DNA from: a virus
DNA: 43,015 nucleotides
Strand: one strand, 5' to 3'
Virus record (IMG/VR): IMGVR_UViG_3300047550_005713
Location: 1-43,015 of that record
Shown here: positions 1-43,015 of the stretch, piece after piece
How the letters are laid out: the number at the start of each line of letters is the position of its first letter
Numbering within the stretch: position 1 is the first letter of the stretch
Translations under genes and position numbers: made by a program
Notes under the pieces: model-generated
Told to the model about the DNA's origin: nothing
Seen by the model: only the letters and a program-made list of their open reading frames with translations
The model's database searches: none

Positions 1-3000
1 GACTAAAGGTTTATTTTTAAATTTAGATTGCGAATTACCTCTTGTCTTATCTTCATATATTAGACTAACGTGATTTATGATCATGAAAAAAAATCCCAGG
101 GGAATGTAACAAGGATAATTCAAAGCTACAGAATCCTCAGCTGTTTGACTTTGAGCATAAGGTATTAAGAAAGACTTCAATAAATTCTTTTTATCTCCCG
201 GTTGAATACCAGGAATCGGATCGACCTGAGAAGAATCTGTACTATTTGACGCTTTGTTTAGGTGATATACAATTTTTTTCCATTGATCTTCAGAAGTCAA
301 AGACATGAAAGCTTTAGAAAATCCGAAAAGCGCTTCGGATGGGTATTTGTAATTTTTAAGAAAATCCTTTTCTTTAAATTCTGTTTTGTCCATTTTTGAA
401 AAAACAGTTTTACTTATAGCTGGGGAATTGATATCAAACATGTCTCCTGCGCTATTGACATCGAAGGCGGAGGTTTCGTCTTCTGAGACCCTGGATATAC
501 CTCTGATTGGCTCTAAAGCGCCATTTCCAAAAAGAGAGAACATGAACTCTTTCGGACTGTTATTTCCTGCCTGTTCAGTGTTTTTTGGTTTTTGAGTACT
601 GTTAAAATCTACAGAAAAAGGGTTACTTATCTCCTTTCCATCAGTTAATAGAGACTGGTTATTGCCTTCTCCGACTGTTAAAACGTTAGTATAAAGTTGT
701 ATGGATCTTAAAATGAGTTCTAAATGAGAATTGTATTTATTAGCTTCAGATTTAGTTATCACAGAAACATCTAATAGTGGTATAGAATTATTCACTTCAT
801 TTCTAACTCCTGCTCTTGCATCATTTATAGCTTTATTGGGAGTTGCTACATCAGATATTAACTTTACATTACTTTGAGCGGCTAATGTCGCTATATTGTT
901 GGTTTCAGCAGTATTAGGATTTATGTTTGTTATGATTCTGCTATCATTTGTCCTTATAGATATTGTAATAAATTGTTTTCTGACAAATAGATTTTTTTCA
1001 GCTGCACCATTGGCAACTGTTGGATAACTCGAATCTCCATTGAATTGCCTTTTTAATCCGTCCGTGTAGGGTATTTCTATCTTATCAGCCGCTATAAAAG
1101 TATAAGTAGGATTGTTTGTTTGAGTATCAACGTAAAAGTCTCCATCCAATCCAGTAGCCAATTTCAATAATATATTTTTTATTAAGTCGTATCTTGATAC
1201 AGAAAATACATCCACAGCATCTCCGCTGTCATCTGGCGTGTAATCCCCAGGAATGAGTCCGGTGAAACCATCATCCGTAAAACTTCTCTCAATTGCGGGT
1301 GTGCCTTTAATTTGATCAGTTACAATACCGTATCTATTGCCGGGATCTTCTTTAGCGGCATCATCGCCGGATTCTCTCGCCGCAAGACCAAATTTAGTTG
1401 CAACAAGATCAAAGTTATAATCCGTATCGGCATATAAATTTGTAACAAATTTGCTTATTACATTACCTGTAAGTTGTCTCTTGCCTTGCGTATATGTGGA
1501 TATGACATCCGGGGATCTTGCAGTTCTGATTAACGCGTAAAAGGTATTGCCTTCTTGCTGCCAACCTATTTTAAACTCTAAACTTTGAATTGCAGCTGTT
1601 ACAGCGCTTGCTTTTACATCTGAATATATCGCACCTCCGGTGGGGTCCGTGGCTTCTGTTTGAGGCTTCGCCGGAACTCCGTTATAATCAGTGACTATTG
1701 GTCTTACAAGTCCGTCTAACTCATTTTCAAACAATCGATCTATCGCGACAAATGTAACGTCGGGTGCAACGGCTTGAAAAGCCCCCAGTACAAAAGGAAC
1801 GTCCAATGGAACAGTTAAACTGGCTATGTTTGACATTTTGTTATTGTCAGTTGGTCCGCTATACAGAGAGACGTTTGTTATGCCTTCTGTACCTATTAAA
1901 TTAGCAAAATTAATTTGACCTGTAAACCTCTTATCATACGCGCTTCTAGTTCCGCCTCCCGCGCTTAGTGGTAAGGCTGCTACATTACCGTCAGGTTTTT
2001 GAACTATAACAAAAGATTTATCATTTGTGTTATTTAATTGAAGCACATAATCGTCTAAAATTTTCCCCCAAGAATTTGCAAATCTTATCTTAGTTTGGTC
2101 TACGCTTCTAAATTCAGAACTTTTATTTTGTATAAAATCCTTTATTTGAATTTCCGTTTGAACTGGGGCATTCAATCCTCGGCTTTCTAATAGAGAATTA
2201 ATGGCTCTTTCTCGCTCTCTTTTCTTTTCGGCTTGTTTAACATCTATTAAAGCTTTAATAAGATATTTTAAACTTTCAGGATATATAGAAGCCGCATTAT
2301 TCATGCGCATGCTTTCTCCTAAAGCTCCTAATCCAACAGCGGTAAGAGTGCACGTATAACTACCATCAATCTGTCTAGAGAAATTATATTGCGTTATTAG
2401 GCCTATCATGCCGTCATAATTTCCGCTAGATTTGAGATTATTTTCTACAATCTTAGAACGTATCGCATCCATATCCATTCCATCATCAAATGGGTCTATG
2501 AATAAATCCTCTGATGAGTTTAATTCGTATTGCGAATTTATATCCGTAGGAATCTTATCTCCGGATTGGAGAGTTTTGGGACTATAATAAATCGTATTTC
2601 CCCATTCCAGTAATATAGAATACCCAGGTCGAAAATACAAAGCGTCTATAACATCCAATTGAGATTTATTATTCACTCTGAAGGTTATTGTTGCCTGTTT
2701 TATGGATCCAAGTCTTCCTTGAGTGTCTATTTTTGCGTTCAAGATACCTGGCATTGGAGAATATCCGAATTGACTAGTCTCTCTTTGACTAAGCATCTCG
2801 TAAGCATCTAAACCTCTTCTTTCTGAATACAAAAATCCAGTTTTATCTCCTGTATTTTCTGGATTTCTTAAGTAGTAAGGAGTTTGAGTTTCTTTGTATT
2901 TACTTACTCCTCCGAATAATACATAGTTTTTGGCCAAACCATCACCCAATAAACTTTCCGACATTCCAAGTGTTTTTAAGAAAGCCGGGTCGTTCACTCT

Positions 3001-3162
3001 TACGGACGAAATAGCGCGTATCCAACCTGATTTATTGGCTTTAAATTTTATAGCCTCATCAGAAAAATCGTTAATTATTTTACTCGATCTTACTGCGAAT
3101 TGACGTTTTACATAATCCTTTAAAGGTACGCCTAAAATGCTTTCTAAAGAAACGTTAGACAT
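1..3162 (-). CDS. Large baseplate/hub-type virion structural protein, C-terminus cut by window edge
   Basis: A reading frame opens at the ATG at 3162-3160 and stays open for 1054 codons to the left edge; I checked every in-frame triplet and found no stop, so the C-terminus lies outside the window. It starts two bases after the stop of the gp53-like gene. Near residues 130-140 it has GYSPMPGI, at about 175-190 LYFRPGYSILLEWGN, and at about 245-270 a stretch containing YDGMIGLITQYNFSRQIDGS. Patterns of this sort (PMPGI, LY.RPG...LEWG, NF....DG.Y.C) recur in very large baseplate-region structural proteins of marine T4-like phages. No transmembrane segment or signal peptide is apparent. The position, last in the baseplate block after the LysM/gp53-like protein, fits a hub or wedge component. 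A precise T4 equivalent (gp27, gp6 or none) cannot be assigned from the sequence alone. Confidence 0.72.
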   Translation of the reverse strand, partial: MSNVSLESILGVPLKDYVKRQFAVRSSKIINDFSDEAIKFKANKSGWIRAISSVRVNDPAFLKTLGMSESLLGDGLAKNYVLFGGVSKYKETQTPYYLRNPENTGDKTGFLYSERRGLDAYEMLSQRETSQFGYSPMPGILNAKIDTQGRLGSIKQATITFRVNNKSQLDVIDALYFRPGYSILLEWGNTIYYSPKTLQSGDKIPTDINSQYELNSSEDLFIDPFDDGMDMDAIRSKIVENNLKSSGNYDGMIGLITQYNFSRQIDGSYTCTLTAVGLGALGESMRMNNAASIYPESLKYLIKALIDVKQAEKKRERERAINSLLESRGLNAPVQTEIQIKDFIQNKSSEFRSVDQTKIRFANSWGKILDDYVLQLNNTNDKSFVIVQKPDGNVAALPLSAGGGTRSAYDKRFTGQINFANLIGTEGITNVSLYSGPTDNNKMSNIASLTVPLDVPFVLGAFQAVAPDVTFVAIDRLFENELDGLVRPIVTDYNGVPAKPQTEATDPTGGAIYSDVKASAVTAAIQSLEFKIGWQQEGNTFYALIRTARSPDVISTYTQGKRQLTGNVISKFVTNLYADTDYNFDLVATKFGLAARESGDDAAKEDPGNRYGIVTDQIKGTPAIERSFTDDGFTGLIPGDYTPDDSGDAVDVFSVSRYDLIKNILLKLATGLDGDFYVDTQTNNPTYTFIAADKIEIPYTDGLKRQFNGDSSYPTVANGAAEKNLFVRKQFITISIRTNDSRIITNINPNTAETNNIATLAAQSNVKLISDVATPNKAINDARAGVRNEVNNSIPLLDVSVITKSEANKYNSHLELILRSIQLYTNVLTVGEGNNQSLLTDGKEISNPFSVDFNSTQKPKNTEQAGNNSPKEFMFSLFGNGALEPIRGISRVSEDETSAFDVNSAGDMFDINSPAISKTVFSKMDKTEFKEKDFLKNYKYPSEALFGFSKAFMSLTSEDQWKKIVYHLNKASNSTDSSQVDPIPGIQPGDKKNLLKSFLIPYAQSQTAEDSVALNYPCYIPLGFFFMIINHVSLIYEDKTRGNSQSKFKNKPLV

Positions 3163-3164
3163 GA

Positions 3165-3488
3165 CTAGTTATTTCTATTTTGTGATTTATATGCCGTGTA
3201 AATTATATTTGGATCCGCGGGTATTCTGAGTTGTGTACCAGTGGGAGGAAACATTGAATCCCCGGGTAAAGAGTTTGCTATAGCTATTATCCACCACATA
3301 GAGGAATCTCCATAAAAATCATAAGCAATTAAATCCAGTCTATCTCCAAATGTAGTAATTATGTATCCATCATAATATGATAGAGGAATTTCTGGATAAA
3401 CATTGGTTGTGTAGTACGTTTCTCCAAAGTATTTTGATTTTGAATCCACGATCTTTTTCGTTGTTATAGTATCGTATCTATTTGCCAC
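3165..3488 (-). CDS. Baseplate wedge protein, gp53/LysM-like
   Basis: This 107-residue protein carries a compact LysM-like/gp53-type domain. YIITTFGDRLDLIAYDFYGD is followed by WWIIAIANSL and then PPTGTQLRIP, the usual order for small phage tail proteins that bind other baseplate parts through a LysM-like fold. T4 gp53 is a baseplate wedge protein with such a domain but is longer (about 196 residues), so only the conserved core is present here. The start is a GTG at 3488-3486, giving the N-terminus MANRYDTI, which matches the MAN start seen in several neighbours. It lies between the 842-residue structural protein and the partial large baseplate protein. A weak variant of the promoter-like motif (AGTATTTAC, sense strand) occurs at 3516-3525. 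Confidence 0.75.
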   Translation of the reverse strand: MANRYDTITTKKIVDSKSKYFGETYYTTNVYPEIPLSYYDGYIITTFGDRLDLIAYDFYGDSSMWWIIAIANSLPGDSMFPPTGTQLRIPADPNIIYTAYKSQNRNN

Positions 3489-3526
3489 TATTAATCAGAT
3501 TTATATGTTCCTGTTGTAAATACTAT

Positions 3527-6055
3527 TTAATCTTCTCCATTTCTATCTTCTCCATTTTCGTAATAATAAAGCACATCTTTGACAGTACCCCCCTGTAATT
3601 TAAAATCAGGTTTTCCAAAAGGATCGTTTCCTGCGCTGAATTTTGCTACATTGTAGTAAACATTAGTCATTGATTTTGTGCCATTTATACGGGGACCAAC
3701 TTTAGAACCTTTAGGTCCCCATTGACTGATAGGAACGGCTCCGTATTCTGAGGGTATCGGAACTTTTACGTTTTTAATGTAGTCCGTTACCTCGTCTTTA
3801 GTTTTAGGCTCGGGTAATTTAGGCCGTCTCTTAGTTGCTTTAGCCTCATTTTTAAGTTTTCTATTTTCTTCCCTCTGTTGTTTTTTCCAAGCTCTTTTTC
3901 CCTGTCTATCTTCTTTATTTTCCGCTCTAGTCCATCTTCTAGCGTTTCTATTTGCGTCTATACGATCCCATGTAGATTCTGTATCTCTAGAATCTTCAAA
4001 TGGTTCAGGATTCATATCTTCCTCCGTGTATGCATTTGCAAAAGCTCCTATTATATCCCCTTTAGGCGTATCTTTTCTATCAGGACTTGCTATAGCTTTA
4101 AATGATATTTGCACATTTAAAAATTGAGGAACTTGATAACTATCATCGTCTATATCCCAACTTGCATTTTGCTCTGCTGTGACAGATATGCTCTCAATTA
4201 TTCCAGGCAATCTATAAAAATAATCCCCCACTGTTAATCTTATTATGGGAGCTCTCATAGCATTAGTTATTTCAGAGTAGTCTGGGTATACTTGACGTAT
4301 AAGTTGATCTAATTTACTGTACGAGGTTTGTAAGTGTCTTTGATCTTCTACTAAAATTTTGAATCCAAAAGATATTGCCCTCTCTACTCCTTGATATGTA
4401 TAAAAATTTTCTGCTCTACCAGCGTATCTAAAAGAGTTCCATGTCGCAGTATGAGTATCAGTGAACCCATTAGTTAGAAAAGCTCTAAAGGGTAAAAAAG
4501 TATTTGTAGTCGTGTAATTTATGATTTCAAAACCAAACTTTATTAAATCCTTGGCTTTTTTACCATTTTCAGTCGTCCACGGATCTTCATTGTGCGCAAT
4601 ACTAATTTGCGTGTTGGTAATATGATCGCCTCTAAGTCCTGTTTTTGGATCTCTTGCACCATAATACATCTGATCTCGATCATTTATTTTTGCTAGATCT
4701 AGATTTTCTCCGCTATTAGCTAAAATGAAATCTTGTATGTCTCTAATTTTATAAGTATCTTCCGGATTATTTGTGGAGTTTATAGATTGTTTAGCTATAG
4801 CTTCATACTTCATAGCTATACCAGATCTCACTCTATTTACAGGTATATTGCTTGTTACTTTTGTATCTTGGGGTAAATCAACGCCGTTAACGAATACAAC
4901 TGTTCTTAAATTTCTTTGATTTGCATTATCTATTTTCGGAGAGGTGTCAACATATCTTCTAACTGTAGTAAAACCGACACCATAAGCAGAAGTTGGACCT
5001 CCTAAATAATCTTGTATTATAAAACTGTTAGTAGATAAACCTAGATCAATCGCTTTTCTATTGGCAGCTAGAGCCATATTTAAAGCCTGCATTTTTTGCC
5101 CCCCGGCTGTAGTAGCTGATACTAAATTAACTATAGGACTCTGATTGGTAAGTTTCAGTTGTTGTAGTATTAGCAATCTATTATTTGAAACCGACACGTT
5201 TGGTTCCATTCTCAACTGCGCAGAAACAGTTTTTTCGTAATACTTTCCGTCTACTTCGAAAGGCGAAAATCCCGCTCTAAGTGCGTGAACTCCGGTACCC
5301 GATGCTCCAACTTGAGCTATGGTATTTTTTTCGTTATACACCCGTGTGTTTTGTTTCCACGCGGGTTTTCCCGATCCGAATATACTTGCTCCGCTTTGTA
5401 TGTCAGCTTTAGAGAAACTGAATATGTCTGAGAATTTTTGTCCCTCAGCAGGAGGTTCTAGTCCCTCTCCCGTTTCTATTAACGGGTTAGAGAATTGCAG
5501 ATCTTTTTGCTTTCTTATAAACAAAGCCCCTCTAGGATCGCTCTTCATGAAGGTCTTTATTCTTTGCATGTCCACCTGTCCAGCCAATGTAGTGGTTTGA
5601 TACCCAGAATCGAAAGACGTTCCTCCTCCTCTAACTGGAAAATCAGGACCACTGTTAGCGTTGTACAGATTTATGAATCCTGATCTAAGGTTGAAATTGG
5701 AGTTATAATCTTTCAAAAAATTGTTAGGACTCACTGTGTCCAAAAACGTCAATACGCTCGTGATGTCTGAAGTGGGTATCTTATTCAATTTATCTGGATA
5801 GGGACCCGGCGCCGGATATACTGCGAAGGGTTCGCTAGAAGATGCACCTCCAGGGCGATCTGATCCGAATTTTAGATAACGAAAATCAGTCTTCCAATCT
5901 TTTAAGGGTCTGGGTTGGTACCCTTTATTTTTTAGAAATGTCGGCACATCCACAGGATTCGCCGCTTCCTCGTACTTCTTGTATATGGAAGTGTTCTCTC
6001 TTCCTCTTAAAGACTTGTATAGATTATATAGTATACTTTGCTGTGGTGTTAACAT
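3527..6055 (-). CDS. Virion structural (probable baseplate) protein of 842 residues
   Basis: The ATG at 6055 follows the stop of the tape-measure gene by one base, indicating translational coupling. The conserved-looking part is at about residues 510-660. It contains an aromatic-rich stretch (SFRYAGRAENFYTYQG), then ISFGFKILVEDQR, then YPDYSEI, and then RLTVGDYFYRLPGIIESI. The combination of a paired-helix 'KLDQLIRQVYPDY' segment followed by 'RLTVGDY..RLPGII' recurs in large T4-like baseplate structural proteins; the function of that domain is not firmly known. Residues about 690-770 are very basic (many Arg/Lys with Glu), possibly a flexible or nucleic-acid-contacting segment. I do not recognise the N-terminal 500 residues. 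Position between tape measure and gp53-like protein supports a baseplate role; it could also be a tail-tip protein. Confidence 0.6.
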   Translation of the reverse strand: MLTPQQSILYNLYKSLRGRENTSIYKKYEEAANPVDVPTFLKNKGYQPRPLKDWKTDFRYLKFGSDRPGGASSSEPFAVYPAPGPYPDKLNKIPTSDITSVLTFLDTVSPNNFLKDYNSNFNLRSGFINLYNANSGPDFPVRGGGTSFDSGYQTTTLAGQVDMQRIKTFMKSDPRGALFIRKQKDLQFSNPLIETGEGLEPPAEGQKFSDIFSFSKADIQSGASIFGSGKPAWKQNTRVYNEKNTIAQVGASGTGVHALRAGFSPFEVDGKYYEKTVSAQLRMEPNVSVSNNRLLILQQLKLTNQSPIVNLVSATTAGGQKMQALNMALAANRKAIDLGLSTNSFIIQDYLGGPTSAYGVGFTTVRRYVDTSPKIDNANQRNLRTVVFVNGVDLPQDTKVTSNIPVNRVRSGIAMKYEAIAKQSINSTNNPEDTYKIRDIQDFILANSGENLDLAKINDRDQMYYGARDPKTGLRGDHITNTQISIAHNEDPWTTENGKKAKDLIKFGFEIINYTTTNTFLPFRAFLTNGFTDTHTATWNSFRYAGRAENFYTYQGVERAISFGFKILVEDQRHLQTSYSKLDQLIRQVYPDYSEITNAMRAPIIRLTVGDYFYRLPGIIESISVTAEQNASWDIDDDSYQVPQFLNVQISFKAIASPDRKDTPKGDIIGAFANAYTEEDMNPEPFEDSRDTESTWDRIDANRNARRWTRAENKEDRQGKRAWKKQQREENRKLKNEAKATKRRPKLPEPKTKDEVTDYIKNVKVPIPSEYGAVPISQWGPKGSKVGPRINGTKSMTNVYYNVAKFSAGNDPFGKPDFKLQGGTVKDVLYYYENGEDRNGED

Positions 6056-6056
6056 G

Positions 6057-8492
6057 TTATGCCATATGTAATGAATAATTCAAACTAGTCTCTGGGTTTC
6101 CTACAATTTGCAACCCGTCTTTTGCAGTTTGTGCTATGACTTTGCCATCAGGTAATGTTAAATATATAGTATAAGAAGATTTTGACGGGGGAACAGGCGC
6201 AGGTTGATTATTAGTTGTAGGTGTTACGCTCTGCTCTCTATTTGCTGCTGTCATTAACATATTCGTTAAAGTTCTATTCATAACGTATTCTCCCTGTCCG
6301 ACTAGATTAGTTTGATCTTTTACTAATCCACCAGTTTCTTTTGCTGGTATGCCTGTTTTTTTGGAAACTTCCGTTTCAGATTGTTGAGATAGGTTTCCTG
6401 CGGCGGGTTGACTCATCGCCGACATTTCTCTTCTTTTTGCAAGATCTTCTTGAGAACTGGCCATACCTAATGACATTTGTTCTTGTGTCATTTGTCCGCT
6501 TGCTGCAATTTGTTCGCTACCAAAATTTCTAATGTTGGTCATAAACATTGATTTGGTATGTTCAAATTTAGAAATCTGTCGATCATCTATGAACCCCAAC
6601 CAATTTATAACCTTCATTATACCTCCAGCTATTTCTAGCATTATTTCTGCAATTGAGGCGAACACATCTCTAACTTTAAATAACAGAGATGTCATATTTT
6701 GTGGATTTTCAAACCAAGCAATCATCTCTTGAACCTTGTCTAGAATTCCGCTATTAACTACGAGATCTACTATAGAAGATTTTATTTTTTCTATGATCAT
6801 GGCAATTTTCTCTTGCGCACTTGCACTAACTATTGCATTATAAGCTTCTTCTCCTCCTAGTTTAGCTATAGCTTCCGCTTGTTCCCCTCTTTGTTTCATC
6901 AACATCACCTGTTCTCTAAGTTCTTTTGTACTTTTTGCTCCGAAAGCCGCCATCTGTTCTTGCTCCTTCAACATGTTGGCTAATTCGTCTCTAGAAGTTC
7001 CCATCGCATCAGCAAAAGATTCTTGAGCCAATCTGTTCATGTTCAAGAAATCTTCAGAACTTCCTATCTGTCTTGAGATTTCTTCAGCTGCTTCGCCAAT
7101 CTTATTATTTAGCATCAGCTCTCGAACCTTTTGTAAATTTATGTCTTTACCGGTCAAAAGTTGTGCTTCAAATTCTTTAGATATACTGCTTTGAAAATCA
7201 AGGAACTGGGACGCCATGCCCTCCACTTTGGATAGTTCCATCCCCAACGCTTTCGTTTGTACGTACGCTGCTGTTATTTTTCCTGGATGCTTGCTAAATT
7301 CTAGACCCAATACTCCTGATAGGTTCGTTACCTCTTGAAGAGTCTGTTGGTAATTAAGAGCTATCCCAGTGGATTGTTTTAGATAGGCAACTTGACCGAG
7401 TATCTCCTTCGTTACTCCTGCCATTCCTATTTTTTGTTTCTCTCCTAACGCTACCAATTTGGCGCGTGTAGCAGCGTCAACACCAGCCATATCTTTCAGT
7501 CTAGTGTTGGCAGATAGAGTTGCGTTGCTGAGTTGCAGTGTGACGCCCAATTCTTGGTTTATTTCCACCAAGGATTCCATGTACTTTTTGGTGGTCATGT
7601 ACAGATCACCGCCAGTAATGTTCGCTCTTGCAAATTGAGCGGACATCGCAGTGGACTCTTGCGCACTCATGCCTATGGTTCTTCCTAGTTTCACCATAGC
7701 ATCGTTCACACCTAGTGTCATATCTATCGCCGCAGCGAACATGTCGATCAATCCGCCCAATAGAAAACCTACAACAGGTATTTGTTTAGCAAAATTGCTG
7801 ATTCCTCCCGTCAAATCCGCGGCAAAGTGTCCAGTGTCTTCAGAAAGGCCTCGAAGTTTTTCTCCAGCACCGGTAAAAGCGTCCTTCATCATACCGAATC
7901 CCTTTGAAACTGCCGAGTAGGCTAATGCAACACCTCCGGCTATGAGAGCGACAGGATCGGTGGCCATTTTATAAAGTTCTTTAGCGCCGGCTTTTATGCC
8001 TTCCCATGCTACTAACAGCTTTTTTGTGGCTGCGCTACGTTTTATTCCTAATATCTCTTCTTCCTCTTGTAATTCACGAGCTTTTTTGGCCATAGCTGCG
8101 GATACTTCTACTCCAACTCCTAATTTATCGGCAACTAATGAGGTCAATTTACCCATAACACCTAAGTTATCGTTGACCCTCTTTTCGAAAGCCAATTTTT
8201 TCTGCATAGCCTCGTTCTGGGAATCTATTGCCTCTCCTTCTTTTTGCATCTGCATGTACTCTAGAGCGCCTTCGCTAGTTAAATCTTGCTTAGCTTGATA
8301 TTCTGCTCTCGCAGCGTCACTAGCAGCTCCTGCTTCTGCAGATTTTTTATTCATTAAATCTAACTCTTGTTTATCTCCTATCATTTTATTGGATGTATGT
8401 TGTAGGAATCTCTTCCTTTCTGTTTCATCCATCGCTTGGAGCTTTTTCTTACCTTCCTCATCAGCCATCATATTGGCTTCTATGGCTTTCAT
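6057..8492 (-). CDS. Tape measure protein, main (membrane-active) part
   Basis: This 811-residue protein has the hallmarks of a tail length tape measure. The N-terminus is charged and helical (residues 1-150, rich in Lys, Glu and Ala). Next come hydrophobic stretches near residues 180-200 (PVALIAGGVALAYSAV) and 235-265 (IPVVGFLLGGLIDMFAAA), long Ala/Leu helices, and another hydrophobic region around 570-640. The C-terminal segment has GGLVKDQTNLVGQGEYVMNR, a 'GG.V....lVGqGEyv' pattern common at tape-measure C-termini. Tape measures set tail length inside the tube and help DNA cross the host membrane. T4 gp29 has 590 residues, so this is longer, and longer still if the upstream 298-residue frame belongs to it. 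The assigned ATG at 8492 overlaps that frame by 32 bases in a different phase; the true start or a frameshift is unresolved. Confidence 0.72.
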   Translation of the reverse strand: MKAIEANMMADEEGKKKLQAMDETERKRFLQHTSNKMIGDKQELDLMNKKSAEAGAASDAARAEYQAKQDLTSEGALEYMQMQKEGEAIDSQNEAMQKKLAFEKRVNDNLGVMGKLTSLVADKLGVGVEVSAAMAKKARELQEEEEILGIKRSAATKKLLVAWEGIKAGAKELYKMATDPVALIAGGVALAYSAVSKGFGMMKDAFTGAGEKLRGLSEDTGHFAADLTGGISNFAKQIPVVGFLLGGLIDMFAAAIDMTLGVNDAMVKLGRTIGMSAQESTAMSAQFARANITGGDLYMTTKKYMESLVEINQELGVTLQLSNATLSANTRLKDMAGVDAATRAKLVALGEKQKIGMAGVTKEILGQVAYLKQSTGIALNYQQTLQEVTNLSGVLGLEFSKHPGKITAAYVQTKALGMELSKVEGMASQFLDFQSSISKEFEAQLLTGKDINLQKVRELMLNNKIGEAAEEISRQIGSSEDFLNMNRLAQESFADAMGTSRDELANMLKEQEQMAAFGAKSTKELREQVMLMKQRGEQAEAIAKLGGEEAYNAIVSASAQEKIAMIIEKIKSSIVDLVVNSGILDKVQEMIAWFENPQNMTSLLFKVRDVFASIAEIMLEIAGGIMKVINWLGFIDDRQISKFEHTKSMFMTNIRNFGSEQIAASGQMTQEQMSLGMASSQEDLAKRREMSAMSQPAAGNLSQQSETEVSKKTGIPAKETGGLVKDQTNLVGQGEYVMNRTLTNMLMTAANREQSVTPTTNNQPAPVPPSKSSYTIYLTLPDGKVIAQTAKDGLQIVGNPETSLNYSLHMA

Positions 8493-9357
8493 GTTTTCTA
8501 TTTTCCCAAGCTTTTCGTATGGTTTGAGCTTGTTCCAATTTACCTTTTTGATCTTTAAAATTTTGATCTGCCGCTTTTCCTTCCTCTCGTAACAGTTTCA
8601 TTTTCAAACCGTGCTCGGTTTGCATTTGCGCTATAGCTTTTTTGCCCTCTTCGGTTTTGGGATCCAAACCACCGAGACCCTTCTTAGCGAGTCCCATTTT
8701 GTATTCGTAGGCTTTCTTTTCGTCGGCTATTTTTTTAGTTACGTCGTTTCTTTTGGCCTCTTCTTCGTCTAATTTCTTTTTTTCAACAGCTGTGCGCTCT
8801 TGGGCGGCTTTCATTTCTTCAGCTCGTTTTTCAAATCCCTGTCCGTACGTAGATCCTAATTCTGATTGTTTTTTTTCAACATCTCTAAGAGATTTTCCGT
8901 GTTCATCGTACTTTTCTTTGGCCTTTGCACGAGATTTTTCTAGGGCTTCCATCTCGTTTTTATATCCGTCTATAGCTTCTTTACCGTGTTTTTGTTCAAA
9001 TTCGGTTATTTTCATTTTTCCCAAAAAACGCTGCGCATCAAGGTCTATCATCGATTTTTCGATGTCCTTTATGTTTATGGTCGTTCTATTAAGAGTCTCT
9101 AACTTTGCATTTTGTTTTCCTATGGTATCTATCTGCCTCTGTAAATCTTTGATGTTGGATCTTAGAATGTCCTGTCGACTTCTCTCTATCCCCAACATGT
9201 CGGCGAATAGCTCTCTAGTTTCAATTAACTTAGATCTCTGTGCTACGGTATCTGTAATAGCACGAGCTGACATCACCTGCTCAGAAGATTGTGCCGCATT
9301 AGGTTGCGCAGGCGGCGGCGTCTGGTTATTAGGAGGAGGTGTATTGTTTGTTGCCAC
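8461..9357 (-). CDS. Coiled-coil protein, probable N-terminal part or partner of the tape measure
   Basis: The start is a GTG at 9357-9355 (MATNNTPPPNN). The first 25 residues are Pro/Gln/Asn-rich and disordered. Residues about 45-270 are almost entirely charged helix (repeated Lys-Glu-Ala runs), predicting a long coiled coil with no hydrophobic membrane segment. The promoter-like motif lies 18 bases upstream (9376-9386). The end overlaps the 811-residue tape-measure frame by 32 bases, in another phase, and both sequences have similar composition at the junction. Three readings are possible: two separate overlapping genes, one tape measure of roughly 1100 residues made through a frameshift, or an assembly error. 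The preceding genes are gp26-like and a small protein, the usual place for tape measure and chaperones. Confidence 0.6.
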   Translation of the reverse strand: MATNNTPPPNNQTPPPAQPNAAQSSEQVMSARAITDTVAQRSKLIETRELFADMLGIERSRQDILRSNIKDLQRQIDTIGKQNAKLETLNRTTINIKDIEKSMIDLDAQRFLGKMKITEFEQKHGKEAIDGYKNEMEALEKSRAKAKEKYDEHGKSLRDVEKKQSELGSTYGQGFEKRAEEMKAAQERTAVEKKKLDEEEAKRNDVTKKIADEKKAYEYKMGLAKKGLGGLDPKTEEGKKAIAQMQTEHGLKMKLLREEGKAADQNFKDQKGKLEQAQTIRKAWENRKHESHRSQYDG

Positions 9358-9375
9358 TTCTGGTGTACGTTATAC

Positions 9376-9386
9376 AAATAAATATG
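9376..9386 (-). promoter_or_regulatory. Promoter-like element upstream of the tape-measure block
   Basis: Sense-strand CATATTTATTT with the shared core ATATTTAT, in the 30-base gap between the 115-residue gene and the GTG start of the coiled-coil/tape-measure gene, 18 bases away from it. Confidence 0.5.
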
Positions 9387-9387
9387 C

Positions 9388-9735
9388 CTACGTACTACTT
9401 TTTGGTGATTTTTTAGTTGAAGCCTTTGTAAAGTACTGTTGATCTTGAGCTCGATCCTGAGACAGCTTTCTGACTTCCGGGGGAACTAACTTTGAGAAGT
9501 CTGTATTACCTGATAGCTTTCTATTCTGATTATTCTGGGACTCAGCCTTCATCTCCAGGAACTCCTGTATCTTCTTTATGTTGTATCTTCTATGAGAAAT
9601 TGGCATGTTCCACACCTCAGACCACGAAAATCCCCCTCCCCCGTGGTACACGAGTTCAAAACATTCGTTCATGAACACGGACCTATACTCCGGTCCAGGA
9701 AACAACGGACAGGTCGTATATTCGAAACCCTTCAT
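9388..9735 (-). CDS. Small tail-assembly protein between gp26-like protein and tape measure
   Basis: This 115-residue protein starts at the ATG at 9735, a few bases after the gp26-like stop at 9742. The N-terminal half has HGGGGFSWSEVWNMPISHRR followed by YNIKKIQEFLEM. 'F.W.EVW.MP..HRR' is a compact conserved-looking core. The C-terminal half is polar, Gln/Lys/Ser-rich and probably disordered. Genes at this position, immediately upstream of the tape measure, are commonly tail-assembly chaperones in contractile and siphophage tails, and small proteins of this kind recur next to the PF12322 protein in T4-like phages. I infer a chaperone or hub-assembly role from context only; there is no catalytic motif. 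Confidence 0.55.
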   Translation of the reverse strand: MKGFEYTTCPLFPGPEYRSVFMNECFELVYHGGGGFSWSEVWNMPISHRRYNIKKIQEFLEMKAESQNNQNRKLSGNTDFSKLVPPEVRKLSQDRAQDQQYFTKASTKKSPKSST

Positions 9736-9741
9736 CGAAAA

Positions 9742-10506
9742 TTATTCGTTCCCTGGGAAGAAGAAATCTGAGGTGATGGGAATGTCGATATCGATCTCAG
9801 TACCGTCCTTAAGTTTTGCGGTGGTTTTTAATTCTATGTCCGGCGTATTTTTGTACATGTCTTGTCTAAGAGCTATAGAATCTCTGGACAACAGGTAACC
9901 TCCGTCTACAAAATCTCTTATGGATTTAACACTAGAATCTCCGTTTATGGATATTATCTGGTGTTTTAATCGAGTACTTACTGTACCTGCTTGAGTATTT
10001 AAGGTCTTCTTGAGATTTTTAATCTCTTGATCGACTTTCTTATCGTCTTCTACAGTAAGTATCTTATATGTAACTATGTTTTTAGTATACGGAAGCTCGA
10101 AAGTGAACTCGTTTTTCTCGTTGAGCTTATTGAAATCGATCTCTTTGTATTTTAGGTTCTGAAGATCCACTTTCACCACTTCGTCCTCGTCTGTGTTCGG
10201 ATTTTTGTACTTGAATGAATAGTCTTTTCCGTAGGCCAAAATCCTAGCCGCGATTAGCAAACCGTTACGGTCTCCAAGTATCATGCTGTCGTAATTTACA
10301 TCGGCAGGAATTAGAGCTCTTAGTGTTTTTTCTATCGCCAAACCCTGTCTTAGAAGGTTTATGTTGGTTAGAATATCCTCTTCTCGAGCTGTCATGTACT
10401 TCATTTCTATAGTACCAGAACTGAGGGGATTTTCTTTAGAATACAATTTCCCTTTAGAGGGTAGATCTACGATCTCTGTTGGAACTGAAAACTTCTTGTC
10501 TGTCAT
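9742..10506 (-). CDS. Baseplate hub protein, gp26/PF12322-like
   Basis: This 254-residue protein begins TEIVDLPSKGKLY, then LSSGTIEMKYMTAREEDILT, followed by NLLRQG and a pattern of short helices around residues 60-95. 'LPSkGk.Y....pl..g.ie.kymta.eEdiLt' is the signature opening of the T4 bacteriophage baseplate protein family (PF12322, T4 gp26). Members take part in baseplate hub assembly. The length is close to the usual family size. The ATG at 10506 sits 15 bases from a copy of the promoter-like element (10522-10533), and the gp19 terminator lies just upstream, so this gene starts its own transcript. That transcript probably continues through the 115-residue gene. Confidence 0.8.
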   Translation of the reverse strand: MTDKKFSVPTEIVDLPSKGKLYSKENPLSSGTIEMKYMTAREEDILTNINLLRQGLAIEKTLRALIPADVNYDSMILGDRNGLLIAARILAYGKDYSFKYKNPNTDEDEVVKVDLQNLKYKEIDFNKLNEKNEFTFELPYTKNIVTYKILTVEDDKKVDQEIKNLKKTLNTQAGTVSTRLKHQIISINGDSSVKSIRDFVDGGYLLSRDSIALRQDMYKNTPDIELKTTAKLKDGTEIDIDIPITSDFFFPGNE

Positions 10507-10521
10507 AAATTGTTTGTTTAT

Positions 10522-10533
10522 TTATAAATATAG
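10522..10533 (-). promoter_or_regulatory. Promoter-like element upstream of gp26-like gene
   Basis: Sense-strand CTATATTTATAA, containing the invariant core ATATTTAT found in eight gene-preceding positions. It lies between the gp19 terminator and the gp26-like start codon, 15 bases from the ATG. Because the site is partly palindromic, it also contains TATAAATA, the T4 late promoter -10 sequence, on the sense strand. Confidence 0.55.
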
Positions 10534-10555
10534 ACGTATAGGATTTTTTAGCGCA

Positions 10556-10589
10556 TAAAAAAACCCTCCCAAAAAAATTGAGAGAGTTT
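10556..10589 (-). terminator. Intrinsic terminator after tail tube gene
   Basis: On the minus strand an 8-bp stem AAACTCTC/GAGGGTTT (plus-strand arms 10582-10589 and 10561-10568, one G-T wobble) closes a 13-base loop. A run of seven T follows on the sense strand (plus-strand A run at 10557-10563, partly shared with the stem). It lies 18 bases after the tail tube stop codon. Confidence 0.65.
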
Positions 10590-10606
10590 TTCTACTTTTT
10601 GTTCTA

Positions 10607-11092
10607 TTAGAAGTTGAGTATGCAGTAATCCATCGCCAATGTAACATCAAGAACGGAAGCTTCCGTGTTAGACCAATCGTACGTACCGTAGTTGGAAGTC
10701 TTAATGAAAGCACCCTTGATGATCCACTGTGAAACGATATCTCCGACAGGACCCAGTATATTCATGCTGCAGTCCTTCTTATAGAAGTCGGAGTAGCCAT
10801 CACGACCGGTTACGGATTCGTGGTGCAGACGCAGCCATTCCATCACGGCCTGTTGACCGGAGGGAGTTACGGGGTTGTACAGTTGAAGAGCAAGATCTCT
10901 CCACATCGCCTTACCTTTGATCTTACGGTATACGTTGATGTGGTCGATCTTGATTTCGCCCTGTTCTACGCCCGGGGCGTCGGCCTTCTTGATGATGAAT
11001 GAGGGAATACCGTCGATATAAAATACGAACCTGTTCTGAACGATGGGTTCGAACGCGGTAAACATTATTTCTGAAGGATCTAATACAGGCAT
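10607..11092 (-). CDS. 19: Tail tube protein gp19
   Basis: This 161-residue protein (T4 gp19 has 163) is the tube subunit that forms the inner tail channel. Recognisable features are the N-terminal DPSEIMF, then NRFVFYIDGIPSFIIKKADAP, then EIKIDHINVYRKIKGKAMWR, the middle 'W.dL.LqLYNPV.PSGQQAVMEWLRLHHE', and the C-terminal 'G.YDW.NTEASVLDVTLAMDYC'. The family is PF06841 (T4-like virus tail tube gp19). It has its own promoter-like element (11118-11128) upstream and an intrinsic terminator downstream, so it is probably a monocistronic, highly expressed transcript. The coding sequence is visibly richer in G+C than the nearby baseplate genes, as is gp23. Confidence 0.93.
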   Translation of the reverse strand: MPVLDPSEIMFTAFEPIVQNRFVFYIDGIPSFIIKKADAPGVEQGEIKIDHINVYRKIKGKAMWRDLALQLYNPVTPSGQQAVMEWLRLHHESVTGRDGYSDFYKKDCSMNILGPVGDIVSQWIIKGAFIKTSNYGTYDWSNTEASVLDVTLAMDYCILNF

Positions 11093-11117
11093 CTTATTGT
11101 GTGTTTACGTTTTCTGT

Positions 11118-11128
11118 CTATAAATATC
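11118..11128 (-). promoter_or_regulatory. Promoter-like element upstream of gp19
   Basis: Sense-strand GATATTTATAG with the shared core ATATTTAT, 25 bases upstream of the gp19 ATG. It lies just after the end of the 51-residue gene. Confidence 0.55.
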
Positions 11129-11133
11129 GAAAA

Positions 11134-11289
11134 CTACTTTTTCTTTTTCTTATTTTCAGAAACCTTCTTTTTTTCCTTAGCCTCAAACAGTTTTTTCTTG
11201 TCGAGTTGTTTCTTGATGCTCTCATAGAGGGCTTTCGGAACTCTAACTCTCAATCGTGTGTCGTCGGAAAGGCTGCTTAAATTTTTCAT
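11134..11289 (-). CDS. Small Lys-rich protein of 51 residues between gp18 and gp19
   Basis: A complete small frame runs from ATG at 11289-11287 to TAG at 11136-11134. It encodes 51 residues beginning MKNLSSLSDDTRLRVRVPKA, followed by LYESIKKQLD and then a very Lys/Glu-rich tail ending in five Lys. The first 30 residues look like a real folded piece ('DDTRLRVRVPKALYESIKKQL', reminiscent of the short helix-rich openings of ribbon-helix or adaptor-like proteins), and the tail is unstructured and basic. It lies 20 bases after the gp18 stop, in the same direction, and fills what would otherwise be a gene-free gap. I do not recognise a function. A DNA-contacting or assembly role is conceivable because of its charge, but nothing proves this. 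Confidence 0.6.
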   Translation of the reverse strand: MKNLSSLSDDTRLRVRVPKALYESIKKQLDKKKLFEAKEKKKVSENKKKKK

Positions 11290-11309
11290 TGTTTGTTCTA
11301 TTTAGTCAA

Positions 11310-13103
11310 TTAGGAAAAGCTGGTACCTGTTGGCAGAACATTGAAGTTCAGGTAGATGTATTCTGCAGCTCTTGTGGGTTGCAGGTATATCGTACCAACC
11401 AGTTGGTTGCGGTCGATTACGTCAGGTGTGTTGTTGCTCTCGTCCATAGTCACCTGGAAGGCGTACAGACCTTGACGCTGTTGAACGTACTCAAGGTAAG
11501 GGTTAACCTGATTCAGGAATCTGTTACGAGTTACCTGGGTATTGGGTTCGAATACAAGTGTTTCGCCGACTTGACCGATGTAGCTTTTCAAAGCTATGAG
11601 CAATCTGCGAACGTTGACTCTATCAAGAGCAGAAGCTTTTGATTGTAACGTTTTCTGACCGTAGACAACTGTACCAACTCCAGGGAACACCGCTATTGGG
11701 TTCACTTTACCTTGGTACAGGAAGTTTCTGTCTTCTACGCTGACTCTGCGCTCTGGTTGTAGTACAGAAGCAAGACCACCGCGATTTAAACCTGCGGGAG
11801 CGAACCACTCAGCGGATACTTTATCGTTGTATTCGTACACTGAAGGTATCAAAGTAGAGGCGGGAACGTGGTTGATTTTACCAGTTTCGCGGCTACGAAT
11901 TTGTACCCAAGGCCAATAAGTGGCTCCGTAAGAATTATCGTAATTAGCGGCTTGAGCTATAGCTTGAGTTTTGCTTTGTGCGTATCCAACCATGTCTACC
12001 ACTGCGATTGCATCGCCCCTGTCTGAGACTAGTTGAAGTATGGAAGCTACTTGTGAAGGCGCATTTTGTGAAGTCAAACCAGGAGCATACAATACATTGT
12101 ATCTGTAAGCGTCCTTGTTTTTCATCATGTTTATTGCGATATCGTAGTTGCTAGTTCCACTAGTATTGATAGCGACAATGCCCTGTATGTTTTCAGCTAT
12201 TGTGTCAGAAGTACTATTAGGAATAGCTTCGTACATGTTCAAAGGAGCGGTTGTTGTACCGTTAGTAAGTTGACCGCCATATAGCGCGCCTTCTGCTCCA
12301 CCGAATGCTCCGTGAGCTGAGCCTGAACCTACTTTAGGTAATGAAGCCGTATATTGGTTCTTTGCAACTCCACGGTTATCGAAATAGTTAGGAGTAGTTA
12401 CATTCACTGATTTTACTCTAACGTAATTGCTCTTGTTAGCATAAGAACCTGTGGTTTGTGCGTAATAGTTTCCGTTCTCGTCGAACTGCGCGTTTGTCGC
12501 CGTATCGCCAAGTACAAAAGCTACGTAGTTGGGTTCGTTAGGATCCAAAGACAGGTTCGTCCAAGTCTCTAGTACAGCTTTGCTGGAATCGGTATCGTCA
12601 CCGCGTCTGATGACCAAGGAGAATAAACCTGAACCTGAGTTAGAAGCGACAACCTCGTAGCGTACGTTTGCGGTAGATCCGCTTGGCAGGGATCCGCTGA
12701 TTACGTTTGCTCCGGGAGCGGCGTTGTTCATTACCGTGCCAGGAGTCAGAGTAGTCAATTGGAATACTTCAGTAGTTCCATCTTGAGCGTACACAGATGC
12801 TGTTGCAGTAGTATAAGAACCGGATGCTACTCTTGTTACAAGAAGCGATGATCCGCCCTGTTCAAAATAGTTAAGAGCAGCAATGCTAGTTAAATACTCT
12901 AGTGTTGTGCCACCTGAAATGAATGTTGATCCGAATTTTGATTTATATTCAGAATATGATGTAACAAGGGTTGGTACGTTTACCAGTCCAGTTACCGTAG
13001 GGCCTATAAGGGCGGCTCCTGCGGCTATGGGACCCTGCGTTATTTGCGATAGATCGTTTTCTCTTAGGAAAACTCCGGGGGAAATCAGTGTTTCTGAAGC
13101 CAT
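11310..13103 (-). CDS. 18: Tail sheath protein gp18
   Basis: This 597-residue protein forms the contractile sheath. The N-terminus MASETLISPGVFLRENDLSQ followed by 'GAALIGPTVTGLVNVPTLVTSYSEYKSKFG' is the standard opening of contractile sheath proteins ('SPGVy.rE.D.S......g..aa.vGp..kGP...P..vtS...f...FG'). The C-terminal third carries 'SVEDRNFLYQGKVNPIAVFPGVGTVVYGQKTL' and 'ALDRVNVRRLLIALKSYIGQ', matching the conserved sheath C-terminal domain (PF04984/PF17482). T4 gp18 has 659 residues; the shortfall is in the variable middle domain. The start is preceded by the promoter-like element at 13126-13136. No Shine-Dalgarno sequence is visible before the ATG, only an A-rich leader. Confidence 0.95.
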   Translation of the reverse strand: MASETLISPGVFLRENDLSQITQGPIAAGAALIGPTVTGLVNVPTLVTSYSEYKSKFGSTFISGGTTLEYLTSIAALNYFEQGGSSLLVTRVASGSYTTATASVYAQDGTTEVFQLTTLTPGTVMNNAAPGANVISGSLPSGSTANVRYEVVASNSGSGLFSLVIRRGDDTDSSKAVLETWTNLSLDPNEPNYVAFVLGDTATNAQFDENGNYYAQTTGSYANKSNYVRVKSVNVTTPNYFDNRGVAKNQYTASLPKVGSGSAHGAFGGAEGALYGGQLTNGTTTAPLNMYEAIPNSTSDTIAENIQGIVAINTSGTSNYDIAINMMKNKDAYRYNVLYAPGLTSQNAPSQVASILQLVSDRGDAIAVVDMVGYAQSKTQAIAQAANYDNSYGATYWPWVQIRSRETGKINHVPASTLIPSVYEYNDKVSAEWFAPAGLNRGGLASVLQPERRVSVEDRNFLYQGKVNPIAVFPGVGTVVYGQKTLQSKASALDRVNVRRLLIALKSYIGQVGETLVFEPNTQVTRNRFLNQVNPYLEYVQQRQGLYAFQVTMDESNNTPDVIDRNQLVGTIYLQPTRAAEYIYLNFNVLPTGTSFS

Positions 13104-13125
13104 TTTTGTGTGTAGTTTATTCTAG

Positions 13126-13136
13126 CAATAAATATG
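13126..13136 (-). promoter_or_regulatory. Promoter-like element upstream of gp18
   Basis: Sense-strand CATATTTATTG with the shared core ATATTTAT, 22 bases upstream of the gp18 ATG, in the short gap after the 82-residue gene. Confidence 0.55.
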
Positions 13137-13156
13137 TTGTTCTCGGTCAAAACAAA

Positions 13157-13405
13157 CTACTCGATTTCACCAGTCTCTATATTTATCGTAACGTTTCCAT
13201 ACTTTTCTTTAAGTTCTTCTATGAGAGATGCCTCCCTAGCTTTCACTTCTATAACTCTTGCTTTTAGTTTTTGGATCTGGTCATCGATTATAGCACTTTG
13301 GAACCCTAGTTCTCCCAGGGCGGATGCAACCTCCAAACTGTCTTGTCTAACTAAGTTAACAAGTTTCAATTCGTGTTCAGATAACCTCTTCTTATCTTCT
13401 GACAT
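13157..13405 (-). CDS. Small coiled-coil protein (82 residues), tail module
   Basis: The ATG at 13405 overlaps the stop of the upstream gene in a TAATG arrangement, so the two are probably co-translated. The protein is helical and charged (residues about 8-68: ELKLVNLVRQ, then DQIQKLKARVIEVKAREASL). It ends in KEKYGNVTINIETGEIE, a short beta-like tail of the 'kyG.g.InietGe' kind seen at the end of several small phage proteins. It precedes gp18. I do not recognise a known function; a structural or assembly role is suggested only by its place. Confidence 0.6.
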   Translation of the reverse strand: MSEDKKRLSEHELKLVNLVRQDSLEVASALGELGFQSAIIDDQIQKLKARVIEVKAREASLIEELKEKYGNVTINIETGEIE

Positions 13406-13752
13406 TATTTTACCTTTTGACGCTTAGTAGTGTTTTTTACCGCTTTTTTCGGAGCAGCTTTCTTCTTGGCAGTAGGTTTTCTTTTCTTTAACTGGTTAAC
13501 CTGTTCTTGGTTAAGAAGTCCCACAGCCTTAACGAAATCTACTTTTGGATATTCAATTTTTTCTTCTATAACAGGCACTTCTGAGACTACAGGCGCTTGA
13601 GTTTCTAAAAGTCTTTCTTCCTCTTTAAAAGCGTTAGTGGGCTCTATGATTATGGTCTTCTCTTCTTGTTTGTTTCTTAAAAAAACATACAGATAAGAAA
13701 AACCCACAATACCGACCATGATTGCTATTACAGTAAAAAATATGGTTGCCAT
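13405..13752 (-). CDS. Small single-pass membrane protein with Lys/Ala-rich tail
   Basis: This 115-residue protein has one obvious transmembrane helix at residues 4-25 (IFFTVIAIMVGIVGFSYLYVFL), immediately followed by RNKQEEK. The middle is acidic (about 30-75), then comes a short folded-looking stretch (VDFVKAVGLLNQEQVNQLKK), and the last 27 residues are Lys/Ala/Thr-rich (KPTAKKKAAPKKAV and similar). It starts its own operon behind a promoter-like element and is coupled to the 82-residue gene. A membrane protein inside the tail gene block might be a lysis component, a superinfection-related protein or an assembly anchor; none of these can be assigned. The Lys/Ala-rich tail resembles histone-H1-like basic tails. 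Confidence 0.6.
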   Translation of the reverse strand: MATIFFTVIAIMVGIVGFSYLYVFLRNKQEEKTIIIEPTNAFKEEERLLETQAPVVSEVPVIEEKIEYPKVDFVKAVGLLNQEQVNQLKKRKPTAKKKAAPKKAVKNTTKRQKVK

Positions 13753-13767
13753 GGTTACAGATTTTAT

Positions 13768-13779
13768 TTATAAATATAG
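13768..13779 (-). promoter_or_regulatory. Promoter-like element upstream of membrane protein gene
   Basis: Sense-strand CTATATTTATAA with the shared core ATATTTAT, 15 bases upstream of the ATG at 13752. It occupies the 44-base gap that closes the sugar-enzyme operon. Confidence 0.5.
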
Positions 13780-13796
13780 ATAGATGACGAAAAAAG

Positions 13797-15626
13797 TTAA
13801 TTCTCTCTTCGATCTTCTGGCTTGTAATGCGATATTCTATTGTGATTTACTGGGGAAGCGAGCAGAATTCCGGGTTTCAATCTCCCTTCTAAACACTCTT
13901 GATACATATAAGACATCCAAGTCTGTTCGTAAGGTCTTTCCCAAGTGACGGATAAAAACATCTTCTTGTTACCCTCACGACTCACTATCATAGGCCAATT
14001 AGCATAGTATATGTTGCCTGATATATAAGCCAATCCATCGAACACATCTATAGTTTCAAACTTTGTTCTAGGAGCATTAGGATCGAATCCAGTTATTGGC
14101 AATCTATCGTAATCTGGGAAGTCTCTAGTTCTAATAATTTGAGGGACGTTATACCAAGATACTTGAACGTGATTGTCCATGTAGACTTCGGTAAAAGAAA
14201 ATTTGAGGAAGTCAAAACCCTCTCTCACCATAATTTTATGAAGGTTATCGTACATGTTAGGAACATACTTCCTAAATCCATTTCTACAATATCCTGTTTC
14301 TGTAGACGGATGCAAACCCATATCGTCTTCAAAGAAAAAGTAATAATCGCTATCCGATTCGTCAAAGTGTTGGGCTGCAAAGTATCTTCCTCCATTTATG
14401 CCCGTATTTTCGTTTCTGATTATGTGTTCAAATCCCCACTTATCGGCAATCTCACGGTTTTTTACGCGCGCCTCATCATTAGTGGAATTATCTATTAGTA
14501 TTTTTCTAGTCTTTTTTAACCAGTCTGGAGAATTGTCTTCGAAAGTTTTTAGTGTATGTTCAACTTGTTCAGGGAAATTGAACGTCAACATATACAAAGA
14601 CGTTTTCAATCCCGCTATCTGGGGATTGTTATTTTTTACTTTAGAATTCTGTTCGGGTTTTGGAACAAGTTCCGCAGTATCGTTTTGTAAGTTCTGAATG
14701 TACTTAACGATGAGTCCGTTTCCATCAAGTTCGTATCTTCTATAGTTGTACGGATTCAAATAAGACATGATGGTAAATATGCTCTCTTCAGTTCCCATAA
14801 ATCCTTGGGATAAAGAAGAGTCCAACAAAGAATAATACTCTGCGTTAGCGTCTCTAATAAGTGATTTTCTTCCTCCAAAAAGACCACCTCTACAGACATA
14901 TTTGACATCTCTGCGTGATATCTTATCCATGTGATCTTTTCTAAACCCATGTATTTCGTCTTTAGTTTCGTAAGGGTATGACAAGAACAGGAACGTATCT
15001 AAGTGCTTATTAATCTTATCGAGAACTCTTTCTTTTATGAAATAATTTTCCCAAACGGTATTAGTTATTCCCGCGTCTAACCACAAAAAGTACTCAGACT
15101 GGAACGGATCCCATATGGAAGCATCGCTCAACATGAACATCTTCGATTGAACTATGGGATTGTACCACTCTAAAGATGCTTGAGGAGAGGATTTCAACCA
15201 TCCGTTCTCTCCCGTTTGATTTAACCATTCAGGACTTGTTCTTATTGATTGAGTTTTTTCCCAAAAAGGTTCATACAATCTTTTTATATCTTCTAATTCG
15301 TAAATCTTAACGTACGTATTTTCTTTGCTTCTAACTTCCCAGATCAGGTGTTCGTATTCCTTTTGAATGTATATGAACATGTTTACAGGAATCTGTAAGA
15401 AATTTTTGAAGTGTTCTATATAGTGACTAAAATCTCTTCCTGGTCTGTTTATATTCCAAAGACCTGTGACAAGCGTGAGTTCTTTATTCTCTACTTGTAC
15501 TTTGCTTTTTTCTTGTAAAAACTTACTAAGCTGCTCTATTTCTGTTTTAGAGAGCGTATTTACTCTGTCAAGCAAATCTTTCAATTGCGGTTGATTTAAT
15601 ATGAACTGTTGATCTAGTAAACTCAT
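13797..15626 (-). CDS. Two-domain glycosyltransferase: HtrL/YibB-like plus GT2-like
   Basis: This 609-residue protein is a fusion. Residues about 50-310 resemble the HtrL/YibB family (PF09612): TLVTGLWNINRPGRDFSHYI, then NMFIYIQKEYE, and near residue 180 YFLWLDAGIT, the acidic 'WLDaG' site typical of that family. Such proteins sit in surface-polysaccharide clusters and are thought to be GT-A-type transferases. Residues about 340-600 look like a GT2-type GT-A domain: LYMLTFNFPEQVEHTLKTFE, ILIDNSTND, RNENTGINGGRYFA, then near residue 433 YYFFFEDDMG, a plausible metal-binding EDD site. It is the last gene of the sugar-enzyme operon, five bases after the preceding gene. Donor and acceptor are unknown. 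Confidence 0.7.
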   Translation of the reverse strand: MSLLDQQFILNQPQLKDLLDRVNTLSKTEIEQLSKFLQEKSKVQVENKELTLVTGLWNINRPGRDFSHYIEHFKNFLQIPVNMFIYIQKEYEHLIWEVRSKENTYVKIYELEDIKRLYEPFWEKTQSIRTSPEWLNQTGENGWLKSSPQASLEWYNPIVQSKMFMLSDASIWDPFQSEYFLWLDAGITNTVWENYFIKERVLDKINKHLDTFLFLSYPYETKDEIHGFRKDHMDKISRRDVKYVCRGGLFGGRKSLIRDANAEYYSLLDSSLSQGFMGTEESIFTIMSYLNPYNYRRYELDGNGLIVKYIQNLQNDTAELVPKPEQNSKVKNNNPQIAGLKTSLYMLTFNFPEQVEHTLKTFEDNSPDWLKKTRKILIDNSTNDEARVKNREIADKWGFEHIIRNENTGINGGRYFAAQHFDESDSDYYFFFEDDMGLHPSTETGYCRNGFRKYVPNMYDNLHKIMVREGFDFLKFSFTEVYMDNHVQVSWYNVPQIIRTRDFPDYDRLPITGFDPNAPRTKFETIDVFDGLAYISGNIYYANWPMIVSREGNKKMFLSVTWERPYEQTWMSYMYQECLEGRLKPGILLASPVNHNRISHYKPEDRREN

Positions 15627-15630
15627 GGCT

Positions 15631-16623
15631 TTATTTTTCGTTAAAATCGTATATCAATTCGTGAACTCTGTCTTGTGGCAATCCATTAAATCTCTCATAA
15701 AATCTAACTAACAAATCTCTATTTGATTCTATGAATTCTTTTCTAGTATTGGCATTTTTAAATCGTTCTTCCCCTAACGCAAATCTGCAACGGAAATAAC
15801 TATTTTCTGGATGGTACGCATGAGCTATTACGTAGAGTCCATTTATACACATGTCTTCTATTGATAATCCGTAGCGTATCTTCATCATCTGCGCTACCAA
15901 TCCAAATAACCACTCATCGGTCATCGTCCAGAATCCTTGAAGTAGATCATGAGATTGTATTTCGTAACAGTGTTTTATCATGTCATCCCACATGTAAAAG
16001 AATTCCATGAGCATCTCTGTGTCTTGAAACCAAAATCCTCTAGCCCATCCATCTAAAAGCGTATACGGATTGGGTACAGATTTCATGGTTTCTTTATCGT
16101 ATCCTCTTTTTTCAAATACGTCTCCGTAAGATTCGTACATTCTATTAATATCCGTGTGATGCTGCATCAGGGGTCCGAATATAACATTTCTATCACCGAA
16201 TTTCTCTATCATCCTATCGACTCCATTTTCAAATTCTCCCCTGAAATTGATCAAACAATCAGTGTTACATAGTATGAATTTTGTAATGTTATTTTTTGCT
16301 AACCACGGAAGTATGAATCTGTGATTGTGATCTGGAAATATGTTGCCTTTGGACACCTCGGATAGCAACTTTTCTACATACACTTCATGATCCGCGTCCG
16401 TTATATACGCTGTTTTCCAACTAGCGTTTTTAGCAAAATCGTCCATTAAATCCAATGAATTTAGAACGATCAAATTGAAATCAGTCTTTACATCCTTCAG
16501 TAACTCTGGTGTGGGTGTCATAACCACGACATTATACTCTTTAGGAATATACTTAAAACTGGTTTCCATGGTTTTGATGAACTGGTAACCCACCGGGTGG
16601 AATACAATGTAAAAATCTTTCAT
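15631..16623 (-). CDS. Putative glycosyltransferase (GT-A-like), family unassigned
   Basis: This 330-residue protein begins with a Rossmann-like beta-alpha pattern (FYIVFHPVGYQFIKTMETSF, then NVVVMTP and FNLIVLNS). It has a candidate acidic nucleotide-sugar site at residues 116-124 (KFILCNTDCL). Later segments include GWARGFWFQDTEMLMEFFYM and WTMTDEWLFGLVAQMMKIRY. The pattern of one strand ending in N-T-D followed by a later 'D-E-W' acidic site is compatible with a GT-A fold, but I do not recognise the family. The gene sits two bases from the carbamoyltransferase gene and five bases from the HtrL/YibB-GT2 gene, so a role in the same pathway is likely. The functional call is mostly contextual. 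Confidence 0.45.
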   Translation of the reverse strand: MKDFYIVFHPVGYQFIKTMETSFKYIPKEYNVVVMTPTPELLKDVKTDFNLIVLNSLDLMDDFAKNASWKTAYITDADHEVYVEKLLSEVSKGNIFPDHNHRFILPWLAKNNITKFILCNTDCLINFRGEFENGVDRMIEKFGDRNVIFGPLMQHHTDINRMYESYGDVFEKRGYDKETMKSVPNPYTLLDGWARGFWFQDTEMLMEFFYMWDDMIKHCYEIQSHDLLQGFWTMTDEWLFGLVAQMMKIRYGLSIEDMCINGLYVIAHAYHPENSYFRCRFALGEERFKNANTRKEFIESNRDLLVRFYERFNGLPQDRVHELIYDFNEK

Positions 16624-16624
16624 T

Positions 16625-18244
16625 TTATCCTTTTTTAATGTAGTAATCTTCTATGACTAACGCGTCCAATTTTGTGGCTTCTAGTATGATGAAAGCATCT
16701 TTAACAGTCGAGAGTATAGGCTTTCCATCGACGTTAAATGAAGTATTTAATAACACTCCCACGCCCGTCAATTTTTCGAAAGCCGTTAATAAATCATAAA
16801 TCCAAGGGTTTTGATCTCTTGTTACTGTTTGAACTCGAGCTGTTCCGTCTATATGAGTTATTGCGGGAAGTGCTTCTTTCCACTCTTTTCTGACCTTAGG
16901 GCAGAAACTCATCCATCTGGACTCTTTATCCCATTCAAAATACTTGTTAACGTCTTCTAACCTCACTATCGGAGCAAAGGGTCTATACCACTCCCTGTGT
17001 TTCACTTTTTCATTCAAAACCTCCTTCATATCTGGTATCATGGGATTGCACAGTATGCTTCTGTTTCCTAAAGCTCTTGGACCGTGTTCTGACCTTCCTC
17101 TTGCTACGCCGACAATTTTTCCTAATTCTATATCAGCGGCCAGTTTTTCTATATTTACTTTTCTTGTCTTCGTAGGTATTCCTACGCCCTGTACGTGAGA
17201 AGCTAAGTTATCCAAATCTAGCAATTGAGTTCCTGAATATGTAGCATCATATGGTTTATTTGGCTTAAGATAATTAAGCATCATGCCCAATGCTATTCCG
17301 CAATCATTAGGATCTGGGCCCACATGCACATCGCGAAGAAAGTCCTCAATAAGTCTAGTATTAAGTATGATGTTCAATCCACAACCTCCCGTTATGCACA
17401 CTGGGAGATTTGGATATTTTTCTAGGTAAGGCTTTGCTATTTCTAAAAAGCTCTCTTCGAACGCAAGCTGATTAGTAGCAGCTAAATTATATGCTAATTC
17501 TCCCTCAATTCTATTAGACACGTCAAACGTAACCCCTATATTTTCTCCAAGGACTTTTATTTTTTCTTGATAGTCTTTTCCTTCGGGATTGTCTTTATAA
17601 AAGTTCATGAAGTGAGGTAACCAAGTACTTATTGGTGTTCCATAAGAAGCGAGTCCCATAAGTTTTCCTGGGTACACTAGATTTCCTAAACCGAGGTCTT
17701 CGTGTTTTATGTCCTTAAGATAGTGAGCTATGACCATGTACGGGAATCCCAAATCATAGTGAATGTGGGGATTATTGTATTTAGGATTTATAACAGCCTC
17801 TAACAATTTTGGAGATTCTCCTCTTTTACACGTGTATACACAGAACTTACCATCGTTTCCTCCTCCGTCGAAAGAAAATATCAATGCTTCATCATAAGAA
17901 GATTGATAAAAAGATCCGGCAGCGTGAGATAAGTGATGTTTGCTCTCTATATAATTTTTTGCGGGTATAGCCTTTTGTAAATTAAATCTCACATTGTCCA
18001 TTATCACGTCTGAATTGGAGTAGAAACAGTTTTCAAATTCTGTTATTCCCAACTTCTTCATAATCCATTGCGGGATGTATTCAGCAAAGAATAGAATTTC
18101 TGATGTTTTTGGACACATGTATTGCGCGATTCCCGCGTTTTTATAATTTAAGAAGCGCTCTGCTTCCAATACAAGCTTTATTTCTCCTTCAGATTCTACT
18201 ACGTAAGCAGCGTTGTGTGATCCGTAAAATGCGATGTTTGCCAT
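16625..18244 (-). CDS. NodU/CmcH-type O-carbamoyltransferase
   Basis: This 539-residue protein is a full-length member of the carbamoyltransferase family (PF02543 plus PF16861), which moves a carbamoyl group from carbamoyl phosphate, through carbamoyl-AMP, to a hydroxyl of a sugar, antibiotic or nucleoside. Visible motifs in order are GSHNAA (8-13), HHLSHA (103-108), FSFDGGGND (123-131), GKLMGLASYG (193-202), TGGCGLN (285-291) and, in the YrdC-like C-terminal domain, GRSEHGPRALGNRSI (383-397) and WYRPFAP (419-425). The C-terminus has LNTSFNVDGKPI. No key motif seems missing, so activity is expected. It sits inside a run of glycosyltransferase genes, one base from its neighbour. The acceptor is probably a sugar made by that run; a modified DNA base is the main alternative. 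Confidence 0.93.
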   Translation of the reverse strand: MANIAFYGSHNAAYVVESEGEIKLVLEAERFLNYKNAGIAQYMCPKTSEILFFAEYIPQWIMKKLGITEFENCFYSNSDVIMDNVRFNLQKAIPAKNYIESKHHLSHAAGSFYQSSYDEALIFSFDGGGNDGKFCVYTCKRGESPKLLEAVINPKYNNPHIHYDLGFPYMVIAHYLKDIKHEDLGLGNLVYPGKLMGLASYGTPISTWLPHFMNFYKDNPEGKDYQEKIKVLGENIGVTFDVSNRIEGELAYNLAATNQLAFEESFLEIAKPYLEKYPNLPVCITGGCGLNIILNTRLIEDFLRDVHVGPDPNDCGIALGMMLNYLKPNKPYDATYSGTQLLDLDNLASHVQGVGIPTKTRKVNIEKLAADIELGKIVGVARGRSEHGPRALGNRSILCNPMIPDMKEVLNEKVKHREWYRPFAPIVRLEDVNKYFEWDKESRWMSFCPKVRKEWKEALPAITHIDGTARVQTVTRDQNPWIYDLLTAFEKLTGVGVLLNTSFNVDGKPILSTVKDAFIILEATKLDALVIEDYYIKKG

Positions 18245-18245
18245 A

Positions 18246-19181
18246 TTAAATTTCTAGTAAGTTTAAAACGTGTTTTAATCTTGTTTTTGGGTGTAAGTAT
18301 GTATCGTAGTATTCTCTTGCATTTTTCGATATGAAATTCAAAAATTCTTTGTCTTCTTTGACCTGCATAAATCTCTCTATGTACTTTTCCGTGTATTTCA
18401 ATCCTCCCAGTCTTTCTTTTTTGATTATATCATCAAGTTGAAGTTTGGGATCCATATCGAATCTATCTATGCTTATGTAGTGGTGATTAGGAATTAGTTT
18501 AGGATTCATCTGAGTTATGTATTCGAACTTCATCATGGGCAATCCTATTCCCATGTATTCTACATCTCTAAAACAAACCTCTCCAACCCCTGGAATGGAG
18601 ACACCAACCTTGTAGTTTATGGCTTCATTGAGGTATATGATGTTGTCTGTTCCTTCGGGACCTACGTAATTCGGATGAACTTTTAAAAGTTTAGCAGAAG
18701 TTCTTTGCGCGCCTATATAATTTCCTCTGAAAATGAATTTATCTTCGTATTCTTTTTTCTGTAGTCGCTTTGCATACAACTCGTCTATGTTTATTTTAGA
18801 GTCTGCTGGAACATATATAGAATTTTTGAGTTTGAACTTCCAATCATTTTTTTCGTAGTCACGCAATTGAGTACTTGGTATTTGAGTGTATACTATCAGA
18901 TCGTTCTCATTATTTCTACGAATTATTCTAGACGGGATGTAAGATTCTAAATCAGCGAAACTTATGAGTTTATAAGAATCATTGCCTTCTTCGTATATTA
19001 AAAGTTCGCAATCGAGTAGAGGTGCATCTTCAGAATCTATTTGACACAACAGATCTCCATTATCGCTGAATTTCTCGTCTCTAATCCACTTTGCTCCTAA
19101 GTTTTCTTGCAAATACGAAGCTAATTCAGACAATAGCGCGTTGTAGCTATTTTTATGGTTATTTACATAGTAAACTATCAT
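18246..19181 (-). CDS. GT-B-like glycosyltransferase, GT90/CAP10-like C-terminal half
   Basis: This 311-residue protein starts at ATG 19181 with an ATGA overlap of the preceding gene. The C-terminal half carries FIFRGNYIGAQRTSAKLLKV, then GVGEVCFRDVEYMGIGLPMM, then LIPNHHYISI and finally YIERFMQVKEDKEFLNFISK-NAREYY. The order 'FRG', 'G.gEvc.Rd.Ey...G.p.m', 'P..hYi.i', terminal helix with 'is.NAr.yy' is like the nucleotide-sugar half of GT90/CAP10 and related GT-B enzymes. The same terminal helix occurs in the 317-residue protein at 20155-21108, so the two are diverged relatives. The N-terminal 110 residues are not recognised. Donor and acceptor are unknown. Confidence 0.6.
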   Translation of the reverse strand: MIVYYVNNHKNSYNALLSELASYLQENLGAKWIRDEKFSDNGDLLCQIDSEDAPLLDCELLIYEEGNDSYKLISFADLESYIPSRIIRRNNENDLIVYTQIPSTQLRDYEKNDWKFKLKNSIYVPADSKINIDELYAKRLQKKEYEDKFIFRGNYIGAQRTSAKLLKVHPNYVGPEGTDNIIYLNEAINYKVGVSIPGVGEVCFRDVEYMGIGLPMMKFEYITQMNPKLIPNHHYISIDRFDMDPKLQLDDIIKKERLGGLKYTEKYIERFMQVKEDKEFLNFISKNAREYYDTYLHPKTRLKHVLNLLEI

Positions 19182-20158
19182 ACGTTGCTCTCTAAATAAT
19201 CTATAAATTCTTGAGGTAATTTCTCGTAATTATTTTCTATGTACTTAAGTATTTTTCTACGTCTATTTGTGATTCTATAATTCTCAAAATGTGGAATTCT
19301 TTTTCTATCGAATCCCAAAGAAAAACAATTTGTATCATCTTGTATTAAATTTCCTAAAGTGGGAGGACACCAAAAGAAATATCGATGAAATATGTCGATT
19401 CCTATGTCATCGTAGTATTTCACATGAAGGTATCTCAATAAAATTTGATCATCTTGACATCCATGTGGAAATCCCATGTGATAATCGTCTTGCATTAAAC
19501 TAATTACTTCTTTCATTAAATTCAATACATAGTCTTTTTCTCCTATGAAAACTCCCGCATTCAATGCCGCATGAGCGGGATGAGGATGAGGACCAAATCT
19601 CTCTTCACTCAATTTCATGTATTTCGGAATGCAATCATCTGATACGGGTGAGAAATATGCGGGCATATCCTCAGGAGGATGAGCTCCCGTGTGGCTAAAA
19701 TTGCCTTCGTGGTTAAATAGTATTTTGCATTGGTAGTAATCCAACATTTCTTTTGGATTCTCAAGATCCTTTATCAAAAGCGTATCAAACGCATCAGCGT
19801 ATAAAATGTAATTGGGCAAAGAATCATAATTCTGTTCTATGTATTGTACTATTCCTTGAGGTTTACTTATCCATCTTATGTATTCTGGACAGGTTATGAA
19901 CTCTATGGGCCGACTGTCGACTAGTTGTTTGGATGTATACTCGTGTAAGGGATTTGCGTATCTGCCTTTTTCATCAATTACTGTGATAACTTGAACGTCA
20001 TTCGATATTCTTATCTCTTTTTCTAATATGGGAATTTCAAGACTGCACTGATGTACCGTAGTTCCAACTATAAACCTTCCGTGTATAACATTAAAATCAT
20101 AAAGCTGCTCACAGAGCACCTTTCTAACTTTTTGTTGTTTAGGCGTTAACGTATTCAT
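19178..20158 (-). CDS. PLOD/procollagen-type glycosyltransferase
   Basis: I place the start at ATG 20158-20156, which gives 326 residues (MNTLTPKQQK) and an ATGA overlap with the preceding gene; the frame extends 20 codons further upstream but that segment overlaps the previous gene and looks non-coding. Motifs resemble the GT-A glycosyltransferase domain of lysyl hydroxylase/glycosyltransferase (PLOD) proteins and related procollagen galactosyl/glucosyltransferases: NYILYADAFDTLLIKD (116-131, the D-x-x-D metal site), CKILFNHEGN (144-153, matching 'vvFsaE'), AALNAGVFIGEKDYV (197-211, matching 'LNSG.fiG'), and QDDQILLRYL (235-244, matching 'DDQ'). Such enzymes put Gal or Glc on hydroxylysine in animal and giant-virus collagen. 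Here no collagen-like Gly-X-Y protein or hydroxylase is present, so the acceptor is probably different. Confidence 0.68.
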   Translation of the reverse strand: MNTLTPKQQKVRKVLCEQLYDFNVIHGRFIVGTTVHQCSLEIPILEKEIRISNDVQVITVIDEKGRYANPLHEYTSKQLVDSRPIEFITCPEYIRWISKPQGIVQYIEQNYDSLPNYILYADAFDTLLIKDLENPKEMLDYYQCKILFNHEGNFSHTGAHPPEDMPAYFSPVSDDCIPKYMKLSEERFGPHPHPAHAALNAGVFIGEKDYVLNLMKEVISLMQDDYHMGFPHGCQDDQILLRYLHVKYYDDIGIDIFHRYFFWCPPTLGNLIQDDTNCFSLGFDRKRIPHFENYRITNRRRKILKYIENNYEKLPQEFIDYLESNV

Positions 20159-21108
20159 CTCAATAAGTCTAAATTTATGGTGTTTTTGAATATATTTAAA
20201 TGCGCTTCCACTGTACAATTTTCTAGATAGTATTTTCTTGCATTTTCAGAGATGAACATCATAAAATCCCTGTCTTTTTTTACTTCTTCGTATCGATCTA
20301 TATATGCATCCATGAGTTTAGGATAATCGTGCGTCCAATCGCATTTTACCTCTGCATAATGATAATCAGGTATCATAGGAGAATACATTTTCATTTTTAT
20401 GGGAGGTCTAACCAGGACAGTTCCCAATCCCATTGCAACAGCTGTTCTATCAGAAACGCCCGCTACACAATTCAAATCTATATTTATAGCCGATTGGTTC
20501 ATCTCTTCAACGAATTTTGTTTCGCTCAATCTTTCACAATAAACATCAAATCTATTATCGTAAATCCACACCCACCGTCTTAAACCGTAAGAGCATGATC
20601 TATAATAGGGCTTTTTTAATACGGGTCTTTCACTATTGGACCTATAGCAATTTTCTATAGCCGTGTAAGTCTCTATCATGTAAGGGGCTCTTACTATAGG
20701 AAGATAATCGATTGTGTTTATTTCATTGTATGTAGTATCATCAGATTGAGTTCCTGCGTTAGTGAAAAATTGAACACAATAGTCGAAATCAGGAAAGTGG
20801 GAAACCCAAGATATAGATCTATCCCAATTAGAAACTAGTATGTACTTATTATTATCTGGGTTCTCTATGAAAAATGATTGGTAAGTTGCTCCATCGTATA
20901 TAAACTTTACTTTATGTTTATCTTCAGCATTTATTGGTATGAGACCTGGGCTTCTGGGGACTTTTGTTTCGTCTAAATAAGGTTCGAACTTGAAATTTAT
21001 ATCAGGATATTTTTCCGCATAATACTGTAACAATCGGTGGGGTATCATGTTTGTTACACACGATTCCACTCTATGTACGTTATTATCGTATCTAAAGTTT
21101 AGTGTCAT
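20155..21108 (-). CDS. GT-B-like glycosyltransferase, relative of the 311-residue protein
   Basis: This 317-residue protein starts with an ATGA overlap at 21108. Its C-terminal third contains INIDLNCVAGVSDRTAVAMG, then LGTVLVRPP, PMIPDYHYAEV, and a terminal helix with YIDRYEEVKKDRDFMMFISE-NARKYY. This end matches the layout of the 311-residue protein at 18246-19181 ('P..HY', then 'YI.R...vk.D..F..FIS.NAR.YY'), so I read both as the nucleotide-sugar-binding half of the same GT-B-like family. The N-terminal part (CVTNMIPHRLLQYYAEKYPD) is not recognised and lacks the 'FRG...' stretch of its relative, although the Tyr/Arg-rich region near residues 165-185 (YYRSCSYGLRRWVWIYDNRF) could serve. Function inferred from similarity within the window and from the operon. 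Confidence 0.55.
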   Translation of the reverse strand: MTLNFRYDNNVHRVESCVTNMIPHRLLQYYAEKYPDINFKFEPYLDETKVPRSPGLIPINAEDKHKVKFIYDGATYQSFFIENPDNNKYILVSNWDRSISWVSHFPDFDYCVQFFTNAGTQSDDTTYNEINTIDYLPIVRAPYMIETYTAIENCYRSNSERPVLKKPYYRSCSYGLRRWVWIYDNRFDVYCERLSETKFVEEMNQSAINIDLNCVAGVSDRTAVAMGLGTVLVRPPIKMKMYSPMIPDYHYAEVKCDWTHDYPKLMDAYIDRYEEVKKDRDFMMFISENARKYYLENCTVEAHLNIFKNTINLDLLR

Positions 21109-22376
21109 TGAGGAATAGGATGTTCGTATCTTTCACACCAACCTTTTGTTTTGTGATGTGCCCAATATACAACTCTAGCCGGTTTTTTATCAGCTAAGAA
21201 GTATTCTTCGTAGTGAATGTTTCTTCCTTGATTAAACGAGGTTAATCTATAATCATCTATGAATTTGCTGTTTATGGATTTACCGTCTTTATCATCGAAA
21301 GCAACTAACACAAACGAGTATTCTTCCTCTTTAAACATCGATCTTTGAACATCTACTAAATAGTAGAAAGATTCCATCATAGATTGTTGCCACAATTCTT
21401 CGTCTTCGATCTTAGGATTAGGAGGATAGCCGTTTTCTAGTGTATATTTTTGAACAGCTCTGCGTTTAAAATCTACTCCTGCGTATTTTTCGTAATCTTT
21501 AAGGGTTCTCTCTTTTCCTAGATCGTATCCTGTAAGATCTATGCCTGTATCGACTCTAAATAAACAACGTATTTTTTTTCTTGCATACTCTTGTTTATTA
21601 TACCAGTCCACTCCCAATCTAGCATCATCGTCCCATTTCAATTTTCCAGCGCGTTCTTCTCTCATTGTAGAATGCCAAACTACGATCTTGTGCGGATGGA
21701 AGAAATCGTAACCGTGAGTGTAAGATCTCACAGTGAGATTGATCTCTTCACCGCTGAAATAAATATCTGGATCGTGCTTGATCTCTCTTGCCCATTCGCT
21801 TCTTGCGAAATCGAAGTGTCCACAGAGGAACCTAGACATCGGTGGTTCTGTCATGTTTTGGTAACCGTGCAGTAAACCCGGACGGATGAATATAGTGCCG
21901 TGAGGATAGAAACATACGAACTGAGATTGCCACGGTTCCATGGATCTTCCTGCTGGATCGTTGAACGGATCGTACAACGGAGAATAACCTGCGATGATGG
22001 GTTTTTTGTAACCCTTCTTCTCAAGGTCGTTGTGCATCGTTATCAGAGTCTCGTCCCAATCTTGAGCGAATCTGTGATGAGAGTCCAATTGACAAACGTA
22101 GTCTTCATCGTCAAGTAGCTTCTCATTGATGATGGATCTCGCCCAGGGAAGTCCTTTTGCTTCCGTATATAGACACTCATAGATCTTAAATCGTTTGTCC
22201 GATTTGTATTCTGTCAGATCGTCGAACTTATCGTCGGGATGATACTGACGACATATTCCAAAATGAATTCTTTTTGGGTATTTTGCTTTGTCTAAAGCAT
22301 CTTTGATTGTTGGAATAAGTTCAGGATCCCTATAAGAAGGGAGATGTAACAATATCGTCTCTAATTTCTTACTCAT
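21105..22376 (-). CDS. GT60/PF11397-like polypeptide GlcNAc-transferase, copy 2
   Basis: This 423-residue protein is a second copy of the neighbouring enzyme. Shared landmarks are HLPSYRDPELIPTIKDAL (11-28), QLDSHHRF (96-103, with D-S-H as the presumed metal site), IYFSGEEINL (205-214) and RSYTHGYDFFHPHKIVVWH (217-235). They are arranged as in PF11397 glycosyltransferases, whose characterised eukaryotic members add alpha-GlcNAc to hydroxyproline of Skp1 or to Thr of trypanosome mucins (GT60). The C-terminal 100 residues are a separate small domain with 'VDVQRSMFKEEEYSFVLVAF', also present in copy 1. The gene overlaps copy 1 by eight bases, supporting co-translation. Local G+C is clearly higher around 21700-22200 than at its 3' end. 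Substrate unproven. Confidence 0.8.
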   Translation of the reverse strand: MSKKLETILLHLPSYRDPELIPTIKDALDKAKYPKRIHFGICRQYHPDDKFDDLTEYKSDKRFKIYECLYTEAKGLPWARSIINEKLLDDEDYVCQLDSHHRFAQDWDETLITMHNDLEKKGYKKPIIAGYSPLYDPFNDPAGRSMEPWQSQFVCFYPHGTIFIRPGLLHGYQNMTEPPMSRFLCGHFDFARSEWAREIKHDPDIYFSGEEINLTVRSYTHGYDFFHPHKIVVWHSTMREERAGKLKWDDDARLGVDWYNKQEYARKKIRCLFRVDTGIDLTGYDLGKERTLKDYEKYAGVDFKRRAVQKYTLENGYPPNPKIEDEELWQQSMMESFYYLVDVQRSMFKEEEYSFVLVAFDDKDGKSINSKFIDDYRLTSFNQGRNIHYEEYFLADKKPARVVYWAHHKTKGWCERYEHPIPQ

Positions 22377-23625
22377 ATTTTATAACGTTTTCTATTCTAT
22401 CCATCCAACCTTTTGATTCGCTGTGGGGCCAAACTCTCCAACTGTAGGGAAGTTCCGTGCTTTCATACTCTCTCCAAATGTGTATGAATTGATCTTTCAT
22501 ATCTGAATTCATAAAGCCATGTATCTCGTTCTTATCAGCGTCTTGTCGATGTACATCTTTTCCGTCTTTATCTAATAACGCGATAACAAAGGCATCATAA
22601 TCTTTTTCTAATAAAGATCCGCGATAAATATCCATGCACACTTTGATCTTACTCTTCAATCCAGATTCATAATCTCCAGATATGGGTGCTGGTCTATGCT
22701 GTAAAGTCTCTTCGTGTATTTGCCTAGTTTTAAATTTCAACCCAGCGTAGCGTTCGTAATCCTCTAAAGTTCTCTCATTTCCAAAATAGAATTCTCCAAA
22801 ACTTTTTATCATGCATGGAGTACATTCTCCTTCCATTCCAAAAAGCTTTCTGAAACGCGCATAGGAATTTTTATCAAGATCGTTATAAGTATTATGATCG
22901 TCCCAATGTTTCTTTTTTCCTTCCCTGGTGTATTCGTGCCAAACGTATATTCTGTGCGGATTAAATATGTCGTATCCATGAGTATAAGCTCTCGCGGCTA
23001 ATGAAGTTTCTTCACCGTGAAAATACAAATTAGGATCGTAAGGAACTTCCTTAGCAAACTGTCCAAGTGTAAATATGAAATGAGCAGATAAGAATCTGGA
23101 TCTCACGGGTTCCTTCATGTCTCTCCAACCATCCAATCCCTGAGGTCTTAGAAATACTGCGCCTTCAGGTAAAAATCTATCTATGTTTAAAAACCAAACT
23201 TCTTGAGTTCTGTCTGCAGGATCTTTTTCAGGGAAGTAAGAGGGCAGATAAGTCGAAAGTATGGGTTTTTTGTAGCATTGGGTTTGCAGATAAGCTATCA
23301 TGTCCTTCAATTTAGAATCCCAACCTTGCACAAATCTGTGGTGGGAATCCAATTGCATATAGTACTCTTCGTCCTTATACAGCGATCCTATTTTATTCCT
23401 AGCCCAACAAACACCTCTAGATTCTTTGTGATCCATGTCCAGTATCCTGAACCTTTTATCTTTTTTGAATTCGTCTAGATTGTCCCACTCGTCCTCTTTG
23501 GCGTGTTGCCAACATATACCAAACACCAAATTATCGGGTTGATCTGCCGTTGAGATGCAGTCTTTTAGCGTAGGAAGTAATTCGGGATCTCTATACGATG
23601 CTATCGAAACAAATATCTTTGCCAT
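22369..23625 (-). CDS. GT60/PF11397-like polypeptide GlcNAc-transferase, copy 1
   Basis: This 418-residue GT-A-type enzyme is first in the sugar-enzyme operon. Motifs are FVSIASYRDPELLPTLKDC (5-23), RGVCWARNKIG (70-80), MQLDSHHRF (90-98, D-S-H as the likely metal/nucleotide site), LYFHGEETSL (200-209) and RAYTHGYDIFNPHRIYVWH (212-230). 'SyRDpel.pTl.d', 'iDSH.rF', 'f.GEE' and 'R.yThGyD.f.P' are the signature order of PF11397. Characterised members of this family (CAZy GT60) modify Thr or hydroxyproline of proteins with GlcNAc. A C-terminal region from about 325 (VCMDIYRGSLLEKDYDAFVI) is shared with copy 2. The promoter-like element lies 28 bases upstream (23654-23664). Lying directly downstream of the mucin-like fibre gene makes that protein a natural candidate substrate. 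Confidence 0.82.
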   Translation of the reverse strand: MAKIFVSIASYRDPELLPTLKDCISTADQPDNLVFGICWQHAKEDEWDNLDEFKKDKRFRILDMDHKESRGVCWARNKIGSLYKDEEYYMQLDSHHRFVQGWDSKLKDMIAYLQTQCYKKPILSTYLPSYFPEKDPADRTQEVWFLNIDRFLPEGAVFLRPQGLDGWRDMKEPVRSRFLSAHFIFTLGQFAKEVPYDPNLYFHGEETSLAARAYTHGYDIFNPHRIYVWHEYTREGKKKHWDDHNTYNDLDKNSYARFRKLFGMEGECTPCMIKSFGEFYFGNERTLEDYERYAGLKFKTRQIHEETLQHRPAPISGDYESGLKSKIKVCMDIYRGSLLEKDYDAFVIALLDKDGKDVHRQDADKNEIHGFMNSDMKDQFIHIWREYESTELPYSWRVWPHSESKGWMDRIENVIKYE

Positions 23626-23653
23626 AAACTAGTTTTGTCGAAACGATCATTTA

Positions 23654-23664
23654 CTATAAATATA
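23654..23664 (-). promoter_or_regulatory. Promoter-like element upstream of the sugar-enzyme operon
   Basis: Sense-strand TATATTTATAG with the shared core ATATTTAT, 28 bases upstream of the first GT60-like gene, in the 95-base gap after the mucin-like gene. It is the only copy of the element in a gap before 13779, so all eight enzymes probably share one transcript. Confidence 0.55.
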
Positions 23665-23720
23665 CACTTTTTTGGTCGTGATAATAATTATTGTTTACAG
23701 TGAAGCTTATTTTTGTGCAT

Positions 23721-26700
23721 TTATATACAAGTTGTAGAATTATTACCCATAGTAACCGTAACATCTGCTCCATAAGCAATAGTGCTAGCGTTGTCAGTAA
23801 CCTTTAAACGCCAAACAGCTGACGTAGTATTACCTGTAGTAATGGCACAATCGAATGTAACACCGTTAACTGTAAAGTTTGTAGTAGCCGATGTACTCGC
23901 TGTCGGTTGTATAGTACTATCTCCACTAACTAATTCCCACAAATATGTGTAAGGACTGGTTCCTCCAGTTGCCGTGCCTGTGACAGAAACGGTGTTAGCA
24001 GGAACACACGTTGTTGTGCTCGTACAGAATCTAGAGACGGATGTATTATTCATAGATACACTCAAAGGAGCCGACACGGACGTAGAAGGAGTCAGACTTA
24101 TGGTTCTTGTTACGGTTATCGTAGGAGTGACGGTAATCGTTGGTGTAAGGCTTATTGTACTTGTTACGGTTATCGTAGGAGTCAGACTTATAGTTTTTGT
24201 TACAGTTATCGTAGGAGTGACGCTAATTGTGGGAGTAGCTGTTACACTTATTGTCCTAGTGGGAGTTTGACTTATTGTTGAAGTTACACTAATGGTCTGA
24301 GTCAGACTTATTGTTCTTGTTACGGTTATCGTAGGCGTTACAGTTATCGTTGGAGTCAGACTTATGGTTTTTGTTACTGTTATCGTAGGCGTTACAGTTA
24401 TTGTAGGTGTTACGCTTATAGTGGCAGTGTTAGTTATGCTTATGGTAGGAGTTACAGTTATAGTAGGAGTTACAGTTATAGTAGGAGTTATACTAATGGT
24501 AGGAGTCAAGCTTATTGTAGGGGTCTGACTTATTGTGGATGTAACGGTTATTGTAGGCGTTACAGTTATTGTAGGAGTCAAACTCTTTGTAGGAGTCAAG
24601 CTTATTGTAGGAGTCACACTTATAGTCGCAGTGTTAGTTATACTAATAGTTGGAGTGACAGTAATTGTAGGCGTTACGCTTATGGTAGGAGTCTGACTTA
24701 TTGTGGCTGTTACGCTGATCGTAGAAGTGACAGTGATTGTAGGCGTTACAGTTATCGTAGGTGTTACAGTAATTGTGGGAGTTAAACTTATAGTCGCTGT
24801 TTGACTTATCGTAGACGTAACACTAATAGTTGGAGTGTTGGTTATGCTAATTGTCGGAGTTACACTTATAGTAGGAGTCAAACTATTTGTAGGAGTCAAG
24901 CTTATGGTAGCAGTCTGACTTATTGTGGATGTGACGCTTATGGTAGGAGTCACGGTTATCGTAGGAGTCACACTAATGGTCGCAGTTCTACTTGGCGTAA
25001 CGCTTATAGTAGGAGTAACTGTGATAGTGGGAGTCAAACTAATAGTGGGAGTTAAGCTTATTGTAGGAGTCAAACTGATGGTAACGGTAACTGTTATGGT
25101 GGGAGTTACACTTATGCTCGATGTAACACTGATTGTAGGAGTAACTGTTATCGTAGGAGTTAAGCTTATAGTTGCAGTTCTGCTTGGTGTAACACTGATG
25201 GTTGGAGTCACTGTTATCGTAGGAGTTAAGCTAATGGTCGAAGTGATGCTTATGGTCGGAGTTACGCTAATGGTCGAGGTGACGCTTATGGTCGGAGTTA
25301 CGCTTATGGTATTAGTCGGAGTTACGCTTATTGTAGGTGTATTAGTTACGGTAATAGTTGGAGTTACACTTATTGTTGATGTAACACTTATTGTAGGCGT
25401 TAAGCTTATTGTCGGGGTTACACTTATTGTAGGTGTATTAGTTACCGTAATTGTCGGGGTTACACTAATTGTGCGAGTTACTGTTATTGTTGGAGTTACA
25501 CTGATCGTGGGAGTAACGCTAATCGTAGGAGTAACAGTAATCGTAGGTGTAACGCTTATCGTTGCCGTAGCAGTTTGACTTATAGTTGCGGTGACAGATA
25601 TCGTCCTCGTAGTTGTTACAGTAGGAGTTACGCTTATAGTTGGAGTTCTTGATATTGTAGCTGTTGTGCTGATAGATGGCGTTACTGTAGGCGTAGGAGG
25701 GGGTACGACTTTCAAATTCAATGCCACAAATGCTATATCATCGCTAGCAGCAGTGTATCCTATTGTAAAGTTAGATGTAGAGGAGGACGTTTGTCTATCT
25801 ACGCGCACCACTTCTTGTCCAAGGTCTGAGCTTTGAACGGTTGACATGCCAGATAGAGGTGCCAAGTCAGTGACGTTAGGTAATCCTGAGAACACTCCGC
25901 AGAACGCTAAGCAGTCATCTCCGCCTGTCGTTAGAGCTGCTTGTGGGTTAGCCCGATCTTCAGACAATGAAGCACTTGATTGCACTACAACATCAAAATT
26001 GTTAGTCGTATACACTGTAGTGGCTACAAACCAATAATCGTCGGTAGTGGCTGTACTAAAATCTACAGTTACAGATTGAGTACCTGTGGGAATCCCAGAT
26101 CCCAAAAACCAAACAGTTGTAAATGCTGGTTCTGTTGCAGTATCCCTAGCACCAGTAACAAAGGTCATGGATTGTCCACCGTAAGTGACTCCGACTATGT
26201 TATCAGTTGCATTCGTGTAGTTGATGGCGAATAGTAATACTCCATTGGGATTCGTTACTGGGGTGTGGTTAAATGAGAATGGGTCTGTGGTAGCTGTTCT
26301 AGTAGACTGCGTTGATGCATCAAATACGACTTGCGCAGTCGGAGGAGTAGTAGAGGGAGTAGTACTAATTGTAGCGGTTTGACTTATAGTAGGTGTGGCG
26401 GTTACGCTGATCGTAGGAGTTACGCTTATAGTCGGCGTTACGCTTATAGTCGGAGTTACGCTTATCGTAGGTGTAAATGTTATAGTTGGAGTTTCGCTTA
26501 TGGTAGGAGTTGGTGTGAGACTGACGGTTGCTGTTTCACTTATAGTCGGTGTTACCGATATTGTAGCAGTTTGGCTTATACTTGGAGTCTGGCTTATTGT
26601 GGAGGTAACCGTTATGGTCGGAGTTACACTTATTGTCGGTGTTGATGTAATGCTAATAGTAGGAGTTACGCTAATCGTCGAAGTAACGCTGATCGTAGGA

Positions 26701-28994
26701 GTTACGGTAATAGTAGGAGTCTGACTTATTGTTGGCGTTGATGTAACGCTGATAGTGGGAGTGACGCTAATTGTTGCAGTAACGCTGATCGTAGGAGTTA
26801 CACTAATAGTAGCGGTGTTAGTTACACTTATAGTAGGAGTTACGCTGATTGTCGATGTGACACTTATTGTTGGCGTAACGCTTATGGTAGGGGTTTGACT
26901 TATTGTAGCCGTTCTAGTAACACTGATAGTGGGTGTTACAGTAATTGTTGGAGTTTGACTTACAGTGGAAGTAACGCTTATGGTAGGAGTCTGACTTATC
27001 GTTGCAGTGTTTGTTATACTGATTGTAGGAGTAACACTAATTGTCGAGGTAACACTGATTGTGGGGGTAACACTAATCGTAGGAGTAACGCTAATAGTGG
27101 CAGTTGTAGTAACACTTATTGTAGGAGTAATGCTGATTGTAGGTGTTTGACTTATAGTAGAAGTTACACTAATGGTAGGAGTTACGCTTATAGTGGCAGT
27201 TCTAGTAACGCTTATGGTAGGAGTTGCGCTAATTGTGGGTGTTTGACTTATAGTAGAAGTGACACTTACGGTAGGAGTCTGACTTATTGTGGAGGTGTTC
27301 GTTATGCTAATTGTGGGAGTTACGCTTATTGTAAAGGTTACGCTAATCGTAGGAGTGACACTGATCGTGGGAGTTACGCTTATAGTGGCGGTTCTAGTCA
27401 GACTGATTGTCGGTGTAACACTTATTGTAGGAGTGACGCTGATTGTCGAAGTTACACTTATAGTTGGCGTTACACTTATTGTAGGAGTAGCAGTTTGACT
27501 TATAGTTGAGGTTACACTAATCGTAGGAGTCTGGCTTATCGTAGTGGTTACACTTATAGTAGCTGTAACACTAATGGTCGGAGTAGAGGTTACACTAGTG
27601 GTAGGAGTCACACTGATTGTCGAAGTTACGCTTATAGTAGGAGTGACGGTAATTGTTGGAGTCTGACTTATTGTGGCAGTTGCCGTTATACTGATTGTGG
27701 GAGTTGTACTGATTGTAGAAGTTACACTTATAGTTGGCGTAACACTTATTGTAGAAGTAACGCTTATTGTAGGAGTTGAAGTTTGACTTATAGTCGGAGT
27801 TACACTTATCGTAGAAGTTTGACTTACAGTAGGAGTTACACTTATTGTAGAAGTAACGCTTATGGTAGGAGTAGAAGTTACACTAATAGTTGGAGTCTGA
27901 CTTATGGTCGCGGTGACACTGATTGTAGATGTAACGGTGATGGTGGGCGTTTGACTTATTGTAGCCGTTCTAGTAACGCTTATTGTAGGAGTGACGCTGA
28001 TTGTCGAAGTTACACTAATGGTAGGCGTCTGACTTATAGTTGCAGTGACACTAGTGGTGGGAGTAACTGTAATTGTAGGAGTTGCTGTCAAGCTTATCGT
28101 TGGTGTAACGCTTATAGTTGCAGTGACACTAATGGTAGGAGTCCGACTTACGGTTGAAGTTACGCTGATTGTGGGAGTTACGCTTATTGTCGGAGTGGAT
28201 GTGATGCTTATAGTAGGAGTAATGCTTTGAGTTGGAGTTTGAGTAAGTCCAGGCGAACTTGTATTGCTTGGTGTAATGCTAATTGTGGGCGTAACGCTTA
28301 TTGTCGAAGTCACACTAATCGTAGGAGTCGCTGTAACGCTTATTGTAGCAGTTCTAGTTATACTGATAGTCGGAGTTTGACTTATTGTGGATGTAACAGT
28401 TATAGTTGGTGTTAAACTTATAGTCGCCGTTAAACTTGTCGTTTTAGTTACGGTGATAGTGGGAGTAAGGCTAATAGTCGAAGTTACGCTTATAGTCTTA
28501 GTTACAGTGATAGTAGGAGTAACGCTGATTGTCGGGGTCGCCGTTACACTTATGGTAGGAGTTGCTGTGACGCTTATTGTAGAAGTAACTGTGATAGTGG
28601 GCGTTACGCTGATTGTAGGAGTAGCTGTTACGCTTATTGTAGCTGTCTTTGTTATGCTTATCGTTGGAGTGACACTAATAGTGGATGTAACACTGATAGT
28701 AGGCGTAACGGTTATTGTAGGAGTAGATGTAAGACCAATAGTGGGAGTTCTACTTATAGTAACAGATACTGTTGGAGTCGGCGTAGGAGAGTTATTGGGT
28801 GTGTAATTGTACCATTCGCTGAAATAGTGGGGCGCAGTTTGGTTTAAACTACCGCTCTGTCCTCCCAACCAAAATAAGGATCCCTCTATGGGAACCAATC
28901 CACCCGCCAATAACGATACTGGAGCGTTGGGTATCCTACCCAGCTCCGTATTCATCATACTCATCGATATTGGACCTGAAGCGGGTATAGGCAT
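23721..28994 (-). CDS. Mucin-like giant fibre protein with Thr-Pro-Thr-Ile-Ser-Val repeats
   Basis: This 1757-residue protein has four parts. Residues 1-70 (PIPASGPISMSMMNTELGR, ending HYFSEWYNYTPNN) look like a phage tail-protein anchoring N-terminus. Residues about 70-880 and 1100-1640 are low-complexity tracts built from six-residue units T-x-T-I-S-V (x = P, S or A), sometimes lengthened to eight (TATPTISV), with almost no acidic residues and only scattered Arg/Lys. Residues about 885-1095 form an ordinary globular domain (QVVFDAS at its start, later GVTYGGQSM and GGDDCLAFCGVF). Residues about 1640-1757 are a PKD/Ig-like domain (SPYTYLWELVSGD, then WRLKVTDNAS) with four Cys. The Thr/Pro/Ser content is like mucin stalks that carry O-glycans. 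It lies two bases after the S74-domain gene and directly before two GT60-like genes. It is most likely a virion fibre or surface appendage. Confidence 0.75.
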   Translation of the reverse strand: MPIPASGPISMSMMNTELGRIPNAPVSLLAGGLVPIEGSLFWLGGQSGSLNQTAPHYFSEWYNYTPNNSPTPTPTVSVTISRTPTIGLTSTPTITVTPTISVTSTISVTPTISITKTATISVTATPTISVTPTITVTSTISVTATPTISVTATPTISVTPTITVTKTISVTSTISLTPTITVTKTTSLTATISLTPTITVTSTISQTPTISITRTATISVTATPTISVTSTISVTPTISITPSNTSSPGLTQTPTQSITPTISITSTPTISVTPTISVTSTVSRTPTISVTATISVTPTISLTATPTITVTPTTSVTATISQTPTISVTSTISVTPTISVTRTATISQTPTITVTSTISVTATISQTPTISVTSTPTISVTSTISVTPTVSQTSTISVTPTISQTSTPTISVTSTISVTPTISVTSTISTTPTISITATATISQTPTITVTPTISVTSTISVTPTTSVTSTPTISVTATISVTTTISQTPTISVTSTISQTATPTISVTPTISVTSTISVTPTISVTPTISLTRTATISVTPTISVTPTISVTFTISVTPTISITNTSTISQTPTVSVTSTISQTPTISATPTISVTRTATISVTPTISVTSTISQTPTISITPTISVTTTATISVTPTISVTPTISVTSTISVTPTISITNTATISQTPTISVTSTVSQTPTITVTPTISVTRTATISQTPTISVTPTISVTSTISVTPTISVTNTATISVTPTISVTATISVTPTISVTSTPTISQTPTITVTPTISVTSTISVTPTISITSTPTISVTPTITVTSTISQTPSISQTATISVTPTISETATVSLTPTPTISETPTITFTPTISVTPTISVTPTISVTPTISVTATPTISQTATISTTPSTTPPTAQVVFDASTQSTRTATTDPFSFNHTPVTNPNGVLLFAINYTNATDNIVGVTYGGQSMTFVTGARDTATEPAFTTVWFLGSGIPTGTQSVTVDFSTATTDDYWFVATTVYTTNNFDVVVQSSASLSEDRANPQAALTTGGDDCLAFCGVFSGLPNVTDLAPLSGMSTVQSSDLGQEVVRVDRQTSSSTSNFTIGYTAASDDIAFVALNLKVVPPPTPTVTPSISTTATISRTPTISVTPTVTTTRTISVTATISQTATATISVTPTITVTPTISVTPTISVTPTITVTRTISVTPTITVTNTPTISVTPTISLTPTISVTSTISVTPTITVTNTPTISVTPTNTISVTPTISVTSTISVTPTISITSTISLTPTITVTPTISVTPSRTATISLTPTITVTPTISVTSSISVTPTITVTVTISLTPTISLTPTISLTPTITVTPTISVTPSRTATISVTPTITVTPTISVTSTISQTATISLTPTNSLTPTISVTPTISITNTPTISVTSTISQTATISLTPTITVTPTITVTPTITVTSTISVTATISQTPTISVTPTITVTPTISITNTATISVTPTISLTPTKSLTPTITVTPTITVTSTISQTPTISLTPTISITPTITVTPTITVTPTISITNTATISVTPTITVTPTITVTKTISLTPTITVTPTITVTRTISLTQTISVTSTISQTPTRTISVTATPTISVTPTITVTKTISLTPTITVTSTISLTPTITVTPTITVTRTISLTPSTSVSAPLSVSMNNTSVSRFCTSTTTCVPANTVSVTGTATGGTSPYTYLWELVSGDSTIQPTASTSATTNFTVNGVTFDCAITTGNTTSAVWRLKVTDNASTIAYGADVTVTMGNNSTTCI
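24085..25705 (-). repeat. Second hexad repeat tract in the mucin-like gene
   Basis: Roughly 90 tandem 18-base units coding for T-x-T-I/K-S/T-V/L hexads, richer in TITVTPTISL-type variants than the first tract. Third codon positions vary strongly between copies while the encoded hexad stays recognisable. Confidence 0.85.
26340..28790 (-). repeat. First hexad repeat tract in the mucin-like gene
   Basis: Roughly 130 tandem 18-base units (with some 24-base units) coding for TPTISV, TSTISV, TATISV and relatives such as TATPTISV, SQTPTI and TRTATI. Synonymous codons are mixed from copy to copy. The pattern also creates long spurious frames on the plus strand. Confidence 0.88.
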
Positions 28995-28996
28995 GA

Positions 28997-29446
28997 TTAC
29001 TTCCCTTTCTTCAGTTCGTCTATCTCTTTCTTAAGGTCTTTTATCGCTTCTATTAGTAGTGCTACTATCTTATCGTACTTTACGGCTTTGTAACCGCTGT
29101 TCCTAGTCCTTACTAATTCTGGGACGACCTCCTCGATCTCTTGAGCTATCACTCCGACATCGTGACCCTGGTACCCGTGATTCACCGGATCGGGTATCCA
29201 ATCGAATTCAACACCGTTTATTTTTTGCACCTTTTCAAGCGCATTCTCTATGGGAGTTATGTTCGTTTTGAATCTTTTATCAGAGCTATTGAAAGCCACT
29301 ATATCGTTCGATGCGTCCAATCTGCCTATCGTGGCAGATGGTTGTATGTCCCCTATAGAAAGAGAGGAACTAACAGATAGGGATCCCGTTATTACGGAAT
29401 TGCTTCTTGCTATTATGCCATTCCTGGCTATGAATTCGTTTGCCAT
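28997..29446 (-). CDS. Short tail-fibre protein with S74 self-cleaving chaperone domain
   Basis: This 149-residue protein has a fibre-like beginning (MANEFIARNGIIARSNSVIT, then GSLSVSSSLS) and, from about residue 50, a complete peptidase S74/intramolecular chaperone domain (PF13884). SSDKRFKTNI holds the Ser55 and Lys60 pair in the five-residue spacing of the endosialidase chaperone (Ser911/Lys916). It is followed by ALEKVQKINGVEFDW, DVGVIAQEIEEVVPELV, GYKAVKYDKIVALLIEAIKD and a Lys-rich coiled coil. S74 domains trimerise the fibre and then cut themselves off. Here almost no fibre precedes the domain, so it may act on itself as a very short fibre or help neighbours fold in trans. It sits between the Gly-rich and mucin-like genes. 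Confidence 0.85.
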   Translation of the reverse strand: MANEFIARNGIIARSNSVITGSLSVSSSLSIGDIQPSATIGRLDASNDIVAFNSSDKRFKTNITPIENALEKVQKINGVEFDWIPDPVNHGYQGHDVGVIAQEIEEVVPELVRTRNSGYKAVKYDKIVALLIEAIKDLKKEIDELKKGK

Positions 29447-29489
29447 GCGTTTTTACTTTTTTCACTTTCCAAAAGTAAACAACCTTTTA

Positions 29490-30257
29490 TCAATACTCTT
29501 CGTCGTCTATCCAAGGAATAAATATCGGTTGGGTATCAAGTGTCGTATAATATATTTCTACGTAACCCTGTCTTCCAGCTCCTCCTCCTTTTGCACCGCC
29601 GGCGGATCTAGATCCTCCTCCGCCGCCACCTCCGTAAACAGCGAAAGAGGCTGAAGTAGACGCAGCGGCACCGCCGGCGGCGTTTGATGCACCCCTACCA
29701 CCGTTTCCTCCGAAGAGTATGCTACCAGAACCTTCCAAGCTACCAGTTCCACGCGTTCCGAATCCAAACGTTCCAGCGCCTCCACCTCCACCAGATCCGG
29801 TTGTAGCAGTAGAGCCTACGGATCCTGATCCTCCGTTAAAAGCGAATCCGTTGACACCTGCGCTGCCTGTCGAACACAACGTAGCCGCGCCTCCGGGCCC
29901 ACCTATACCAGTGGCTCCTCCACCTCCTCCATCACCGAAATCAGCTCTTACGAAGATGTTAGAATCTGCCGAAGAAGTAACATAGGAATATCCAGCGTTA
30001 CCTCCTGCGGTATCTGAAGCGGGACCCGCCGTTCCTGCAGCGCCTACAACTATGGATAGTGTTTGTCCAGGAAAAACATTTAACGCGCCGGAAACAAACG
30101 CTCCTCCGCCTCCACCTCCGGCTGTTCCGTTAGTGTTGGTTTTTCCCCCGCCTCCGCCTCCACCTGCCCAAGCTCTAACTTGAACGTAATCTACTCCAGA
30201 AGGTATTCTAAAGGACGATGTTCCAACGGTGCTAAACGATTGCGAAACTAAAGCCAT
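29490..30257 (-). CDS. Glycine-rich tail-fibre adhesin-like protein
   Basis: This 255-residue protein starts ALVSQSFSTVGTSSFRIPSG, then DYVQVRAWAGGGGGGG, with further Gly runs around residues 45-50, 110-120, 155-162, 180-200 and 205-230, and ends in IFIPWIDDEEY. The opening 'f..t...sf.iPsGv..v.v..wggGGgG' is typical of the Gly-rich domain used in phage fibre-tip and appendage proteins. Gly-rich modules of this kind form polyglycine II sandwiches in adhesins such as the Salmonella phage S16 gp38. Five bases separate it from the preceding 1470-residue fibre gene, fitting a fibre tip/adhesin that completes the fibre. The gene is locally GC-rich because of GGN codons. Receptor unknown. Confidence 0.68.
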   Translation of the reverse strand: MALVSQSFSTVGTSSFRIPSGVDYVQVRAWAGGGGGGGKTNTNGTAGGGGGGAFVSGALNVFPGQTLSIVVGAAGTAGPASDTAGGNAGYSYVTSSADSNIFVRADFGDGGGGGATGIGGPGGAATLCSTGSAGVNGFAFNGGSGSVGSTATTGSGGGGGAGTFGFGTRGTGSLEGSGSILFGGNGGRGASNAAGGAAASTSASFAVYGGGGGGGSRSAGGAKGGGAGRQGYVEIYYTTLDTQPIFIPWIDDEEY

Positions 30258-30261
30258 CTGA

Positions 30262-33200
30262 TTACCTCTTTATAAAGTCTACCTGTACAGAAACCTGTTG
30301 CTGAAGAGCGCCTGAGATTATGACCTCTAGCCCATCTCCTGCGGAATAAGTGGTGTTTTGAACAGTTCCACCCGAAGTCCAAATGTTGTTGTTGCTAACT
30401 GTCAAGTTAGTAGCTAAGTGTAGGGAAGCGCCGGAACCGCTTCGTCTTGCGTTTATTTGTGGGTTCGTACTACCGGATTTGAAAGCCCATATACCGACGA
30501 CTGTTGCGGGGAATGGTGCTCTCCACACGTGGTAAGATCCTGTTACGGTGAAAGTATTCGTTAGATCTGCTATCGTACAGCCTTTAGAGAACACTCCGTA
30601 ACCTCCGGAACCCGATACTATCAACGATCCGGTTATGGAAGCATCGCCGATGATGACCAGTTCCCTTTCAGAAGAAACTCCTGAACTTGTGATCATGAAG
30701 GATCCTGTGTACCTCGTGTTCCCTACGCCTCTAAGAATGTCTGTATTGCCAAAAGACGCAGATGCATAGATACTTCCAGTGATTTCCACCGTTCCTATCG
30801 CATCTATAACTGGTTTATTAAGCGATGAACCTGTAAAATAAAAAGTTCCTGATAAAGCCGCGTTACCCTTAACTTCTAAATCTATGTCGTGGGATCCGGA
30901 TATAAATAGAGTACCGCTGATCATAGCGTTTCCGTTCACGTCCAATGTGGCGTTCAATGAGGAAGACTTCTGTATACCGACTCTACTACCTGAAATAGTA
31001 ACGTCTGGTGTTCCTGTTGAGTTAGCGAATAAGTGTAGGGATTGGGAAGTCAACGAGGGTTGATAATAACCAGTGGAATTTCCTACGAATAGATCTCCTC
31101 CGGTGTTAAATACGTAAGCGTCGTTAGGTTTTCCAAAAGTATAGTTCGGATCAATTCCCGATCCGTTTATACCCATGTCTACGTAGTATTGGTTCTTATT
31201 TCCTTGATCGTTGTAAGCCGTAAAATCGGAAGACGCACTTATTCCTGTATTTGTATTTTGTACAAAAATTTCTACGTAAGTATTCGTGTTTCCTATCACC
31301 TCTATGCCTAAAGATCCGGAAGCTTGACTTCTGAACGATCCTGTCAAACCTAAACTTCCAGTTATCTGAGCTGATCCTGTGTAAGGGAATGACGCTGCGG
31401 TTGAAGCATTGAGAGCGTATGACGCCGTTATGGCGTGAGAAGAGGTGGTGGCGAAAGAGGAAGATCCAAGTAAACTACCAGTGATGCTAGAAGCGGATAC
31501 GAAGGACGCCGTAACTGAAATTACATTGAAACCATCGTTTCCTGATATCGATCCCGTCACTATCAAAGATCCTGATACGGATGAGGATCCTGTGACGTCC
31601 AAACTTCCTGTAATTCTTGCAGAGCCGCTGTAAGGGAAAGCAGCTCCAGCGCCTCCCGGTATATTTATAGTGGCAACTCCTCCTCCCGCATTTGTTGCTG
31701 TGACACCCTCACCAGTAAAGTTCAACGTTCCTACAGAGAACGCTGTTCCTCCTTCGTCTTGCACATTCACGTTAGAAGATCCTCCGATTACGTAACTCGC
31801 TGTTACGGCGTGGGAAGATGTTACCGAGTAAGAAGACGTGGTAGAGTATGAAGCACTTACAGAATACGATGAACTTATAGAATAAGAAGAAGTTGTGGAA
31901 TAAGAAGAGCTAACGGAATAAGACGATGTGGTAGCATAGGACGCTGAGGTTGGTTGTCCATTTACCCAGTTTCCTGAGCTATATATTAATGCCTCTCCGT
32001 TTACTGCTCCAGTTATAACTACATCTCCCAAATCGTTAAGATTTGTCACGGTTGCGCCTCCTCCTCCTGAAGAACCTGCGGTATTTCTAAACAAGCCTGC
32101 GTTTATTATTCTACTTGTATTTGTATCTTGTAGACTTGTCGCTGTACCTTCCATTATCACGTAACCTATGAAAGGAAGCGTGACTATAGATGTTTGAGAT
32201 TCAGAAAAGTCTTCAGTAGTTACACTGTTTAGCGCATTAGTTAGACTCGTATATTTATTCTGCCCGTAATAAACGTAAGTGACGCTGTTTACTACGCCTT
32301 GAAAAATTCTTTGTATAGTAAACTCTCCTGATCCTACGCTTTGTAGAGTTCCGCTTCCATCATCGTATTTTGTAGGATCCAAACCTCTAAAGGGCGCGCC
32401 TCCAGCTCCAACTGAAGCTTTGTATCCTCCTACCACAGCGGGATCTCTATATACACGCACAAAACTAGCTGTTGGAATAGCAGTAGAATCGTAAGTAGAA
32501 GGCGTTTCTGGATTTTGTGAATAGAACCCTCCGAATCTGTATGATTTTCCTGCCGCTATACTAGCGCTAAGGCTATTTTCTATAGGTGTTATATTGAATC
32601 CATTTACTTTCAATGGACCGAAAGCTCTCACAAATTCCGCAGACTGTTGAGTTTGACCATACGCGGTCACTCTAAGATCTCCGTAAGACGCTATGCTCTT
32701 TGTTGTTAAACTGAATATGGCGCCTAGAGGAAAGACCTCGTGGTATTGAGCGGTCGCGAAAGTAGTAGTTTGATATTGTAATTGACCAACAGAGTCTATG
32801 TAGAGATAGTGTATTTGAGATCCCGTTACTTGATCTTTAAAAGATTGCGTTATGGGTCCGAAATTAACTGTTGTAGGAACCGTTTCTCCCTTTGCGTTAG
32901 TAGCAGCGTTGTGATTTATCAATAAACCAACTCCAGGAGTTATTCTTACTTCTGTAGCGTTAGGTGGATCGTCCATTCCTGCGCTACCAGTGAAAGTTAC
33001 TATGCCTCCGTATATTATTCCAGTATCTACCGCTTGTTGTATCCAGTCTTGATTCCACAGATTTCCTGAATTCCTATAATATAAGTCTTTTTGTCCTGAA
33101 TACTGAGACGCTGATGTAAAGAAGTACGTTACATCTGCTTTGCTCCCGGCTAAATCAGGATCTGTAGTAGCGTGGAGAACTAGAGATCCGCTCAGCGATA

Positions 33201-34674
33201 AAGCACCTGTTATTTGTGCGTTACTTCCGCTGTACGGAAACGCATTAATCGCGTAAGAAGACGTTGTGGAGTAAGACGCGCTTGTTGCAAATGACGACGA
33301 TAATCCGTAAGAAGAACTTATGGAATAACTCGATGTCACCGAATAAGAAGACGTTATCGCGTAAGACGAACTTATCGAATTAGATGATGTTATTGCATTC
33401 GAAGAAGTTATCGCATAAGACGCACTTAATGCGTAAGAGGAACTCACAGCGTTAGACGATGATATCGCGTATGATGCTGTCAAAGCGTAAGACGCTGAAA
33501 GCGCTGGATTGGTTGATGTGTGTATAGATCCTGATACGTAGGACGCTGTTCCAAATAAACTACCTGTAAAGGATAACGCTCTTATAGAACCAGAGGCCGC
33601 TACTAAACTTCCTGATGTAGTTAATACTATGGAATTGGATACAAACAGAGATCCTGTTATGTGTTGATCTCCCAATATGATCAATTCTTGTTGCGCCGAT
33701 CCACTTATTGTTACTGATCCTGTTATAGAAAGATTCTGATTGAGGTTATTTACAAATGACGAGGTTATCGCGTAAGATGCACTTATAGAATTAGAAGACG
33801 ATATTGCATAAGAAGCACTTATGGCATTAGACGATGATATAGCGTAAGATGCACTTATAGAATTAGAAGAAGATATAGCGTAAGAGGCGCTTATGGTACT
33901 AGACGATGATACCGCGTAAGAAGCGCTTAAAGCGTAAGACGAACTCAGAGCATAAGACGAACTCAGAGCATTGGATGAACTCACTGAGAACGACGCGCTT
34001 AAGGCGTAAGAAGACGATATGTTCACAGACGAACTAGCTGCCCAACTAGAAGTACCGAACATTGATCCCGTTACCAAAGCTCGAGATCCCGTTACTATTA
34101 ACGGAAACACTGTCGCATCGTTTCCTGCAAATAGTTTAACATTTGCGTTTTGTCCACGAGTAATGTTTCCAATTATCAAATTAGAACCCGTATTGTATAG
34201 ATAAGCTTCGTTGGGAGAACCCAAAAATCCAGCGTAAGCACTACTATTTATTCCAAGATCTACGTAATTTCCCAACTCGTCGCCAGTGTCGTTTGTGGCA
34301 ACTATGTCTGAAGAAGCAGCGTTTCCAGCAAAAGTGTTTTGGATGTTTAGTTGAGTGTAATTGTCTATGTCGACTCTTCCACTTATGACGTTGATGCCTG
34401 ATCCAGAGACTAGTAAAGTTTCTGGGTTTGTGGGATCGAAGTTTTGTACACCACCTATTGCGACGCTCGGTGTTGTAGGATCCTCGTATATGGAACTTGT
34501 TGTTAGCGTATTCGAAGATTCCCAACGCGCTATATAATTTTGTTCCCCACCGCTTAATCCGCCTGCGTTAACTACATTAGTAGCCCACGATGCCGTGCCA
34601 TACATAGATCCAGTGAAATCTACTGGGGATTGAAACTCTATGCTTCCTGTTAATTTAGGGTCAAATATCTTCAT
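30262..34674 (-). CDS. Large tail-fibre protein with SASYAI-type repeats (1470 residues)
   Basis: The start is the ATG at 34674, two bases after the stop of the previous fibre gene. The N-terminus has IFDPKLTGSIEFQSPVDFTG and then SMYGTASWATNV. Serine-rich hexads 'S-x-S-Y/N-x-I/V' (SASYAISSSNSI) occur at about residues 215-305, 385-480 and 905-960. Between them are 'FTGSL.GTASY' and 'SGSLVVTGS' strands, typical of trimeric beta-structured fibres, and a globular region around 500-840. The C-terminal 110 residues (GSYHVWRAPFPATVVGIWAF, GLEVIISGALQQQVSVQVDF) look like a beta-sandwich receptor-binding or capping module shared by many aquatic phage fibres. No enzyme motif is visible. It belongs to the fibre operon that starts at 37996. 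Confidence 0.78.
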   Translation of the reverse strand: MKIFDPKLTGSIEFQSPVDFTGSMYGTASWATNVVNAGGLSGGEQNYIARWESSNTLTTSSIYEDPTTPSVAIGGVQNFDPTNPETLLVSGSGINVISGRVDIDNYTQLNIQNTFAGNAASSDIVATNDTGDELGNYVDLGINSSAYAGFLGSPNEAYLYNTGSNLIIGNITRGQNANVKLFAGNDATVFPLIVTGSRALVTGSMFGTSSWAASSSVNISSSYALSASFSVSSSNALSSSYALSSSYALSASYAVSSSSTISASYAISSSNSISASYAISSSNAISASYAISSSNSISASYAITSSFVNNLNQNLSITGSVTISGSAQQELIILGDQHITGSLFVSNSIVLTTSGSLVAASGSIRALSFTGSLFGTASYVSGSIHTSTNPALSASYALTASYAISSSNAVSSSYALSASYAITSSNAITSSNSISSSYAITSSYSVTSSYSISSSYGLSSSFATSASYSTTSSYAINAFPYSGSNAQITGALSLSGSLVLHATTDPDLAGSKADVTYFFTSASQYSGQKDLYYRNSGNLWNQDWIQQAVDTGIIYGGIVTFTGSAGMDDPPNATEVRITPGVGLLINHNAATNAKGETVPTTVNFGPITQSFKDQVTGSQIHYLYIDSVGQLQYQTTTFATAQYHEVFPLGAIFSLTTKSIASYGDLRVTAYGQTQQSAEFVRAFGPLKVNGFNITPIENSLSASIAAGKSYRFGGFYSQNPETPSTYDSTAIPTASFVRVYRDPAVVGGYKASVGAGGAPFRGLDPTKYDDGSGTLQSVGSGEFTIQRIFQGVVNSVTYVYYGQNKYTSLTNALNSVTTEDFSESQTSIVTLPFIGYVIMEGTATSLQDTNTSRIINAGLFRNTAGSSGGGGATVTNLNDLGDVVITGAVNGEALIYSSGNWVNGQPTSASYATTSSYSVSSSYSTTSSYSISSSYSVSASYSTTSSYSVTSSHAVTASYVIGGSSNVNVQDEGGTAFSVGTLNFTGEGVTATNAGGGVATINIPGGAGAAFPYSGSARITGSLDVTGSSSVSGSLIVTGSISGNDGFNVISVTASFVSASSITGSLLGSSSFATTSSHAITASYALNASTAASFPYTGSAQITGSLGLTGSFRSQASGSLGIEVIGNTNTYVEIFVQNTNTGISASSDFTAYNDQGNKNQYYVDMGINGSGIDPNYTFGKPNDAYVFNTGGDLFVGNSTGYYQPSLTSQSLHLFANSTGTPDVTISGSRVGIQKSSSLNATLDVNGNAMISGTLFISGSHDIDLEVKGNAALSGTFYFTGSSLNKPVIDAIGTVEITGSIYASASFGNTDILRGVGNTRYTGSFMITSSGVSSERELVIIGDASITGSLIVSGSGGYGVFSKGCTIADLTNTFTVTGSYHVWRAPFPATVVGIWAFKSGSTNPQINARRSGSGASLHLATNLTVSNNNIWTSGGTVQNTTYSAGDGLEVIISGALQQQVSVQVDFIKR
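33240..34020 (-). repeat. SASYAI/SSSNSI hexad repeats in the 1470-residue fibre gene
   Basis: Two clusters (about 33240-33500 and 33760-34020) of 18-base units coding for Ser-rich hexads of the form SASYAI-SSSNAI, with a third, smaller one at about 31795-31945. As in the mucin-like gene, synonymous codons vary between copies. Confidence 0.75.
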
Positions 34675-34675
34675 A

Positions 34676-37600
34676 TTATAGTGCCCTTACGAATGTTTTT
34701 ATGTTCCAATTGTTGCTATTTGCGGTAACTTTTAATTGCGCGGTATCTCCGTTTATGTCTACAATAAATATGACCCCTGCAGTGTTTCCAATATCGTCTG
34801 TAGAGTTATCATTATATTTCACAGTTCCTATATTATCCCAAACTGACATTACTGTACCCGCTCTGAAGTTAATTCCATCATTCAATATGTAATCGAAAAA
34901 TGCTGATTGATAGGATCCGGTATAAACTGTTGCCACTATTTCTGTTCCTATATCTGCGTCAGGATTTGTCTGCGTACTTAAGGTGGTTCCGTTGACCGTT
35001 AAAGTATTTGCGTAAGACGAGGTCGACGCGGTTCCTCCGACTGTAGCTACGGCGATTCCGGATGCGGCGACTGTAAAGTACAGTTTTAAATTATTGCTAT
35101 CTATAGTTTCAATCCTGCCTGGGATTAGAGCATCGCCCAGTGAATCATAGACATTTATGACAGGGTATCTTTCTCCTAAATTGTGGGTGAATGACCAAGT
35201 ATTAGCCGTTGTGGATTGAATAAGTTTTCTTGTGCTTCCGAAAGGCAGATTTGTTAATCCGCTTCCGTCTCCGTACAAAGTGCCGCTTACATACAAAGAT
35301 CCTGTTACCGTTAAACTACCACTTATTATAGCCGAACCTGTGTAAGGAAAAGAGTTTCCTCCTCCGCCTCCTGCGTTAAGCGCGTAAGACGCGGTTACAG
35401 CATACGAGGAAGATAGAGCCAGGTTATTTGAATCGAATATAGACCCTGTTACATACGAAGACGTAAAAGCATAAGAAGCTGTTCTTGCGTATGAAGCTGA
35501 CGTAACTGAGCTAGTTATAAAATAAGAGGCTGTTTCTGCTAACGAAGCGCTTCTAGCATAGGACGCTGATGTGACGGAAGACGTTATAAAGTATGACGCG
35601 GTCTCTGCCAGTGATGAGCTTCTTGCATAAGAAGCACTTGTGACAGAGCTTGTAATAAAATATGATGCGGTCTCAGCCAAAGAAGAGCTTCTTGCATACG
35701 ACGCACTAGTCACTGAGCTAGTAATGAAATAGGACGCAGTTTCCGCCAGTGAAGCGCTTCTCGCATATGATGCGCTTGTGACCGATGAAGTGATAAAGTA
35801 AGACGCAGTTTCAGCTAAAGACGCGCTTCTAGCGTATGACGCTGACGTCACTGAGCTTGTAATAAAGTACGAAGCTGTTTCTGCTAACGAAGAACTTCTT
35901 GCGTAAGAAGCCGAAGTTACAGAACTAGTTATGAAATATGATGCAGTCTCTGCCAAAGACGCGCTTCTTGCGTAAGATGCGCTTGTCACAGAAGACGTTA
36001 TGAAGTAAGAAGCCGTTTCTGCAAGAGACGCGCTTCTCGCGTATGATGCTGAGGTAACTGAGCTTGTTATAAAGTATGACGCGGTCTGTGCTAATGACGC
36101 GCTTCTTGCGTAAGAGGCGCTAGTTACTGAACTGGTAATGAAATAAGACGCGGTTTCTGCCAAAGACGCACTTCTTGCGTAAGAGGCCGAAGTTACTGAT
36201 GAAGTTATGAAGTAAGAAGCGGTTTCTGCAAGAGACGAGCTCCTTGCGTAAGACGCGCTAGTTACTGAACTAGTAATAAAATACGATGCGGTCTCAGCCA
36301 AGGAAGAGCTTCTTGCATACGATGCGCTAGTAACAGAAGACGTTATGAAGTAAGAAGCGGTTTCTGCAAGAGACGAGCTCCTTGCGTAAGACGCAGAGGT
36401 TACAGACGAAGTGATAAAATAAGAAGCCGTCTCAGCTAGTGATGCACTTCTTGCATACGATGCGCTAGTAACAGAGCTCGTAATGAAATAAGAAGCGGTC
36501 TCTGCCAAAGATGAACTTCTTGCGTATGAAGCAGATGTTACAGAACTAGTTATAAAATACGATGCAGTCTCGGCTAGTGACGCGCTTCTTGCATACGATG
36601 CGCTAGTTACTGAACTAGTAATAAAATAAGACGCGGTTTCTGCCAAAGACGCACTTCTTGCGTAAGAGGCCGAAGTTACTGATGAAGTTATGAAGTAAGA
36701 AGCGGTTTCTGCTAAAGAAGAACTTCTTGCGTAAGAAGCCGAGGTAACCGAGCTTGTTATAAAATAGGAGGCTGTTTCAGCAAGAGACGAACTTCTTGCA
36801 TAAGACGCACTAGTTACTGAGCTTGTTATAAAGTAAGAGGCCGTGAGAGCGTTCACTACATAAGAAGCTGTGGCCGCATAAGAAGCACTAGTAGCAAAGC
36901 TCGAAGTTCCTATTATCCCCGAACCTGATATAGAGAAACTTCCGGTCAATCCGTAGGACCCTGTGAGTTGTCTGCTATTTATCCAAACGCTGCCGCTTCT
37001 GACGAATAGGTCTCCTGAACTTGTGTTGGCTAGAATGACATCGTGAAGTTCGTCTGTCTCGTATCCGTTGTCTACCTTTATCTGAAGTTTACCGTCAGTG
37101 GATTGTACTATGACTTGTCCAAGTCTGACTCCGTTTCTAGGAGCTATGGGTCTTTGGTCTGTGTATTGACCAGATGACGAGAGATAGAGCAGGGTTCCCG
37201 GTACGTAGCCGTTCGTGTTTATTCCAGTTATCTCACCCTGTATTACTGCGTAACCGCTGTTGTTTGGGTTTATGGTCTGTGCGATCATGCCTATCGTATA
37301 GGCAGAGCTTGTCTCGTCGTCCCAACTTGCCGTTCCGAATGTAGCGAATTGACCAGAGTTTCCGCTTATGTATACAACCATTCCAGGAGTCAACGCGTAA
37401 CTGTTAGTATTCTTTCCTCGAAGAACGTTCACGTGACCCACTTGGATCATGAAATTATTGACTTCCGTGTCGACCTCTAGTGTTTTTCTGTCTACGTTCC
37501 AGTGTACTCTACCTTCGTTATGAGGAGGAACTGGTTGCGGATCAACTGTAAAATCGATCCAATCTACAGTGGATATGTGGGATTGTGTAAGAAATAGGGA

Positions 37601-37996
37601 TCCTGTGATCCCCAAGCTTCCAGTTATTTGAGCAGAACCTGTGTAGGGGAATACTTCTGCTACACCAGCATTAAGCGCGTAAGACGCTGTAAAAGAATAA
37701 GAGGAAGTTGTGGCATATGATGCAGATCCTAACAAAGATCCTGTAAAAGATCCGGTGAATGAACCCGTGAATTGCCCGCTTCCTATTATCGATCCTGAGA
37801 AGGATCCTGTGAATTGTCCTGTGTTAGAAGATACTCCCCCTATCTGTATGATTTCTTCTCCGTACAGACCGGATTTTTTCATGAAAGCCAAACCGTCGTA
37901 TGTGTTGAGCGCTATCTCTCCAAAATCAATGTCATTGACTGTTGGAATCTTACCCGGCACCGAACTACGGCGCAGTTTTAAGTACTGGTTTGACAT
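34676..37996 (-). CDS. Tail-fibre protein with twenty 23-residue repeats (1106 residues)
   Basis: The N-terminus (QYLKLRRSSVPGKIPTVND, then GEIALNTYDGLAFMKKSG) is the common anchor 'lklRRssvpGkiPt...l..GEiAlNt.dG..f.Kk' of aquatic T4-like fibres. Residues about 380-840 are twenty near-identical copies of TASYFITSSVTSASYAR-SxSLAE. They are followed by 'GDGSGLTNLPFG', a domain with SFTHNLGERYPVINVYD, and a C-terminal module beginning YTGSYQSAFFDYILNDG and ending WNIKTFVRAL, shared by many phage fibre ends. It is the first gene of the fibre operon. The leader between the promoter-like element and the start codon is unusually long (50 bases) and full of palindromes. It is probably a long tail fibre; the repeats form the shaft. 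Confidence 0.82.
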   Translation of the reverse strand: MSNQYLKLRRSSVPGKIPTVNDIDFGEIALNTYDGLAFMKKSGLYGEEIIQIGGVSSNTGQFTGSFSGSIIGSGQFTGSFTGSFTGSLLGSASYATTSSYSFTASYALNAGVAEVFPYTGSAQITGSLGITGSLFLTQSHISTVDWIDFTVDPQPVPPHNEGRVHWNVDRKTLEVDTEVNNFMIQVGHVNVLRGKNTNSYALTPGMVVYISGNSGQFATFGTASWDDETSSAYTIGMIAQTINPNNSGYAVIQGEITGINTNGYVPGTLLYLSSSGQYTDQRPIAPRNGVRLGQVIVQSTDGKLQIKVDNGYETDELHDVILANTSSGDLFVRSGSVWINSRQLTGSYGLTGSFSISGSGIIGTSSFATSASYAATASYVVNALTASYFITSSVTSASYARSSSLAETASYFITSSVTSASYARSSSLAETASYFITSSVTSASYARSASLAETASYFITSSVTSASYARSASLAETASYFITSSVTSASYARSSSLAETASYFITSSVTSASYARSASLAETASYFITSSVTSASYARSSSLAETASYFITSSVTSASYARSSSLAETASYFITSSVTSASYARSSSLAETASYFITSSVTSASYARSASLAETASYFITSSVTSASYARSASLAQTASYFITSSVTSASYARSASLAETASYFITSSVTSASYARSASLAETASYFITSSVTSASYARSSSLAETASYFITSSVTSASYARSASLAETASYFITSSVTSASYARSASLAETASYFITSSVTSASYARSSSLAETASYFITSSVTSASYARSSSLAETASYFITSSVTSASYARSASLAETASYFITSSVTSASYARTASYAFTSSYVTGSIFDSNNLALSSSYAVTASYALNAGGGGGNSFPYTGSAIISGSLTVTGSLYVSGTLYGDGSGLTNLPFGSTRKLIQSTTANTWSFTHNLGERYPVINVYDSLGDALIPGRIETIDSNNLKLYFTVAASGIAVATVGGTASTSSYANTLTVNGTTLSTQTNPDADIGTEIVATVYTGSYQSAFFDYILNDGINFRAGTVMSVWDNIGTVKYNDNSTDDIGNTAGVIFIVDINGDTAQLKVTANSNNWNIKTFVRAL
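35475..36845 (-). repeat. Twenty tandem 69-base repeats (23 residues) in the fibre gene
   Basis: Each unit codes for TASYFITSSVTSASYAR followed by SxSLAE. Only position x (Ser or Ala) and one Glu-to-Gln change vary, apart from the last unit. DNA differs at many third codon positions, but some blocks recur almost exactly, for example 36181-36228 and 36664-36711 (483 bases apart, seven units), and near 36216 and 36354 (138 bases apart, two units). Confidence 0.92.
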
Positions 37997-38044
37997 ATGT
38001 CAGCGCTCAATTAGTATGTACTAAAATACAACGGCTATATAGCC
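37991..38044. promoter_or_regulatory. Palindrome cluster in the fibre operon leader
   Basis: Perfect 12-base palindrome TGACATATGTCA at 37991-38002 contains the start codon. TTAGTATGTACTAA at 38011-38024 is an inverted repeat with a two-base centre. GGCTATATAGCC at 38033-38044 is another perfect 12-base palindrome. All lie between the promoter-like element and the first fibre codon. Confidence 0.5.
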
Positions 38045-38046
38045 AC

Positions 38047-38057
38047 CTATAAATATG
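38047..38057 (-). promoter_or_regulatory. Promoter-like element upstream of the fibre operon
   Basis: Sense-strand CATATTTATAG with the shared core ATATTTAT, 50 bases upstream of the first fibre ATG, in the gap after the 75-residue gene. Confidence 0.55.
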
Positions 38058-38078
38058 AAACACTTGGGGATAACCGAA

Positions 38079-38306
38079 TTAGTATTCTCCGAGATCTACG
38101 GTGTAGAAGCTTCCAGAATCTCCGAAAGTATTTACTCCGTCTATAGTCAGGGAACCACTCGTAACGTTATCGACTTTTACGTACACAGATCCTGTGATGA
38201 CAAAATCAGGTTCTGAGGATGTATTGCTACCGCTCAACATGAGCTTATTTTCAGTAGCATCGTACTGTAAATTGGATAGTAGTTGTTTTATCTTTAATCT
38301 TGCCAT
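38079..38306 (-). CDS. Small conserved-looking structural protein (75 residues)
   Basis: It starts at the ATG 38306, three bases after the stop of the gp15-like gene, so it is probably coupled to it. The sequence opens MARLKIKQLLSNLQYDATEN, then KLMLSGSN, then FVITGSVYVKVDN, and ends GDSGSFYTVDLGEY. It is beta-rich, has no membrane segment and lacks Cys. It precedes the promoter of the fibre operon and is the last gene of the neck block. 'K.L.lsG......f.ItG' phrases resemble short sections of the fibre proteins in this window ('ITGSL'), so it may be a fibre-attachment or neck-whisker component. I do not recognise a function. Confidence 0.6.
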   Translation of the reverse strand: MARLKIKQLLSNLQYDATENKLMLSGSNTSSEPDFVITGSVYVKVDNVTSGSLTIDGVNTFGDSGSFYTVDLGEY

Positions 38307-38309
38307 AAT

Positions 38310-39587
38310 TTAAGTCCATTTTCCCACGGCGATGACTTCGTCCGTGGATTCCAATCTGTAACCCAATCCCCCAGAATTCTCAAATATGTTAAACACAAGG
38401 TCTACGTAACCTGAATTTTGTAACAAAGTGATTTGAGAAGAAGGAACGTATTGACCGTTTATGAATACAGTGAAACTGTCTATAGATGTCTGTGGTAATC
38501 CTGAATCTACAGGCGCTTGTAAAACTGTGGCACCTGTGAATCTAGCTATGTGTGGAGCTGGTATTGATGTCGCTTTCTTGGTCACGTTCGCGTTCACATA
38601 GGTGAGTATATCTATAGCCGTCGACACATTATTGGTTATGTTGTAATTTCTAGAATCGGTGGCGAGTATGGATCCTAGAGGTTTTGCAGCGGAGGACCTT
38701 CTAGAAACCTCTTGTTTTTCTATGGGACTATCGCTTGCTTCCATACCGAATACTACTTTAGACAAACCGAAAGCTTTGTTAGCGTTAGCCATACTTTTGT
38801 TTATCGAATCGGGTATAAGGTACGCGTTTACTGTTATGCTGAAGGTAGTTTTAACGTATCTGTTGTCTCCCTGGGTGTACTCTGTCGCGTCAGAGAATGA
38901 ATCTATTATGACATAGAATTGGAATCGATCGGGATCACCCCAGTAACTCCTGGATGCGAAATTTATCGCCTCTACAAGGTCATTCATTTGCTCTATGAAC
39001 AGAGTCCACATGGAACAAGAATAAGTCACCGTGACGTAATTAGGGGTCACCGAAACTTTATATTCCCTTTGGGGGAATCTGTTAGTAAGCACCCTAAAAT
39101 TGCTGTAAAAATTCTTTTCGGAATAGGTCTTTGGAAAATACTGGAGATTTTGTACCTTGTTTCCGTCCAATTTATTCCCTAAATTATTGTTTTGGGCTAC
39201 ACCGTCCCTTTTGTACATTATGAGAGGCGCCATTAACTGACCCTCTTTATCTCTGTAGTAACCGTCTAACTGCACGCTTTTCCAGTTCTCTTGATTTCCG
39301 TAAACTACGGGTACTACTATTGAACTGCCGTTTTGTACTACGCTCAATTTTAACACATTGTTAAAATAGTGCATTATGGCTTCATCGACGTCCTTTAAAC
39401 CTATGTGGAAATCCTTGTCCGAAGATTTCTCTGAAGCTATTTGTTCAGACCTTTTTACCTCTGGCATGCCCGTTTTTTTGGGCTCTGTGTAGACTTGATT
39501 GGGATTTTGGTAGTTCGCAAGCTCGTACGGTTCATTGAGCTTGCTCATGAATTCCCTGGTTTTTTTAGGTCTTGTTTTCTGTGCCAT
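38310..39587 (-). CDS. 15: Tail terminator/sheath stabiliser, gp15-like
   Basis: This 425-residue protein overlaps the gp14 stop codon in a TAATG arrangement. The first 75 residues are polar and disordered. From about residue 80 the pattern resembles gp15 of T4, which caps the tube and sheath: IMHYFNNVLKLSVVQNGSSI, then VPVVYGNQENWKSVQ, APLIMYKRDG, NFRVLTNRFPQREYKVSVTP, NYVTVTYSCSMWTLFIEQMN, and a segment with SYWGDPDRFQFYVIIDSFS. 'PviYg..E.w', 'P.i...r', 'P..y.v...Y....W..y.EqmnqiveaI' and 'F....i..f' are the gp15 order. T4 gp15 has 272 residues, so the N-terminal tail and about 100 C-terminal residues (FTVFINGQYVPSSQITLLQN) are extra. Position after gp13 and gp14 agrees with T4 order 13-14-15. 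Confidence 0.72.
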   Translation of the reverse strand: MAQKTRPKKTREFMSKLNEPYELANYQNPNQVYTEPKKTGMPEVKRSEQIASEKSSDKDFHIGLKDVDEAIMHYFNNVLKLSVVQNGSSIVVPVVYGNQENWKSVQLDGYYRDKEGQLMAPLIMYKRDGVAQNNNLGNKLDGNKVQNLQYFPKTYSEKNFYSNFRVLTNRFPQREYKVSVTPNYVTVTYSCSMWTLFIEQMNDLVEAINFASRSYWGDPDRFQFYVIIDSFSDATEYTQGDNRYVKTTFSITVNAYLIPDSINKSMANANKAFGLSKVVFGMEASDSPIEKQEVSRRSSAAKPLGSILATDSRNYNITNNVSTAIDILTYVNANVTKKATSIPAPHIARFTGATVLQAPVDSGLPQTSIDSFTVFINGQYVPSSQITLLQNSGYVDLVFNIFENSGGLGYRLESTDEVIAVGKWT

Positions 39588-40078
39588 TACAATCTAACTT
39601 GTTTTATTCCTAAACTTTCAGGATTTGTTAAGTGAGTTTGTAAAATTATAGAATAAGAACTTCCAAAATTTTCCAATCCGTCTTCGTATACATATTGGTT
39701 ATCTTTTCCCACTATGTATTCGTTCTCATTAACGTTATCTACTTCAAAGAAGTCGTCTAAGTGCATTATGACGTCTCCAACTTCTGGAAGTATGTTTGCT
39801 TGTTCTAAGTGGTATTTTAAAAATCTGAATTCGTTCGTTCTCTTTGATGTTGGACCAAAATCGACTCTGTCTGTGGTCATGTCTCCTATTACCACCAAAC
39901 AATTTATCAACACAGGACCTATGAAATACTTTTGAGACGCTTCGCCGTATATGTTTACTTTGGTGTCGCTGAGTTTGTGTTTATAGTATCCACAGTTTTG
40001 AGAAACGATATTTTCTAAGAGCTCCCTAGAAATCCCTCTAAAAGTAGATATATCTCTTGTAGATCCAAATAGTGCCAT
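39587..40078 (-). CDS. 14: Neck protein gp14
   Basis: This 163-residue protein follows gp13 directly, with no spacer. It has the gp14 pattern: ISRELLENIVSQNCGYYKHK, PVLINCLVVIGDMTTDRVDF, FGPTSKRTNEFRFLKYHLEQ, NILPEVGDVIMHLDDFFEVD and NVNENEYIVGKDNQYVYEDG, then 'FGSSYSIILQTHLTNPESLGI'. In T4, gp13 and gp14 form the neck that joins the filled head to the tail. T4 gp14 has 256 residues; the short form seen here is common in marine T4-like phages. The stop overlaps the gp15-like start. Confidence 0.83.
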   Translation of the reverse strand: MALFGSTRDISTFRGISRELLENIVSQNCGYYKHKLSDTKVNIYGEASQKYFIGPVLINCLVVIGDMTTDRVDFGPTSKRTNEFRFLKYHLEQANILPEVGDVIMHLDDFFEVDNVNENEYIVGKDNQYVYEDGLENFGSSYSIILQTHLTNPESLGIKQVRL

Positions 40079-41245
40079 TTATCCTATGTATATTACTAGT
40101 GGTATATTCACTAACGTATCGTTTAAAGCCTGATTTTCTGTTTGCTTTCTTTCTAATTGTGCCTTTCTACTCATATCTTCAAAATCTGTTCTCAATTTTT
40201 CTCTTAGAGCATTTTGAGCTTCACGGCCTCTAGAGACTAGATCTTGACCGTTCAGCGATACTTCAGCTCCAGGTATTGGAACTTGTTGATATTTACCTCT
40301 TATCAAACCCAGTAATTCAGAAGCGAGTGCGAGCGTATATTCGTAAATCCACTGTCTTCCTGGATGGTTTATCTGGGAATAAGTTATGGTACCATAAGGA
40401 ACGTTCGAGGGATTTGTTACGAGACCTTGATTTCCTCCGTAATAGCTTGAAGATATTGCACTAGATTGTTCGCTGAGCTTCGAGTATTGAAACCATAGAA
40501 CGTACCCTGAATTTTCAGGTCTGGGAAATATCCTGAGTTTATTGTTTATGAGTTCGAATGTAAAAGCCGAACGCCTTACGTGGTTCGACATCTCTATTTC
40601 TTGTATTCTTTGAATGTCCCAATAAACTGGGAATAGTGTGAAGTTAAGACCGGGGGAGTAGCTCGCCCAACCAAAATTTTCTGTAGCTCCTTGGTAGTTT
40701 ATGGAACCTCCAATGTAAGGATCGTAATACTGATTTACAGCGGGATTGGATTCGTAGAATATCCTTTTGATGACAATCCTATCGTTAGCTTGTAAACCAG
40801 CGTTGTCTATCGCCCACTGTTGCATATCGTACACTTGTTGATTAGGTACTAGATCAATAGATCCTGAGTACCATTCAACTGTTCCTCCGACTCCTGCCAT
40901 TGTTCCGTAAGTATCGGATATGGATATGACGTTGTTTAAGTTGGGAGTTACAACTGTGTTATTTAAAAGTGATGCTGTAGTGGATCCCTCTATGTTTATG
41001 TAATTGTCCTTTATCTTAAGTTGATAAAGTTCTTCAGAATATACCGATACCGCTTCTTCGAAGCAAGCGTAAATGTTCAAATCGTCCAATTCAACGTCCA
41101 TAACTCCGTAACCCAATTTTCTAGCTACGTAATTTGCTACTTTTGGACCATCATTTTGGAATGACGAATCGTTATCGTAGAATCCAAAGGGTGTAGATCC
41201 TGATATCGCTATGGGTGTGCCGTCGTATATTGCTGGATTTGCCAC
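40079..41245 (-). CDS. 13: Neck protein gp13
   Basis: This 388-residue protein has the start GTG at 41245-41243 (MANPAIYDGTP), placed 16 bases after the promoter-like element at 41262-41272. Conserved-looking regions are VANYVARKLGYGVMDVELDD, then LNIYACFEEAVSVYSEELYQ, then QVYDMQQWAIDN, RIVIKRIFYESNPAV, and the C-terminal 'WIYEYTLALASELLGLIRGKYQQVPIPGAEVSLNGQDLVSRG'. These follow the gp13 head-completion/neck family of T4-like phages ('lG.pv..VEL...q...cfEeA...ys...' then 'WIy.Yt.A..ke.LG.iRgKys.iPiPg..v.LNG..L...'). T4 gp13 has 309 residues; the longer form is normal in this group. It opens the neck operon just after the gp23 terminator. Confidence 0.85.
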   Translation of the reverse strand: MANPAIYDGTPIAISGSTPFGFYDNDSSFQNDGPKVANYVARKLGYGVMDVELDDLNIYACFEEAVSVYSEELYQLKIKDNYINIEGSTTASLLNNTVVTPNLNNVISISDTYGTMAGVGGTVEWYSGSIDLVPNQQVYDMQQWAIDNAGLQANDRIVIKRIFYESNPAVNQYYDPYIGGSINYQGATENFGWASYSPGLNFTLFPVYWDIQRIQEIEMSNHVRRSAFTFELINNKLRIFPRPENSGYVLWFQYSKLSEQSSAISSSYYGGNQGLVTNPSNVPYGTITYSQINHPGRQWIYEYTLALASELLGLIRGKYQQVPIPGAEVSLNGQDLVSRGREAQNALREKLRTDFEDMSRKAQLERKQTENQALNDTLVNIPLVIYIG

Positions 41246-41261
41246 TTGTATTTTTCTTTTT

Positions 41262-41272
41262 GTATAAATATG
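41262..41272 (-). promoter_or_regulatory. Promoter-like element upstream of gp13
   Basis: Sense-strand CATATTTATAC with the shared core ATATTTAT, 16 bases upstream of the gp13 GTG and just after the gp23 terminator. Confidence 0.55.
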
Positions 41273-41284
41273 CTCACCGCAGAC

Positions 41285-41312
41285 AATAAAAAAGCCCGCT
41301 TACGGGCGGGCT
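41285..41312 (-). terminator. Strong intrinsic terminator after gp23
   Basis: A perfect 7-bp GC-rich stem AGCCCGC/GCGGGCT (plus-strand arms 41293-41299 and 41306-41312) closes a six-base loop, with a run of T after it on the sense strand (plus-strand A run at 41288-41293). It lies 25 bases after the gp23 stop codon and would separate gp23 from the gp13 operon. Confidence 0.9.
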
Positions 41313-41336
41313 CTTTATTTTAGCTGTAGCGCTTTA

Positions 41337-43010
41337 TCAGAGAGCTGTAGTCAGATCTGATACGAACACTAAGCCGTAGAATTCAGGACGCAGCATCGTC
41401 ATTGCGTAGCGAGTCATGATACCCTTACGAGGAGTAAAGGTGTTAGGATCGTACACAAGAGGCGTCATGATCAGCGGCACGTACGGGGCGTACACTGCAC
41501 CGCACTCAAGGAATGCGGAGCCTTTCAGACCAAGAAGGATTACGTTCTCAGTCATGTAAGGGTTTTTGTACACTTTGTAGCGGCTGTTCAGAGCACCGAT
41601 TTTCTGCACACCGAAAGCGTACTTCATGTTGTCAGCTGCGCCGTCTGTATCAGCAGCGAATCCAGGGATGGACTCGAGGATGGTAGCAACGGTCGGAGAA
41701 ACAACCATGAAGTTAGCACCGCCACGGAGAGTTCTCTGGTGGATGATGTTGCTAACTTTCTGCAGTTTGATGCCAAGAGTCTGGAACCATGTCATCTGGG
41801 TGTAGTACACACCAGCTGTGTTGGTATCGAAGCCAGTAGTGGTAGCATTGATTTGCTTACCAACTGTAGCAGACCAGTACTCGATGGTAGGAGCTTGAGA
41901 GATCAGCATATCCAATACTTCGAGGTCGATCTCAAGAGAGATGTGCTCGGAGAGGATGCCAGTCAATTCTGCTTCTGCATCAAGTGAATGGTAAGCGTTC
42001 AGGTCCTGGGCGAATTCAGGTGTCCACTGAGCCTTCAGTTTACGAGTCTTTGCAGACACGGTCTGAGACTTCATCTGTACGTTGATCTCAGGGATAACGA
42101 TAGATGTTGCGGAAGCTGCGTTCGGTACGGAAGGTTGGCCAGTGCGATCTTCGAAATCACCACGGGTGTTGAAATCTGTGGCTTTGCTGAAGTACACGTC
42201 GTAAGAGTTCGGGCTAGTTGTGAAAGTAGCCAGAGCCTTGTTAACGAAGAAGTTAACGTAAGTAACTGTCGTGCTAGAAGAGAGTTCAGTGAACTGCTGC
42301 AGAACGTCTGTAGAAGACACTGTAGAACCTGATACTAACACGAAGCTTCTTATGCCGAATTCGTTGATCGAAGCGGACAGGGAAGAAGTAGGAACGGACA
42401 CTTTGGTAATCGTCTTCGCAAGTATGGAAGAAGAATACGCGGTGTCGAAACCAACTTCAGCCCATGTAGCAGAAGCGGAAACAGCGATAGAGGTAGATAC
42501 GGAAGCAGAGAATTGGTTCAGCGAGTAGCCGAACTTACCAGCTCCATAAAGACCACCAGCTGCTTGGTTACCGAAGTTAGCCGACGGGGTACCGTACAGA
42601 GAACTACCGGAAGTGAAAGGACGCTTGGTATCGCCATACTGGAAGTCTAGGTAGAATACCAGACCTGCAGGCAGGTTCATCGGCTGAACGCTAACGAACT
42701 CTTTTGCTGCGATTTGACCAAGGATCTTGCGCACGAGCGGAAGAGCTACGCCAGCCCACTGTTCGCCAGTGCCAGGCGTGAATGTTGCACCACCGGAGTT
42801 TAAGCCACCGTTGGTTTGAGAGTTTTCAACTACGAGTTGCTTAGCTTGGTTTTCCAAAAGGACAGCCATGCCAGTCTTATCGTAGTCCTGAAGACCCTCG
42901 AGGAGTCCGGACTTCTGCCACTTCTTAGCTAATCTTGAGGCTACGCCATTCTGATCAGCAAAAGCGGTTTGGGCAGATTCGGACAATAGGTTTTGAACTA
43001 AGTTTGCCAT
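41337..43010 (-). CDS. 23: Major capsid protein gp23
   Basis: This 557-residue protein (T4 gp23 has 521) is complete; the ATG at 43010 lies five bases from the window edge. Landmarks are the helical prohead peptide (1-65), 'VSVQPMNLPAGLVFYLDFQYGDTK' (105-130), which matches 'gVQPMn.PtGlvFalr..Yg' in T4 gp23, and 'LKAQWTPEFAQDLNAYHSLDAEAEL', 'ISLEIDLEVLDML', 'GANFMVVSPTVATILE' and 'YAPYVPLIMTPLVYDPNTFTPRKGIMTRYAM'. The T4 protease gp21 cuts after Glu; VVE (60-62) or LLE (51-53) followed by Asn is a plausible site, giving a mature N-terminus near SQTNGG. The gene is noticeably GC-richer than most of the window (39 of 60 bases in 42721-42780), as expected for a very highly expressed phage gene. 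A strong terminator follows. Confidence 0.97.
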   Translation of the reverse strand: MANLVQNLLSESAQTAFADQNGVASRLAKKWQKSGLLEGLQDYDKTGMAVLLENQAKQLVVENSQTNGGLNSGGATFTPGTGEQWAGVALPLVRKILGQIAAKEFVSVQPMNLPAGLVFYLDFQYGDTKRPFTSGSSLYGTPSANFGNQAAGGLYGAGKFGYSLNQFSASVSTSIAVSASATWAEVGFDTAYSSSILAKTITKVSVPTSSLSASINEFGIRSFVLVSGSTVSSTDVLQQFTELSSSTTVTYVNFFVNKALATFTTSPNSYDVYFSKATDFNTRGDFEDRTGQPSVPNAASATSIVIPEINVQMKSQTVSAKTRKLKAQWTPEFAQDLNAYHSLDAEAELTGILSEHISLEIDLEVLDMLISQAPTIEYWSATVGKQINATTTGFDTNTAGVYYTQMTWFQTLGIKLQKVSNIIHQRTLRGGANFMVVSPTVATILESIPGFAADTDGAADNMKYAFGVQKIGALNSRYKVYKNPYMTENVILLGLKGSAFLECGAVYAPYVPLIMTPLVYDPNTFTPRKGIMTRYAMTMLRPEFYGLVFVSDLTTAL

Positions 43011-43015
43011 TGTTT

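Follow-up and report, generated by a model that had tools for sequence, protein, structure and literature searches.

In the window analysed here (the whole 43,015 nt of the viral record IMGVR_UViG_3300047550_005713, from a T4-like phage), a gene for a long Thr/Pro repeat protein and two genes of the glycosyltransferase family GT60 (PF11397) adjoin the tail-fibre genes. Pfam and PHROG matches place the repeat gene between the fibre/Peptidase S74 genes and the tail sheath. GT60A begins 95 nt downstream of the repeat ORF, and the GT60A and GT60B ORFs overlap by 8 nt. A first-pass annotation of this DNA had correctly recognized two GT60 genes beside the repeat gene, but the extent it gave to the cluster was too small, as the gene run reaches 13797 (Table 1). 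ORFs of 80–217 aa opposite the repeats were set aside as antisense images of the repeats. Other Ser/Thr-rich fibres are encoded close by (Ser/Ala/Tyr-repeat fibres at 30262-37996). The T4 late promoter consensus, TATAAATA, occurs 11 times against 4.3 expected, at positions that are not decisive for co-transcription.

Table 1. Features of the repeat gene and GT60 locus
Feature	Position	Strand	Evidence
Whole cluster	13797 up to repeat gene 23721-28994	(-)	–
HtrL_YibB + GT2 two-domain protein; proposed chain extender	13797..15626	(-)	PF09612 E 1e-8; PF00535 E 8e-4
Protein within the cluster gene run	15631..16623	(-)	Homologues in 9 loci
NodU/NolO-type carbamoyltransferase; proposed glycan-capping enzyme	16625..18244	(-)	PF16861 E 2e-65; PF02543 E 1e-22
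Distant relative of 20155-21108; possible glycosyltransferase	18246..19181	(-)	Homologues in 21/88 phage GT60 loci
Protein with YADAFDTLL motif; possible glycosyltransferase	19178..20218	(-)	Homologues in loci L006, L023, L054
Protein of a loose family common to 18246-19181; possible extending glycosyltransferase	20155..21108	(-)	Homologues in 16/88 phage GT60 loci
GT60B, second PF11397 glycosyltransferase, 423 aa, GT60A paralogue	21105..22376	(-)	Pfam E 5e-49; 40% identity to GT60A
GT60A, PF11397 glycosyltransferase, 418 aa; proposed initiating polypeptide HexNAc-transferase	22369..23625	(-)	Pfam E 4e-72; AF2 and Foldseek
Thr/Ser/Pro-rich mucin-like repeat protein, 1757 aa; proposed acceptor	23721..28994	(-)	Composition; repeat blocks aa 58-916 and 1090-1662
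C-terminus of a fibre with Peptidase S74 (intramolecular chaperone); tail context	28997..29446	(-)	PF13884 E 7.5e-19; PHROG tail fibre/baseplate families

The repeat protein contains 32.6% Thr, 15.1% Ser and 9.6% Pro, and the 1432 residues of its repeats contain 36% Thr, 16% Ser and 11% Pro. Charged residues number 60, of which 29 lie within the repeats. Such a long, low-charge, repeated region, dominated by Thr and Ser and including Pro, is of the mucin type. The length and near absence of charge given by the first-pass annotation stood, whereas its count of over 200 T-x-T-I-S-V hexads was too high: 92 exact units are present, the looser form T-x-T-I-[ST]-x occurs 190 times (mean 11.8, maximum 23 in the shuffled protein), and 198 non-overlapping units fit the most relaxed pattern, [ST]-x-T-[IV]-[ST]-x. 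All four Thr codons and all four Pro codons occur in the repeats, which therefore look kept as protein and not generated by recent DNA duplication. The two repeat blocks flank a folded-looking insert and are preceded by a short N-terminal module, which weakly resembles the N-termini of tail fibres (E 0.04-0.6); the N-terminus of the protein is 91% identical to its counterpart in locus L006. Inspection of the sequence, not a database match, suggests an Ig/PKD-like fold for the C-terminal domain. A match of the repeats to PHROG 15511 looked compositional and was set aside. We propose TPTISVTPTISV as a candidate acceptor peptide for the GT60 enzymes.

Both neighboring enzymes are members of PF11397, as had been deduced from their motifs: GT60A scored 244 bits and GT60B 168 bits against a cut-off of 21, and SYRDPEL, DSHHRF, GEE and YTHGYD are present in both. 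The invariant motifs of the two paralogues are identical, GT60 genes stand side by side in many relatives, and the D-[SA]-H motif is conserved in 17 of 17 aligned relatives. The sequences of GT60A and GT60B suggest that neither has an obvious signal or membrane segment. The AF2 model of GT60A (pLDDT 81.3, pTM 0.75) has a predicted GT-A fold with a DxH/DxD metal motif and is closest to the animal polypeptide GalNAc-transferases, the enzymes that start mucin O-glycosylation; these occupied ranks 1-23 of the Foldseek matches (best E 1.9e-9, TM about 0.45). A sequence search of PDB with GT60A found no similarity at E≤1. Previous studies showed that GT60 enzymes are polypeptide alpha-GlcNAc-transferases which initiate mucin-type glycosylation in protists, including Dictyostelium and T. 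cruzi, and modify Skp1 hydroxyproline (PMC8724618, PMC6939170), in agreement with the acceptors named in the first-pass annotation. The teichoic-acid transferases TarP and TarS were also among the Foldseek matches, so a non-protein acceptor is possible.

Co-occurrence of the two gene types, a check that had been set beforehand, was analyzed in viral records picked only by the repeat DNA pattern, independently of GT60. PF11397 was found in 19 of 50 such records and in 0 of 43 controls (Fisher p 1e-6); compared with the 19 tail-sheath relatives of the window alone, none of which has GT60, the p value was 8e-4. In 9 of the 19 double-positive records, the repeat gene and the PF11397 gene were at most 1.2 kb apart. 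Presence of a repeat gene in GT60 loci was not counted as evidence because these loci had been chosen by GT60, and gene-order shuffles were used together with the reverse selection. Of 60 non-redundant phage loci with GT60, 21 had a repeat gene adjoining it, whereas shuffling the gene order gave an expectation of 7.9 ± 2.3. The adjacent repeat ORFs formed about 18 groups with no detectable similarity outside the repeats, the GT60 tree had at least 8 changes of repeat association, and in loci L019 and L021 two GT60 genes had repeat genes in front of them as well as between them. Functional coupling of repeat genes with PF11397 genes holds, although the link is not obligate and either gene type often occurs without the other. 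About 39 of the 60 loci have no adjacent repeat gene, and XacN1 and RAS14 have GT60 with no repeat gene within 12 kb on either side. Conversely, 31 of the 50 records with the repeat have no PF11397, and in Flavobacterium phage immuto, the nearest isolate, a repeat-type ORF lies close to the capsid gene and GT60 is absent; the repeats therefore do not need GT60. No isolated phage carrying this cluster was found. Repeats of this kind without GT60 would fit the absence of any functional link, if large aquatic T4-like phages were simply rich in transferases and low-complexity tail proteins and co-occurrence followed phage type. We consider this improbable, since the sheath relatives of the window lack GT60, the adjacency test, being made within loci, already accounts for phage type, and repeat association changed repeatedly on the GT60 tree.

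The most constant partner of GT60 is the HtrL+GT2 protein: of the 88 phage GT60 loci, 74 have a homologue, as do 12 other GT60 loci. The AF2 model of the HtrL+GT2 protein, which is weak, resembles two-domain GT-A polymerases. The carbamoyltransferase has homologues in 24 of the 88 phage loci, and XacN1 and Jiulongibacter have one next to GT60. The protein at 20155-21108 had no match in Pfam, PHROG or PDB, that at 19178-20218 none in Pfam or PDB, and those at 18246-19181 and 15631-16623 none in Pfam; sequence searches of PDB with the HtrL+GT2 protein and these family-less proteins yielded nothing useful. The HtrL_YibB family is linked to the E. coli LPS core locus, and carbamoyltransferases and GT2 enzymes are frequent in polysaccharide loci. 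These associations, the TarP/TarS matches and the many GT60 loci without a nearby repeat gene would be consistent with enzymes whose target is a glycan on the host surface (LPS core, O-antigen or capsule), one conceivable purpose being to prevent superinfection, with the repeat gene nearby because tail genes form an accessory hotspot. This is unlikely in our view, as characterized GT60 enzymes modify polypeptide (PMC8724618, PMC6939170), the best structural matches are polypeptide transferases, and both the enrichment under independent selection and the excess of adjacency over shuffled order tie GT60 to repeat genes.

In a few bacteria, GT60 is also located beside a Thr/Ser/Pro-rich protein (L348, L351, L358, L369), an adjacency that is not significant (4 against 1.9 expected). 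Strong GT60 matches were found in 1 of 395 genomes of the class of Jiulongibacter, and GT60 in 3 of 298 genomes of the phylum of the Gemmatimonas genome; with GT60 so rare in bacteria, the bacterial statistics stay weak. These cases bear on the idea that the phage enzymes mainly glycosylate another virion protein, either the fibres at 30262-37996 or the capsid, and that the repeat protein is a mere neighbor. Ser/Thr-rich fibres are indeed encoded next door, and mycobacteriophage transferases glycosylate capsid and tail tube (work cited in PMC12619734). However, the recurring partner of GT60 is specifically Thr/Ser/Pro-rich while its other modules are unrelated, and the bacterial loci, where phage fibres are lacking, have such a partner too; we give this idea little credence. 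A tentative proposal, which falls somewhat short of probable, is that GT60 and HtrL/GT2, often with the carbamoyltransferase, form a mobile prokaryotic cassette for mucin-type O-glycosylation, common to phages and a few bacteria and repeatedly re-paired with unrelated Thr/Ser/Pro-repeat proteins (phage tail stalks and small twin-arginine-exported bacterial proteins). This cassette may be a relative of whatever gave rise to the eukaryotic GT60 pathway.

The recurrence of the two gene types together across many viral sequences suggests that this phage probably glycosylates a protein of its own, and we think it fairly likely that the cluster encodes a mucin-type O-glycosylation system acting on the repeat protein. 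During infection, the two GT60 enzymes, in the cytosol, would add a sugar to Thr, perhaps also Ser, of the repeats; the donor would most likely be host UDP-GlcNAc, giving alpha-GlcNAc. Chain extension might then fall to the HtrL+GT2 protein together with at least one of the family-less cluster proteins, and the NodU-type carbamoyltransferase might cap the glycan. Densely covered with neutral glycans, the 1400-residue repeat would stay extended and resist proteases, forming a stalk or brush that may be located on the tail and might serve adhesion or shielding.

Mucin-type O-glycosylation begun by polypeptide HexNAc-transferases is regarded as a eukaryotic speciality. Among open-licence papers we found nothing relevant on PF11397/GT60 in phage, and titles and abstracts of this literature contained no such system of phage mucin-like or O-glycosylated proteins, which in itself does not prove novelty. 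If the proposed system is real, it would provide a simple soluble route to mucin-like glycoproteins, account for one group of phage tail proteins of low complexity, add a further way in which phages may change adhesion or evade recognition, and offer relatives for tracing the origin of eukaryotic GT60 enzymes.

PF11397 is common to the phage enzymes and the protist ones (the mucin-type enzymes of T. cruzi and Dictyostelium, and Skp1 Gnt1), and Thr/Ser/Pro-rich domains are the acceptors of protist mucin-type glycosylation and the proposed acceptor in the phage. Like Skp1 Gnt1, the phage enzymes appear to be soluble and cytosolic, and a two-domain GT2-containing protein accompanies the Skp1 pathway (PMC8724618) as HtrL+GT2 does in the phage. 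Unlike their protist relatives, the phage genes sit in a structural gene run, as paired paralogues with a carbamoyltransferase, and no prolyl 4-hydroxylase for a Skp1-type step was detected among ten proteins scanned from 43 kb of genome. The animal GT27 polypeptide GalNAc-transferases, the best structural matches, share the DxH motif with phage GT60, and animal mucins are dense Thr/Ser/Pro acceptor arrays like the phage repeats; in contrast to GT27, phage GT60 has no evident ricin-type lectin domain, would operate without a secretory pathway and lacks detectable sequence similarity to PDB entries. Phage transferases for DNA glucosylation and serotype conversion are phage-encoded glycosyltransferases as well; they act on DNA or O-antigen and not on a polypeptide, as proposed here, and to our knowledge they are not coupled to repeat proteins. 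Closer to the present case, mycobacteriophage-encoded transferases modify the structural proteins of their own phage (Freeman et al. 2023, as cited in PMC12619734); there the modified sites are the C-termini of capsid and tail-tube proteins, whereas in the T4-like phage analyzed here the proposed target is a long repeat stalk.

The window, a 43-kb virus record, belongs to a T4-like myovirus, judging from its capsid relatives and structural genes: the major capsid protein shares 56% identity with that of Flavobacterium phage immuto and 48% with that of a Microcystis phage, and PHROGs identified the major head protein, the head-tail adaptor, the sheath and tube of the tail, and the baseplate hub. 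All likely genes of the window are on the minus strand. Within the same gene run as the repeat protein lies a fibre protein (34676-37996, -) of another low-complexity type, in which a 22-aa Ser/Ala/Tyr unit (like SVTSASYARSSSLAETASYFIT) is repeated in tandem ~20 times.

Coordinates of the gene cluster and of bacterial Thr/Pro-rich proteins
Feature	Position	Strand	Remark
Fibre genes	30262-37996	-	One flank of cluster, with S74 chaperone ORF
Repeat protein	23721-28994	-	Between fibre/S74 genes and tail sheath gene
PF11397 gene 1	22369-23625	-	PF11397 match
PF11397 gene 2	21105-22376	-	PF11397 match
Six further genes	Reaching 13797, including 20155-21108, 19178-20218, 18246-19181, 15631-16623	-	Between PF11397 pair and sheath; the four with coordinates are unassigned
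Tail sheath gene	11310-13103	-	Other flank of cluster
Bacterial Thr/Pro-rich proteins	L348:8941-9729, L351:9155-9874, L369:10042-10521		Twin-arginine-like N-terminal segment, beside GT60

The first-pass annotation had described a nearly uncharged Thr-Pro repeat protein with over 200 TxTISV units. This count was too high (92 exact units, and 190 T-x-T-I-[ST]-x units against a mean of 11.8 in the shuffled protein), but the description otherwise holds. From repeat to repeat there is free variation in the codons used for Thr, Pro, Ser, Ile and Val, which suggests that selection acts on the repeats as protein. In a close relative, L006, the repeat protein is longer (2184 versus 1757 aa), and its N-terminus, the S74 neighbor and a Gly-rich neighbor are common to both. 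The 183-kb close relative (contig IMGVR_UViG_3300033571_022897) has four extra mucin-like ORFs in a row (L264:1-6108), at a distance from its two GT60 genes. The main repeat gene of this relative is divided between both contig ends, so either the contig is circular or the repeat is where it broke.

Both window GT60 proteins match PF11397. In the literature, GT60 enzymes are described as polypeptide alpha-GlcNAc-transferases; they initiate mucin-type glycosylation in both T. cruzi and Dictyostelium, and Skp1 hydroxyproline is also glycosylated by this family (PMC8724618, PMC6939170). A GT60 structure model (17 relatives as input, pLDDT 81) had polypeptide GalNAc-transferases as PDB matches 1-23, with modest TM-scores of about 0.45, and wall-teichoic-acid GlcNAc-transferases from rank 31 onward.

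A scan revealed PF11397 relatives in at least 587 viral loci, 80 of which were kept, and many GT60-selected loci had a Thr/Ser/Pro-rich ORF immediately upstream of GT60. Because this observation is biased by selection, a reverse test was carried out from the repeat side, with records picked by a DNA pattern for TPx[IV]x[IV]TPx[IV]x[IV]TP; nearly all pattern loci checked contained a genuine repeat ORF. Among the matches listed, PF11397 occurred in 19/50 such records of at least 20 kb (these are fragments, and near-duplicate-looking records, e.g., G012 and G033, somewhat inflate the 19), versus 0/43 controls of this size, which combined 24 records chosen by an arbitrary 15-mer with 19 records related to the window by tail sheath (Fisher p 1e-6). 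Against the sheath relatives alone p was 8e-4, a value to be read loosely since this control was biased low by leaving out L122 (a sheath relative already known to carry GT60, the same contig as L024) as well as L093 and L094, the closest two relatives. The two genes were at most 1.2 kb apart in 9 of the 19 records. Independently of these controls, the repeat ORF adjoined GT60 in 21/60 non-redundant phage GT60 loci, versus 7.9 +/- 2.3 with shuffled gene order (highest count in 5000 shuffles, 17). Thus, the juxtaposition noted in the first-pass annotation represents a recurrent genomic association.

In a quick GT60 tree (119 rows), the adjacency label took 10 changes, gains or losses, and at least 8 when judged by starred branches. 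With repeats masked, the 41 adjacent repeat ORFs formed 18 groups without detectable similarity to each other, a number inflated by incomplete ORFs. Judging from these dissimilar groups, the recurring element beside GT60 is repeat composition rather than one inherited protein.

Other cluster members also recurred. HtrL_YibB+GT2 homologs were present in 74/88 phage GT60 loci (counted within GT60-selected loci) and in 12 other GT60 loci, including XacN1, RAS14 and bacteria. NodU-type carbamoyltransferase was found in 24/88 phage GT60 loci, and the XacN1 record annotates a carbamoyltransferase directly after its GT60 gene. The HtrL+GT2 structure model was weak (pTM 0.52), matching two-domain polymerases and GT-A enzymes. 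A profile of the homologs matched sugar O-methyltransferase 3ssm (PDB) at the N-terminus (E 0.003). Homologs of ~780 aa (L008:15622-17940, L009:18430-20775, L010:5124-7469, L348:12803-15145) have an extra N-terminal part, which may be a methyltransferase; if so, this would suggest a methylated glycan.

GT60 was scarce in the bacterial groups sampled, and repeat ORFs adjoined it in 4/65 bacterial loci versus 1.9 expected, which is not significant. In Jiulongibacter, a GT60-carbamoyltransferase-HtrL/GT2 run adjoins a TPTPT-rich protein of 262 aa whose start is twin-arginine-like, and similar proteins occur beside GT60 in L351 (a Gemmatimonas MAG) and L369; the TPTP-rich ORF of L358 is without such a start. 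In two more Gemmatimonadota genomes, GT60 adjoins a PqqD-like/twin-arginine-like protein whose Ser/Thr/Pro/Ala stretch is just a short tail. By reading the sequences of three Gemmatimonadota (L449:8697-10045, L450:7394-7825 and L351), we assigned a PqqD-like part followed by the twin-arginine-like segment, and in L449 a kinase-like ORF adjoins this protein. Twin-arginine export would fit glycosylation in the cytosol ahead of secretion.

Several observations count against glycosylation of the repeat protein by GT60. Most repeat-bearing records in the sample lacked GT60, as did the cultured phage immuto, which has a 546-aa Thr/Ser-rich repeat-type ORF (L426:28875-30515; immuto 128874-130514; annotated hypothetical) near its capsid gene, and many GT60 loci had no adjoining repeat gene. 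In phages with repeats and no GT60, other transferases may serve, or the repeats may work bare. At L184:8391-11114 and L224:5235-7973 (no PF11397), a large unrelated glycosyltransferase-looking protein adjoins repeat genes and is a possible alternative enzyme. Nevertheless, the best explanation, and a fairly probable one, is that advanced in the first-pass annotation, i.e., putative GT60 mucin-type O-glycosylation of the repeat protein, which might then form a virion coat. Phage virion glycosylation is already known; if this reading is right, the new element would be GT60-type mucin O-glycosylation in phages.
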